From positions 32,993,992-33,057,991 of the forward strand of contig CM077600.1 of assembly GCA_039654915.1 (NCBI GenBank): a stretch of 64,000 nt of DNA, written 5' to 3'. Origin of the DNA: Aquilaria yunnanensis. Its lineage: Eukaryota; Streptophyta; Magnoliopsida; Malvales; Thymelaeaceae. A program made the position numbers and the translations under genes. The notes beneath the pieces are model-generated. The model worked only from the letters and a program-made list of their open reading frames with translations. It made no database searches and had not been told where the DNA came from. Below are positions 1 through 64,000 of the stretch, one piece after another; position 1 is the stretch's first letter; every line of letters starts with the position of its first letter.

Positions 1-159
1 TTTTTTTCATACATACATATATACACACATATATCATTTTTAACTAAACCCTTATAAAACAAAATGTATTTTAAACTAATTAACTTAATTAAAATTTTTT
101 CAGTAATAATATTAATTAATTAATTAATAATAATAATTTTTTTTAATTTTTGTTTAATT

Positions 160-193
<34 letters not shown>

Positions 194-226
194 TAAAAAA
201 AGGTCGGACGAAATTAAGTGTCAATA
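1..226 (-). repeat. 3' LTR of E1 (partial)
   Basis: This stretch matches the last 226 bases of the E1 5' LTR (about 18556-18781), including the cat-acatacatatatacacac run and the terminal GGTCGGACGAAATTA block. It ends at base 226, next to the polypurine tract. The rest of this LTR lies outside the window. Confidence 0.88.
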
Positions 227-241
227 GCTGCCCCCCTTTGC
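227..241 (-). other. Polypurine tract of E1
   Basis: On the minus strand this reads CAAAGGGGGGCAGC and directly abuts the LTR start. It is identical to the tract next to the 3' LTR of the intact element at 45610-45623. A polypurine tract in this position primes plus-strand DNA synthesis. Confidence 0.8.
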
Positions 242-360
242 ATGCTTCATGGGACATGATGTATGCAAAGTAGTTACCAAATTTCGTCTGACTTAGCTAG
301 GCATTGAGAACCTTCTCGCCGCCTAAACCCTGAGGAGAAAAACTCTTTCCTCCTCCTTTT

Positions 361-730
361 TGAGGTTAAGGAACTTTCCTTAGAACCTCTGCGATAGGAA
401 CTCTCCTATCGTTGAAGGAAAATTAATTGATTTTGAGGCTAAGGAGCTTTCCTTAGGACCTCGGCAATAGGAGCTGTCCTATCGTTGAAGGAAAATTGAT
501 TGAGTTTGAGGCTAAAGAGCTTTCCTTAGGACCTCGGCGATAGGAGATGTCCTATCGTTGAAGGAAAGGAAAATTGATTGAGTTTGAGGCTAAGGAGCTT
601 TCCTTAGGACCTCGGCGATAGGAGCTGTCCTATCGTTGAAGGAAAATTGATTGAGTTTGAGGCTAAGGAGCTTTCCTTAGGACCTCGGCAATAGGAGTTG
701 TCCTATCGTTGAAGGAAAATTGATTGATTG
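361..730 (-). repeat. Hairpin tandem repeat array of E1 (about five units of 75-80 bp)
   Basis: Each unit contains CGATAGGA-GCTG-TCCTATCG, an 8-bp inverted repeat with a 4-nt loop, followed by a second smaller inverted repeat around AAGGAGCTTTCCTT. It sits between the LOG-like gene and the polypurine tract, exactly where the intact element has 17 units of a related but different 86-bp hairpin repeat. Further small hairpins (GGAGAAAA...TTTTCTCC) flank it at about 332 and 750. Confidence 0.85.
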
Positions 731-769
731 AAATTGAGGCTTAATTGATGGAGAAAAACTCTTTTCTCC

Positions 770-1307
770 TTTTTTGAGTACTTCAAGCAAAAGTTGTATG
801 AGGGCAATTGAAGTAGGAATGATTTTTTAGGAAGTGTGGATTTTCATAATAGGCGAGTGCAAAAATTTAAATTTCGATGAGATGAGTGAATCTTGATGAT
901 GTGAAATAAAATAGACAAATTATGTAAGGGTACGGATGTTTGGAATCAATACCCAAGGTTTCATCTAATATTTTCTTCAGAAAATATAGATTCCCTTGTG
1001 AGATATGTCATCCAAATAATGTTGAAGCTTAGCTCCCAAAAAATGTCCTGACTAGTGGAACTAATAGGATGTGTCTCAAGAGTAAACAAAATTACTCCTT
1101 ACTCAGCCATTCCAAACTAAAGGCTTTGTCCTATGGTTTTAATATCAGCATGAACCAAACTATCCTACGAGATAAAAAAGAAAGAAATTCCCTGAAAAGA
1201 AAAACCAAAACACGAAAGAAAATGCTGATAATAAAACTAAAAGACAAGAAGAACAGATCGGATCGCTTTTTCTTCCACAATGCTTCAACAGGCCAGGTAA
1301 AGGACAA
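770..1307 (-). other. LOG 3' trailer of E1, non-coding
   Basis: This is sequence between the LOG-like pseudogene and the hairpin array. It is homologous to 43380-43960 of the intact element, and part of it (about 1060-1290) is also found at 22600-22945 in the Athila element. I see no gene here. Confidence 0.6.
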
Positions 1308-1936
1308 TTATGGGACGAAACTGGTCGGGAAAGACTGTCGTGTCCAGTCTATCTGGATCATCGCTGGATCTGGTTCAGGAACAAAAGCTTGCATTTTATC
1401 TAGCAATTCTTCAGCAGTTGTTGCGGATATTAGGATTCGTCGTACTACTCTTGATATAAAATTCTTCTGCATAGCGTAGTCCACAAAAGCTATCAGACCT
1501 GTAAAGAAATTGTTAACATTTAACAGCCCAATGGGTTTCTTATGCAAATTAAGTTGGGCCATGGAAGCAATTTGAAAGACTTTTCCTAATGTGCCAAAAC
1601 CACCTGGTAGAGCGATAAAAGCATCAGCATTTAAAAGCATTTGTAACACACGCTCTTGAAAATTTTTAACCACTAATTCTTCTCCAATCGTGCCCCCAGA
1701 AACAAATTTTAAAGGTCCAGGGATAACGCCCAAAACTTGACTTCCTCCTAAAGATGCTGTTGATGCTACACCTCCCATTAATCCGACACTACCTCCTCCA
1801 TAAACTAAATGTATTTTTCGCTCAGCTAATACTCTACCCAAATAGTTGGCTGCCTTTAAATACTCTTCATCTTTTCCAGGAAAAGCTCCAGAAAATACAC
1901 AAATACTTCAGGTTTACGAGTTGGGGTTTTCTCCAT
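1308..1936 (-). pseudogene. LOG-like cytokinin riboside 5'-monophosphate phosphoribohydrolase, broken copy carried by E1
   Basis: The reading is homologous along its whole length to the intact 209-aa LOG-like gene at 42750-43379. The family releases active cytokinin bases from their nucleotides in the cytosol. The start codon aligned with the intact copy is at 1936. A one-base deletion near 1911 shifts the frame after about eight codons, and an open frame resumes from an internal Met at 1841. The PGGxGTxxE catalytic motif reads PGGFGTLGK: the glutamate codon at 1581-1583 is AAA. The copy therefore lacks both a correct N-terminus and the key acidic residue. It has no introns, unlike the multi-exon LOG genes usual in plants. 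Confidence 0.88.
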
Positions 1937-2026
1937 TCCTATCCTTAACCTTGTGAGAAATGAAGAAATGAGGATGTCTTTATAGAGGTAAAAGGATAAT
2001 GCAATAATCACATCTATAAGAGTAGG

Positions 2027-2360
2027 TGCACTATTGTCGGAAAAGGAGGAAAATTTTCAAAAATGGCAGCTAGCATAAACAGTAGTCATAACTGTAGCTC
2101 ACGTCAGGAATGGGTACATTATTGTCAAAAGGGGAGGAAATTTTCCAAAATGATTGCTAGCATGTACAGTAGTCATGACTGTGGCTCGCGTCAGGAGTAG
2201 GTACATTATTATCGGAAAAGAAGGAAAATTTTTCAAAAGCGACAGCTAACATGTACAGTAGTCGTGACTGTGGCTCACGTCAGGAATAGGTACATTATTC
2301 TTGGAAGAGAAGGAAAATTTTCAAAAGCGACAGCTAACATGTACAGTAGTCGTGACTTTG
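2027..2360 (-). repeat. TGACG-containing tandem repeats upstream of the E1 LOG pseudogene
   Basis: Three to four degenerate units of about 85 bp, each with CACGTCAGGA (TCCTGACGTG on the element strand), a tacagtagt-cgtgact segment and a gaaaattttc segment. The array lies between the last small cysteine-rich gene and LOG, as it does in the intact element (42120-42660). TGACG is the core of as-1-like bZIP/TGA sites, so an enhancer role is inferred. Confidence 0.7.
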
Positions 2361-2408
2361 GTTTACGTCTTCCGCTGGCTTTACATCCAGTAACGGTTTC
2401 AATGCCTT

Positions 2409-2956
2409 CTATGAATTGGCGATTTGCATCCCTTCCAGTTTTCTTACAAACTGGCAAACAGGGTCATTTAAAGTCAGATTCCTAAGACTGTAACGATCTC
2501 ATTGTTTTTGGAAAGTCATCCATAAACCGACAATCTCAAATTGCACCATTCCAAAAGAGTGCGCTTCAAGAGTCTTTCGGATATCCTCTAGAGATTCTTT
2601 ACGCAGGTCATTCTTAATGAATTTTCTTCTATCTTCACGATTTTTTGTGATTATTCCGGAAGAACGACATTTAGTGCCGCAAATCCACCATCCACAATTA
2701 TGACAGATGCCTAGCCTCCTTGCTCTTCTATTTTTGGCATAAGCGCTTTTACCAAAGCAGGGCATACGGGGGAAAAATGCATCTGGAACTTCACCAGCCG
2801 ACCGAACCTTAGCTTCGATTAGCCACCGCACATTATCAGGAATGCCTTTGTGCATAAATACTCTAAATCATTTACATCTAGCTTGATAAATCTTTTTAAG
2901 AACATTTATTGGGAGGGAAGGAAAATACTTTCGTAGGGCGGAAAGATAAGACTCCA
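2409..2956 (-). pseudogene. Cysteine-rich nucleic-acid-binding-like protein, E1 copy 3 (nearest LOG)
   Basis: A 182-codon-length reading homologous to the four intact copies at 39164-42075 and most like the last of them (both carry HNCGWWIC in the zinc-finger region). The aligned ATG is at 2956 and the stop at 2409. Only the part from about 2855 to 2499 stays open in one frame, so the copy is disrupted at both ends. The basic GKSAYAK run and the four-cysteine cluster remain recognisable. Confidence 0.8.
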
Positions 2957-3214
2957 TTGATGAAGGAGGCATTTAAGAGAAAAAATGAAGAAATTAGTGA
3001 TTGTAGGAAACGGAAATAACTGACTTTGAGAGTCACGGAGTACCGTATCCAAAAAGAAGAACACGCATTTATAGCGATGAAAGGATAACGTGTTTATTAC
3101 GCTTACAGAAGCAAGTACATTATTGTCAAAAGAAAAGACAAATGACAGTTTATATGTACAGTAATTGTGACTGTGGCTCACATCTTCCACTGGTTTTACG
3201 TCCAGTAACGGCTT

Positions 3215-3763
3215 CTATAAGTCGGGGATTTACTTCCCATCCAGTTTTCTTACAAACTGGCAAACAGGGTCGTTTAAAGTCAGATTCCCAAGACTGTAAC
3301 GGTCTCGTTCTTTATGGTAAGTCCTCCATAAACCGATAATTTCACCTTGCACTCCTCCACAAGAATGTATTTCAAGAGTCTCTCGGATATCTTCCAGAGA
3401 TTCCTTACGCAGGCCATTCTTAATGAATTTTCTTTTATCTTCACGATTTTTCGAGATGTATCCTAAAGAGCGACATTTAGTATCGCAATTCCATCGTCCA
3501 CATTTATGACAGACACTTAGCCTCTTTTCTCTTTGCTTTTTGGCATAAGCGCTTTTACCTAAGCCGGGCATACGGGGCATAAATGCATCTGAAACTTCAC
3601 CAGCCGAACAGACCTTAGCTTCAATTAACCACCGCACATCGTCAGGAATGCCCTTGTGTATAAAAACTCTGATTCTTTCACATCTAGCTTGGTAAATCCT
3701 TCTAAGAACATTTATTGGAAGGGAAGGAAAGTACTTTCACAGGGCGGAAAGAGTAGAATCCAT
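3215..3763 (-). pseudogene. Cysteine-rich nucleic-acid-binding-like protein, E1 copy 2
   Basis: Full-length homologue of the 182-aa genes of the intact element. The aligned ATG is at 3763. An early CGA arginine codon has become TGA near codon 9, so the open part begins downstream (3637-3230). The YAKKQREKRLSVCHKCGRWNC segment shows the basic stretch followed by the cysteine cluster. A TATA-like segment lies upstream at about 3896-3905, in the spacer that separates the copies. Confidence 0.82.
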
Positions 3764-4064
3764 TGATGAGAGAAGAATTTGAGAGAAGAATTTGAGAGAA
3801 GAGAGGAAGAAATCAGTTATTGTAGGAAACTATAATAACCGACTATGAGAGTCACGGAATACCGTATCCGCTACTTAAACGGGAAGAAGAACACGCATTT
3901 ATAGCGATGAAAGGATAACGTGTTAATTACGCTTACGGGAGTAAGTACATTATTGTCAAAAGAAAAATGTAAATCTTCAAATATGACAAATTGTATGTAC
4001 AGTGATTGTGACTGTGACTCACATCTTCCACTGGTTTTACGTCCAGTAACGACTTCAACGGCTT

Positions 4065-4613
4065 CTATGAGTCGGGGATTTGCTTCCCATCCAGTTTTCT
4101 TATAAACTGGCAAACAGGGTCTTTTAAAGTCAGATTCCCGGGACTGTAACGCTCTCGTTCTTCATGAAAAATACTCTATAAACCAAGAAGTTCGCGTTGC
4201 ATTGATCCACAAGAATGAGTCTCAAGAGTTAATCGGATATCATCCAACGAATCCTTACTCAGGCCATTCTTGATGAATCGTATTTTATCTTCTCGATTAT
4301 TGAAGATCATTCCTAAAGAACGACATTTAGTGTTACAAGTCCATCGACCACATTTATGACAGACTTGTAACCTTTTCGCTCTTCATTTTTTGGTATAAGA
4401 GCTTTTGCCTATGCCTGGCATGTGAGACGTAAATGCATCTGGGGCTTCGCCTGCCAGACGAACCTTAGCTTCGATTAACCACCGTACATCTTCAGGGATT
4501 CCTTTGTGCATCAAAACTCTTAATCGTTCATAGCGAACTCGGTAGATCTTTTTGATAATGTTCATTGGGAGAAAAGGAAAATATTTTCACAAGGGAGAAA
4601 GAGTAGGATCCAT
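4065..4613 (-). pseudogene. Cysteine-rich nucleic-acid-binding-like protein, E1 copy 1 (nearest pol)
   Basis: The reading starts at 4613 and ends at 4065, the same 549-bp length as the intact genes. It is closest to the first intact copy (39164-39712). Two visible arginine codons have changed from CGA to TGA: one near codon 9, the other inside the basic stretch just before the cysteine cluster. A protein would therefore stop before the zinc-finger region. Such C-to-T changes fit decay of a methylated element. Confidence 0.83.
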
Positions 4614-4739
4614 TTTCTAGCGGGAAGTAAAAGAAAGAATGGAGGAAGGAATCAGTTATGATGGGCAACTGAGAGAACCGACTTGAGGGTCACGGAGTAC
4701 CGTTTCCGCCACTTAACCGGAAAAATGGAGCCAACTTTT

Positions 4740-5225
4740 TGACAATATTTCTTATCTTTGATATTTCGTCGAGCTGACGTCGATCTTGTCCTTGTGCATG
4801 AAGCCTCGATTATCGAATCCATTGTCAGCTTTTGACAAATTGTCAACGACAATATTTCTTGACATCTGCCTTATCCTTGACCATAGCTATCTCTTATCGT
4901 CGATCCTGTCCTTCCAGGTGTAGCCTCGATTATTGAATCAATTACCAACTTTTGACAAATTGTCAATGACAATATTTCTTGACATCTGCCTTATCCTTGG
5001 CCATAACTATCTCTTATCATCGATCCTGTCCTTCCAGGTGTAGCCTCGATTATTGAATCCATTACCAGCTTTTGACAAATTGTCAACGACAATATTTCTT
5101 GACATCTGCCTTATCCTTGGCTATACCTATCTCTTATCTTGGATACTACTAGCTGACGTCAATCCTGTCCTTCCAGGTGTAGTCTCGATTATTGAATCGA
5201 TTGCCAGGCTTTTGACATATTGTCT
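4740..5225 (-). repeat. 120-bp tandem repeats in the cargo leader of E1 (about four units)
   Basis: Units recur at 120-bp spacing (GCCTCGATTAT at 4803, 4923 and 5043, and a diverged copy near 5181). Each holds TTGACAAATTGTCAA, an interrupted palindrome, and most hold a GACGTC-type motif; one unit has the full palindrome TGACGTCA at about 5154. The array lies upstream of the first cargo gene. The intact element has about one unit at the same place (about 38870-39020). Confidence 0.75.
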
Positions 5226-6225
5226 ACCTTATCCTTGAATTCCTGATGCGGGTTGGTCCAGCGTATTAGCTGTGCATCCAGTGATAGACTGGTAAGAGCT
5301 GATGTCATTGAGATCTCAGCTTATACTGCTATAACTGTGTCGTGAATGTGCTTCCCGTTTGGTCCCTGTTATGCAAAGGCCGTGCATGCATGATGTGAAA
5401 TGCATGAATGCAGAGCATGTGTAATTGATGGTTTTTTTTTTTTTTTGGATTTTTGGATGGATCTAGTTCTTCATGTCTTTGCTTTACTAGATCTTCTTTG
5501 TGATTGCCTTCTTGGACTATCATTGAATCTCTTTATGCTTCCCAGCTCTTGTCCATTGCCTCAAAAGCCCAACTCTTTTCAAAATCCCCTTTCCTTAACT
5601 TGTTCTTGAATTTTGGCCTCAATTTCTTTAATGCTCGCCCGCCTCATACTTTATGCCTCTCTGGATAATTGTCCCTGTTAAAATATTCGTGAGTATGGTT
5701 CTTTCTTGCTAACGTGAACATGCTAAGACTTCTGAAGCAATCATCCAGGCAACTACCAAGGCTATCTCCCAAAGATTTGTTACTCCTTCTTCTTTGTTAG
5801 CCTATGTTCTGTGCCGTTCGCAAAGCAGGACCTCAATCTTACCTGTTTTAATTCACAAAGCTTATCAAAGTAATCTACGGTCTTTGCTTTTTCTGAGTTT
5901 TAATTAGTACTATTCTTCCTACAAATATCACAATTTATTGCACACTAAAGGCTAGTAGGAATGTGAGATTTGAAGGAAAAGAACTGGATATAAATGACTT
6001 CATCATTTTTTTTTTGAACAAGGGAATATAAAAGTTGAACGTGAGAATCAAAGGAAAGCTAAAGAGAATTGGCTTTTTATTTATGGGTAAGAGAATATAA
6101 AAGTCTTGGGCACAGATGCATAACAATGAAAGTGTGAGGGAAGAACGCTCTCTTTGACAACTTTGATCAAATAGACTTTGGTAACCCTGTATCCACTTCT
6201 TCCCTTCAGTCCGAAAATTTCTTCA
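5226..6225 (-). other. Spacer between pol and cargo in E1
   Basis: Homologous to 37870-38870 of the intact element. It contains CATGCATG runs at about 5383-5400 (RY-type motifs) and a T-rich run, and I see no conserved coding sequence. Short open frames here are not shared with the other element as proteins. Confidence 0.55.
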
Positions 6226-9200
6226 TTATGCAAAGTATTTCTTTACTGAATCAGAATTTACTGGCTTTGGTAACTCTCGTCCATCCATTTCTGTCAGAAT
6301 TAGAGCCCTTCCTGAAAATGCTTTCTTCACGACATATGGCCCATCATAATTTGGTGTCCATTTTCCTATAGAATCATGCTGAATGGGTAGAATTTTCTTA
6401 AGCACTATGTCACCCTCGTGAAATTGCCGTGGGCGAACCTTTTTATTGTAAGCGCGAATCATCCTCCTTTGATAAAGCTGCCCATGGCAGAGGGCTATCA
6501 TTCTTCTTTCATCAATTAGGTTTAATTGCTCGTATCTAGCCTTGACCTATTCTGCTTCTCTTAATTGAGTATCCATTAGTACCCTTAATGAAGGAATTTC
6601 AACTTCAATGGGTAATACAGCCTCCATACCATATACCAGAGAAAAAGGTGTTGCTCCAGTAGAAGTACGGGTAGAAGTTTTATAAGCATGTAGTGCAAAA
6701 GGTAACATCTCATGCCAGTCCTTGTAAGTGACGATCATCTTTTCAATAATTCTCTTGATATTTTTATTGGCCGCTTCTACTGCACCATTTATTATCGGTC
6801 GATAAGGTGCTGAATTGAGATGCTTGATCTTGAACTGTTGCACAAAGTCTGCATCATTGCATTGTTCAAGTTCGTGGCATTGTCTGAGATGATACACTCT
6901 GGCAGCCCATAGCGACAAATGATTTCTTTCTTAATGAACCGGCATACCACCTTTTGAGTTACATTTGCATAAGACACAGCTTCTACCCATTTAGTGAAGT
7001 AGTCTATTGCCACTAGGATGAATTTCTGACCATTAGAAGCTTTGGGGGTAATGGCTCCAATGACGTCAATTCCCCACATGGCAAAAGGCCAAGGTATTGC
7101 TGTTACATTAAGAGGAGCAGGTAGAGCCTGGATCTTGTTGGCATATATTTGACATTTGTGACATTTTTTTACATGATTGATGCAATCACTTTCCAATGTG
7201 AGCCAATAGTAGCCAGCCCTCATTATTTGTCTTGCCATGGTATGACCACTAGTGTGTGCTCCACACATTCCAGAATGAATTTCTTCTATGATCTTTCATG
7301 CTTCATGAGCATCTACACAGCGAAGTAGCATCAAGTTTGGGGTTTTCTTATAAAGTATGTCTAGGTTTAAAAGAAAACCTATTGACAATCTTCGTAGAAA
7401 TTTCTTGTCATTTTCTGATGCTTCTGGTGGATACACTCATTCTTGGAGGTATTTTTTGATATCGTGATACTAAGGTTTCCCATCCATTTCTTCTTCGATG
7501 TTCATGCAATAAGCTGGGGAATCTATTATTTTCATTTCGAACACAGGAGTATGCTCAGGGTCGCTTATCTTGTACATAGCAGCTAAAGTAGCTAAAGCGT
7601 CCGGAATTTGATTATCTTCCCTTGGAAGATGATGGAAGCTTATACTGTTAAATTTTCGAGCCAAGTCTAGTATGAGCTTTTGGTAATGGATCAATTTTGA
7701 ATCCCTTGTCTCCCATTCTCCATTGATTTGATATATGACTAATGCGGAATCTCCATAAACTCGGAGATCTCTTAGTTTCAATTCCAGTGCCATTTGGAGT
7801 CCCATAGCACATGCCTCATATTCTACTATGTTGTTGGTACAAGGAAATGTAATTTTTGCTGTGAGGGGAAACTGCTCTCCGCTTGGAGAGATGAGTATAG
7901 CTCCAATCCCTTGTCCCAAAGCATTAGATGCTCCATCGAATGCCATTTTCCATGTTTCATCATCTTTAGAGACTTCCTGTTCTATTGTCATTATATCTCC
8001 ATCAGAAAAGTCTATTCTCATTGGCTCATAATCATCTAATGCTCTATCAGCCAGATATTCAGCAATCAGACTCCCTTTTACAGCCTTTTGGGTGACATAC
8101 TGTATGTTGTATTCAGACAACAACATTTGCCATTTTGCGATTCTGCCTGATAAAGCGGGTTTATCAAAAATGTACTTAAAGGGATCAGTTTTGAAGATCA
8201 AGAATGTGGTGTTGTTGAGCATGTAGTGTCGTAGTTGGTGTGCTACCTATACAAGGGCACAACAGGACTTTTCTACTATTGAGTATTTTGCTTCATATGT
8301 GGTAAGCTTCTTGCTCAAATAGTAAATTGCATGCTCTTTCTTGCCTGTCTCATCACGTTGACCTAATACAGATCCTAATGAAGAATTCTGTATGGATAAA
8401 TATAAAATCAACGGTTCTCCAGATCGAGGTGGTACCAAGACTGGTGGATTTGATAGATATTGCTTGATTTTCTCGAATGCTTCTTGGCATTCGTTATTCC
8501 ACTCGATCGGATTGTTCTTCTTTAGTGATTTGAAAAGAGGTTCACCCTTGGACGTCAATTGTGATATGAATCTTGCTATGAAGTTGATTCTGCCCAGAAA
8601 ACTTCTTACTTGTTTTGGAGTTTTCGGGGGTTGCATTTCTTGTATCGCCTTAACTTTACTTGGGTCAACTCGAATCCCATCTTTGCTTACCATGAAACCC
8701 AATAACTTTCCTGAAGAGGCTCCGAACGTATATTTGGCAGGATTCAACTTTAGTTGATATTTGCGAAGTCTATCGAATAGTTTTCTTAGCACTTTTAGAT
8801 GCCCCCCAGCAGTGAAAGTTTTGGCAATCATGTCGTCTACATATACTTCAATTTCTTTATGCATAATGTCATGGAATAACGCGACCATGGCTCTTTGATA
8901 TGTAGCACCAGCATTCTTTAACCCAAAAGGCATCACCTTATAGTAGAAGGTACCCCAAAGGGTAATAAAAGCAGTTTTTATCATATCTTCAAGTTTGATT
9001 TGATTGTACCCAGAAAAGCCATCCATGAAGGAAAAGTAGGAGTTTCCTGCGGTATTATCCACCAGCGTATCAATGTGAGGAAGTGGGAAGTTATCTTTAG
9101 GACTGGCATCGTTCAAGGGCCGGTAATCCTAACAAACTCTTAGTTTCCCACTTTCTTTCTTTTCGACTAGAACTATGTTAACAACCCATTCTGTATATTC

Positions 9201-9648
9201 AGTGACCCCAAGGAATCTTGCATCTCATAGCTTTCGAATCTCATCTTTTACTCTCAAGATTAGATCCGGCTTTAATCTTCGTAACTTCTGTCTGACAGGC
9301 TTCGCCCCAAGCTTCAAAGGTATTTTGTGTAGCACTATGTCTGAGCTTAAGCCAGGCATATCTTGGTATGACCAAACAAATACATCCACATATTCCTTCA
9401 ATAAGTGGACTAATTCTTCTTTCTCTTCAGGAGGAAATAGAGTGCCAATCTTGACTTCTTTTACAACCTGACTGTCTCCTAAGTTGAATGCCTCAGTTGG
9501 TTCCTGACTTGTTGATCTTTCTTTTTCATCTAGCTCGATCATTTTTAATAGCTCAGGAGATATTTGAAGATCTTCGTCATCCGAGTCGGTAGTGTTTACA
9601 GGATTATCAAAGTTCATTCTTTCATTGTTATCAAAGAGAGTTTTAGGT
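6226..9648 (-). pseudogene. pol (RT, RNase H, second RNase H, integrase) of E1, multiply broken
   Basis: Aligns with the intact 1132-aa pol at 34471-37869. Recognisable pieces run from the acidic N-terminus (9617) through RT with YVDDM (about 8830), a Ty3-type RNase H, the second RNase H with FDGASN (about 7930), the zinc-binding integrase N-terminus (about 7100-7280), the DD35E core and the GPYVVKK C-terminus. Stops are mostly single transitions: TGG to TGA near 9225, CAG to TAG near 9130, TGG to TAG near 8246 and near 6547. A one-base deletion near 6840 shifts the integrase frame. It cannot encode a working polyprotein. Confidence 0.92.
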
Positions 9649-9843
9649 CTGCATTAACCAGAGAGAAAAGAGAGAAAAGAGAAAATGGTAAGAATGAGAT
9701 GGATGCAAACTGGTACTTTATATATAATGTGCATAAATCACAACTTTATTGGAATGAAAAGCAATAACTAAAAGGTTCACTTAAGCAAATACTACACCCT
9801 ATTGATTGAACCTTTCTTTAGGAGGTTTTTACTATTAGATTAC
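9649..9843 (-). other. Predicted intron between gag-pro and pol of E1
   Basis: On the minus strand the interval begins GTAATC (from 9843) and ends with a long pyrimidine run followed by TTAATGCAG (to 9649). Both sites and the 195-bp length match the 198-bp interval at 34242-34439 in the intact element, where splicing would restore a continuous frame. Confidence 0.6.
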
Positions 9844-12800
9844 TTTGAAAAGCTCTCGATTATAACGGGCAGTTCTATCGCCTCCCAATTGTTCAGCACA
9901 TCCCGTGGACTACAGGGTTGAACGAGCTCCTCATCTTCAGGTGAATCACTGATTATTGCCTGAATAGAAAGACTTTCAAAAGACTTGTTGATGTTGATGG
10001 TCAGCGAGCCTTCATCGCCATTTTTGGGAATTAAGCCACCACTCACGAATGTTTCAGTGATGTCAGGGATATCCAGATTTCTTTCCTCTAGAGGATGCCT
10101 TGTTAATCGTGCAATCCTCTTTTCTCTCTTTTCAGCTATCGCCTTCATTTTGTCTTGCCCTATCAGTGTGAAACCTAGGCCATATTTTCCTTCATTTGCT
10201 GAGATTTTCAATGGCTCTGGGATTCCTTGTAAATCTTGTCCCAGACCTAACCTCGGTGAGTATCCTCATTTCGTCATGAGTTTGGCGATCATGCGACTTG
10301 TTTTAGAGATGCTAGGCACGGGTTCTTCTCCATATTCACCGACATAGGTAGCATTAATAATTTCAAATGACCTGAAAGAGCAATCAGGTATATTTTCATT
10401 AACCTCGACGTATTGAGCATCCGCAGGTCTAGATAGTAGAATGTCTTCTTCAGCAAAGACTGTGATTAACTTTGCTTCAATAATGAATTTCATTTTTTGG
10501 TGTAATGAAGAAGGAATTGCTCCAGCCATATGGATCCATGGTCTTCCCAATAAACAAGTATAAGAAGGATTAATATCCATAACTTGGAATGTGACGTGGA
10601 AGACACAAGGGCCAATCTCTATTGGCAGCTCTATTTCTCCAATAACATCTCTCTTCGTCCCATCAAACGCTCGAACGATGATATGACTGTTGTTGAGGTA
10701 TGATGGGTCTATACCAAGCTTGTGTAAGGTTTCAAGTAGCATTACATTTAGAGCTGATCCATTATCAATAAGAACTCTAGCTATAATTCGATCTTTATAC
10801 TTAACTGAAATATGTAGAGCCTTAGAGTGACCCCTTCCTTCTGCTGGTATCTCATCGTCAGTGAATGTGATGAAATTCTGTGCCGTAATGTTGTTGACGA
10901 GGTGGTCAAAATTATTCACGGAAATATCTTGCTCAACATAGGCCTTATTCAAGACTTTCAGGAGGGCTTCTCGATGAGCATCAAAGCTTAAAAGTAGTGA
11001 AAGTATGGAAATCTTTGCTGGCAGGCGATTTAACTACTCCACGATGTTGTACTCATTTTGCTTTATGAGTTTGAGAAACTCAGCAGCTTGTTCATCTATT
11101 ACTGCTCGAGGCATCTCTTGCTCTTTGGATGTATTTGTATCAAGAGGTCCACTTGTTGGGTCTGTAATGTTCTTATCTTGTTGGAGCTTGTTCATTTGCT
11201 CCGGAGAATAACACCGACCACTTCTAGTCATGCTCCCAACCTCTAAAGGAGTTGATGTGATGTTGGAAGTGTAACCATAACTCCATGGAACAGCCTTGTC
11301 TGATTTGTAGGGGAATGGCTTCGGGACTTGAATTCTTAAAGGCTTAACAGTAGGTTTTGAAATTTGTATGACTAGTGGTCTTGGCATAGCATTGACTTCT
11401 TGCTCTTTAATGATCACATTTACATCATCATCTTTATTTGACATAAAAATGATGAGTTTGGATGAGTCTATGAGTCTTTGTAGACTTTCACGAAATTCTG
11501 AGCATTCCTGGATGGAATGACTCTTACTGTCATGAAAATCACACCACTCCTCATCTTCAACTTCTTCATGTGCAAAAGATTGCTTTCCCATGATGACCCC
11601 TTCTTTCACAAGGCATGAATATACATGCTTAAGAGGTGTTATAATATCGTTGACTGACTTCTTTATCAGCCGGTGTTCTTCTATCATATTGACTGGTTTA
11701 GCTTGATGAGGCGGTAACGGGTTATGAGTGACATTCGGTTCATCGGAAAAGTCTAACCACTTTGACTCTATTAATTGTTGGACTATGCGTTTCAAAGCTA
11801 TAAATTCTCTAGGCCATGACCCACTGTGCCATCATGATATGAGCAAGTTACGTTGGGGTCATACCACCTTGGATATGGGGGTTCGAATGGCCTTGTAGAA
11901 ATTAGGCGGATAAGTTGACTTTCAATGAGTTTTGGATACAACTCAGTGTAAGTCATGGGAATTGGCGCAAAAACTTCCCTTGGTCTTTGTGCAGGTACTG
12001 AAGGAGTCGGAACAGGTGGTCGTAACTGATTAGGCCTGTTGAGAAGATAATTATTGGGCCTATTATGAGGATAATCATTGGGCCTATTGGGAGGATAATC
12101 ATTGGGCCTATTGGCAGAATAGGATAGGCGATGCCCGGTAGCCACAGTACCCACGAGGGGAATCCCTCTTCCGCGTCCTATTTGTTGTACTTCTTCATCC
12201 TTTCTTCTGGATGGTCCTCCTCTTTTCATAGGATCATTAAAGGACTTAGCAATCTTGCCAGTCCTAATCCTATGCTCGAGCCTTTCTCCAGACATGACAA
12301 CGTCAGAGAAATTAGTTGCCGAATTGCCAATGAGCTTGTCATAATATGGGTACTTCAGTGTCTGAACAAATAAAGTAACCATTTCTCTCTCCGTCATGGG
12401 TGGCTGAACTTGTGCGGCTAAGTCCCTCCACTTTTGAGCGTATTCCTTGAAGGTTTCTTGCTTTTTCCTTTCTATATTCTGGAGAGTTTGGCGATCCGGG
12501 GCCAAGTCCATAACATGTTTGTAATTGCTGATGAAGGCCTGAGCAAAGTCATTCTATGTTTTAATGTTTCTTGGACCTTGACTTATATACCACTGTAATG
12601 CTGATTTTGTAAGGTTTTCTTGAAAAAGTGCAATCCACACCTTTTCGTCTTTTGTGAGTGGTTGTAGTCTTCTTAGAAACAACGTGATGTGAGTGATGGG
12701 ATCACTCGTTCCATCGTATTTCACAAAGTCTGGCACCTTAAAGTCTGAAGGGATTACGACATCTGACACTAAGCAGAGGTCATGCACTGAGATAGATCCG

Positions 12801-13135
12801 AATATAGTACCTCCTTCAATGGCCCGAAGTCTCTTCTCTATTGTTTCAAACTTTTGAGATTCTCCTTCTTCCTTTGGTAATGTCTTCTTCTCTTCATGTA
12901 CAGTGTCTTGTTTCAGGTGAATGCTAATGGACGGACCTAGTTCTTGAAATAGATTTTCTTGAACTGAGATTCATTGTGGGGTGAATCCCGGAGGATAAGT
13001 AGGATCTTGTGGTTCTTTGATAGGAACTTGAGTTGTTTTCCCCTTGATTAGCTTCATCAATTGTCTCATTTGTTCGGCCATGCTTTCTATCTTGGACTCC
13101 ATATCTATGAGATGTCCTTCGGTTTGTTCTGCCAT
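9840..13135 (-). pseudogene. gag-protease of E1, multiply broken
   Basis: Homologous to the intact 1103-aa ORF at 30934-34245. Recognisable parts in order: N-terminal segment (start aligned at 13135), retrotransposon gag domain (about 12790-12200), PNRPNDYP-type repeats (about 12120-12030), a CDFHDSKSHSIQEC zinc-knuckle-like motif (about 11550), aspartic protease with IDNGSALNV (about 10760) and a G-patch-like segment (about 10260). Stops include CAG to TAG near 11035, TGG to TAG near 12553 and CGA to TGA near 12975. A one-base deletion near 11800 shifts the frame. Confidence 0.9.
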
Positions 13136-13326
13136 TAATCTTGTTTGGAGCCGAGTTGAATATCGGTGTTGAGGTCCAATTTTACCTTTTTAAAGTAAGA
13201 TTTATTTTATTAGATTCTATGTGTATGTGATTGATGTAATGCATGTATGCAATGAATATTGTAAGTACTCGGTGAAAGAAGGACTATAGTGGAAATTCTC
13301 AATTACATTCACAAGAGAATTGTTTC

Positions 13327-15021
13327 TTAAAAGAAACGGCCCAAAGTACAATATTGTTTTCTGGCTTTAGAAATGAACTCCATCATTTTTTGAACAGTTA
13401 ATGATGGAGTAGGACAGCTTAGTTCTTCTAATTCTTTAGCTTCTTCGCCCATTTGTTGGGCTTGCTGTGTAACTTTCCTGACTTCTGCCAAAAATACTTG
13501 TAGTTGATCTTGAGAAAGTTTGTATTAATCTTCCCAATATCTTGCTCTCATATCTTTTTGATCAGTTTCCTCAACCAATTGGGAGATGATTTGTTTTTGG
13601 CATTCAATTTTCTCTTCAAGGTGTTGTGTTTTGTGACTGAGTTGTTGCATATCGAGGAGCATTCTCTTGTTTTTCTCCTTTTCTTCCTCTAATTCTTTTT
13701 CAAACTCTCTTTTTGCCAGTTTTTTGTGAATCTCGTCGGGCAGCACTATTCCTTCTTTTCGGTTACTTCTCCATTCATAGTAGGCGGTGGGAGAAAGAAT
13801 AGGGCCGGACTTCAATATGAATAGTCTTTTCCATGCGACTGAAATACCCATTGCGTACTTATTTGACATTGGATCTTCGTGTGAAAATTCCAATTTACTC
13901 AGATTGTGCGTCATAGGTATAAACTACATGGACCCAAACTGTTTTCGTACTTGAGCCGGGGCATAACTTGTTCTTCCCCATATACCTAGGAGAGGAACCC
14001 ACGGGCAATTGGCACAATGATAGACAACACGGCTAGAGGTGGACCAGGGGGCTCTCCATTCAATTTGTGTTTCAGTGATGTTCTTAAAATAATCAATCCA
14101 TGCTTCCTTACTGTCGTGATGAGTGGATTCACTTTTCAAGAAGGCTTCGATTGGGATGAAGTCCTTTGAAAAGCGATTTCCGAAATGTTGTTTATCACAA
14201 GAAAGGTGGCTTTTGATCCATACGTTGAGAAGGTGAGAACATCCCATGAATTTGCCCCCTATTTGGCGACAGTAGTTTAATGCCCTGATGGTTTCACATA
14301 GGATAACTGAAGTCGGATTCACTTGAGCGTTGCAGACTTGCTCGAATAGCGAGATGACGTCTACTTCAATGAATCCGATAATTCTTGGAAAGATTACCAA
14401 ACCATATATTGCCAAGGCGAAAAGCTTACGTCTTTGATCCTTTTGAGGGAGAGAGTGGCTCAATTGCTTTAAATCATTCCAACTGATGAATTTTCGATAC
14501 CCCTTCGTCGAGAATTTGGATTGAAGACTAGAAGTAGGCACATCCACCAGTTTTGCCAGGGCTCGATGAGGCTCAATTCTCCTGCCATAATGGTACAACT
14601 CCACTGGATAATCAGAGGACCAGCCCAAGAGGTTATTGTATTCTTCTATAGTTGGAACCAGATCCATCTTGTTGAAGGAAAAACACCGATAATACGGATC
14701 CCAGTACTGTATTAGTGCCCGGATAAGTGATGCATCGATGGTGATTTTTAGTAGGCGAGCGACATGACCATACTTTGACGTGAATGCTTCCCGATTTGCA
14801 GAGCTCCAACTATTCCACACTCGAAATAATTCAGTTATGTCGTTCTGATTTATACGGACCGATACCTGGTCCTTGAGCTGTACGTGAGAGTGGGGCGTCA
14901 GAGAATCTCTATGGAGCTTTTGGGCCGTTTCGGAGAATTCCATAGCCTCGGGCTGAGTTTCTATTATTGTGTCATTCCATGATCCACTAACAACCGTGGA
15001 AAGGTATTTGAGAACGTCCAT
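13327..15021 (-). pseudogene. ORF1 upstream of gag in E1, broken
   Basis: Homologous to the intact 564-aa ORF1 at 29051-30745. The start aligns at 15021. The first 365 codons are open to 13924, then a stop and a short shift separate the coiled-coil part (13914-13525), and a further stop precedes the end near 13327. An additional ORF before gag is characteristic of Ogre-type elements, and its function is not established. It resembles plant retroelement-linked proteins of the DUF7745 type, by recollection of that family only. Confidence 0.8.
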
Positions 15022-15624
15022 GATAGTAATTCTTTCACCAAATACTTATCTTTAATGAATGATATGTCTATGCCGGAAAAACAAAAAAAAAAAACAGAGT
15101 TAGCAAAAGGTAATACACAGGATCATATAAACATATAGATAAAAAATGCCTATGGTAATTGGAACCGAAATATAGGAGTTTCTTATTGACTGGTTCTACG
15201 GTAGAGTGAGGAATTCTATATGCAGAAGGTAGTTTATCAAAAAGGCAAGGGATAGTTCCCGAATCCCATCACTAAATTATAGTGACAGCCCAATTCCTTA
15301 CCCTCTAGGGTTTATGTAAGAAAATGATTAATTCGAGTCATAGCTTTTCGTGGGCCCATGCAGAGACTAACCGTCTCAGGAGGCAATACACTACTTTGCT
15401 ACTTTGAAACCGATGAAGGCTTGGAGACCATGGCCTCACAAGGACAACAACACCAATTCTGCTTAGAAAGAACGTGTTCGATTTGAGGAAGCTCGGGTAT
15501 AGAGCTTCATGTCGTGAATGCATTATGCATGTTTACTTAAGTAGATATAACATATAAATCCACATAAAAATAAGCAAAGTAAATCAAAACAAATCAACTT
15601 CTAGGCTTGACTCACTAACATAGT

Positions 15625-15643
15625 TTACCCAGTGGAGTCGCCA
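15625..15643 (-). other. Primer-binding site of E1
   Basis: On the minus strand it begins TGGCGACTCCACTGGG, three bases after the end of the 5' LTR. It matches the site of the intact element at 28429-28447 except for changes at its far end. The tRNA-Arg assignment follows what I recall for Ogre/Tat elements. Confidence 0.75.
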
Positions 15644-15646
15644 AGC

Positions 15647-17360
15647 TGTGGCAACGTGCGGGGTTTTCGGGACTCACCACCAATCGGTTTTCGCTCACGT
15701 CGATTGGACACCTAAAAAATTGGTTTGCGAAAGTTCGGGGGTTCGGGAGTACGGTTACGTTAAAATAACTCTATTTTAACGCCCAAAATTGGTACCTTAG
15801 TTGATTTTAATTTTGCTTTACTTGCTTTTAAGTTAATTTTCAAAACAGAAATTTTAACTGAATTAGTCGGATGTGGATTTTTAAATTAATATGGGCTTCA
15901 AAATCTTCGGTAATTAATTTGTATAATTTTTATAAACTCGATATTTTCCGAACCATGGATTCTATCGAACCACCCGGATACGGAATTTGATGAAATTTTA
16001 ATTAAATATTTTAATCCATATTATAAATTCTGCTGAATTATCTGAATATGGATTTTTATCTAGATATTTAATTTTTATTTTCCAAACCGTGAATCCTGTC
16101 GGATTATCCGGATATGGAAATTAGTAATTTAAATTTTTAATTTTTATTTTATTAAATTAATTATTAATTTATCTTTTTGTCATAATTTTTATGAATTTTT
16201 TTTTATTTTTAATGTTAACTTATTTTAATTTTTAAAAAAAATTATTTTATTTTTTTTATTTCTTTTCTTTCTTTTTCTTTCCTTTTTTTTCTTCTTTTCT
16301 TTCTTTTATTCTTTTTTCTTATTCTTTTTCTTTCTTCTTTTCTTTCTTTTGATTGTTTGGTGAAAGATCTTTTTCTTTTTTTTTCTTTTTAAGTAATTAC
16401 TTAATTTATAAAGGAACCAAAAAGTAATTATTTAATTATCTAATATCAAGATTTTTTATTTATTTAATAAAGAAACCAAAGAGTTATATATTTTTTTAAA
16501 AACAATAAGTAAAAGAAAAGTATTGATATTGATATTTTTTAATTTTGACAAAAGATTTTAAAGTAATTATTGAAATTTTTTTTGGTAAAATTTTATTATT
16601 ATTATTATTATTATTATGATTGGATATTTTATCTTATTTAAGAAAAAATTTGATATTTTTTATTATTATCTTTGACACTTTATTTTATTTAAAAGTTTGA
16701 TATTTTTCCAAACCATGGATCCTGTCAGATCATTTGGATATGAAATTTAATTTAATTTTTTGTTTATTTAATTAATTATTTTTAATAATTTTAATATTTA
16801 TTATTATTATTTTAATTTAATTTTTATAAAAAAAATTTATCTAATCCATAAATTTTAAAGATATACTTAATTAAGATTTTTATTTTTGGAATTATCTAAT
16901 TAAGATTTTTTAATAAAAGGAATAAAAGGTTAACTTTTTAAAGAAATAAAAAATAAATAAAAAATATGTGTTCCAAAATAATAGAGCATGGGGGCTTTGT
17001 AAATAAAATGGATTCTTGATTAGTCCTAAAAAATAAGGTTAATTATTCACATAAAAAAAAAGCTTCTTCTTTTATTTTGTTATTATTTTATTTTTTTTAT
17101 AGCTAAAAATGAAATAAGTTTAACCATCTAAAAAAAATTACATAAAGTAAATAAAGGACAATAAATAAATAAAGTGGGGGCTTTTTGGCCATCCACTTAA
17201 AAAATTGCACAAATTAAATAACATATGCAAATAAATAAATAAATAAACAAATAAAAAGCACATAAAGTAAATAAAGGAAAGTTAAAGGACAATAAATAAA
17301 TAAAAAAAATAAAATGGGGCTTTTTGGCCATCCACAAAAAATATGAGGTATAACCTTCCA

Positions 17361-17399
<39 letters not shown>

Positions 17400-18781
17400 G
17401 TTAGTTGTTAGTAATTAGTTCTGCAAAAATTAAAAGGTTAGTGACTTATAATGGAATAATAATAATAATAGTAATAATAATAAAAGTTAGTTGTTAGTAA
17501 TTAGTTCTGCAAAAATTAAAAGGTTAGTGACTTATAATGGAATAATAATAATAATAAAAGTTAGTTGTTAGTAATTAGTTCTGCAAAAATTAAAAGGTTA
17601 GTGACTTATAATGGAATAATAATAATAATAGTAATAATAATAAAAGTTAGTTGTTAGTAATTAGTTCTGCAAAAATTAAAAGGTTTGTGACCAAAATGAA
17701 TAATCATGCAAAGATGAAGGATTAAAACAGGGTTTACCCAAAAAATTAAAATTTGAAATTGGCGGGTCGGTTAACGTTTCTAGCCGAAATGATTTCATTT
17801 TTTTTTCTTTGTTTTCCGGCGACGATGACGGAGGAGGACCCTGGGCTGGCTTCGTCATCGACGGGCTAACAAGACGGAGGTGGAACGATGGCCGGAGGGA
17901 GAGAGATTGAGGGAAATGAAGAGGGAGAGGAAGAAAGAGAGAGGGACAAACCGGCGGAGGGCGAGACGCGGGGGTGGTTGGCGATGGAGGAGGGCAAGAC
18001 GCGGGGGGGGGTGGTTGGCGACGGAGGAGTGTGAGACGCGAAGGTGCGGTGGCTGGTAACGGAAGGCGAGACGCAGTAAAAACGGAGGTTGACGGATGAG
18101 GGAAACAGTGGACTGAAAGAGAGAAAAGGAAAGTTTTTAGTTTTCTGGGAAGAGGGAGGAGAGGTCAGAGATTGTTTCTACAGTTTTTCCTTTTTTTTAA
18201 ATGGAGCTCTAATCTTGATTTTTTTTGTGGTTTCTTCACAGATTTCCACCCCTATTTATAGGGGAAGGAGGCCTGAATTTCTATGATTAAAAAAATTTTA
18301 AATTTAATTAAAAACAGACTTATCTCTTAATTTGGTAAAATGACAATTTCAGTCCTTTATGTCTCTTTAACTTTGGGGATGTTCCTGAAACTTCTGATTG
18401 AGATAATTTTATCTTTTTCTGCCAATTTGGGCCAAAAATGTCGATTTGGCCCAAAATTGATGCGAAAAACTACCAAATGCTCCTGCAACTTTCAGATTTT
18501 GTCAAATTTCCCAAAACTTCTTAATTTTGTCATTTTTACCCCAAACTTTTCAATTTTGTCATTTTTAGTTTTTTTTTTCATACATACATATATACACACA
18601 CATATCATTTTTAACTAAACCCTTATAAAATAAAATGTATTTTAAACTAATTAACTTAATTTAAATTTTTTCAGTAATAATAATAATTAATTAATAATTA
18701 ATTAATTAATAATAATAATTGTTTAATAAAAAATTAAATTTTTTTTTTTAAAAAATGGTCGGACGAAATTAGGTGTCAATA
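15647..18781 (-). repeat. 5' LTR of E1 (3.1 kb)
   Basis: On the element strand it runs from TATTGACAC (18781) to CGTTGCCACA (15647). It is AT-rich with a GC-rich, CpG-rich block at about 17760-18090 followed on the minus strand by a TATA region (CCTATAAATAGGGG complement at about 18251-18264). Three copies of a motif related to AACCATGGATCCTG lie at about 15950, 16080 and 16700. A 24-nt stem-loop lies at 15758-15781. The flank right of 18781 begins agagt. The matching duplication on the left is outside the window. Confidence 0.88.
17355..17690. repeat. Tandem repeat within the E1 LTR
   Basis: Four units of (AAT)n followed by AAAGTTAGTTGTTAGTAATT and a TCTGCAAAAATTAAAAGGTT segment, with unit lengths varying mainly by the number of AAT triplets. 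The 5' LTR of the intact element has related AACTAAC and AATAATAAT sequence in the same region. Confidence 0.85.
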
Positions 18782-19288
18782 AGAGTTTCTTAAAAAATAA
18801 TTGATCAATTGATAAATATATAAAACTAAAATTACATTAAAATGATGAAATGCTCCATTAACTTGAAAAAGGTGAATTTTGAAAGTTCTATATTATTATA
18901 AAATGAACCTTATCACTTATTTAATTTTCTCTTTACTAGTTACCATTATAAGTTTTGAAAAAAAATGAGAGGAAAAAGTAGTAGCGAATTTTAAAAACCA
19001 ATTGACATTATTAATTAAAGTTGATTAAAAAATTGAAAATGTAAAAGAAAGTGCATACAAAAGAGATAGTATAGGGATAATTGTAAGTTTCTTAAAACCT
19101 CAGGTGAAAATTAGCACCAAAATGTATCACCAGCTCTACTTTTAGATCCTTTTCCGCATTTGTATGTTATGTATTATCTTGATGGCAAAAAGTAATGCAA
19201 ATACAGCATTGTTCTTCAGCTCTAACTACAAAAATGTGTGTATTCCCTTGTGCCCAAAGCTATTATTTCACTGCAGAGCAAACAACCC
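18782..19288. other. Unassigned DNA between E1 and the nested stack
   Basis: AT-rich sequence with no recognisable gene, repeat or element end. Confidence 0.5.
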
Positions 19289-19318
19289 CATGTGTTTTGT
19301 TTGTCCACTCTGAATGGT
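19289..19318 (+). repeat. Left arm of a 30-bp inverted repeat flanking the nested stack
   Basis: It begins CATGTGTTTTGT and ends CACTCTGAATGGT. The reverse complement is found at 54639-54668 with 29 of 30 bases identical. The two arms bracket the chromovirus gag remnants and everything nested in them. Confidence 0.75.
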
Positions 19319-19396
19319 CCTGGCATTTACAGAAACTGTATACATTTATCAGTGTAAGCATAATCTATTGCCTGTCAAAAATAAAAATATAGACAT

Positions 19397-19485
19397 GACC
19401 TAAGGAGACGGCCCTCATGAGAGCCAACATTGAAAAGGACTGAAAGGGTACCCTGGTTAGGTTCCTATATGGCCTCAACCTCAAT
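19397..19485 (+). pseudogene. Chromovirus gag fragment, left part split by the Athila insertion
   Basis: The frame from 19408 reads MRANIEKD-stop-KGTLVRF and then LYGLNLNI up to the Athila insertion point. The frame resumes at 53462 with NIIKLWPYMELEDMV. Together this is the conserved gag segment that precedes the zinc knuckle in plant Ty3/gypsy chromoviruses. It is decayed (an internal stop) and survives only as a host for later insertions. Confidence 0.75.
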
Positions 19486-19490
19486 ATAGC

Positions 19491-20956
19491 TGCTGCACTT
19501 TAGCAGTTGTAACCCAGGTGTAGGTTGTCGCAAGTAATAAAATCTTGGAAGTCCGAGTGTCGAACCACAGGAAAATGAATTAAGAAATACAAATTATAGA
19601 TTTGATAATAAGGAAAGATTTTGGTGCAAGGTATTAACATGTGTTGATTAAAAACTCAAATTATAATAAATAGCCAAGGTTAGGGGATCCACTTTTAGTA
19701 TATCGGTTATGATTAATTTAACTCATCTTATCACTCAATTGGGATCCACACATAAATGAGGTCTCAATCGGGGAATTTAGTTAGTATTAACTTTCATTGA
19801 TCTTAAAACACCAACACTTGTTAATGGGTTCAAGTATCCATCATGCCAACCTTTGTCTATAATAAATCAAGATTCCAATATAGCCAGCAGAGCCATGTTC
19901 TACAGAAGGAATCAAGTAGCTTTTGTGCCAATTATTGACTATGATGAATCAAGACTTCCACTTAACAATGAGGGAAGTTAAATAGATTAAAGAAGAAAAT
20001 ATGGTTAATGTTGTGATCCATTCAAATCAATCATAATCTTTATACCAAAAGCTTCACCCTTTCACTTTAGCAAAAAGAAGATTAGTTAGCCATGATAAAA
20101 GTAAACAACATGTAGAAAGATGGAATGAACATAAATTGAAAAATCAAAAGAAGAACAAGAAAAAGAACGAGAAAACACTTGGACAGAGCTTCGGTATTGA
20201 AAACTAGAACAAAACTAAAGAAGAAAAGCTAAAGGTGATACAATAACATAAAGGAGGCCTAAGAAATGGCATCCCTCTGTCCTCCCCCCCAAGGTGCCTA
20301 TTTATAGAGTTTTGGGGTGGGTGAAATGGTAAAATAGTAAAATGTAGGTAAATACAAATCAACAAAGGCGGGCTGCAACTTCTTTTAATTTTTCAACCAT
20401 TGTAGACATCGAATCAGCTCTTCCTCAAAGCATAGAACTTGTAGATCTCCTCATTAGCTTTGAATCAATGGCTTGCTCATTCAAATCGGACATCCATAAC
20501 TCAAGTTATAATTTTTCTACTGAAACTGCTCTTTAGCACATGAAAGAACGAATGGTCTCATCTATAATTAGATTTCGGCAATGAAAACAATCAAACTAGC
20601 TCACGGAATGAAGCACAGTTGAAGATCTATGTGTTGGCTTTTAGATGAATTTGGAATCACTCAGTTCCGACATTTACAGCTCCATATATTATTTTTTTTG
20701 TGAAGGGTCACCAAGTGATGATTTTACCTACATAAAAAAATAATTATTTAATATTAATGAATAGTAAAAATGTGTGTGAACAGCAAAATACGCATATGAA
20801 CAGTAAGTCGGTGAATAGTAAAAATGTGTATGAATAGTAAAAATGTGTGAATAGTAACCCGATGAAAAAATTCTCAGAATATAAAAATTAATCATACTTA
20901 AGGTGTATAATGATGATTTAAACCCTTAACAGTAATACACTTATGAGTATTCATCA
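19491..20956 (-). repeat. 3' LTR of the Athila element
   Basis: Homologous end to end with 52016-53456, sharing TGCTGCACT at the left and ATGAGTATTCATCA at the right, with many scattered substitutions and small indels. The divergence makes it clearly older than E2. Confidence 0.88.
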
Positions 20957-22600
20957 CACCCCCCAACCAGGTTCTTGCTAATCCCTAGCAAGTGTAACCT
21001 AAGAAAATAAATAAAAAACATAATCTAACAACTCATGACAAATCATGCTCTGAATATATAACACTTGTAAACTTGACTTGCAAGTAACTAATGAAAGGAA
21101 AAAAGGTTAAATCCTTGTTACCAAAGATAAATGATCACTTCCTAAGTATTTGCACTTATTTTAAAATGGGTTTGTGAACAATTTATATTGTGTGTCTCAA
21201 TCCGGTCCATTTTCACCCTCATTGGATTCCCAAAAAGGACTGCATGTAAATTTAAGTTCAATGGTCTTTATACAAGGTTGTAATGATACTAGGTTTAGTG
21301 AAAACAGGAATCGAATGGAGGCTTTTTAATGGTCGAGTTTAAAAGAACTAGTAATACAATGAACAATAAATGTGGGCACCTAAAACACTAAATACCCAAT
21401 TCAACCCTAGTCTCCAAGTCTTCTCCAAAACACAATTCCTTATCAACACATGAGTTTAGAAAATAAATATGATTGAGTTTTAAACTTGTCGAATTTAACA
21501 CTTTTTTTTTCTTCTCTCTTTTTTTTTTTTTTTTTACCTCTCTCCGTTTCAAAATGGCTGGCCTCATTTAACTTGCATAAATATTAAGGCTGAATTTTTT
21601 TTTTTCTTTCAAAATTGTCCCCCATGATTATGCATTTATCTGTCAAAAAAAGATAAAAGAAGATGTCTTTCATCTTTACTTTAGTATGGATTCACATGGG
21701 TATGAGCATATATAATTTTATTTGAAAGGAAAGAGAACAATTTTTTTTAGACTGCCACAAAAGAAAAAAAGGCTAAGTATTATGAAACGAAAGAGTGTTT
21801 TTTCATATTTTTTTTAACTTTATTTTGCGAGGGCTTTTTCTTATGATCTTACTTTTGCCTTTGTCTATTATAAATAACAAATCAACATTTGTTTAAAACT
21901 AAACCATCCAATGATACACACTCAATTTTTATTATTCAAGCTCAACTCACCCCAAATTTTTTTACTGATACAATTTAAGCACAAGATAACCCAATATATT
22001 CTGGAGTATGCCTCACATTTATTCTTTATTTTACCAAAAATAACACATTCATTTTAATTCTCTAAGCCCATAATCACATAAACATCACTAGTTCCAAAGA
22101 CAATAAAAGATTAAAATGAAGTAGAAGTGGTTAAACATATAAGATTCAAAGAAAGAATAAGGCTATAAGATTTAAAGTGGCTCACTAAGGGATAATATAA
22201 AATGTTGGCCTTTTGGTAAGTGGTTGGCCCTAAAATGCCATCTTCTTCCTTAAATTTACATACAAGAAGTGAGGTTACATGGGTCCTTAGGGTCACTCAT
22301 TCAAGCAAGGTCTAGCTCAAAACACAAAATAGGCACTCTCAATAAAGAAATTCACACATCCTAACAAACACTAAGGGCTCAAAAGTGCTCACCAGTTATT
22401 TATTTTCCTTAAGTAACAAGCAACATACTTTAACTGCTTTAAAAAATTAACAACCATTTTGAATTTACAAGGTATGCATCTAATGATGATATTTACATGA
22501 GTTGGGTTCCTAAATGTAAACAAACAACATAAATTCATGCTAAATATTCATACATGCAACTATTTATGCTTGCAAGAAAAAAAAATGTTATGCATGTCAC
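20957..22600 (-). other. Athila 3' non-coding region with polypurine tract
   Basis: On the minus strand CCTGGTTGGGGGGTG (20957-20971) abuts the LTR and is the likely polypurine tract. The rest is AT-rich, with long T runs at about 21505-21535 and no conserved coding sequence. An envelope-like ORF of the kind found in some Athila elements is not recognisable. Confidence 0.6.
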
Positions 22601-22945
22601 ACAAAATAGGATACATCTCAAGAGTAAAAAATTACACTTTACTTAGCCATCATAAACTAAGTGCTTTGTCTAATGGTTTTAATATCAGCATAAGAGAAAC
22701 TAAACTAAAAAAAAAATCAAATATCAACTAACCCTCCCCCCAACCAAATTAAGACATTGTCCCCAATGTCAAAACATAGATATTAAGAGTGAAGAAGAAA
22801 TTACCTGAAATGGTAGTTATTGAAAATGAGAAACCTAAAATAACTTAAACCAAAATAAAAAAAATGCTGATAGTAAAATTAAAAGACAAGATAAACAGTT
22901 CCACAAGTCCGATTGCTCTGTTCCATAGTGCTTCATTACTTATTA
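22600..22945 (-). repeat. LOG-trailer fragment of Tat/Ogre cargo inside the Athila element
   Basis: Positions 22604-22705 and 22860-22945 match the sequence after LOG in E1 (about 1060-1165 and 1221-1292). They are separated by about 150 bases with CCTCCCCCCAACCAAATTAAG and TTGTCCCCAATGTC, which looks like Athila 3' sequence. The LOG coding region itself is absent: homology jumps at about 22950-22990 to the sequence that lies before LOG in E1. Confidence 0.7.
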
Positions 22946-23059
22946 AGGATTGACAGCCTGTAAAATAAAAATAAAATAAAATGACATTAATGTATAGTAG
23001 TTGTGATTGTGGCTCACATCTTTCACTGGTTTTACATCCAGTAACAGCTTCAACGCCTT

Positions 23060-23608
23060 CTATGAGTCAAAGATATACTTCCCATCCAGTTTTCTTATAA
23101 ACTGGCAAACATAGTCGTTTAAAGTCAAATTCTCAAGACTATAACACTTTCGTTCTCTATAAAAATCCTCTATAAACCAAGAATTTCACGTTGCACTAAT
23201 CTACAAGAATGGCTTTTAAGAGTCAATTGGATATCATCTAAAAATTCCTTACGCAGGCCATTCTTAATGAATTTTCTTTTATCATCTCGATTTTTGGACA
23301 TCATCCCTAAAGAATAACATTTAGTATCACAATTTCATCGACTACATTTGTGACAGACGCATAACCTTTTTGCTCTTCATTTTTTGACATAAACGCTTTT
23401 GCCTAAGCTAGGCATGTAGGGCATAAATACATCTGAAATTTCACCAGCCAAACAGACCTTAGTTTCAATTAACCACCGCACATTTTCAGGAATGCCTTTG
23501 TGCATCAAAACTTTGAATCTTTTCACATCTAGCTTAATAAATCCTTTTAAGAACATTTATTGGGAGAGAGGGAAAGTATTTTTGGAAAGCAAAAAGAACA
23601 GAATCCAT
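23060..23608 (-). pseudogene. Cysteine-rich nucleic-acid-binding-like protein, copy inside the Athila element
   Basis: Same 549-bp length and same flanking sequence as the copies in E1 and E2, including the gacttgagag-ccacggagtaccgtatcc leader at about 23650-23700. It is decayed by many transitions, for example within the cysteine cluster region at about 23330-23370 and the early arginine codon, and no long frame remains. Its presence in an Athila element, in the same orientation, is unexpected for Tat/Ogre cargo. Confidence 0.75.
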
Positions 23609-23772
23609 TGGTGAGAAAAAATTGAGGGAAGAGAGAAAGAAAAGGACACTAAGATAACCAACTTGAGAGCCACAGAGTACCGTATCCACCACTTAACCGA
23701 GAAGAAATGGATCATACTTTTTGACAATTTTCAAAGGCTTTGTAGAATGCATGTGCGTCTTAAAAAAAAGGG

Positions 23773-24015
23773 CTAATAAAATCCAAACTGCAAAATCTTT
23801 ACAGTTTTTTTCTTTGACAAAACACACCCCTCACACATTTTAGAATTACAAAATTCAATGACACCTTTGACCTTGTCCTCAGGTATGCATCTCCTAAATA
23901 TCTGATTATGGCAGTATTTGAGAAGATAAGAGTCATTCCAGTGAAAATTTTTCACCTTATATAAAAATTTCTTATTATCTTGGATACTCCATTGAGCTAG
24001 TATTTGTTCTGTCAC
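23773..24015 (-). pseudogene. Athila integrase N-terminal (zinc-binding) fragment
   Basis: The 80-residue frame includes FLYKVKNFHWNDSYLLKYC and QIFRRCIPEDKVKG, followed by SKKKTVKILQFGFY. This is the segment just before and across the HHCC zinc-binding domain in Athila-type pol. The histidine and cysteine ligands are largely lost (FCNSKMCEGC where CH...GGH is expected). It is bounded on both sides by Tat/Ogre cargo-leader sequence, so it is a fragment of a mosaic. Confidence 0.65.
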
Positions 24016-24019
24016 TAGA

Positions 24020-24195
24020 AAGTTGATAATATTAGCAAATCAAGGTATTGTAGTGACAGAAAATATAAATTTGTCAGGAAAAAAATAATTTATGGGTACA
24101 GCCTCAATTGTTGAATTTGTTGTCAGTCTTAACAAATAGTCGATGACAATATTTTTGGAGTCATTCTTACCATTGATCACAATGTTGAATTCTTG
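24020..24195 (-). repeat. Tat/Ogre cargo-leader fragment inside the Athila element
   Basis: GCCTCAATTGTTGAATT and GTCGATGACAATATTT at about 24095-24160 match the 120-bp leader repeats of E1 (about 4800-5060). This piece lies between the Athila protease/RT fragment and the integrase fragment. Confidence 0.55.
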
Positions 24196-24207
24196 GAGTA
24201 ATTTGAT

Positions 24208-24463
24208 CTAACGTATCAACCTTGATTTAGCATCTTTCTTTGACGTTAGGTACTTCAAGTCTTTGGTTAAGAGCTTTAACTTTATTGTAGGGATTTGATT
24301 TTGCTCCTCAACTTTTAGTTTCCAACATGTGTTTCCTTCTACTTCTTTGATGTGGTTTTTCACAAAAGTGTCAATGATGCAAACTTTCTCATTTTCATCT
24401 TCCTTTTCTGGAGGTTGCTTAAGCAAGTTAAAAACAATTAACTCCAATTTCACATTTCCAAAT
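24208..24463 (-). pseudogene. Athila protease-to-RT linker fragment, right-hand neighbour of the E2 insertion
   Basis: Reads LTFGNVKLELIVFNLLKQPPE on from the E2 target site. The upstream half of the same frame is at 49633-49690 (FLAIYNALINCRNGLMKLT). The frame joins across the 5-bp duplication, showing that E2 landed inside Athila coding sequence. It degenerates at about 24208, and the RT core is missing. Confidence 0.75.
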
Positions 24464-24468
24464 GTCAG
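24464..24468. repeat. Target-site duplication of E2 (GTCAG), left copy
   Basis: GTCAG immediately before TGTTGACAC of the 5' LTR. The same five bases follow the 3' LTR at 49628-49632. Confidence 0.9.
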
Positions 24469-27400
24469 TGTTGACACCCAATTTCGTCCGGCCATTAAAA
24501 TAATTTTAAAAAAAAATTAAATAAAAAAAATTAAATAAAAAAATGTATTATTATTATTATTGTTATTATTATTACTAAATTTTTTTTTAATTAGTTTAAA
24601 ATATATATATATATTTTTTTTAAGATTTGATATATGTGTGTATATGTGTATGTTTGAAAGAAAAAAAGAAAACTCCATAAAAATGACAAAATTTAAAAGT
24701 TTGAGGTAAAAATGACAAAATTAAGAAGTTTCAGGCAAAATTGACAAATTCTGAAAGTTCCAGGAGCATTTGGCAGTTTGTCACATAAAATTTTGAGCCT
24801 GCCGACGTTTTTGGCTCAAATTGACAGAAAACGACAAAATTGTCAAAATCAGAAGCTTCAGGAACTTATCCAGAGGCTGAGAGACGTAAAGGACTAAAAT
24901 TGTCATTTTACCAATTTAAGAGATAAGTTTGAAATTTTTTATTAATTTATCCGTCCACAGTTCAGCCAAACTCCTTCTATAAATACCCCTCCAAATTCAG
25001 TGATGAACACAGAAAAAAATAGCAAAAAAACTTAGAGCTCCGTTTTAAAAAAAAATAAAATTACAGCCCTTAGCCCCAGCCCTCTTCCCTTCTTCCCCAG
25101 AAAGCCAAAACTTTTTTTTCTTTTCTCTGTTCCGTCTCTCTCTCTCTCTCTCTCTCGCCGTGCCCACCACCGCCGTCCGCCGGCCACCACGCCTCCGCCC
25201 AGCCGTCCTGCCGCCGTCGTCCGGCCGTCCCGCCGCCGTCGCCGTCGTACCCAGCCTGACGTCCGCCGCCGCGCCGTTCCCCTTTTCTTCTTCTCTCCCT
25301 GCGCCGGCTGCTGCCCGCCGCTCCTCCACCGCCCTCCGCTTCGCGCCGTTGCCCCTCCGCCCGTGCTCGCCGTCGCCCTGCGCTTCCGCCCCCACGCCCT
25401 TGCGCCCCGTGCCCTCGCCGCCGCTCGCCTGGCTGCCCCTCCCTCCCCCCACGCCGTCCGTGTCGCGCCTCTTTCCTGGGATTCAAAAACAAAAACTAAA
25501 GGGTATAACTCTTGTTTTGTCTTCTATCTTTTCAATTTCTTTCACTTTGGTCACTAACCTTTTATTTTGTTCTTGCAGAATTAATTCCTAACTATTTTAA
25601 TTTTTATTTGTTTATTATTGTTATTATTACTAACCTTTTTTTTTTTGTTATTAGCAACTAACAACTAACTTGCTAATTTTTACTAACCTTTATTATTATT
25701 GTTGTTAATAATTAATTAAATTGTCTAACTTTTATTTTTGTTGTAATTAATTAACTTAATTAAACTTGGCTAACTTTTATTTTTGTTGTAATTAATTAAC
25801 TTAATTAAACTTGGCTAACTTTTATTTATTGTTGTTAATTAATTAACTTAATTAAACTTGGCTAATTTTTATTTATTGTTGTTAATTAATTAACTTAATT
25901 AAACTTGGCTAACTTTTATTTATTGTTGTTAATTAATTAACTTAATTAAACTTGGTTAATTTTTATTTATTGTTGTTAATTAATTAACTTAATTAAACTT
26001 GGCTAACTTTTATTATTGTTGTTAATTAATTAAATTAATTAAATTGTCTAACTTTTATTTTTGTTGTAATTAATTAACTTAATTAACTTGACTAACTTTT
26101 TATTATTGTTGTTAACCATTAATTTAATTAAACTTGGCTAATTTTTATTATTGTTGTTAATTAATTTAATCTAACTTTTACTAACCTTTTTTATTGTTAT
26201 TAACTAACTAATCCAACTAATCTAACTATATTAATTGTGCTAACTTTTATTATTATTGTATTATTAAAGTGGATGGCCAAAAAGCCCCACTTTATTAATT
26301 GAATTTTTTTATGATTAAAAGATAAAAAAAGGAATTTTATGTGAATAATTTTCTAAAGGTTAATAAAAATTACTTTTTTTATTTTGAAACAAAGTTTTTA
26401 TTCCTTTTAATAAACAAACATAATGAAATAATTCAAAAATAAAATAAATAAATAAATAAACATAAAACCATTCTTTTAATACATCTTTAAAATTAATAAT
26501 TAATGAAATAAAAAAATTTAATTAAAACTCCATGACCAAATGATCCGCCAGGATCCATGGCTCGGAAATATTTTTAAAATAAAATATATAAATAAATTTT
26601 TTTCTTTATAAAAAAAAAAAAAAAAAAAAACTTTAGACTAATATATTAATTATCTATTAATATATAATTTTTTTTAGTTTTCTTTATTAAAAAGAATAAA
26701 AAGCGTAAAATTTTTGAGTTAATATTTTTCAATAATATTTTATTTATTTCTTTTAAAAATATAATTTTTTTTAGTTTTCTTTATTAATAAAAAGAATGAA
26801 AAGAATAAAAATTTTGGGTTAATATTTTATTCAGTAATATTTTACTTATTAAAAGATATAACTTTTTGTTTCCTTTATAAAAATCTTAATCAAATAATTT
26901 CAAAATAATACAAAATAAAACAAAAATAATTGAATTTTCTCTTAAATATTTTTGACTTATTGATTAGATATATTTTCAGAAATATAAATTAAAATTAAAA
27001 AAAAATCTTTCATCAAACAAAGAAGAATATAAAAATAAAAATATCAAGACTTTTGTTTTAAAATACATATAAGTTTTCGGTTAAATAATCTTTTATTCCA
27101 AAAATAAATTAAATAAATATCAAAACTTTTCTTCTTTTGTTTAAAATTTTTGATTCTCTTAATAAAAAAAAATAATAATAAAAAAAAATAATAAAAAATA
27201 AAAATAAAAATAAAAATTTTTTTTAGTTCATGGTATATTGGCTGGAAACTGTCTCGTGCCCGCTTTTGAGCTGCTTCACCTGGTGAAGAGGGTCTGGCTG
27301 AGTAACAACGCCCCGTACCATGATCAAAATTTTTATTTTTAAACTCTTTAATTCTTTTAAATTAACTTCTTATTAAATAAAAATTAATTATTATTTTTTT

Positions 27401-28425
27401 TAATTCTTTTATAAATTGAGTAATCCTTTAAAATAATAAATATCTTTCATTAAACAAGAAAAACAAAAAAAGTAAACAAGAAAAAAAGAAAGATAAGAAA
27501 AATAAAAGGAAAGATAAGAAACAAAAATAAAAGAAAGATAAGAAAGAAAAGAAAGATAAAAAAAAATATAAAAGAAAAGATAAGATAAGAAAAGAAAGAA
27601 AGAAAAGACAAGAAAAATAAAAGAAAGATAAGAAAGAAAAATAAAAGAAAGATAAGATAAAGAAAAAAAGGAAATATAAGAAAAAGAAAAGAAAGATAAA
27701 AGAAAGAAAAAGAAAAAGCAAAGAAAGAAAGAAAAGAATAAAAAAAAAAGAAAAGAAAAAAAAGAAGTAAAAATAAGTAAAAAAAGAAGAAAAAGAAAGA
27801 AAGTAAAAAAAAGAAGTAAAAAATATAAAGATAAATTTTTTAGTTAGTATTAAAAATCATTCATAAACAAAAAGAATTACCATTTAAAAATTAATTTCAT
27901 AATAATAAGAATTAAATAATTACGATAAATCAATTTCCATATCCGGATGATCCGGTAGGATCTACGGTTTGGAAAATATCAAACTTTTTAAAATAAACAA
28001 ATTAAATAAACAGATAAAAATCCATATTTTTACAATATGGATAAAATTGTTTAAAATTTCACCAAATTCCGTGTCCAAATGACTCGGCAGAGTCCATGGT
28101 TCGGAATCAAAATCTTCCGTGTCCAAATGACTCGGCAGAGTCCATGGTTCGGAAGTATAAAATTCTATACAAATTAATTTCCAAAAATCCACATTCAACT
28201 AATTCAGTTAAAATTTCTAGTTTGAAAATTAACTGAATTTTTTTTAAAGCAAAGTAAAACAAAATTAAAATCAACTAAGGTGCCAATTTTGGGCGCTATA
28301 ACAATATTGTTTTAGCGTAACCGTACTCCCGATCCCCGAACTCTCGCAGACCATATTTTAAGGTATCCAATCGACCTGAGCGAAAACCGATTGGTGGCGA
28401 CTCCAGAAAACCCGACGTTGCCACA
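24469..28425 (+). repeat. 5' LTR of E2 (3957 bp)
   Basis: Contains a TATA box at 24977, a CT microsatellite and an extremely GC-rich block (about 25155-25475), and a TTAATTAACTTAATTAAACT tandem array (about 25740-26170). Further in are a structured 95-bp block (27229-27323), an AAGAAAGATAAG-type purine-rich tract (about 27450-27830), four dispersed motif copies and a 24-nt stem-loop (28294-28317) near the 3' end. The GC-rich block has open frames on both strands, but its composition alone explains them, so I do not call genes there. Confidence 0.93.
24977..24985 (+). promoter_or_regulatory. TATA box of the E2 5' LTR
   Basis: CTATAAATACCCC lies about 500 bp into the LTR, followed 180 bp later by a CT-repeat and GC-rich leader. 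The same site is in the 3' LTR at 46132. It is the best candidate for the U3/R promoter of the genomic transcript. Confidence 0.6.
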
Positions 28426-28428
28426 GCT

Positions 28429-28447
28429 TGGCGACTCCACTGGGGAC
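28429..28447 (+). other. Primer-binding site of E2
   Basis: TGGCGACTCCACTGGGGAC starts three bases after the LTR end. Its first 11 bases also occur inside the LTR at about 28396, 30 bases before the LTR end. I recall tRNA-Arg as the primer for Ogre/Tat elements with this type of site. Confidence 0.8.
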
Positions 28448-29050
28448 TCGACGTTAGTGAGTCGAGCCTAAAGTTGATTTGTTTTTATTTACTTTGCTTT
28501 ACTATTATGTGGATTTATATGTTATATTTACTTAAGTAAACATGCATAATGCATTCACAAAATGAAGCTCTATACCCGAGCTTCCTTAAATCAAACACGA
28601 TTCTTTCTAAGCGGAATTGGTGTTGCTGTCCTTGTGAGGCCACGGTCTCCAAGCCTTCACCGGTTTCAAAGTAGCAAAGTAGTGTATTGCCTTCTGAGAC
28701 GGTTAGTCTCTGCATGGGCCCACGAAAAGCTACGACTCGAATTAATCCATTCCTTACATAAACCCTAGAGGGTAAGGAATCGGGCCGTCACTATGATTCA
28801 GTGACGGGATTCGGGAACTATCCCTTGCCTTTTTGATAAACCACCTTCTGCATGTAGAATTCCTTACTCCACCTTAGAACCAGCCATTAAGAATTTCCCA
28901 TACCTCGGTTCCCATTTCCATAGGTTTTGTTTTATCTATATGTTTGTATGATCCTATGTGTTATTTTTTTTACTAACTCTATTTTTCCTTATTTTTCCGG
29001 CATATACATTTCATCATTAAAGATAAGTATTTGGTGAAAGAACTATTATC
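28448..29050 (+). other. 5' leader of E2 between PBS and ORF1
   Basis: Non-coding leader of about 600 bases. It contains a 68-codon open frame (28562-28768) whose central part (FQSSKVVYCLLRRLVSAWAH) is also open in E1 (15338-15523), so a conserved upstream ORF is possible. Shared ancestry of the DNA could explain this without selection. Confidence 0.5.
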
Positions 29051-30745
29051 ATGGATATTCTCGATTATCTTCCCACGGCTGTTACTGGATCATGGAATGA
29101 CACGGTAATCGAAACTCAGCCTGAAGCTATGGAATATTCCGAAACGGCTCAAAAGCTTCACGGAGATGCTCTGACATCCCATTCTCACGTACAGCTTAAG
29201 GACCAGGTATCGGTCCGGATAAATCAGAACGACACCACGGAATTATTGCAAGTCTGGAATAGTTGGAATTCTGCTGATCGGGAAGCTTTTACGGCAAAAT
29301 ATGGTCACATCACTTGCCTACTAAAGGTTACCGTTGATGCATCACTTGTCCGGGCTCTAATACAATTTTGGGATCCATTTTATCGATGCTTTTCTTTCGA
29401 TAAGATGGATCTGGTTCCAACCATTGAAGAATACAACAGCCTCTTGGGTTGGTCCTCCGACTATCCAATCGAGACTTATCAACATGATAGAAGAACGGAG
29501 CCTCATCGAGCCCTAGCAAAATTATTGGATATGCCAGCTTCGAGTCTTCAAACCAAGTTTGCAACAAAAGGATCTCGAAAATTTATCAGTTGGATCGACT
29601 TAAAACAATTAAGTCACGTTCTCCCTCAGAAAAATCAACGACGCAAGCTTTTCGCCTTGGCGATATATGGCCTGGTAGTCTTCCCAAGAATCGTCGGATT
29701 CATTGAAGGAGACATCATTACACTATTTGAGCAAATCTGCAATACTCAAATAAATCCGACCTCAGTAATATTATGTGAAACTATCAGGGCATTAAACTTT
29801 TGTCGCCAAAGAGGGGGCAAATTCATAGGATGTTCACATCTCCTCAACATTTGGATCAAAAGCCACCTTCCTTGTGAGAAGCAACATTTTGGAAATCGCT
29901 TTTCAAAGGACTTCATCCCAATCGAAGCCTTTTTGAAAAGTGAAACCATTCATCACGACAGCAAGGAAGCATGGGTTGATTATTTCAAGAACATCACCGA
30001 ATTCCAAATTGAATGGAGAGCCCCCTGGTCTACCTCCACCCGCGTTGTCTACCGATGCGGCAATTGCCCGTGGGTTCCTCTCTTAGGTATATGGGGAGGA
30101 ACAAGTTATGCCCCAGCTCAAGTACGAAAACAATTTGGGTCCATGCAATTTATACCCATGACGCATAATCTGAGTAAGTTGGAATTTTCACACGAAGATC
30201 CAAATTCAAATAAGCTCGCAATGGGTATTTCAGTTGCGTGGAAAAGAATTTTCATATTGAAGTCGGGGCCTATTATTTCTCCCACTGCTTATTATGAATG
30301 GAGAAATAACCGGAAGGAAGGAATAGTTCTATCTGAAGAGGTCATCAGAAAATTGGCGAAAAGAGAGTTGGAGAAAGAACTAGAGGAAGAAAAGGAAAAG
30401 AACAAGAGGATGCTCCTTGACATGCAACAGCTCGGTCACAAAACACAACTCCTCGAAGAGAAAGTTGAATACCAAAAACAAGTCATCTCCCAATTGGTTG
30501 ATGAAACCGATCAAAAAGAGATGAGAGTCAGATACTGGGAAGATCAATACAGATTTTCTCAAGATCAATTGCAAACATTTTTGGTAGAAGTCAGAAAAGT
30601 TACAGAACAAGCCCAACTAATGGGCGAAGAAGCCAAGGAGTTAGAAGAACTGAGCTGTCCTACTCCATCAGTAAATGTTCAAAGAATGATGGAGTTCATA
30701 TCTAAAGCCAGAAAGCAGTATTGTACTTTGGGTCGTTTCTTTTAA
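29051..30745 (+). CDS. ORF1 protein of unknown function, Ogre-type extra ORF before gag (564 aa)
   Basis: An additional ORF upstream of gag is a hallmark of Ogre-type retrotransposons, and its role in the life cycle is not known. The N-terminal two thirds (about residues 1-400) is a globular region with WNSWNSADREAF near 71-82 and LIQFWDPFYRCF, LLGWSSDYP and RKLFALAIYGLVVFPR motifs. This resembles the plant DUF7745 family, as far as I recall it. Residues about 430-520 are strongly charged with heptad-like spacing (KRELEKELEEEKEKNKR), a probable coiled coil. The start is the first ATG of the frame. E1 has the same gene, broken. It ends 188 bp before gag-pro. No catalytic motif is visible. Confidence 0.85.
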   Translation: MDILDYLPTAVTGSWNDTVIETQPEAMEYSETAQKLHGDALTSHSHVQLKDQVSVRINQNDTTELLQVWNSWNSADREAFTAKYGHITCLLKVTVDASLVRALIQFWDPFYRCFSFDKMDLVPTIEEYNSLLGWSSDYPIETYQHDRRTEPHRALAKLLDMPASSLQTKFATKGSRKFISWIDLKQLSHVLPQKNQRRKLFALAIYGLVVFPRIVGFIEGDIITLFEQICNTQINPTSVILCETIRALNFCRQRGGKFIGCSHLLNIWIKSHLPCEKQHFGNRFSKDFIPIEAFLKSETIHHDSKEAWVDYFKNITEFQIEWRAPWSTSTRVVYRCGNCPWVPLLGIWGGTSYAPAQVRKQFGSMQFIPMTHNLSKLEFSHEDPNSNKLAMGISVAWKRIFILKSGPIISPTAYYEWRNNRKEGIVLSEEVIRKLAKRELEKELEEEKEKNKRMLLDMQQLGHKTQLLEEKVEYQKQVISQLVDETDQKEMRVRYWEDQYRFSQDQLQTFLVEVRKVTEQAQLMGEEAKELEELSCPTPSVNVQRMMEFISKARKQYCTLGRFF

Positions 30746-30933
30746 ACAAACCTTTTGCTGAATGTAATTGAGAAATTCCATTATAGTTTTTCTTTCACCA
30801 AGTATTTACAATATTCATGCATGCATCCATCACATCAATCATACACACATAGAATCTAATAAAATAAATATTCCTTTAAAAGGGTAAAATTGGACCTCAA
30901 CACCGATATTCAACTCGACTCCAAACAAGATTA

Positions 30934-33900
30934 ATGGCAGAACAAGCCGAAGGACGTCTCATGGAGATGGAGTCCAAGATTGAAAGTATGTCAGAACAGA
31001 TGAGACAATTGATGGAATTAATCAAAGGGAAAGCAACTCAAGTCCCCATCAAAGAAGTACAAGATCCCACTTATCCCCCGGGATTCACCCCGCAACGAGT
31101 CTCAGTCCAAGAAAACCTGTTTCAAGAATCAGGACCGTCTGCTAGTGTTCACCTGAAACAAGACACTGTACAGGAAGAGAAGAAGACATTACCAAAAGAA
31201 GAAGCAGAATCTCAAAAACTCGAAACAATAGAAAAGCGACTGCGAGCCATTGAAGGAGGCACTATATTCGGATCTCTCTCGGTGGATGACCTCTGCTTAG
31301 TGCCAGACGTCGTAATCCCTTCAGATTTTAAGGTGCCAGATTTCGTGAAATACGATGGAACGAGTGATCCCATCACTCACATCACATTGTTCCTAAGGAG
31401 ACTACAACCACTCACAAAAGATGAAAAGGTGTGGATCGCACTTTTTCAGGAAAGTCTCACAAAATCAGCATTACAGTGGTATCTAAGCCAAGGTCCAAGG
31501 AACATAAAAACTTGGAATGACCTTGCTCAGGCCTTCATCGGCAACTATAAACACGTTATGGACTTGGCTCCGGATCGCCAAACTCTCCAAAACATGGAGA
31601 AGAAAAAGCCAGAAACTTTCATGGAATATGCGCAGCGGTGGAGGGACTTAGCTGCACAGGTTCAGCCACCCATGACAGAAAGAGAAATGGTCACTTTGTT
31701 TGTCCAGACACTGAAATACCCATATTATGACAAACTTATTGGCAATGCGGCAACTAACTTCTCCGACGTAGTAATGTCTGGAGAAAGGATCGAGCATGGT
31801 ATCAGGACTGGGAAGATTACTGAATCCTTTAGCGATCCTATGAAAAGAGGAGGACCTTCCAGAAGAAAAGATGAAGAAATACAACAAATAGGAAGAGGAA
31901 GAGGGATTCCCTTCGTGGGCACTGTGGCCACCGGACCTCGCCTATCCTATTCTGCCAATAAGCCCAATTATTATCCTACCAATAGGCCCAATGATTATCC
32001 TCCCAATAGGCCCAATGATTATCTTCCCAATAGACCCAACAATTATCCTCCCAACAGACCTAATCAGTTACGGCCACCTGTTCCAACTCCTCCAGTACCT
32101 GCACCAAGACCAAGAGAAATCTTCGCACCAATTCCCATGACTTACACTGAGCTGTATCCAAAACTCATCGAAAGTCAACTTATTCGCCCAATCCCTACAA
32201 GGCCATTGGAACCCCCGTATCCAAGGTGGTATGACCCTAACATAAATTGCCCATATCATGATGGTACCGTGGGCCACGGACTGGAAAATTGCATAGCATT
32301 GAAGCGTATAGTCCAACAATTAATTGAGTCAAAGTGGTTGGACTTTTCCGATGAACCAAACGTCACTCATAATCCATTGCCTCCTCATCAAGCCAAACCA
32401 GTCAATATGATGGAAGAATACTGGCCGATGAAGAAAACAGTCAATGATATCATAACCCCTCTTAAGCATGTATATTCATGCCTTGTGAAAGAAGGGATTA
32501 TCATAGGAAAGTCTTCTGGAAATAAAGAAGTCGAGGATGAGGAGTGGTGCAACTTTCATAACAGTAAAAGTCATTCTATCCAAGAATGCCCAGAATTCCG
32601 TAAATGTCTACAAAGTCTTATGGACTCCTCCCAAATCATCGTTTTTATGTCAGATAAAGAGGATGACGTGAATGTGATAATTAAAGAACAAGAAGTCAAT
32701 ATCATGCCAAGACCACTAGTCATTCCAATATCAAAATCTGCTCTCAAGCCTTTAAGAATTCAAGTTCCAAAGCCATTCCCGTACAAATCAGACAAAACTG
32801 TTCCATGGAACTATGACTATACTTCTAACATCACATCAACTCCGTTAGAAGTTGGGGGCATGACTAGAAGCGGTCGGTGTTATTCTCCGGAGCAAATGAA
32901 CAAGCTCCAACAAGAGAAGAATGTTACGGATCCAGCAAATGGACCTATTAACACATCTAAAGAACAAGAGATGCCTCGAGCAGTAACAGATGAACAAGCT
33001 ACTGAGTTTCTCAAACTCATAAAGCAAAGTGAATACAGTATCGTGGAGCAGTTGAACCGTCTGCCAGCAAAGATCTCCATACTTTCATTACTCTTAAGTT
33101 CTGATGCCCATCGAGAAGCTCTTCTCAAAGTCCTGAATAAGGCTTATGTTGAACAAGATATCTCCGTGAACAACTTTGACCACCTTGTCAACAACATCAC
33201 GGCACAAAATCTCATCACATTCACTGACGATGAGATACCAGCAGAAGGAAGGGGTCACTCTAAGGCTCTGCATATTTCGATTAAATACAAAGATCGGATT
33301 ATGGCCAGAGTTCTTATCGACAATGGGTCAGCTCTAAATGTAATGCCACTCGAAACCTTACATAAGATTGGTTTAGACCCATCATACCTCAACAACAGTC
33401 ATATTGTTGTTCGAGCATTTGACGGAACGAAGAGAGATGTTGTTGGAGAAATAGAGCTACCAATAGGGATTGGTCCCTGTCTTTTCCACATCACATTCCA
33501 AGTCATGGATATTTGTCCATCTTATACCTGCCTGCTGGGAAGACCATGGATCCATATGGCCGGAGCAATTCCTTCTTCATTACACCAGAAAATGAAATTC
33601 ATTATTGAAGGAAAGATAATCACGGTCTTCGCTGAAGAAGACATCCTGCTATCAAGACCTGCGGATGCTCAATATGTCGAAGTCAATGAAAATATACCTG
33701 ATTGCTCCTTCAGGTCTTTTGAGATTGTCAATGCTGCTTATGTCAGCGAATATGGAGAAGAACCCATTCCTAGCATCTCTAAAACAAGTCGCATGGTTGC
33801 CAAACTCATGATAAAAGGAGGATACTCACCGGGGTTAGGACTGGGACAAGATTTACAAGGAATCACAGAACCATTGAAAATCACCACAAATGAAGGGAAA

Positions 33901-34245
33901 TACGGCCTAGGCTTCACACCGACAAGACATGATAAAATGAAGGCAATAGCTGAAAAGAGAGAAAAGAGGATTGCACGATTAACAGGGCATCCTCTCCAGG
34001 AAAGAAATCTGGATATCCCTGAAATCACCGAAACGTTCGTGAGTGGTGGTCTCATTCCAAAAAATGACAATGAAGGCAAGCTGACTATCAACATCAACAA
34101 GTCTTTTGAAAGTCTTTCTATTCAGGCAATCATCAGCGATTCACCTGAAGAGGAGGAGCTTGTTCAACCTTGTGGCCCACGGGATGTGCTGAACAATTGG
34201 GAGGCGATAGAACTGCCTGTTATAATCGAAAGCTCTCCAAAGTAA
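30934..34245 (+). CDS. Gag-protease polyprotein of E2 (1103 aa)
   Basis: Encodes the capsid-forming Gag and the processing protease. An N-terminal coiled-coil-like segment (1-100) is followed by a retrotransposon gag domain (about 130-300; LFLRRLQPLTKDEKVWIALF) and PNRPNDYPPNRPN repeats (about 345-380). Two zinc-knuckle-like C/H motifs follow at about 439-453 and 539-552. The aspartic protease has LIDNGSALNV (D796-N-G), an unusual DNG in place of DSG/DTG, and its GRPWIHMAGAI segment follows. A G-patch-like glycine motif (GGYSPGLGLGQ) is near 962. The ORF ends TAA at 34243-34245, two bases into a likely splice donor, so the spliced product would continue into pol. Confidence 0.92.
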   Translation: MAEQAEGRLMEMESKIESMSEQMRQLMELIKGKATQVPIKEVQDPTYPPGFTPQRVSVQENLFQESGPSASVHLKQDTVQEEKKTLPKEEAESQKLETIEKRLRAIEGGTIFGSLSVDDLCLVPDVVIPSDFKVPDFVKYDGTSDPITHITLFLRRLQPLTKDEKVWIALFQESLTKSALQWYLSQGPRNIKTWNDLAQAFIGNYKHVMDLAPDRQTLQNMEKKKPETFMEYAQRWRDLAAQVQPPMTEREMVTLFVQTLKYPYYDKLIGNAATNFSDVVMSGERIEHGIRTGKITESFSDPMKRGGPSRRKDEEIQQIGRGRGIPFVGTVATGPRLSYSANKPNYYPTNRPNDYPPNRPNDYLPNRPNNYPPNRPNQLRPPVPTPPVPAPRPREIFAPIPMTYTELYPKLIESQLIRPIPTRPLEPPYPRWYDPNINCPYHDGTVGHGLENCIALKRIVQQLIESKWLDFSDEPNVTHNPLPPHQAKPVNMMEEYWPMKKTVNDIITPLKHVYSCLVKEGIIIGKSSGNKEVEDEEWCNFHNSKSHSIQECPEFRKCLQSLMDSSQIIVFMSDKEDDVNVIIKEQEVNIMPRPLVIPISKSALKPLRIQVPKPFPYKSDKTVPWNYDYTSNITSTPLEVGGMTRSGRCYSPEQMNKLQQEKNVTDPANGPINTSKEQEMPRAVTDEQATEFLKLIKQSEYSIVEQLNRLPAKISILSLLLSSDAHREALLKVLNKAYVEQDISVNNFDHLVNNITAQNLITFTDDEIPAEGRGHSKALHISIKYKDRIMARVLIDNGSALNVMPLETLHKIGLDPSYLNNSHIVVRAFDGTKRDVVGEIELPIGIGPCLFHITFQVMDICPSYTCLLGRPWIHMAGAIPSSLHQKMKFIIEGKIITVFAEEDILLSRPADAQYVEVNENIPDCSFRSFEIVNAAYVSEYGEEPIPSISKTSRMVAKLMIKGGYSPGLGLGQDLQGITEPLKITTNEGKYGLGFTPTRHDKMKAIAEKREKRIARLTGHPLQERNLDIPEITETFVSGGLIPKNDNEGKLTININKSFESLSIQAIISDSPEEEELVQPCGPRDVLNNWEAIELPVIIESSPK

Positions 34246-34439
34246 TCTAATAGTAAAAACCTCCTAAAGAAAGGTTCAATCAATAGGGTGTAGTCTTTGT
34301 TTAAGTGAACCTTTTAGTTATTGCTTTTTATTCCAATAAAGTTGTGATTTATGCACATTGTAAATAAAGTACCAGTTTGCATCCATCTCATTCGTGCCAT
34401 TTTTTTTTCTTCTCTTTCTTTTCTCTCTGGATAATGCAG
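34242..34439 (+). other. Predicted 198-bp intron joining gag-pro to pol
   Basis: The donor is AAA|GTAATC at 34242. The acceptor follows a 35-nt pyrimidine-rich run and reads TAATGCAG| at 34439. The exon left of it ends in phase 2. The 31 bases from 34440 to the pol ATG give one base to finish the codon plus ten sense codons (PKTLFDDNER) without a stop, so splicing fuses gag-pro to pol in frame. The same sites occur in E1. Introns at this place are reported for Ogre elements. Confidence 0.72.
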
Positions 34440-34470
34440 ACCCAAAACTCTCTTTGATGACAATGAAAGA

Positions 34471-37400
34471 ATGAACTTTGATAATCCTGTAAACACTACC
34501 GACTCGGATGACGAAGATCTTCAAGTATCTCCTGAGCTATTAAAAATGATTGAGCGAGATGAAAAAGAAAGAGCAACAAGTCAAGAACCAACTGAGGTAT
34601 TCAACCTGGGAGACAGTCAGGATGTAAAAGAAGTCAAGATTGGCACTTTATTCCCTCCTGAAGAAAAAGAAGAATTAGTCCATTTATTGAAGGAATATGT
34701 GGATGTGTTTGCTTGGTCATACCAAGATATGCCTGGCTTAAGCTCAGACATAGTACTACACAAAATACCCTTGAAACCTGGGGCGAAGCCTGTCAGACAA
34801 AAGTTACGAAGATTAAAGCCGGATCTAATCTTAAGAGTGAAAGATGAGATTCGAAAGCTGTGGGATGCAGGATTCCTTGGGGTCGCTGAATATACAGAAT
34901 GGGTGGTTAACATTGTTCCAGTTGAAAAGAAAGAAAGCGGGAAACTAAGAGTTTGTCAGGACTACCGGCCATTGAACGAAGCCAGTCCTAAAGATAACTT
35001 CCCACTTCCTCACATTGATACGCTGGTGGATAATACCGCAGGAAACTCCTATTTTTCCTTCATGGATGGCTTCTCTGGATACAATCAAATCAAACTTGAT
35101 CCAGATGATATGATAAAAACTGCCTTTATAACCCTTTGGGGTACCTTCTACTACAAGGTGATGCCTTTTGGGTTAAAGAATGCTGGTGCTACATATCAAA
35201 GAGCCATGGTTGCATTATTCCATGACATGATGCATAAAGAAATTGAAGTATATGTAGACGACATGATCGCCAAAACTTTCACTGCTAAGGGGCATCTAAA
35301 AGTGCTAAGAAAACTATTCGATAGACTTCGCAAATATCAACTGAAGTTGAATCCTGCCAAATGTATTTTTGGAGCCTCTTCAGGAAAGTTATTGGGTTTC
35401 ATGGTCAGCAAGGATGGGATTCGAGTTGACCCGAGTAAAGTCAAAGCAATACAAGAAATGCAACCCCCGAAGACTCCAAAACAAGTAAGAAGTTTCCTGG
35501 GCAGAATCAACTTCATAGCAAGGTTCATTTCACAATTGACATCCAAGTGTGAACCTCTTTTCAAATCACTGAAGAAGAACAATCCGATCGAGTGGAATAA
35601 CGAATGCCAAGAAGCATTCGAGAAAATCAAGCAATATCTATCAAATCCACCAGTCTTGGTACCACCCCGATCTGGAGAATCGTTGATTCTATATTTATCC
35701 ATACAGGATTCTTCATTAGGATCCGTATTGGGTCAACGTGATGAGACAGGCAAGAAAGAGCACGCAATTTACTATTTGAGCAAGAAGCTTACCACATATG
35801 AAGCGAAATACTCAATAGTAGAAAAGTCCTGTTGTGCCCTTGCATGGGTAGCACACCGACTACGACACTACATGCTCAACAACACCACATTGCTAATCTC
35901 CAAGACTGATCCCATTAAGTACATTTTTGAGAAACCAGCTTTATCAGGCAGGATCGCAAAATGGCAAATGCTGTTGTCTGAATACGACATACAGTATGTC
36001 ACCCAAAAGGCTGTAAAAGGGAGTGTGATTGCTGAATATCTGGCTGATAGAGCATTGGATGATTATGAGCCAATGAAAATGGAGTTTCCTGATGGAGATA
36101 TAATGACGATAGAACAGGAAGTCTCTAAAGATGATGAAACATGGAAAATGGCATTCGATGGAGCATCTAATGCTTTGGGACAAGGGATTGGAGCCATACT
36201 CATCTCTCCAAGTGGAGAGCAATTCCCTCTTACAGCAAAAATTACATTTCCTTGTACCAACAATATAGTAGAGTATGAGGCATGTGCTATGGGACTCCAA
36301 ATGGCACTGGAATTGAAAGTGCGAGATCTCCGAGTTTATGGGGATTCCGCATTAGTCATATATCAAATCAACGGAGAATGGGAGACAAGGGATTCAAAAT
36401 TGATCCCTTACCAAAAGCTCATACTAGACTTGGCTCGAAAATTCAACAGTATAAGCTTCCATCATCTTCCAAGGGAAGATAATCAAATACCGGATGCTTT
36501 AGCTACTTTGGCTGCTATGTACAAGATCAGTGACCCCGAGCATACTCCTGTGTTCGAGATGAGAATAATAGATTCTCCAGCTTATTGCATGAGCATCGAA
36601 GAAGAATTGGATGGAAAGCCTTGGTATCACGATATCAAGAAATACCTCCAAGAAAGAGTATATCCACCAGAAGTATCAGAAAATGACAAGAAATTTCTAC
36701 GAAGATTGTCAATGGGTTTTCTTTTAAACCTAGACATACTTTACAAGAAAACCCCAGACTCAATGCTACTTCGCTGTGTAGATACTCATGAAGCACGAAA
36801 GATCATGGAAGAAGTTCATTCTGGAATATGTGGAGCACACACTAGTGGTCATACTATGGCAAGACAAATAATGAGGGCTGGTTACTATTGGCTCACATTG
36901 GAAAGTGATTGCGTCAATCACGTAAGAAAATGTCACAAATGCCAAATATATGCCAACAAGATCCAAGCTCCACCTGTTCCTCTTAATGTAACAGCAATAC
37001 CTTGGCCTTTTGCCATGTGGGGAATCGATGTTATTGGAGCGATTACCCCTAAAGCTTCCAATGGTCACAAATTCATCCTAGTTGCAATTGACTACTTTAC
37101 TAAATGGGTAGAAGCTGTGTCTTATGCAAGCGTAACTCAAAAGGTGGTATGCCGGTTCATTAAGAAAGAAATCATTTGTCGCTATGGACCGCCAGAGTGT
37201 ATCATCTCAGACAATGCCACGAACCTGAATAATGCAATGATGCAGACTTTGTGCCAGCAATTCAAAATCAAGCATCTCAATTCAGCACCTTATCGACCGA
37301 TGATGAATGGTGCAGTAGAAGCGGCCAATAAAAATATCAAGAGAATTGTTGAAAAGATGATCGTCACTTACAAGGACTGGCATGAGATGTTACCTTTTGC

Positions 37401-37869
37401 ACTACATGCTTATAGAACTTCTACCCGTACTTCTACTGGAGCAACACCTTTTTCTCTGGTATACGGTATGGAGGCTGTATTGCCCATCGAAGTTGAAATT
37501 CCTTCATTAAGGGTACTAATGGATACTCAATTAGGAGAAGCAGAATGGGTCAAAGCTAGATACGAGCAATTAAATCTAATTGATGAAAGAAGAATGATAG
37601 CCCTCTGCCATGGGCAACTTTATCAAAGAAGGATGATTCGTGCTTACAACAAAAAGGTTCGCCCACGACAATTTCACGAAGGTGACATAGTGCTCAAGAA
37701 AATTTTACCCATGCAACATGATTCAAGAGGAAAATGGACACCAAATTATGACGGGCCATATGTCGTGAAGAAAGCATTTTCAGGAGGGGCACTAATTCTG
37801 ACAGAAATGGATGGACGAGAATTACCGAAGCCAGTAAATTCGGATGCAGTAAAGAAATACTTTGCATAA
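34471..37869 (+). CDS. Pol polyprotein of E2: RT, RNase H, second RNase H, integrase (1132 aa)
   Basis: Copies the RNA genome to DNA and inserts it. RT spans about 120-400 with LRVCQDYRPLN, FSFMDGFSGYNQI and the catalytic YVDDM at about 261-265. The first RNase H (about 410-480) has the degraded form typical when a second is present. The second RNase H starts near 558 (MAFDGASN, EYEACAMGLQ, VYGDSALVI, REDNQIPDALATL); dual RNase H is a known mark of the Tat lineage. Integrase follows with a zinc-binding HSGICGAHTSGHT...CHKCQ (about 783-822), the core D852, D913 and E949 (D,D35E) and a GPYVVKK C-terminus. All catalytic residues are present and no stop interrupts the frame. The ATG at 34471 is used only if the transcript is not spliced. 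Confidence 0.95.
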   Translation: MNFDNPVNTTDSDDEDLQVSPELLKMIERDEKERATSQEPTEVFNLGDSQDVKEVKIGTLFPPEEKEELVHLLKEYVDVFAWSYQDMPGLSSDIVLHKIPLKPGAKPVRQKLRRLKPDLILRVKDEIRKLWDAGFLGVAEYTEWVVNIVPVEKKESGKLRVCQDYRPLNEASPKDNFPLPHIDTLVDNTAGNSYFSFMDGFSGYNQIKLDPDDMIKTAFITLWGTFYYKVMPFGLKNAGATYQRAMVALFHDMMHKEIEVYVDDMIAKTFTAKGHLKVLRKLFDRLRKYQLKLNPAKCIFGASSGKLLGFMVSKDGIRVDPSKVKAIQEMQPPKTPKQVRSFLGRINFIARFISQLTSKCEPLFKSLKKNNPIEWNNECQEAFEKIKQYLSNPPVLVPPRSGESLILYLSIQDSSLGSVLGQRDETGKKEHAIYYLSKKLTTYEAKYSIVEKSCCALAWVAHRLRHYMLNNTTLLISKTDPIKYIFEKPALSGRIAKWQMLLSEYDIQYVTQKAVKGSVIAEYLADRALDDYEPMKMEFPDGDIMTIEQEVSKDDETWKMAFDGASNALGQGIGAILISPSGEQFPLTAKITFPCTNNIVEYEACAMGLQMALELKVRDLRVYGDSALVIYQINGEWETRDSKLIPYQKLILDLARKFNSISFHHLPREDNQIPDALATLAAMYKISDPEHTPVFEMRIIDSPAYCMSIEEELDGKPWYHDIKKYLQERVYPPEVSENDKKFLRRLSMGFLLNLDILYKKTPDSMLLRCVDTHEARKIMEEVHSGICGAHTSGHTMARQIMRAGYYWLTLESDCVNHVRKCHKCQIYANKIQAPPVPLNVTAIPWPFAMWGIDVIGAITPKASNGHKFILVAIDYFTKWVEAVSYASVTQKVVCRFIKKEIICRYGPPECIISDNATNLNNAMMQTLCQQFKIKHLNSAPYRPMMNGAVEAANKNIKRIVEKMIVTYKDWHEMLPFALHAYRTSTRTSTGATPFSLVYGMEAVLPIEVEIPSLRVLMDTQLGEAEWVKARYEQLNLIDERRMIALCHGQLYQRRMIRAYNKKVRPRQFHEGDIVLKKILPMQHDSRGKWTPNYDGPYVVKKAFSGGALILTEMDGRELPKPVNSDAVKKYFA

Positions 37870-39163
37870 TGAAGAAATTTTCGAACAGAAGGGGAGAAGT
37901 GGATACAGGGTTACCAAAGTTTATTTGATCAAAGTTGTCAAAGAGAGCTTTCTTCCCTTACACTTTCATTATCTATCTGTACCTAAGATTTTCATATTCT
38001 TTTACCCATAAATAAAAGCCAATTCTCTTTAACTTACCTTAGATTCTCACGTTCAAAATGCTAAAGTCGCTTCTATCCAGTTCTTTTCCTTCAAATCTCA
38101 CATTCCTACTAGCCTTAAGTGTGCAATAAATTGTGACTTTTGAAGGAAGAATAGTAATAATTAAAACTTAGAAAAAAAAACAAAGACCGTAGATTACTTT
38201 GATAAGCTTTGTGAATTAAAACAGGTAAGATTGAGGTCCTGCTTTGCGAGCAGCACAGAACATAGGCTAACAAAGAAGAAGGAGTAACAAATCTTTGGGA
38301 GATAGCCTTGGTGGTAGCCTGAATGATCATTTCAGAAGTCTTAACATGTCTATGTCAGCAGGAAAGAATCATGCTCACGAATATTTCAACAGGGACAATT
38401 ATCCAGAGAAGCATAAAATATGAGGCGGGCATTAAAGAAAATTGAGGTCAAAATTCAAAAATAAGGCAAGGAAAGAGGATTTTTGAACAGAGTTGGGCTT
38501 TTGAGACAATGGACAACAGCTGGAAAGCATAAAGAGATTCAATAATAGTCCGAGAAGGAAATCACAAAGAAGATCCAGTAAAGTAAAGCAAAGACATGAA
38601 GAGCTAGATTCAAAAAAAAAAAAACATCAATTACACATGCCTTGCATTCATGCATTTCACATCATGCATGCATGGCTTTTACATAACAGGGATCAAATGA
38701 AAAGCATGTCCGCAGCATGATTGCAGCAGTATAAGCTGAGATCTTAATGACATCAGCTCTTACTAATTGGACGCATAGCTAATACGCTGGACCCAGCCCC
38801 ATCAGGAATCCAAGGATAAAGCATACAATATCGTCAAAAGCCTGGCAATTGAGGCTACACCTAAAAGAACAGAATTGATGCCAGCTTAGCAGCATCCAAG
38901 ATGAGTGATAGCTATCGTCAAAGATAAGGCAGACATCAAGAAATATTGTCGTTGAAAATTCGTCAAAAGCGGACAATGGATTCAATAATCAAGGACTGAA
39001 TCGACGTCAGCTGGATGGAATATCTATCACATCAAAATAAAGTAGGATTCACTTTTCCGGTTAAGCGGCGGATACGGTACTCCGTGACTCTCAAGTCGGT
39101 TCTCTCAGTTGCCCATAATAACTGATCATTTCCTCCCTCCTTTCTTTTACTTTCTCCTAGAAA
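37870..39163 (+). other. Spacer between pol and cargo genes of E2
   Basis: Starts with a purine-rich AGAAGGGGAGAAGTGG (37891-37906) just after the pol stop, a position typical of a polypurine tract but far from the 3' LTR. It also has CATGCATGCATGG runs (about 38647-38672) and one copy of the leader unit with GTCGTTGAAAATTCGTC. A conserved leader (CCGGTTAAGCGGCGGATACGG, about 39058-39078) precedes the first cargo gene. No conserved ORF is seen. Confidence 0.6.
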
Positions 39164-39712
39164 ATGGATCCTACTTTTTCTGCCTTGCGAAAATATTTTC
39201 CTTCTCTCCCAATGAACATCCTCAAAAAGATCTACCAAGTTCGCTGTGAACGATTAAGAGCTCTGATGCATAAAGGAATCCCTGAAGATGTGCGGTGGTT
39301 AATTGAAGCTAAGGTTCGTCTGGCAGGTGAAATCCCAGAGGCATTTGTGTCTCACATGCCTGGTGTAGGCAAAAGCTCTTATGCCAAAAAACGAAGAGCG
39401 AGGAGACTAGGCGTCTGTCATAAATGCGGACGCTGGACCTGTAATACTAAATGTCGTTCTTTAGGGATGATCTCTGATAATCGAGAAGATAAAATACGAT
39501 TCATTAAGAATGGCCTGAGTAAGGACTCATTGGATGATCTCCAATTGACTCTTGAGACGCATTCTTGTGGATCTGTGCAACGTGAACTTCTCGATTTATG
39601 GAGCATTTTTCATGAAGAACGAGAACGATACAGTCCCGGGAATCTGACGTTAAACGACCCTATTTGTCAGCTTGTAAGAAAACTGGATGGGAAGCAAATC
39701 CTCGACTCATAG
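39164..39712 (+). CDS. Cysteine-rich nucleic-acid-binding-like protein, cargo copy 1 (182 aa)
   Basis: A small, basic protein. Residues about 1-60 carry a helical region (LRKYFPSLPMNILKKIYQV, then IPEDVRWLIEAKVRLAGE). Residues 69-81 are strongly basic (GKSSYAKKRRARR), followed by C85-X2-C88-X4-C93-X3-C97 (CHKCGRWTCNTKC), a likely zinc finger, and a helical tail. The order helix, GKSxYAK-RRA, cysteine cluster and FIKNGL resembles the cysteine-rich nucleic-acid-binding proteins of carla-, allexi- and mandariviruses. Those are known as RNA-silencing suppressors or pathogenicity factors. The homology is inferred from motif order. It is the first of four tandem copies and the most distinct (ISDNREDKIRF). 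It is intact, with only weak TATA-like sequence upstream. Confidence 0.8.
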   Translation: MDPTFSALRKYFPSLPMNILKKIYQVRCERLRALMHKGIPEDVRWLIEAKVRLAGEIPEAFVSHMPGVGKSSYAKKRRARRLGVCHKCGRWTCNTKCRSLGMISDNREDKIRFIKNGLSKDSLDDLQLTLETHSCGSVQRELLDLWSIFHEERERYSPGNLTLNDPICQLVRKLDGKQILDS

Positions 39713-39871
39713 AAGCCATTAATCCCGTTACTGGACGTAAAACCAGTGGAAGATGTGAGCCACAGTCACAATCACTGTACATACAATTTATCATATTTAA
39801 AATTTTTCATTTTTCTTTTAATAATGTATTTGCTCCCGTAAGTGTAATCGACACGTTATCCATTTCATCGC

Positions 39872-39879
39872 TATAAATG
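39872..39879 (+). promoter_or_regulatory. TATA box upstream of cargo copy 2
   Basis: TATAAATG in TTTCATCGCTATAAATGC, 86 bp before the ATG. The surrounding GTAAT...ACACGTTATCC...TCATCGC block recurs before the next copy, so a promoter was duplicated with the gene. Confidence 0.6.
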
Positions 39880-39957
39880 CATGTTCTTCCAGTCGGTTAT
39901 CTAAGTTTCCTTCAATAACTAATTCCTTCCCTCTTCTCTCAAATTCTTCTCTCATCA

Positions 39958-40506
39958 ATGGATTCTACTCTTTCTGCACTGCGAAAATACTTTCCTTCCT
40001 TTCCAATAAAAGTCCTTAAAAAGATCTACCTTGCTAGATGTGAAAGAATCAGAGTTTTTACACGCAAAGGCATTCCCGATAATGTGCAGTGGATAATTGA
40101 AGCTAAGGTCCGTCTGGCGGGTGAAGTTCCAGATGCATTTATGCCCCGCATGCCCGGTTTAGGTAAAAGCCGTTATGCCAAAAGGCGAAGAGCAAAGAGA
40201 CTAGGCGTGTGTTATAAATGTGGGCGATGGAATTGTATTACTAAATGTCGCTCTTTAGGATACATCTCCATAAATCGTGAAGATAAAAGAAAATTCATTA
40301 AGAATGGCCTGCGTAAGGAATCTCTGGAAGATATCCGAGAGACTCTTGAAACGCATTCTTGTGGAAAAGTGCAAGGTGAAATTATCAGTTTATGGAGGAC
40401 TTACCATAAAGAACGAAACCGTTACAGTCTTGGGAATGTGACTTTAAACGATCCTGTTTGTCAGTTTGTAAGAAAACTGGATGGGAAGCAAATCCCCGAC
40501 TTATAG
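39958..40506 (+). CDS. Cysteine-rich nucleic-acid-binding-like protein, cargo copy 2 (182 aa)
   Basis: Same layout as copy 1: an N-terminal helical part, the basic GKSRYAKRRRAKR, cysteines in CYKCGRWNCITKC, then RKFIKNGLRKESLEDIRETLETHSCG and a C-terminus ending KLDGKQIPDL. It is closer to copies 3 and 4 than to copy 1 in its middle part (ALRKYFPSFP, GYIS). The gene is intact, starts at the ATG aligned in every copy and has its own TATA box. The 245-bp gap to copy 1 and the 255-bp gap to copy 3 hold related promoter sequence. Substitutions are spread over the protein, while the cysteines and the basic run are kept. Confidence 0.8.
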   Translation: MDSTLSALRKYFPSFPIKVLKKIYLARCERIRVFTRKGIPDNVQWIIEAKVRLAGEVPDAFMPRMPGLGKSRYAKRRRAKRLGVCYKCGRWNCITKCRSLGYISINREDKRKFIKNGLRKESLEDIRETLETHSCGKVQGEIISLWRTYHKERNRYSLGNVTLNDPVCQFVRKLDGKQIPDL

Positions 40507-40649
40507 ATGGCATTGAAGCCATTACTGGACATAAATCAGGGGAAGATGAGAGCCACGGTCATGATTCCTGTACATATAAGCTGTCATTTGTCTTTTCTTT
40601 TAATATACTTGTTCCTGTAAGCGTAATTAACACGTTATCCTTTCATCGC

Positions 40650-40657
40650 TATAAATG
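40650..40657 (+). promoter_or_regulatory. TATA box upstream of cargo copy 3
   Basis: TATAAATG within CACGTTATCCTTTCATCGC-TATAAATGCG, 112 bp before the ATG. It is followed by the CCGGTTAAGTAGCGGATAC leader also seen before copy 1 and in E1. Confidence 0.6.
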
Positions 40658-40761
40658 CGTGTTCTTCTTTCCGGTTAAGTAGCGGATACAATACTCTCTG
40701 ACTCTCAGTTTCCTACAATAACTGATTTCTTCATCTCTTCTCTCAAATTCTTCTTTTATCA

Positions 40762-41310
40762 ATGGATTCTACTCTTTCCGCCATGCGAAAATACTTTCCT
40801 TCCATCCCAATAAATGTTCTTAAAATGATTTACCAAGCTAGATGTGAAAGGATTAGAGTCTTTATGCACAAAGGCATTCCTGACAATGTGCGGTGGCTAA
40901 TTGAAGCTAAGGTTCGTTCAGCTGGTGAAGTTCCAGAAGCGTTCTTTCCCCGTATGCCCGGCTTTGGTAAAAGCGCTTATGCCAAAAAGCGAAGAGCAAA
41001 GAGGCTTGGTGTCTGTCATAAATGTGGACGATGGAATTGTAATACTAAATGTCGCTTTTTAGGATACATCTCCAGAAATCATGAAGATAAAAGAAAATTC
41101 ATCAAGAATGGCCTGCGTAAGGAATCTTTGGATGATATCCTATTAACTTTTGAAACACATTCTTGTGAAATAGTGCAATGGGAAATTATGGATTTATGGT
41201 GGACTTTCCGTAAAGAACAGGATCGTTACAGTCTTGGAAATCTAACTTTTAATGACCCTGTTTGCCAGTTTGTGAGAAAACTGGATGGGAAGCAAATCCC
41301 CGACTTATAG
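40762..41310 (+). CDS. Cysteine-rich nucleic-acid-binding-like protein, cargo copy 3 (182 aa)
   Basis: Intact 182-aa member of the tandem family, with the basic run GKSAYAKKRRAKR at 69-81 and cysteines 85, 88, 93 and 97. It differs from copy 2 mainly in the SAGEVPEAFFPRMPGFG segment, which it shares with copy 4, and in DDILLTFETHSC, which recalls copy 1. This patchwork suggests recombination or gene conversion among the copies. Function is inferred from the motif order only: nucleic-acid binding, possibly interference with silencing. The basic run could also act as a nuclear signal. Confidence 0.8.
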   Translation: MDSTLSAMRKYFPSIPINVLKMIYQARCERIRVFMHKGIPDNVRWLIEAKVRSAGEVPEAFFPRMPGFGKSAYAKKRRAKRLGVCHKCGRWNCNTKCRFLGYISRNHEDKRKFIKNGLRKESLDDILLTFETHSCEIVQWEIMDLWWTFRKEQDRYSLGNLTFNDPVCQFVRKLDGKQIPDL

Positions 41311-41460
41311 AAGGCATTGAAGCCGTTACTAGACATAAATCAGTGGAAGATGAGAGCCACAGTCATGATTACTGTACATATAAGCTGTCATTTGTCTTTT
41401 CTTTTGACAATAATGTACTTGCTTCTGTAAGTGTAATAAACGCATTATCCCTTTCGTCAC

Positions 41461-41468
41461 TATAAATA
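41461..41468 (+). promoter_or_regulatory. TATA box upstream of cargo copy 4
   Basis: TATAAATA in CGTCACTATAAATATG, 66 bp before the ATG, in the same promoter context as the boxes of copies 2 and 3. Confidence 0.6.
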
Positions 41469-41526
41469 TGTGTTAGTTATGTTCGTTTCCTACAATCACT
41501 AATTTCTTTCTTTGCCTCCTTCATCA

Positions 41527-42075
41527 ATGGAGTCTTCTCTTTCCGCCCTACGAAAGTATTTTCCTTCCTTCCCAATAAATGTTCTTAAAAAGATTTATCA
41601 AGCTAGATGTGAACGATTCAGAGTATTTATGCACAAAGGCATTCCTGATAATGTGCGGTGGCTAATTGAAGCTAAGGTTCGTTCAGCTGGTGAAGTTCCC
41701 GAAGCGTTCTTTCCCCGTATGCCCGGCTTTGGTAAAAGCGCTTATGCCAAAAAAAGAAGAGCAAAGAGGCTAGGCGTTTGTCATAATTGTGGATGGTGGA
41801 TTTGCGGCAATAAATGTCGTGCTCCAGGAGTGATCACCAGAAATCGTAATGATAGAATAAGATTCATTAAGAATGGCTTGCGTAAGGAATCTCTAGAAGA
41901 TATTCGAGAGGTTCTTGAAGCGCATTCTTGTGGAATAGTGCAATTTGAGGTTGTTGGATTATGGATAATTTTCCAAAAAGAACGAGATCGTTACAGTCTT
42001 GGGAATCTGACCCTAAACGACCCTGTTTGCCAGTTTGTGAGAAAGCTAGATGAGATGCAAATCACCGATTCATAG
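41527..42075 (+). CDS. Cysteine-rich nucleic-acid-binding-like protein, cargo copy 4 (182 aa)
   Basis: Last of the tandem genes, intact. The start at ATG 41527 (MESSLSALRKYF) is aligned with the other copies. The upstream in-frame codons have no ATG. The cysteine cluster reads CHNCGWWICGNKC: GRW has become GWW, but all four cysteines are kept. E1 copy 3 has the same variant, so this subtype predates the split of E1 and E2. The tail differs (QFEVVGLWIIFQKE). It is followed by the TGACG-rich array that precedes LOG. Confidence 0.8.
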   Translation: MESSLSALRKYFPSFPINVLKKIYQARCERFRVFMHKGIPDNVRWLIEAKVRSAGEVPEAFFPRMPGFGKSAYAKKRRAKRLGVCHNCGWWICGNKCRAPGVITRNRNDRIRFIKNGLRKESLEDIREVLEAHSCGIVQFEVVGLWIIFQKERDRYSLGNLTLNDPVCQFVRKLDEMQITDS

Positions 42076-42119
42076 AAAACATTGAAGCCATTACTGGACG
42101 CAAAGCCAGTGGAAGACGA

Positions 42120-42660
42120 GGATCAAAGTCACGATTACTGTACGTGCTAGCTGTCGCTTTTGAAATTTTCCTCCCCTTTTGGTAATAATGTATCCACTCT
42201 TGACGTGAACCAAAGTCACGATTACTGTACGTACTAGCTGTCGCTTTTGAAATTTTCCTCCCCTTTTGGTAATAATGTATCCACTCCTGACGTGAACCAA
42301 AGTCACGATTACTGTACGTACTAGCTGTCGCTTTTGAAATTTTCCTCCCCTTTCAGCGATAATGTATCCACTCCTGACATGAGCCATAGTCACGATTACT
42401 GTACGTGTTAGCTGTCGCTTTTGAAATTTTCCTCCCCTTTGGCAATAATGTACCCACTCCTGACACGGACTACTGTATATAGCTGCCACTTTTGAAATTT
42501 TCCTTCTCTTCCAACAATCACGTACTTACTCCTGACGTAAGCTACAGTAGTGACTACTGTACATGCTAGCAGCTATTTTGAAAATTTTCCTCCTCTTTTA
42601 ACGATAGTGTACCCATACCTGACCAGAGTCATACTCGTGACTACTGTGTATAGCTGGCAA
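42120..42660 (+). repeat. TGACG-rich tandem repeats upstream of the LOG-like gene (about six units of 83 bp)
   Basis: Units share CACTCCTGACGTGAACC, AAGTCACGATTACTGTACGT and TTTTGAAATTTTCCTCCCC. The first four are closely similar and the last two diverged. TGACG(T) is the as-1/TGA-factor core found in strong viral and T-DNA promoters. The array lies directly before the TATA box of LOG, so it is a plausible enhancer. Open frames across it on the minus strand (132 codons) reflect the repeat length and are not called as a gene. Confidence 0.75.
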
Positions 42661-42709
42661 TAATGTATCCACTCTTGAAAATAAAATTATTGCCTTATCT
42701 CTTCATCTC

Positions 42710-42719
42710 TATAAATATA
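42710..42719 (+). promoter_or_regulatory. TATA box of the E2 LOG-like gene
   Basis: CTATAAATATATCC, 40 bp before the ATG at 42750 and just after the TGACG-rich array. The distance is short but leaves room for a short leader. Confidence 0.6.
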
Positions 42720-42749
42720 TCCTCTTTTCTCACAAGGATAAGGATAGGA

Positions 42750-43379
42750 ATGGAGAAAACCCCAACTCGTAAATCCCGAAGTATTTGTGTATTTTCTGGG
42801 GCTTTTCCTGGAAAAGATGAAGAGTATTTAAAAGCAGCCAACCATTTGGGAAGAGTATTAGCTGAGCGAAAAATACATTTAGTTTATGGAGGAGGTAGTG
42901 TCGGATTAATGGGAGGTGTAGCATCAGCAGCATCTCTAGGAGGAAGTCAAGTTCTGGGTATTATCCCTGGACCTCTGAAATTTATTTCTGGGGGCACGAT
43001 TGGAGAAGAATTAGTGGTTAAAAATTTGCAAGAGCGTGTGTTACAAATGCTTTTAAATGCTGATGCTTTTATCGCTCTACCAGGTGGTTTTGGCACGTTG
43101 GGAGAAGTCTTTCAAATTGCTTCCATGGCCCAACTTAATTTGCATAAGAAACCCATTGGGCTTTTAAATGTTAACAATTTCTTTACAGGTCTGATAGCTT
43201 TTATGGATTATGCTATGCAGAAGAATTTCATATCAAGAGTGGCACGGCGAATCATAATATCCGCAACAACTGCTGAAGAATTGCTAGATAAAATACAAGC
43301 TTTTGTTCCTGAACCAGATCCAGCAATGATTCAGATAGACTGGACACGACAGTCTTTCCCGACCAGTTCACTCCCATAA
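42750..43379 (+). CDS. LOG-like cytokinin riboside 5'-monophosphate phosphoribohydrolase (209 aa), retrotransposon cargo
   Basis: The family releases free cytokinin base and ribose 5-phosphate from cytokinin nucleotides in the cytosol, the one-step activation route. The single Rossmann-like domain shows SICVFSGAFPGK near 13-24, LVYGGGSVGLMGGVA near 49-63, R96 in LQER and the signature PGGFGTLGE with E119. Plant LOGs usually have a histidine and lysine around that arginine (HQRK), so the pocket has drifted. Length matches the family (about 200-230 aa). It is intronless and has its own TATA box, unlike ordinary multi-exon plant LOG genes. It is in frame with no stop, while the E1 copy lost both frame and E119. 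Activity is inferred, not shown. Confidence 0.88.
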   Translation: MEKTPTRKSRSICVFSGAFPGKDEEYLKAANHLGRVLAERKIHLVYGGGSVGLMGGVASAASLGGSQVLGIIPGPLKFISGGTIGEELVVKNLQERVLQMLLNADAFIALPGGFGTLGEVFQIASMAQLNLHKKPIGLLNVNNFFTGLIAFMDYAMQKNFISRVARRIIISATTAEELLDKIQAFVPEPDPAMIQIDWTRQSFPTSSLP

Positions 43380-43925
43380 TGGTCCTCTACTCACCCTGTT
43401 GAAGTATTGTGGAAGAAAGAAGCTATCTGATCCGTTTTTCTTGTCCTTTAGTTTTATTATCAGCATTTTCTTTCGCGTTTCAGTTTTTCTTTTCAGGGAA
43501 TTTCTTTTTTTTATATATAAGATAGTTTCGTCCATGCTGATATTAAAACCATGCGACAATGCCTTTAGGTTGGAATGGCTGAGTAAAGAGTAATTTTTAT
43601 TACTCTTGAGACGCATCCTATTAGGTCTACTAGGCATAACATTTTGGGGTAGTTAAGCTTTAACCTTATTTGGATGACATATCTCACAAGGGAATCTATA
43701 TTTACTGAAGAAAATATTAGATGAACCTTGGATATTGATTCCAAACATCCGTTCCCTTTACATAATTTGTCAGTGTTATTGTCATCATCAAGATTCACTC
43801 ATCTTATCGAAGTTTAAATTTTTGCACTCACCTATTATGAAAATTCACACTTTCGAAGAAAATTATTCCAATTTCAATTGCTTTCATATAAATTTCGCTC
43901 GAGGTCCTAAGGAAAGCTCTTTAGC
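43380..43925 (+). other. LOG 3' trailer of E2
   Basis: Non-coding. It contains a perfect hairpin with 9-bp arms AAGAGTAAT/ATTACTCTT and a TTTT loop at 43586-43607, which is damaged in E1. No gene is seen. Confidence 0.55.
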
Positions 43926-44075
43926 CTCAAAATCAAACAATCCGGGGTTTTAAGGATGGAACCTTTGCCTCGAGATCAATCAATCAATTTGAGGTTTTAA
44001 GGATGGAACCTTTGCCTCGACATCAATCAATCAATCCGAGGTTTTAAGGATGGAACCTTTGCCTCGACATCAATC
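43926..44075 (+). repeat. Short tandem repeat before the hairpin array
   Basis: Three units of about 45-50 bp built on GAGGTTTTAAGGATGGAACC and TTTGCCTCGACATCAATCA. Confidence 0.75.
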
Positions 44076-45525
44076 ATTCAGTCCATCTTACAACGATAGA
44101 ACCTTTCCTATCGTTAGAGGTTCCAAGGACCTTTCCTTAAACCTCAAACAAACAATCAATCATTCAGTCCATCTTACAACGATAGAACCTTTCCTATCGT
44201 TAGAGGTTCTAAGGACCTTTCCTTAACCTCAAACAAACAATCAATCATTCAGTCCATCTTACAACGATAGAACCTTTCCTATCGTTAGAGGTTCTAAGGA
44301 TCTTTCCTTAAACCTCAAACAAACAATCAATCATTCAGTCCATCTTACAACGATAAAACCTTTCCTATCGTTAGAGGTTCTAAGGATCTTTCCTTAAACC
44401 TCAAACAAACAATCAATCATTCAGTCCATCTTACAACGATAGAACCTTTCCTATCGTTAGAGGTTCCAAGGACCTTTCCTTAAACCTCAAACAAACAATC
44501 AATCATTCAGTCCATCTTACAACGATAGAACCTTTTCTATCGTTAGAGGTTCCAAGGACCTTTCCTTAAACCTCAAACAAACAATCAATCATTCAGTCCA
44601 TCTTACAACGATAGAACCTTTCCTATCGTTAGAGGTTCTAAGGACCTTTCCTTAAACCTCAAACAAACAATCAATCATTCAGTCCATCTTACAACGATAG
44701 AACCTTTCCTATCGTTAGAGGTTCTAAGGACCTTTCCTTAAACCTCAAACAAACAATCAATCATTCAGTCCATCTTACAACGATAGAACCTTTCCTATCG
44801 TTAGAGGTTCTAAGGATCTTTCCTTAACCTCAAACAAACAATCAATCATTCAGTCCATCTTACAACGATAGAACCTTTCCTATCGTTAGAGGTTCTAAGG
44901 ATCTTTCCTTAAACCTCAAACAAACAATCAATCATTCAGTCCATCTTACAACGATAGAACCTTTCCTATCGTTAGAGGTTCTAAGGACCTTTCCTTAAAC
45001 CTCAAACAAATAATCAATCATTCAGTCCATCTTACAACGATAGAACCTTTCCTATCGTTAGAGGTTCTAAGGACCTTTCCTTAAACCTCAAACAAACAAT
45101 CAATCATTCAGTCCATCTTACAACGATAGAACCTTTCCTATCGTTAGAGGTTCTAAGGATCTTTCCTTAACCTCAAACAAACAATTAATCATTCAGTCCA
45201 TCTTACAACGATAGAACCTTTCCTATCGTTAGAGGTTCTAAGGACCTTTCCTTAAACCTCAAACAAACAATCAATCATTCAGTCCATCTTACAACGATAG
45301 AACCTTTCCTATCGTTAGAGGTTCCAAGGACCTTTCCTTAAACCTCAAACAAACAATCAATCATTCAGTCCATCTTACAACGATAGAACCTTTCCTATCG
45401 TTAGAGGTTCTAAGGACCTTTCCTTAACCTCAAACAAACAATCAATCATTCAGTCCATCTTACAACGATAGAACCTTTCCTATCGTTAGAGGTTCTAAGG
45501 ACCTTTCCTTAAACCTCAGAGTTTA
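44076..45525 (+). repeat. Hairpin tandem array of E2: 17 units of about 86 bp
   Basis: Every unit has AACGATAG-AACCTTTC-CTATCGTT (8-bp arms, 8-nt loop), then AAGGACCTTTCCTT with flanking AGGTT/AACCT. Each unit can therefore form two stem-loops. Units are nearly identical, with a few single-base variants such as AACGATAAAACC at about 44350. The array ends in GAGTTTAGGCGGCGAGAAGG, shared with E1 at about 301-325. It lies between LOG and the polypurine tract. Confidence 0.93.
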
Positions 45526-45609
45526 GGCGGCGAGAAGGTTTTCAATGCCTAGCTAAGCTGGACGAAATTTGGTAACTAACTTTGCATACATCATGTCCCA
45601 TGAAGCATG

Positions 45610-45623
45610 CAAAGGGGGGCAGC
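45610..45623 (+). other. Polypurine tract of E2
   Basis: CAAAGGGGGGCAGC, directly abutting the 3' LTR and identical to the tract in E1. Confidence 0.88.
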
Positions 45624-48600
45624 TGTTGACACCCAATTTCGTCCGGCCATTAAAATAATTTTAAAAAAAAATTAAATAAAAAAAATTAAATAAAAAAATG
45701 TATTATTATTATTATTGTTATTATTATTACTAAATTTTTTTTTAATTAGTTTAAAATATATATATATATTTTTTTTAAGATTTGATATATGTGTGTATAT
45801 GTGTATGTTTGAAAGAAAAAAAGAAAACTCCATAAAAATGACAAAATTTAAAAGTTTGAGGTAAAAATGACAAAATTAAGAAGTTTCAGGCAAAATTGAC
45901 AAATTCTGAAAGTTCCAGGAGCATTTGGCAGTTTGTCACATAAAATTTTGAGCCTGCCGACGTTTTTGGCTCAAATTGACAGAAAACGACAAAATTGTCA
46001 AAATCAGAAGCTTCAGGAACTTATCCAGAGGCTGAGAGACGTAAAGGACTAAAATTGTCATTTTACCAATTTAAGAGATAAGTTTGAAATTTTTTATTAA
46101 TTTATCCGTCCACAGTTCAGCCAAACTCCTTCTATAAATACCCCTCCAAATTCAGTGATGAACACAGAAAAAAATAGCAAAAAAACTTAGAGCTCCGTTT
46201 TAAAAAAAAATAAAATTACAGCCCTTAGCCCCAGCCCTCTTCCCTTCTTCCCCAGAAAGCCAAAACTTTTTTTTCTTTTCTCTGTTCCGTCTCTCTCTCT
46301 CTCTCTCTCTCGCCGTGCCCACCACCGCCGTCCGCCGGCCACCACGCCTCCGCCCAGCCGTCCTGCCGCCGTCGTCCGGCCGTCCCGCCGCCGTCGCCGT
46401 CGTACCCAGCCTGACGTCCGCCGCCGCGCCGTTCCCCTTTTCTTCTTCTCTCCCTGCGCCGGCTGCTGCCCGCCGCTCCTCCACCGCCCTCCGCTTCGCG
46501 CCGTTGCCCCTCCGCCCGTGCTCGCCGTCGCCCTGCGCTTCCGCCCCCACGCCCTTGCGCCCCGTGCCCTCGCCGCCGCTCGCCTGGCTGCCCCTCCCTC
46601 CCCCCACGCCGTCCGTGTCGCGCCTCTTTCCTGGGATTCAAAAACAAAAACTAAAGGGTATAACTCTTGTTTTGTCTTCTATCTTTTCAATTTCTTTCAC
46701 TTTGGTCACTAACCTTTTATTTTGTTCTTGCAGAATTAATTCCTAACTATTTTAATTTTTATTTGTTTATTATTGTTATTATTACTAACCTTTTTTTTTT
46801 TGTTATTAGCAACTAACAACTAACTTGCTAATTTTTACTAACCTTTATTATTATTGTTGTTAATAATTAATTAAATTGTCTAACTTTTATTTTTGTTGTA
46901 ATTAATTAACTTAATTAAACTTGGCTAACTTTTATTTTTGTTGTAATTAATTAACTTAATTAAACTTGGCTAACTTTTATTTATTGTTGTTAATTAATTA
47001 ACTTAATTAAACTTGGCTAATTTTTATTTATTGTTGTTAATTAATTAACTTAATTAAACTTGGCTAATTTTTATTTATTGTTGTTAATTAATTAACTTAA
47101 TTAAACTTGGCTAACTTTTATTTATTGTTGTTAATTAATTAACTTAATTAAACTTGGTTAATTTTTATTTATTGTTGTTAATTAATTAACTTAATTAAAC
47201 TTGGCTAACTTTTATTATTGTTGTTAATTAATTAAATTAATTAAATTGTCTAACTTTTATTTTTGTTGTAATTAATTAACTTAATTAACTTGACTAACTT
47301 TTTATTATTGTTGTTAACCATTAATTTAATTAAACTTGGCTAATTTTTATTATTGTTGTTAATTAATTTAATCTAACTTTTACTAACCTTTTTTATTGTT
47401 ATTAACTAACTAATCCAACTAATCTAACTATATTAATTGTGCTAACTTTTATTATTATTGTATTATTAAAGTGGATGGCCAAAAAGCCCCACTTTATTAA
47501 TTGAATTTTTTTATGATTAAAAGATAAAAAAAGGAATTTTATGTGAATAATTTTCTAAAGGTTAATAAAAATTACTTTTTTTATTTTGAAACAAAGTTTT
47601 TATTCCTTTTAATAAACAAACATAATGAAATAATTCAAAAATAAAATAAATAAATAAATAAACATAAAACCATTCTTTTAATACATCTTTAAAATTAATA
47701 ATTAATGAAATAAAAAAATTTAATTAAAACTCCATGACCAAATGATCCGCCAGGATCCATGGCTCGGAAATATTTTTAAAATAAAATATATAAATAAATT
47801 TTTTTCTTTATAAAAAAAAAAAAAAAAAAAAACTTTAGACTAATATATTAATTATCTATTAATATATAATTTTTTTTAGTTTTCTTTATTAAAAAGAATA
47901 AAAAGCGTAAAATTTTTGAGTTAATATTTTTCAATAATATTTTATTTATTTCTTTTAAAAATATAATTTTTTTTAGTTTTCTTTATTAATAAAAAGAATG
48001 AAAAGAATAAAAATTTTGGGTTAATATTTTATTCAGTAATATTTTACTTATTAAAAGATATAACTTTTTGTTTCCTTTATAAAAATCTTAATCAAATAAT
48101 TTCAAAATAATACAAAATAAAACAAAAATAATTGAATTTTCTCTTAAATATTTTTGACTTATTGATTAGATATATTTTCAGAAATATAAATTAAAATTAA
48201 AAAAAAATCTTTCATCAAACAAAGAAGAATATAAAAATAAAAATATCAAGACTTTTGTTTTAAAATACATATAAGTTTTCGGTTAAATAATCTTTTATTC
48301 CAAAAATAAATTAAATAAATATCAAAACTTTTCTTCTTTTGTTTAAAATTTTTGATTCTCTTAATAAAAAAAAATAATAATAAAAAAAAATAATAAAAAA
48401 TAAAAATAAAAATAAAAATTTTTTTTAGTTCATGGTATATTGGCTGGAAACTGTCTCGTGCCCGCTTTTGAGCTGCTTCACCTGGTGAAGAGGGTCTGGC
48501 TGAGTAACAACGCCCCGTACCATGATCAAAATTTTTATTTTTAAACTCTTTAATTCTTTTAAATTAACTTCTTATTAAATAAAAATTAATTATTATTTTT

Positions 48601-49627
48601 TTTAATTCTTTTATAAATTGAGTAATCCTTTAAAATAATAAATATCTTTCATTAAACAAGAAAAACAAAAAAAGTAAACAAGAAAAAAAGAAAGATAAGA
48701 AAAATAAAAGGAAAGATAAGAAACAAAAATAAAAGAAAGATAAGAAAGAAAAGAAAGATAAAAAAAAATATAAAAGAAAAGATAAGATAAGAAAAGAAAG
48801 AAAGAAAAGACAAGAAAAATAAAAGAAAGATAAGAAAGAAAAATAAAAGAAAGATAAGATAAAGAAAAAAAGGAAATATAAGAAAAAGAAAAGAAAGATA
48901 AAAGAAAGAAAAAGAAAAAGCAAAGAAAGAAAGAAAAGAATAAAAAAAAAAGAAAAGAAAAAAAAGAAGTAAAAATAAGTAAAAAAAGAAGAAAAAGAAA
49001 GAAAGTAAAAAAAAGAAGTAAAAAATATAAAGATAAATTTTTTAGTTAGTATTAAAAATCATTCATAAACAAAAAGAATTACCATTTAAAAATTAATTTC
49101 ATAATAATAAGAATTAAATAATTACGATAAATCAATTTCCATATCCGGATGATCCGGTAGGATCTACGGTTTGGAAAATATCAAACTTTTTAAAATAAAC
49201 AAATTAAATAAACAGATAAAAATCCATATTTTTACAATATGGATAAAATTGTTTAAAATTTCACCAAATTCCGTGTCCAAATGACTCGGCAGAGTCCATG
49301 GTTCGGAATCAAAATCTTCCGTGTCCAAATGACTCGGCAGAGTCCATGGTTCGGAAGTATAAAATTCTATACAAATTAATTTCCAAAAATCCACATTCAA
49401 CTAATTCAGTTAAAATTTCTAGTTTGAAAATTAACTGAATTTTTTTTAAAGCAAAGTAAAACAAAATTAAAATCAACTAAGGTGCCAATTTTGGGCGCTA
49501 TAACAATATTGTTTTAGCGTAACCGTACTCCCGATCCCCGAACTCTCGCAGACCATATTTTAAGGTATCCAATCGACCTGAGCGAAAACCGATTGGTGGC
49601 GACTCCAGAAAACCCGACGTTGCCACA
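45624..49627 (+). repeat. 3' LTR of E2 (4004 bp)
   Basis: Same as the 5' LTR apart from one extra 47-bp unit of the GGCTAATTTTTATTTATTGT array near 47030-47080. It includes the CT/GC-rich block (46310-46630), the structured block (48431-48525) and the stem-loop at 49496-49519. It is followed by the GTCAG duplication at 49628-49632. Confidence 0.94.
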
Positions 49628-49632
49628 GTCAG

Positions 49633-51750
49633 CTTCATCAATCCATTCCTGCAATTAATTAAAGCATTATATATTGCTAAAAATAGACATCCCAAATAAC
49701 AGGTATTAATTTTTTAATTTCCACTAGCGGTGTGTCCAAAACAATAAAATCCACAAGATATATAAATTTATCAACTTGGACTAACATATTTTTAATGACT
49801 CATCTGGGCACTTTCACTGATTTGTCAGTGAGCAAAAGAGTTACTTCGGTTGCTTTTAATTTACCCAAATTTAGTTTTTGGTAAACTAAATATGGAAATA
49901 AGTTTACACTAGCCTCAAGATCAAGTAATGTTTGCTAAATTTTATGTTCTCCAATGAAACATGAAATTGTTGGACAACTAGGATCTTTGTATTTCAAAGC
50001 AATGTTATTTTGAATAACAGCACTTACCTGTTCGGTTGAGAAGACTTTATTTTTCACATTCAGTTTTTTTTAACAGTGTACAAATCCTTTAAAATTTTGG
50101 CATAAGAAGGTACTTGTTTGATCGCATCCAACAAAGGGATATTGATCTTTACCTGCTTGAAAATATCCAAAATTTCAGGATTTTGATTCACCTTTTTAGG
50201 AACAATTAACGCCTGAGAAAATGGAGGTGTTGGTAGAGATTCAATTTGTTCTTCGCTTGGTATAGGTTTAACCCATTCTCTACTCTTAGAAGTCAACTCA
50301 TCGTCTTCTTCATAAGGATCAGGAATGAATTTTTCAATAACCTTACCACTGCGGAGTGTAATGATTGACTTCACTTGATCCATAGTTTGACCTTTGGGAT
50401 TTGGTTGTGGTTGAGAAAGAAATTTCCCTTTTTCCTAAATGTTGAGTGTAGATGCAATTTTTACAATAGTATCTTTCAAATCAATTATAGTTCAACTTGT
50501 ATAAGCATTAATGGACTCTTGCTTTTCAATGAATAAATGCAATATTTCTTCAAGATTTTTCCTAAAATGAGGAATATAAGGTACATACCTTGAGATTGTT
50601 GAAAATTTTGTTGGGTGTGCTAAGATGGTTATGACGGTTGAGCATGATTGCCACTTTTTCAACTGAAGTTTAGGTGATTCTTCCAACTAGGATCATAAGT
50701 TTGTGAGTTTAGATTTTGGGTTGGCCTATTGAAGTTGTTCAAAGCATTGACTTGTTCATGGAGGCATTCTTTGAAAGTGGGCAAGGTTGGACAATTGTTA
50801 GTGGAATGGTTATTGGTTTCACAAATGTGACAAATAACTTCTTCAACAAATTTTAAATGACTAGTTTTCTTCATTTTTCATGCCTCAACCTTTCTAGCTA
50901 GGGCTGCAAATTTTGCTCGAAGGTCATTATCTTCCTTAAAATGATATATGCCTCCATTAGATGCAGGGAATTGAGTCTTACATGTAGTTTCGTAGGTACC
51001 AGCGCTGTCCCAATTCTGTGCATTCTCAGCTAGCAAGTCTAGGTAATTCATTGGCTCATCAGGATTCTTATCCTCAAATGTTCCATTGCACATCATTTCT
51101 TCCATTTGTCTTTCCTTAGGTGTCAAACCTTCATAAAAATGTGAGACTAATCTCCATGTTTCAAAACCATGATGTGGGTATGTGTTAAGTAAATCCTTGT
51201 ATCTATCCCAACACTAGTAAAAAGTTTCACCTGATTTTTTGCATGAAAATGGTGATTTGCCTTTTGAAAGAATTTATTCTGTGGGCAGGAAATTTTTTTT
51301 TTAAAAACTTCTGTTGCAATTCATCCCATGAATTAATGGAGCCTGAACTAAGATTCTGTAGCTAAGTTTTGGCTTTATCTTTTAAAGAAGAAAAAAAAAC
51401 TTAAGCCTGATGGTGCTCATGCTACAATTTAGGTTGTTATATGTATGACAGACTTCCTCAAATTCCCTCAAATGCAAGTATGGATTTTCAGAATCAAAGT
51501 CGTGAAAAGTTGGTAAAAGTTGAATAATACCTGGCTTGAAGTTGAAGTTACATGTATCAGCAGGAAAAATTAAACATGATGGAGTGCTATTTCTTATGAG
51601 GTTCATGTGTTCTCTAAGTGCCCTGGGTCGATCTTGGTCATTATGTAGAGAATGGTTGTCATTTTGCTCATTAATGTGTTCAGCCATGTTTGAAGAAGAT
51701 AAAGATTCTCTTACCAGTCTACCACTTGATGTATGGGACCAAGCTTTCAT
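49633..51750 (-). pseudogene. Athila gag-protease, decayed
   Basis: Reads leftwards from 51750. The N-terminal gag has ALREHMNLIRNSTPSC and ENPYLHLREFEEVC (about 51750-51400), then gag middle parts (51126-50878). A zinc knuckle CHICETNNHSTNNC (C-X2-C-X4-H-X4-C, about 50830-50790) and a proline-rich linker with SIITLRSGKVIE (about 50383) follow. The protease C-terminus (FLAIYNALINCRNGLMKLT) breaks off at the E2 insertion. Several frameshifts and stops separate these parts, so no full Gag can be made. The motifs are those of Athila-type gag. Confidence 0.8.
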
Positions 51751-51991
51751 GCATTAACAACAAAAACAAATATCGATAACAAGTTAGATAGCAGGCTCAG
51801 TCTTCCATATAATAAACAAAAGATTTAGGAGACGCAGCCTTCCATTCAACAATAAAGAAAAATAAAGAAAAATAAGATTAACAGAAATTAAGAGGTAGGA
51901 GTCTTAGCTTTCCATATGATAAACAAAAATAAAATAAAATAAAAGGGAACAAAAAGAAAAAAAATAATTGAACTTGTACTCTAATTTTACT

Positions 51992-52009
51992 TCCCTGGCA
52001 ACAGCACCA
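51992..52009 (-). other. Primer-binding site of the Athila element
   Basis: On the minus strand TGGTGCTGTTGCCAGGGA, six bases after the LTR end. It is one or two transitions away from the tRNA-Asp-type site common in Athila and related elements. Confidence 0.7.
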
Positions 52010-52015
52010 AAAACT

Positions 52016-53456
52016 TGCTGCACTCTAGCAGTTGTAACCCAAGTGTAGGTTGTCACAAGTAATAAATTTTGTGAGTCCGAGTGTCAAACCACAGGGAATT
52101 GAATTAAGAAATATAAATTATAAATTTGGTAATAAGGAAAGATTTTGGTGCAAGGTATGAACAGGTGTTGGTTAAAAACTCAAATTCTAATACTAAGGTT
52201 AGGAGATCCACTTTTAATATATCGGTTATGATTAATTTTAACCCATCTTATCACTCAATTGGGATCCACACATAAATGAGATCCCAATTGGGGAATTTAG
52301 TTAGTATTAACTTTCATTGATCTTAAAACGCCAACGTTTGCTAATGGGTTTAAGTATCTATCATGCCAACCTTTATCTACAATAACTCAAGATTTCAATA
52401 TAGCTAGCAGAGCCATCTTCTACAAAAGGAATCAAGTAGCTTTTGTGCCAATGATTGACTATGATGAATCAAGACTTCTACTTAACAAGGAGGAAAGTTA
52501 AATAGATTAAAGAAGGAAATATCGTTAACGTTGTGATCCATTCAAATCAATCATAACCTTTATACCAAAAGCTTCACCCTTTCACCTTAGCAAAAAGAAG
52601 ATTAATTAGCTATGATAAAAGTAAACAACATGTAGAAAGATGAAATGAATATAGATTAAAAGATCAAAAAAAGAACGAGAAAACACTTGGACAAAGCTTC
52701 AGTATTGAAAACTAGAAAAAAAACTAAAGGCGAAAAGCTAAAGGTGATACAAGAACATGAAGGAGGCCTAAGAAATGGCATCCCCTCGTCCTGCTCCCCA
52801 AGGTGCCTATTTATAGAGTTTTGGGGTGGGTGAAATGGGAAAATAGTAAAATGTAGGTAAATACAAATCAATAAAGGTGGGCTGCAACTTCTTTTAATTT
52901 TTCAACCATTGTAGACATCGAATCAGCTCTTCCTCAAAGCACAGAACTTGTAAATCTCTTTTTTAGCTTCGAATCAATGGCTTGCTCATTCAAATCGAAC
53001 ATCCGTAACTCAAGTTATGATTTTTCTACCGAAACTGCTCTTTAGCACACGAAAGAACCAATGGTCTCATTTATAATTAGATTTCGGCAATGAAAACGAT
53101 TAAACTAGCTCATGGAATGAAGTAGAGTTGAAGATCTATGTGTTGGCTTTTAGTTGAATTTAGAATCACTCAGTTTCGACATCTATTGCTCCATATATGA
53201 CTTTTCTTGTGAAGGGTCGCCAAGTGATGATTTTACCTACATAAAAAATACTTTAATATTAATGAATAGTGAAAACGTGTGTAGACAGTAAAATACGTGT
53301 ATGAACAGTAAGTCAGTGAATAGTGACTGGTGGATAGTAAAAATGCGTGAATAGTAACCCTTTGGAAAAATGCTTAGAATATAGAAATTAATTATACTCA
53401 AAGTGTATAATGATGATTTAAACCCTTAATAGTAATACACTTATGAGTATTCATCA
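52016..53456 (-). repeat. 5' LTR of the Athila element
   Basis: 1441 bp, homologous to 19491-20956. On the minus strand it begins TGATGAATACTCATAAGTG and ends AGAGTGCAGCA. It is followed on the right by ataac, the likely target duplication of atagc at 19486-19490. Confidence 0.88.
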
Positions 53457-53461
53457 ATAAC

Positions 53462-53787
53462 CAACATCATAAAGTTATGGCCCTACATGGAGTTGGAGGA
53501 TATGGTGCACACTGCTATCAAAGTTGAGAAGCAGCTCAATAGGAGGAGTACAAATTAGCCTAACATTACCTAGAAACCTATGTAGAACAAGAAGGCTAGG
53601 CGAGAGGCCTCTAAGGCCAAACCCGAGCCCTCTAAGGGAGGTGTGTTCTACCCAAATAAGGCCCTTCAAAACCAACTCCAACAATGAGAAACTAAGACAC
53701 TAAGTGTTTTAAATGTTGAGGCAAGGGCTACATAGCTTCTGAGTGCCCCAACAGGAGGACCATGATACTCAATGACAAGGGGGAGAT
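53462..53787 (+). pseudogene. Chromovirus gag fragment with zinc knuckle, right part
   Basis: Continues the frame broken at 19485: NIIKLWPYMELEDMV, then IKVEKQLNRR. After stops it reaches KCFKC-stop-GKGYIASECP (about 53700-53750), a CCHC knuckle with the W codon now a stop and the histidine now tyrosine. The hAT-type element begins at 53788. Confidence 0.75.
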
Positions 53788-54499
53788 CAGGGCGTAGTTT
53801 TTAGGGGCAGGAGGGGGCAGCCAACCCCCCTAGAATTTTAAAAAAATTTATTGGCTTGTTGGATATGTGATAAAATTGTAGAAAAATTAAAGTTAGGTAC
53901 CTATTTGTAAGTTTTGTAATTAATAAGAGGCTCTACTATATTTTATCCTTTTAAGGTCTCATTCTTATTTAGTAAATTGCGTGATAGTCCCTAATCTTTA
54001 ATTATTATTTTATTTTAGTCCTAAATCTATTAAAAACATTTCATTTTGGTTTCATTGCATGAAATATGGTAACTCAAAGTATTTTTCTAATAACAATTTT
54101 TTAGATTTAATTGTCCGGTAAGTGTTATATAATAAATTTAATTTGTATAATAATTTTTTATAATTAATAGAAAATTCAAATAACCATTTTTACTCTACAA
54201 ATTGAACTTACTTCATTCACGAAAAAAAATATAAAATTTAAATTGAATATTTCAATTAAACTTAATTATTGTAATTTTTTGAATTCCATGTATCTATATT
54301 TGTAAACTGTCTATTGAATTTTGAGTTATAAACTTTTGAAATAAACTTAATAATTATAAACTTTCAAATTTCATGTGTCTATATATAATATTATTTATTA
54401 TTTTATATTATTTATTGTAAATTTGTACATAAAAATAACCCATTTCATGCCAAGGCCCCACCCCTGTCCCCCTAGACTGAATTTCTGGTTACGCACTTG
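53788..54499. mobile_element. Non-autonomous hAT-type transposon (712 bp)
   Basis: A perfect 8-bp duplication GGGGAGAT flanks it (53780-53787 and 54500-54507), the length typical of hAT. The ends are CAGGGCGTAG and GGTTACGCACTTG, imperfect inverted repeats beginning CA and ending TG. Sub-terminal G-rich and C-rich tracts (GGGGCAGGAGGGGGC and GGCCCCACCCCTGTCCCCC) are complementary. The interior is AT-rich with no transposase. It interrupts the chromovirus frame between EI and the DDCCDEEYAMEG segment. Confidence 0.8.
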
Positions 54500-54507
54500 G
54501 GGGAGAT

Positions 54508-54638
54508 AATCTAACTATGAAGGCATGCCCTATTTGGATGATTGTTGTGATGAGGAGTATGCCATGGAAGGAAAGCTTCTGGTGGCAATAAGAGCTTTTA
54601 ACATGCAAGTCAGAGATAAGGCAGACAAAAGAGAAAAT
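54508..54638 (+). pseudogene. Chromovirus gag-protease junction fragment
   Basis: The frame continues after the hAT element as YLDDCCDEEYAMEGKLLVAI and then ADKRENT, the acidic linker before the protease of plant chromoviruses. Similarity stops at the inverted-repeat arm at 54639. The downstream codons to 54785 are not recognisable. Confidence 0.65.
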
Positions 54639-54668
54639 ACCATTCAGAGTGGACAGACAAAACACATG
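54639..54668 (-). repeat. Right arm of the 30-bp inverted repeat
   Basis: Begins ACCATTCAGAGTGGACAG. It is the reverse complement of 19289-19318 with one mismatch. Confidence 0.75.
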
Positions 54669-54785
54669 TATAGAAAAGTCGAGCGCCGTTCTGTCAACAA
54701 AATGGAAAAGAAAAAAGTCCCGAAAGTTGTGGAAAAGTCGAGCGCCAGCAAGAACGACTTCACCGGTAATCTACGGAGCTTGTGA

Positions 54786-56926
54786 AATTGCTACTAACTG
54801 ATTTTACCGTAAACACCAGCAACCAGAAAAATTGTCAAACCAAGCCCAATCGAGTATTATGTTTTTCAAGGGTCAAATAATAACACATCATCTGTAGTAA
54901 TCTTTCATATTAAATCTTTTATATTTGATAAGAGATTATATTCAATTATTTGTGTTTCAGTGACCACCACATTAATTAGTGCGTTTGACAGTTGTCTTAA
55001 TTAAATTTTTGTAGAACTACTTTTATGTATTATATATCTTTAATAAAATTTACAACTTGACACATGAGTTTTGTACTCTGTTTAATATTAATATAAGCGT
55101 TAAAGTTTTTAAAAAAAATTAACAAAATGTAGTTTTCAATTTTTAATTTCAACAAATTTAACTCTATTATTAATAAATTATCTAAGATTGTGATGCAAAG
55201 AACAGAAATTGTTACCAAACAAGGAGAATTTATATTTTATATAAGAAATAACTATTACCTCCACCAACTATTTTGTCTGGTTTAGCTCTAATTTTGGCTA
55301 GATGTCTTTTTCCGGTCAATAATTTTTTCTACTCAAACACTTAAAAACTGCTTAACGAGTCTTTAGCATTGACGTTACGCATCTGGTGCCTCAAAAGGTA
55401 GACTAACGTGTGTAGAAAGTGTTGCAGCGGCGAATCACAACGACGTGCAATGTCCAGTTTGCAGGGGTGAAGATGAATCAATTGACCATGCAATTGTTTT
55501 AGAGAGAATCACAATTTGGCCCCCAATTTTTACTATAAATTACACTTTACACCTTTTATTTCAGAAACCTCTAAAAAGCCTCACGAGGCTTTAAAAAAAC
55601 CTACTTTTAAATTGAGATATTATGCAGAATTGAAATCTACCTTTCCACTCTTGTTGTACTTTAACTGTTCTAAAACTTGACGTAATTTGAGCCCTAGTGC
55701 TATTTAGGTTGAGAATAATGTTCTTTTTTTAGCGTATGACTAATTAGTTTGTTTCCTATTCTAAAATTGAGTTTCTAGCTCGGAAACTTCGTGCTCGCTG
55801 GCCGGTGGTTTCGATCCATCTAGTTCACCATTTAATAGTTTCAGGCTCCAGTGCCTGTCTACTTGGTTGTAATTTGCTTTTAGGAATATCCACACAATTG
55901 AACAAATGAGTTCAATCAAATACTGGGCCTTTTTAGCCTGAATTAGAAGAGCAGCATGCTGTTTCATCAGTTTATGCTTTTATGATTCTGAAAACGAGTT
56001 TATGGTCTTTGACATTACATGCAGGCAGACAATGTTGAGGCAGCCTCTAATATGCTTAAAGATACCTTAGTGGTGATATGGGATGTCTTTCTGCAATGTG
56101 AAACCTTTCTGGTACAAGCATAAGGAGGTTCCCATGTGCACGTCTTACCCAGATTAATATACACGTTCTAGTGTCGGGAAGTAATTTTGATGGAAAACTT
56201 ATGTTAAGCTTGAGGGGGCGGAGCTTTAAAGTGTGTAATCTTAAGATTAAAGTAGAAAATGAAGTCTTCTGTTTTGTTTTCGTTTCTACAAGAGGTTGTA
56301 TGCATTATGCATGCAGTTTCACATAGCAAGGTTGGCAGAAACTGGGAGTCAGCTTTGATATGAAAATTTGTTTTTCTTTTCCGTCTTGTCAAATATTCTG
56401 TGCCGCAAAAACAAAAAAAAGTGCCCCGAGCCTTTTATTCTCTGCTTCTATCTCTTCCTTTGTTTCTTCTTATCTGCTTCTTTGGTTCTTGGCTGCTGCT
56501 TCTCTACTTTGTCTGCTGATTTTCAGAGAGGAACGCCAACGACAATCTCGGCGCCCACAATTGTCTCATGCTAGCATTTTTTAACTTTTGTCAAACAAAA
56601 AGTTATGGCAAGGTGATCTTATCGTATAATTACTCAAGTTATTATATGGCGATGAATGAAAGAATTAGAACATGGATGACCCCGAAATATTGGGTTAAAC
56701 CTAAATATAGGCCTCATTGATTATTCCCACAGAAGAAACATGTAGGCGTGTGTATATATATTACATTGAAAATTCAGCACACAACTTTTGCCTGGGTAAT
56801 AAGAAACCTAGATATCAATCGGCTCCTCACAGGCTAATTATTCTCACATAATGCACAAGAAGATAAAAGTAGCACACGCACAGGGGGAGGAGAGAGGGTA
56901 GTGATTAATGATAAGAAACGAAATGA
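54786..56926. other. Intergenic DNA between the nested stack and the terpene synthase gene
   Basis: AT-rich sequence, with the 3' untranslated region of the terpene synthase gene at its right end. No conserved protein, RNA gene or clear element end is seen. Short open frames around 55761-55967 and 56360-56584 have no recognisable motif. Confidence 0.5.
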
Positions 56927-58807
56927 TCAATGGAGAGGGAGCTGGTGAATGAGCAAAGCAGCCACAAAGTCCTTGAGATAATCAGGGAAGGTGTAGGCAT
57001 CCGTATCGGTGTACATGAACTGGTTACTACGGGTGAAGTTGAGCACTCGCATGAGCACTGCCTTAGGAACCTCTGTTGGTCGCAAAAGCCCTTCATTCAT
57101 GTCCTTCCATGCACTCTCAATTCGCTTGTACAACTCCTTCACTGCTTCCTGCTTTGTGGCCCCGTACTCTTTCATGTAACATTCTACGGCGGTGTCTACA
57201 TGCCCCCTCTTTTTCTCAAACTGCAAGTAAAGCAAAGCATTCACGCAAACGTACACCAACATTAATTCATGATTTACATAGCTATTGTTTTCAGGGTTTA
57301 AGGTTTAGGTTGAACTCTGTGTTTGTGTGTGTGTCTCTATATATATATATAATTAAAATTAAAGTACCTCATTGGTCATTATGTCATCTAGGAGTCTTGT
57401 GATTAATGAAGAAGCAGTAAGAATCTTGGGGGTGGTCAAGAACCACTCAAAAGCATCTATGCTTATATTGTCTCCCATCCCAAGCAAAGACGAGGGTATG
57501 AGTAGAGGACAAGTGCTGGTGTGGATTCCCAGCTTAAGGTACTCCTCCAATGTAGGTGTATAATTTTGGCTGAACCATCTAGCTTCTGTCAAGTAAATTC
57601 TTGCTTGCCTCTTCATCTAATATATACATACATCATCAAATTAAACTAGTTAGTTGCCAAATAATTAATGTTGTGAATAAATTACTTAAGAAGCCTAGCT
57701 ATTTTTGCTCAAGGAGTGTATATATTATATAGAAATTAAGGGAACTGCATGCATGAGCACGACCATTTCTACAGCGTAGTTGAGGCGATAGGATTTCCCA
57801 AGTTTGGCCATGTCCTCCCCAATTTCATCATACACATCCAGCAAAATTTGATACAACTCTTTGCTGCATTCATTATTCAACCCATCCATTGCATTTTTAT
57901 CCCACCTGCAGAAATCACATTTATAATTAATTAATATTCATTGTTTCCTTTCCTTTTTGCTCTCCCTAATATATGGATGTTATATACGATGAACCTACCT
58001 TTGAATGGCTTGTGTGAGGAGCTCCAGTTCTTCGATTGTCCCATAAGCATCGTACATATCGTCAAGAAGAGAAGTAAGAGCTATAACTTTGGTCAATATC
58101 TTTCTACCCAGTGCATAACAAGGCTCATAATACACCGCTAGTACCCAAAAGAATAATTCTGTTATTCTATCCCTTGCATACGGTAGTCTCCTTGGAATAT
58201 CCAAATCTTTCCACCACCTTCAATTCACAAGAAAAAGAAAGTGACATATATATATGGAAATTAATTATTTCGACACCCTTTAGTTTAAACGTCAGTTAAA
58301 GATCGAGATCAGGGTAAATGCATGCATGCATGCATGCATGCCAATTACCTTGCTAACTCTCTCAGCTCGTTTTGATGCAACTTTTGTAAGATATTGAAGT
58401 CCAACTTAGCGAAAGTCAATACAACAGGAGTGTTGAGCAAAGGATACACAGAGATATAGTACTTAGCCTCCAGCCTTGGGATGTTCTTTGGAACAGGGTA
58501 CTTCAATGCCTGACTTGCTTGTGCTGCCAGTTTTGGGCTTGAAGATGTGTCCTCTGCAATGGATTTGAGGTGCTTCGTGCTGAAATCAAATGCCTGTTCA
58601 AGTATATCTTCTCCATGCAGCCTTACACATGCAGCCTCATGCAAGCTTAACAGCCCTCTAACATCTTCACTCAGAGATTCCTTCAACTTCCCACTTTCAT
58701 CCTTAAACTTGTTAAACAAGTCTGCAATTCAGAAGCCAATAAATAATACTACTAATTAACCAACCAAGGATATATGTTCTGAGTTAAACGTACTTATATT
58801 GACAAGA

Positions 58808-58843
<36 letters not shown>

Positions 58844-59485
58844 TTACCGCATGAAACAGTTAGGCCAGATTGCCGAAGTAGAAGAAACAGCAGCGAGATA
58901 CCATGAAGGTTGTCATTTTTTTCAAGGCAATTATCAAGATTCTTATGAATTCCCTGCAAGAGGTTTTCAATTTCATCCTCGAAATGGTAAGCTACGCCTA
59001 ACCGCTGGATCGAGTCAATCAAGTCCAGTTGTTCCCAAGGCTTGTCTAGTCCGGCTAATAGGAATTCCCTCACCTGTTCCTTCAGCTTTTGGTGCTCCCA
59101 TGGGTGCTTTGTTTCCTTCTCAAAACGGTTATTGACCAATTAATTATTGTGCCACAAATATGGTTTTTATATTCACACTAGTCTCTTAACACGTTCCTTA
59201 GACATGTATAATATAAAATGCATATATAGATAGGAGTATAATTTGTGCGAATTTATTAACATTTTAAACATTAATTTGAAACCCTATTGTGAATTAAAAC
59301 CAAAAAATGTTAGTAAATTGAAATAACAATACCATTTGATATGTTATGGTATAACTTAATTTTTTGTTCACTTACATAAACGCTTAATATATGGAGAATA
59401 TTTTATACCTAAAATTAATTTTTTTAATATGAAAGACCTATAAATTGTCATGTGAAACTTTAACGTAAGTTTTATAGGATAATAA

Positions 59486-59525
<40 letters not shown>

Positions 59526-59663
59526 CTAGTTAGCTATAGTGCCAGAGGAAGAAGTTTGTAAAAAAACAAAAGGTACCAGAGGAAGAATAGGGGATGATAC
59601 GAAATGTTCCCCCCAGATGTCGGCCTGAAAATTCGCAAGTGGACGATTCGTCTTTGACGTCAT
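56927..59663 (-). CDS. TPS-a-type terpene synthase, probable cytosolic sesquiterpene synthase (7 exons, 544 aa)
   Basis: Cyclises a prenyl diphosphate, probably farnesyl diphosphate, in the cytosol. Exons on the minus strand: 59663-59577, 59118-58848, 58721-58349, 58217-57999, 57905-57764, 57616-57368 and 57220-56927. All junctions have GT-AG, and the sum is 1635 bp, giving 544 codons plus stop without interruption. Exons 3, 4 and 6 (373, 219 and 249 bp) have the sizes usual for plant TPS genes. Motifs: RP-X8-W at R7-W17, RDR at 259-261, DDMYD at 296-300, and DD-X2-T-X3-E at 441-449 spanning the exon 6/7 junction. There is no transit peptide before [12 protein letters not shown], which fits TPS-a. 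The start of exon 2 and the end of exon 5 (donor GTCGTG) are the least certain borders. The product cannot be predicted. Confidence 0.9.
58811..58841. repeat. (TG)n microsatellite in intron 2 of the terpene synthase gene
   Basis: Fifteen TG units, ending six bases from the splice donor of exon 2. Confidence 0.95.
59489..59524. repeat. (TA)n microsatellite in intron 1 of the terpene synthase gene
   Basis: About 18 TA units, inside the 458-bp first intron. Confidence 0.95.
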
Positions 59664-59760
59664 GACCTTTGAATAACCTGATTGCTGCTCCACCAGTTAG
59701 ACAAGCTTTTTCCTGAAGACCTTTTGTGGCTTGCGATGCCACTGGTAATGCCACAAGCGT

Positions 59761-59770
59761 CCTATTTATA
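59761..59770 (-). promoter_or_regulatory. TATA box of the terpene synthase gene
   Basis: On the minus strand TATAAATAGG, about 100 bp before the ATG at 59663. A start about 30 bp downstream would give a 5' leader near 70 nt. Confidence 0.7.
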
Positions 59771-60129
59771 ACATTAACTTTTAGGTAAAAATTACCAAAA
59801 ATCTCTTAAGGTTTGACCAAACCTACAGTTTTATCCTCACTTTTCATACACTTACAGTTACCCCCTCCAACACTGACACTCTTATTCAGCATCACCACAA
59901 AAAAGAGGAAATGTCTTATTTTGCCACCCTAACCTTCTTTCATAAAAACGTCAGCCACCAAATTCTGCCAAACTCAATTTCAACCCCACCAATCCTGCAC
60001 GCTCAAGGCTTATCTGACGCAAAAACCACTCTATCCAACGAGTATTTCTTGTGTGCGCTTGGCAGTTGGCACACAAAAAAAAAAAAAACGAATTAGTATA
60101 CCATAAATCCCCTTTCATCTGACAAATAC

Positions 60130-60225
60130 GGAGAGGTAGTTCAGGTGGTTAAAAGTACTTGGATAATGCGACATTAATTAAATCGGCAGCGTCCGACACC
60201 TTGCTACCACAGTTTTGTCTTCTTT
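60130..60225 (+). repeat. Possible SINE-like fragment
   Basis: GGTAGTTCAGGTGGTTA resembles a pol III A box, followed after about 45 bases by GGCAGCGTCCGACACC (a poor B box) and a T-rich end. The match is partial. Confidence 0.3.
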
Positions 60226-62950
60226 TAATTTTTCAGGTTTTACTTGTTTTGCTTTTGGTTATGTTGCTTTTTTTTTTTTTTTTTGGTGTATTCTACCTAC
60301 CATTTTATTTTTATTTTCCTATTCCATTTTTATCTTAGGCTTTTCCCCCCAGTTTTATTCTTTGTTTATTTAGATATTATTATTATTATTATTATTATTA
60401 TTTTCAAATATGTTTATTTTTTAAAAAAATAATGAAGAAAATCAGTTATTTTTTATTTTATTAGTGGGTATTTATTATTTTACTAATTCATATATGTTCT
60501 TTTAGGTAAACAAGTTGTTCTTTTAATATTTATTTATTTTTATAATTAAACAAAATCAGACTAACATATAGCTAATAAAGGAACAACTAATTACCAAAAA
60601 AGAACAATTAGAAATTGATGAAAAATAAATATTTAATAATATTTTTATTCTTTTATTAGTATCTCTTTATTTTTTTTATTAGTATATGTTTGTTCTTCAG
60701 ATGAACTAGTTATTTGTTCTTTTATTAGTAGTTATTTGTACTTTTATAAATTCATATTTGTTCTTTTGGAGAAACTATTTTTTTTTCTCTTATTAATAGT
60801 TCTTAGTTCTTTTATGAGTAGCTCTTCGTTTTGTTATTAGTTGGTGTTTGTTCTTTCATTCATTCAATTTTGTTCATTTAATAAACTTGATGTTTATTAT
60901 TTTATTAGTAGTTATTTGTTCTTTTATTAATTTAAGTTTGTTCATTTAGATAAACTCAATGTTTGTTGTTTTTTTAGTAACTGTTTGTTCTTTTATTGAT
61001 ATGTGTTTGTAATACACTAAAGTAATGGTGATGAGATATTGCAACTCATTTTAATTGTACTATTTTTCTTTTATAGGTTTTTTTTATAAGTTCTTGCTTG
61101 TTCTTTTAGAGAAACAATTTTTTTGTTCTCTTATTACTAGTTGTTTGTTCTTTTATTTGTTGTTTTTTTTTATTAGAAAGTGTTTATTCTTTTGTTAGTT
61201 CATAGTTGTTCCTTTAGATGAACTTAATGTTTATTCTTTTGTTAGTATCTCTTTATTCTTTTATCAGTATATATTTGTTTACCGGTGGTCCCCTAGCTTA
61301 TTTTTTTTATCTTGTTCGGGTACCTTACCTTTATTTTGTCCTATTGAGATACCTTATCTTTTATTACGTGTCCTATTTAGGTATTTTCTTTTAATTTCAA
61401 GGTTAAGTTTGATGAAAAATGATGACATGGCATTAAATAATACCAAAATAAATTTAAAATGATAACTTTGGACCATAAACTTTTCCAACCACTAATTCTA
61501 AACCTAAAATTTATAAATCTAACACATAAACCACCACGTTTACCACGCTCACAATCACGCTCAACCCTCACTCCATCAGAACGATGCTAGAGGTGTTCTT
61601 GGCAATGTCTGTCGCACCTGCTATGGTGATTCCGATGTCTACCCTCCTTAATGTTGGAGCATCGTTCACTCTGTCCCCTGCCATCCCACAAATGTCATTC
61701 ACTTTGTCCCCTGCCATCCTGCCATTGTCACTCTCAGCCGCCTCTCACCGCCGTGCGATGCTTCGATTTGATCTCGTCTAACTGATTCACTACTCCCTAA
61801 TGCCACAGTCGTCACTCTCAGTCGCTTCCCACCGGCGCGCGATGCTCTGATTTGATCTCGTCTAGCTGATTCACTGTCATCGCTATTAGCCGTTTCCCAC
61901 CGCCACGCGATGCTCGGATTTGATCTCGTCTAGTCAATTCACTGCTCCCTAATGCCGCCGTTGTCGCTCTCACCTGCCTTCCACCGCTGCATGATGCTTT
62001 GATTTGGTGGAGGTAGGCGGCTACGGTGAGGAGTTAGTTGGAAAAGTTTAGGGTTTGAATTTTTTCAAATCCCAGTACTTGACCCAACAAAAATAATGGT
62101 TTAGGTGCTACATTTGTAAATTTTGGGGTTAGAATTAATGGTTGGAAAATTTTAGGGTCCAAAGTTGTTATTTTAAGTTTATTGTAGCTTTAATTAATGC
62201 CACATTAGCAATTTTGGTATTATTTAATGTCATGACATCATTTTCTGTCAAACTTAACCTTGAAATTAATGAAAAGTACCTAAATAGGACACATAATAAA
62301 AGGTAAGGTATCTCAATAGGACAAAATAAAGATAAGGTACCCGAACAGGATAAAAAAATAAGCTAGGTGACCTCCGGTGAATTTTACCCTTTTATTTATT
62401 AATGTTTATTAGATAAACTAGTTATTTGTTCTTATAATAGTAGTCATTTATACTTTTATAAATTCATGTTTGTTCTTTGGGAGAAACTATTTTTGTTTTG
62501 TTATTAGTAGTTCTTTGTTCTTTTATAAATGGCTTCTTGTTCTTTAATTAGCTAGTATTTGTTTTTTTTGTTAGTTCAAGTTTGTTCATTTAGATAAACT
62601 TTATATTTATTGTTTTATTAATAGCTATTTGTTCTTTTAGTAATATGTGTTTTTTTTTTGTTAGTTCAAGTTTATTCAATTAGATGAACTCGATATTTAT
62701 TCTTTTATTAATAGTTATTTGTTCTTTTATAAATTTATATTTGTTCATTTAGATGAATTTAATGTTTGTTATTTTATTAGTAGCTCTTTGTTCTTTTCTT
62801 GGTTTGTGTTTGTTCTTTTATAAGTTCATGTTTGTTCTTTTAGTTGAAGTAGTTGTCTATTATTTTATTAATAGATACTTGTATTTTCATAAGTAGCAGT
62901 TTGTTCCTTTTTCAGTTTATTCTTTTATTCAATTCCTCCTTAACTAAACA
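60226..62950. repeat. Low-complexity region built on TTGTTCTTTTATTAGTA-like repeats
   Basis: Dozens of degenerate copies of TTTGTTCTTTTAT, AGTAGTTATTTG and AGATAAACT, with an (ATT)n run at 60375-60405. The long-TIR element at 61281-62380 interrupts it. No gene is seen. Confidence 0.8.
61281..62380. mobile_element. Non-autonomous element with long terminal inverted repeats (MITE or foldback, 1.1 kb)
   Basis: The left arm (61281-61532) and right arm (62097-62380) are imperfect inverted copies, for example CTAGCTTATTTTTTT, GTTCGGGTACCTTACC and GACATGGCATTAAATAAT on the left. The centre (about 61560-62030) is more GC-rich, with three to four units of about 75-80 bp built on GCGATGCTCTGATTTGATCT and CGTCTAGCTGATTCACTG. 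No transposase is present. A target duplication could not be fixed, so the superfamily is open. Long TIRs would fit a Mutator-like or foldback origin. Confidence 0.75.
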
Positions 62951-63244
62951 AGGAAAAGAGATAAGTTTATGTTATTTTATTTCAAATTTAATATAAAAGA
63001 GTATTTATACCATAAATCTACCAAAAAGAGACAAACAATAGCAAAAAAATAAAGAATAAGAAAAAGGTAGACAAATAATTTTAAAAAAATAAGAAGAAAT
63101 AAGAATAATATAAAAGTAAATAAATGACAAAAATTGAGGGAAAAATAAAAAGGTAAAAATGAGAAAAAAAAATAAAATTCAAAAATGGGAATAATAGAAA
63201 AATGAAAAGAAGGGAAAAAAACTAGGAAAAAAAGTGAAATGAAG

Positions 63245-63370
63245 ATAAAAGTTGGAAAAAGAAAAGAAAAAACACGTGCAAGTGGCAACAAGGATTCGAA
63301 CATGAGTAGCCAAGCTTCATTTAAGTGTCTCCAACTAAATCTCCTAGTTTCCCGCTTTGTCTTAAGCATG
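63245..63370 (-). repeat. Possible tRNA-derived SINE remnant
   Basis: On the minus strand GGAGATTTAGTTGGAGACAC (A-box-like) is followed 30 bases later by TGTTCGAATCC (a good B box) and TTGTTGCCACTTGCACG, then a T-rich tract. This is the layout of plant tRNA-related SINEs. Confidence 0.4.
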
Positions 63371-63499
63371 TTAAACATCTATATATATAGGAGCGTGTCC
63401 TGACGCACACAAGAGGTACTCATCTCCAACACCCTTCACCTTCATCTTCACACCCATCTTGTCTATAGCCATCCACTGCACCGCCCCACTATAATTCAT

Positions 63500-64000
63500 C
63501 ATGTGATGCCCCCAAAATCCTAAGTAATTAAGCCTCGGGCTATGAGGATTTAGGGCTTAAGAATTTTTTTAAATTGGGAATTAAGCTCATTAAGATTGGG
63601 AGACACTAAATTAAGTGGGACCGGGGAGTATGATGAGTGTTGGACACTCTCAGAATTTAAACTTGGCTTAGGCCAAGTAAAATGATAAAAATTTAAGGTG
63701 GGGGACTCAATTGGACAAATGAGACTTCTGGTGGTTGGGCTCAATTGCCCAAATGCGAGGAATTGAGGGGCCAAAAGTTTGATTAGCCAATTTTAAAGGC
63801 ATTGGATGCCATGGCTGCCACCTTCTTCCATTTTTCATTATTTTAATTCGTCTCTCATCCAACTCATCACTTAGGATTCTTTCCCCCACCTACTTGTCCC
63901 TTACTTTTGACAAACTCTCCCAACTTTCATCAAAGTATTCCAATTTGTCCCACACTTTTGACTATCTCACCCACCCCCACACAAGTCTTCCAATTTGTCA
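63500..64000 (+). repeat. Possible LTR start of another retrotransposon, cut by the window edge
   Basis: TGTGATGCCCCCAAAATCC resembles the first bases of some plant chromovirus LTRs. The sequence then runs on without coding features to the window end, so it cannot be confirmed here. Confidence 0.25.

What the first reader, a model, noticed from the sequence alone, without database searches (positions are those of the whole stretch)
39164..43379. Retrotransposon cargo island: four virus-like cysteine-rich genes plus an intact LOG cytokinin-activating gene
Between pol and the 3' LTR of a young Tat/Ogre element lie four intact tandem 182-aa genes and an intact LOG-like gene, all on the element strand. 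The older element E1 has the same order (three plus one), so the cargo is a stable part of the family and not a one-off capture. If the small proteins suppress silencing and LOG raises active cytokinin, the element could both evade host silencing and promote cell division or survival in cells where it transposes. I know of no described plant LTR retrotransposon with this pair.
Basis: partly seen in the sequence, partly recalled or inferred. Interest (0 to 1): 0.95.

Follow-up and report, generated by a model that had tools for sequence, protein, structure and literature searches.

The report
Virus-like gene cargo in plant retrotransposon
A giant, recently active plant jumping gene carries several copies of a small protein resembling plant-virus silencing suppressors plus a reworked hormone-enzyme gene, and natural selection appears to keep these extra genes working, which suggests they help the element spread.

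Summary
Window 24469-49627 is a complete Ogre-type Ty3/gypsy element (25,159 bp; LTRs identical except one 47-bp repeat unit; 5-bp target duplication). Between pol and the 3' LTR lie four intact 182-aa genes and one LOG-family gene, all sense.

The small proteins pass Pfam's cut-offs for Carla_C4 and Viral_NABP, flexivirus nucleic-acid-binding proteins. Named relatives come from Populus, Citrus, Acer, Xanthoceras, Rhamnella, Orobanche, Striga.

The cargo is not a neutral passenger: 33 of 35 near-identical copies keep all five frames open; variants private to one copy are 19 synonymous: 30 nonsynonymous, shared ones 23: 4. Three of three other loci read repeat the NABP-then-LOG order.

Corrections: LOG probably starts at 42750 (209 aa). 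"Cytokinin-activating" is doubtful: the catalytic Arg/Glu pair remains, but all six adenine/prenyl-pocket residues differ.

A LOG-type domain in Citrus and Populus gypsy elements is in print; searches showed no report of NABP genes in retrotransposons. Inferred: the NABPs counter RNA silencing; the LOG relative has another substrate.

The parts
24469..49627 (+). Complete Ogre-type Ty3/gypsy LTR retrotransposon (E2), 25,159 bp, TSD GTCAG at 24464-24468 and 49628-49632
   Evidence: LTR alignment and flanks
24469..28425 (+). 5' LTR (3957 bp), TATA-like CTATAAAT at 24977; primer-binding site begins just downstream (GCTTGGCGACTCCACTGGGGAC); tRNA not identified
29051..30745 (+). ORF1, DUF7745 / plant mobile domain
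   Evidence: Pfam E 5.2e-56 (DUF7745) and 1e-8 (PMD, 35.2 bits against a cut-off of 34.9)
30934..34245 (+). gag-protease ORF with G-patch domain
   Evidence: Retrotrans_gag and G-patch over cut-off; protease match weak, below cut-off
34242..34439 (+). Predicted 198-nt intron (GT...AG) between protease and RT, as described for Ogre
   Evidence: removal keeps one frame open with no stop; Ogre intron described in PMC6317226 (passage); no RNA data
34471..37869 (+). pol: RT, RNase H, second (archaeal-type) RNase H, integrase
   Evidence: Pfam order RVT_1, RT_RNaseH, RVT_3, Integrase_H2C2, rve
39164..39712 (+). NABP gene N1 (182 aa); no TATAAA within 300 nt upstream
   Evidence: Carla_C4 29.1 bits, Viral_NABP 29 bits
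39871..39878 (+). TATA-like box (CTATAAAT) of N2
39958..40506 (+). NABP gene N2 (182 aa)
   Evidence: Viral_NABP 31.5 bits, Carla_C4 24.3 bits
40649..40656 (+). TATA-like box of N3
40762..41310 (+). NABP gene N3 (182 aa)
   Evidence: Viral_NABP 26.5 bits, Carla_C4 25.2 bits
41460..41467 (+). TATA-like box of N4
41527..42075 (+). NABP gene N4 (182 aa from ATG)
   Evidence: Viral_NABP 27.1 bits, Carla_C4 21.9 bits
42124..42464 (+). 87-nt tandem repeat (3.9 copies) between N4 and LOG
42709..42716 (+). TATA-like box of the LOG gene; similar boxes before LOG in E1 and at three other loci
42750..43379 (+). LOG-derived gene (209 aa; longest ORF begins 42663). Catalytic Arg/Glu kept, base pocket changed
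   Evidence: Lysine_decarbox E 1.8e-30 for the 238-aa ORF; residue tables
44069..45518 (+). 86-nt tandem repeat array (16.9 copies) between LOG and the 3' LTR
45624..49627 (+). 3' LTR (4004 bp), preceded by purine-rich tract GCAAAGGGGGGCAGC
1311..4738 (-). Cargo of the older element E1: three NABP copies and LOG, same order, all broken

Best explanation
This is an Ogre-type LTR retrotransposon with a dedicated accessory-gene block downstream of pol: a tandem array of flexivirus-type nucleic-acid-binding protein (NABP) genes and one LOG-derived gene. Shown here: both gene types carry the mark of protein-level selection across replication cycles, and the NABP-then-LOG order is shared by the element copies and other loci read in this genome. 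Inferred: N2-N4 and LOG are transcribed from their own TATA promoters as separate mRNAs, which would get round the problem that distal ORFs of a very long RNA are poorly translated. Inferred: the NABPs, with a basic (K/R)RRA(K/R) stretch beside a Cys4 cluster, bind nucleic acid and act like carlavirus cysteine-rich proteins, blunting RNA silencing of the element's long RNA and possibly entering the nucleus; several copies raise dosage. Inferred: the LOG relative is a nucleotide phosphoribohydrolase (catalytic Arg/Glu and PGGxGT loop kept) whose base specificity has moved away from cytokinin nucleotides.
For: Pfam cut-offs for both NABP models passed by 4 of 4 NABPs; neither model matches any of six reversed or shuffled decoys (six of the eight printed were scanned). 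Foldseek's best viral matches for a low-confidence model: of the top 17, 15 are plant viruses that I place by recall in the flexivirus order (10 annotated 'RNA silencing suppressor'), 2 unnamed. 35 copies, 33 fully open. Private variants 19 syn: 30 nonsyn, shared variants 23: 4, Fisher p 1e-4. dN/dS 0.20-0.40 in the six N1-N4 pairs, 0.19 for E1/E2 LOG, 0.13-0.19 for window LOG against three other loci. Same order at 3 of 3 further loci read. TATA-like boxes 40-112 nt upstream of N2, N3, N4 and LOG; CTATAAAT occurs 14 times in the window against 5.7 expected, 0 of 100 shuffles as high. Pocket residues. Carlavirus CRPs described as silencing suppressors, and CVB p12 as a transcription factor causing hyperplasia (passages in PMC12172455 and PMC8839810).
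Against: No expression, small-RNA or biochemical data. The Cys spacing is CX2CX4CX3C, not the CX2CX12CX4C reported for a carlavirus CRP. No fold match reaches E 0.001 and the model is poor (mean pLDDT 65.6; a first model 56.2). N1 has no TATAAA within 300 nt; the boxes of N2-N4 are not independent (duplicated units). Some comparisons show weak or no constraint: LOG 48/49 0.76, N4 48/50 1.11, N2 window/50 0.49, a degenerate NABP fragment 0.51; the first two rest on few changes and may be decay after insertion. Singletons are also below the neutral expectation (p 0.009), so part of the synonymous excess may be mutation bias. No gag/pol or non-coding yardstick was measured in the 35 copies.
Confidence: 0.55

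Rival explanations
1. The LOG gene is a working cytokinin-activating enzyme and the element raises cytokinin to promote division of cells where it transposes.
For: LOG-family homology to AtLOG3 (2a33, E 8.9e-52); catalytic Arg99 and Glu122 and the PGGxGT loop kept; purifying selection; some relatives carry the NCBI name of a cytokinin riboside 5'-monophosphate phosphoribohydrolase, which is an annotation, not a test.
Against: Met96, His97, Lys100, Glu121, Glu125 and Trp129 (CgLOG numbering, mapped by me through the MHxRK and PGGxGTxxE motifs and AtLOG3) read Leu, Gln, Val, Gly, Gln and Met here; the paper says alanine substitution of the crucial AMP-binding and catalytic residues nearly abolished CgLOG activity, S19A excepted; the text I saw does not list each mutant. 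Lys100 is already lost in 112 of 119 other listed LOG relatives (the 120 best of 7226 hits were listed).
Confidence: 0.18
2. The cargo is a neutral passenger captured once and copied along.
For: Individual copies decay after insertion: the E1 genes compared are all broken; two close pairs show dN/dS of 0.76 and 1.11.
Against: Shared variants 23 syn: 4 nonsyn against a neutral expectation of about 1: 3.5; low dN/dS between families; relatives of both genes in other plants, and a Citrus gene model joining parts of both.
Confidence: 0.05
3. The NABPs are chiefly DNA-binding regulators of the element's or the host's transcription (like CVB p12), not silencing suppressors.
For: [quoted passage not shown] basic stretch beside a Cys cluster.
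Against: The same viral proteins are also described as silencing suppressors; no binding-site data here.
Confidence: 0.25
4. The NABPs are packaging or nucleocapsid-like RNA-binding helpers of the element's own RNA, unrelated to silencing.
For: A viral cysteine-rich protein, BSMV gamma-b, is described in virus morphogenesis (PMC11213338, search listing with start of abstract only); nucleic-acid-binding look.
Against: Gag is already present; no data on particles.
Confidence: 0.15

Closest known systems
Ogre / Tat Ty3-gypsy elements (PMC6317226, passages)
   Same: aRH between RH and INT, PMD (found in 57% of Ogre elements there), two polyprotein ORFs separated by an intron-like gap, very large LTRs and tandem repeats
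   Different: That survey called extra ORFs only from 250 codons up, so 182- and 209-aa genes would not be counted; NABP genes are not mentioned in the passages I saw
YgdH/LOG-domain Ty3-gypsy elements of Citrus and Populus (PMC9289625, passages and one section, citing Steinbauerova 2011)
   Same: LOG-family domain inside a gypsy element
   Different: No NABP reported there (the words carlavirus and NABP do not occur); I have not seen those LOG sequences as elements, so their pocket was not compared directly
Flexivirus NABP/CRP (Pfam Carla_C4, Viral_NABP)
   Same: Pfam match, basic stretch directly before a Cys4 cluster
   Different: 182 aa, different Cys spacing, encoded in tandem in a retrotransposon
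VANC anti-silencing proteins of VANDAL transposons (PMC5735166, PMC10398659: listing with start of abstract; PMC13317346: passage)
   Same: transposon-encoded protein that counters host silencing (for the NABPs this is inferred)
   Different: DNA transposon, sequence-specific protein, no virus-type NABP
Orchid gypsy elements with a 2-ODD m6A demethylase (PMC9289625)
   Same: giant Tat-related element with an added enzyme gene
   Different: different enzyme; tandem NABPs not reported

Membership tests
Ogre-type LTR retrotransposon | LTRs, 5-bp TSD, purine-rich tract before the 3' LTR | tested here: met
Ogre-type LTR retrotransposon | second (aRH) RNase H between RH and INT | tested here: met
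   RVT_3 at 570-680 between RT_RNaseH and Integrase_H2C2/rve; criterion (shared with Retand) from PMC6317226
[quoted passage not shown]
   sequence fits: 198-nt GT-AG stretch whose removal keeps one frame; no RNA data
Ogre-type LTR retrotransposon | PBS complementary to tRNA-Arg | tested here: inconclusive
   PBS sequence read, the tRNA search did not complete
Ogre-type LTR retrotransposon | RT-RH-INT phylogenetic placement | not tested
   no reference set on hand
LOG cytokinin phosphoribohydrolase | PGGxGTxxE motif and catalytic Arg/Glu | tested here: met
LOG cytokinin phosphoribohydrolase | adenine- and prenyl-binding residues Met96, His97, Lys100, Glu121, Glu125, Trp129 | tested here: not met
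   all six differ
LOG cytokinin phosphoribohydrolase | release of free cytokinin from its nucleotide | not testable with these tools
   enzyme assay needed
Flexivirus NABP/CRP | passes the curated Pfam cut-off | tested here: met
   4 of 4 pass both Carla_C4 and Viral_NABP; 0 of 6 decoys match either
Flexivirus NABP/CRP | basic motif directly before the Cys cluster | tested here: met
   [KR]RRA[KR] in 85 of 89 aligned proteins, 4 from the window and 85 chosen from the 120 listed hits
Flexivirus NABP/CRP | carlavirus zinc-finger spacing CX2CX12CX4C | tested here: not met
   CX2CX4CX3C in 78 of 89; viral spacing for one carlavirus from PMC8839810
Flexivirus NABP/CRP | RNA-silencing suppression | not testable with these tools
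   reporter assay needed
Selected accessory genes of a transposon | protein-level purifying selection across transposition cycles | tested here: met
   no non-coding yardstick

The most novel reading that the evidence does not exclude
Plant Ogre-lineage retrotransposons carry, across eudicots, a standing two-gene counter-defence module: tandem silencing suppressors that share descent with flexivirus NABPs (gene exchange between retrotransposons and RNA viruses, in either direction), plus a LOG-derived hydrolase rebuilt for a different nucleotide, perhaps a defence or silencing signal.
Probability: 0.3. Interest if true: 0.92.

Novelty: new variant of a known kind. Interest (0 to 1): 0.74.

Why it matters
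How plant retrotransposons escape silencing and burst to high copy number is largely open; the plant transposon anti-silencing protein named in the papers I saw is VANC, of a DNA transposon. A retrotransposon with virus-type suppressor homologs in tandem, under selection across copies and with relatives in several eudicot families (families by recall), would make retrotransposon counter-silencing directly testable and would link RNA-virus and retrotransposon gene pools. The genes fall under the 250-codon cut-off of one large survey of extra ORFs (PMC6317226), which may be why they have been overlooked. The changed LOG pocket is a natural test of substrate switching in the LOG family.

Tried and rejected
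Rejected: neutral passenger (selection contrast); one-off capture (same order at 3 of 3 further loci and in E1; relatives in other plants); 238-aa LOG (start moved to 42750); ordinary cytokinin LOG (pocket residues).

Led nowhere: IMG/VR scan with the NABP alignment (60 stretches matched a pattern, none a relative) and with a pattern for the basic/Cys motif (10 stretches, none a NABP by eye); profile search with a shortened NABP to reach viral proteins (713 hits at E 0.01; none of the 120 listed has a viral name, most have no name); first structure model (pLDDT 56); solved-structure search for NABP (one match, E 0.83); P0110 (Orobanche) against the window gag-protease ORF (no significant match); a first alignment of copies not turned to one strand and a first motif table that misread some LOG rows, both replaced. 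Two cited papers on carlavirus CRPs are not held, nor a DOI I tried from memory for the Steinbauerova paper; I know their content only through citing passages or recall.

Not done: gag/pol or non-coding polymorphism in the 35 copies; RT phylogeny; host species identification; host LOG genes outside elements (the LOG search filled its list with 150 near-identical copies).


Full report
What is there. Window 24469-49627 is one complete LTR retrotransposon: LTRs 24469-28425 (3957 bp) and 45624-49627 (4004 bp) with no substitution over 3957 aligned positions and one extra 47-bp repeat unit, flanked by GTCAG on both sides. It inserted recently. Inside are ORF1 with DUF7745/plant mobile domain, gag-protease with a G-patch, and RT - RNase H - second RNase H - integrase. 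The place of the second RNase H, the PMD and the gap between the two polyprotein ORFs are features given for Ogre in PMC6317226 (passages); a 198-nt GT-AG stretch at 34242-34439 can be removed leaving one open frame. No RT tree was made.

Cargo. Between pol and the 3' LTR lie four 182-aa genes and a LOG-family gene. All four small proteins pass the Pfam cut-offs for Carla_C4 and Viral_NABP; six reversed or shuffled versions match neither. An AlphaFold2 model is of low confidence (mean pLDDT 65.6), so structure alone proves little; of its 17 best matches in a library of viral protein models, 15 are plant viruses that I place by recall among the flexiviruses (10 annotated 'RNA silencing suppressor', 2 'nucleic acid binding', 1 'putative RNA binding', 2 otherwise) and 2 are unnamed; none reaches E 0.001. 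In 89 aligned proteins (4 from the window, 85 chosen from the 120 listed hits) the shared core is [KR]RRA[KR] (85 of 89) followed by CX2CX4CX3C (78 of 89); one described carlavirus protein has CX2CX12CX4C (PMC8839810 passage). I therefore call them relatives of flexivirus NABPs, not carlavirus CRPs.

Copies in this genome. A search with the 4.2-kb cargo gave 36 matches, 35 of them full-length at 99-100% identity; only 35 of 3690 first-look candidates were scored. I fetched all 35: in 33 of 35 all five ORFs are open; one copy has a stop in N1, one in LOG. These were the best-scoring copies, so openness by itself is biased by youth. A search with the LOG protein listed 150 matches (150 scored of 4045 candidates), none with a stop inside. 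A search with Viral_NABP listed 150 (150 scored of 7050 candidates), all over the cut-off, 144 with no stop in the matched stretch; the family did not ring in 14 control genomes. Three of those places were read (ranks 1, 3 and 7 of the list): all three show NABP-like ORFs followed by LOG. L048 has three NABP-like ORFs (118 aa, near the end of the stretch fetched, then 177 and 187 aa), L049 two shorter ones (146 and 173 aa), L050 two of 182 aa. The LOG ORF is 209 aa from MEKTPT at all three, which makes window 42750 the likely start.

Selection. Among N1-N4, dN/dS is 0.20-0.40 (six pairs). Between E2 and the older, broken element E1 it is 0.14 (ORF1), 0.12 (gag-pro), 0.12 (pol), 0.19 (LOG) and 0.22, 0.39 and 0.33 for the three NABP copies; a degenerate NABP fragment at 22968-23732 gives 0.51. 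Window LOG against the three other loci gives 0.19, 0.14 and 0.13; LOG 48/50 and 49/50 0.20 and 0.22; N4 0.24 and 0.35, N2 0.49 (the NABPs of L049 and N2 of L048 were not compared). Close pairs go the other way: LOG 48/49 0.76, N4 48/50 1.11, with few changes. In the 35 copies, variants seen once are 19 synonymous and 30 nonsynonymous; variants shared by at least two copies are 23 and 4; Fisher p 1e-4 overall, 0.005 for LOG, 0.017 for the four NABPs together. Neutral sites would give about 3.5 nonsynonymous per synonymous change. The singletons are also below that (binomial p 0.009), which may reflect mutation bias, so the contrast between the two classes is the safer statement; I had no non-coding or gag/pol yardstick from the same copies. 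Read plainly, changes passed on through active elements are mostly silent: selection filters the cargo proteins between transpositions.

Expression signals. CTATAAAT occurs 14 times in the window, 5.7 expected, 0 of 100 shuffles as many. Four lie upstream of N2, N3, N4 and LOG (TATAAA 40-112 nt before the ATG), two at the same place in the two LTRs of E2; N1 has no TATAAA within 300 nt. Boxes are also present at matching places in E1 (before two NABP copies; before LOG the box reads CTATAAAG) and before LOG at the three other loci. N2-N4 are duplicated units, so there are about two independent cargo cases, not four. That these are promoters is inference.

LOG. The protein is closest in solved structures to 2a33 (At2g37210; the name AtLOG3 is from PMC4979012 and recall) (E 8.9e-52). 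PMC4979012 (passages and the active-site section) names Arg99 and Glu122 as catalytic, Met96, Lys100 and Glu121 around adenine, and Met96, His97, Lys100, Glu125 and Trp129 around the prenyl group. I mapped these through the motifs and 2a33, not through an aligned CgLOG sequence. Here Arg99 and Glu122 and the PGGxGT loop are kept; the six others read Leu, Gln, Val, Gly, Gln and Met, and the serine I took for Ser19 reads Ala, a change that raised activity in CgLOG. Among 119 other listed relatives (the 120 best of 7226 hits) Lys100 is kept in 7, Glu121 in 114, Trp129 in 117. So the loss of Lys100 is common in this group, while Glu121 and Trp129 are rarely changed outside the window LOG and its close relative P0121. 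In a tree of 119 proteins (six rows left out, two trimmed) the window LOG sits with the other relatives on a long branch (0.6, shared with P0121), apart from 2a33, 1ydh and a Thalictrum protein (support 99/91; the bootstrap had not settled; canonical plant LOGs thinly sampled). The altered pocket residues are the same at the other three loci, under low dN/dS, so this looks like a changed enzyme rather than decay.

Other plants. 159 proteins of 172 candidates matched the NABP (120 listed, each row showing PF01623); named ones come from Populus, Xanthoceras, Acer, Rhamnella, Orobanche and Citrus, and Populus alba and Striga in a second search. Signs that they are element genes next to LOG: a Citrus gene model (P0116) joins a NABP to parts of a LOG (49% identical over 84 aa to the window LOG), though in my own scan its Pfam matches fall below the cut-offs and the LOG active-site segment is missing; a Rhamnella model joins an integrase-like tail (E 8e-5 to the window pol, 23% identity) to a NABP. 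By eye, eight longest-contig lengths occur in both the NABP and the LOG lists: 8723, 4511, 2128 and 1386 could hold both genes and share a source; 905 and 1018 are too short for both, 1514 has different sources, and one is a Xanthoceras chromosome. Short lengths thus coincide by chance, so only 8723 and 4511 carry weight, and neither contig was seen. An Orobanche model joins a protease-like stretch to a NABP but did not match the window protease significantly; the look of that stretch, and of the Rhamnella tail, as Athila-type is recall.

Comparison with print. PMC9289625 (passages and the section on non-canonical domains) reports the YgdH/LOG domain in Citrus consensus sequences, and in Populus trichocarpa with a filter off, citing Steinbauerova 2011 (not seen). 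PMC6317226 called extra ORFs from 250 codons up, so genes of 182 and 209 aa would not be counted. A review of additional ORFs, PMC7264820, has no mention of LOG, cytokinin, YgdH or Citrus (word search). I found no paper in the held open library that reports NABP genes in a retrotransposon: searches (0 papers; 20 listed of 158; 15 of 4708; 12 of 31; 2 papers, on glyoxalases; 10 of 14); only titles and starts of abstracts of the listed ones were seen, apart from the papers named here, and most subscription papers are not held, so this is weak evidence of absence. PMC11963269 (abstract, passages and section 11 part 1) says that sense ORFs between pol and the 3' LTR of the Retand elements studied encode no known domain.

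How it most likely works. Carlavirus CRPs are described as silencing suppressors and symptom determinants, and CVB p12 also as a transcription factor causing hyperplasia (passages in PMC12172455 and PMC8839810). The most economical model is that the NABPs protect the element's long RNA, or its transcription, from host silencing, with dosage from tandem copies, while the LOG relative hydrolyses a nucleotide other than a cytokinin precursor. The first half is inferred from homology and selection; the second from residues and selection. Neither was tested biochemically.

Noticed in passing
window 22968-23732 (minus): A degenerate NABP copy (about 79% identical to N2) outside the matched parts of E1 and E2; no LOG match to E2 was seen beside it. 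Probably a remnant of a third element.
   Followed up: partly
window 1-18700 (minus) and C8:32991070 onward: Older element E1; its LTRs are about 94% identical over the main aligned stretch. pol and LOG are closer to E2 (dS 0.20, 0.14) than gag-pro and ORF1 (dS 0.46, 0.59), which hints at recombination between subfamilies.
   Followed up: partly
window 25683-26166 and 46838-47368: 47-nt tandem repeat in the LTR; one 47-nt unit more in the 3' LTR is the only difference between the two LTRs.
   Followed up: yes
window 44069-45518: Very regular 86-nt tandem array (16.9 copies, 98% matches) between LOG and the 3' LTR.
   Followed up: no
window 19491-20956 and 52016-53456: A 1.4-kb direct repeat, 90% identical, on either side of E2; another repeat family.
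   Followed up: no
cargo of L001-L004 against 31 other copies: The window copy and three others lack one base at 39925 between N1 and N2 and share several variants against the other 31 copies, so at least two lineages amplified recently.
   Followed up: partly
L028 (C8:49433000-49442999): A partial, 78% identical cargo match lies just upstream of a full-length copy, so two elements are adjacent or one is rearranged.
   Followed up: no
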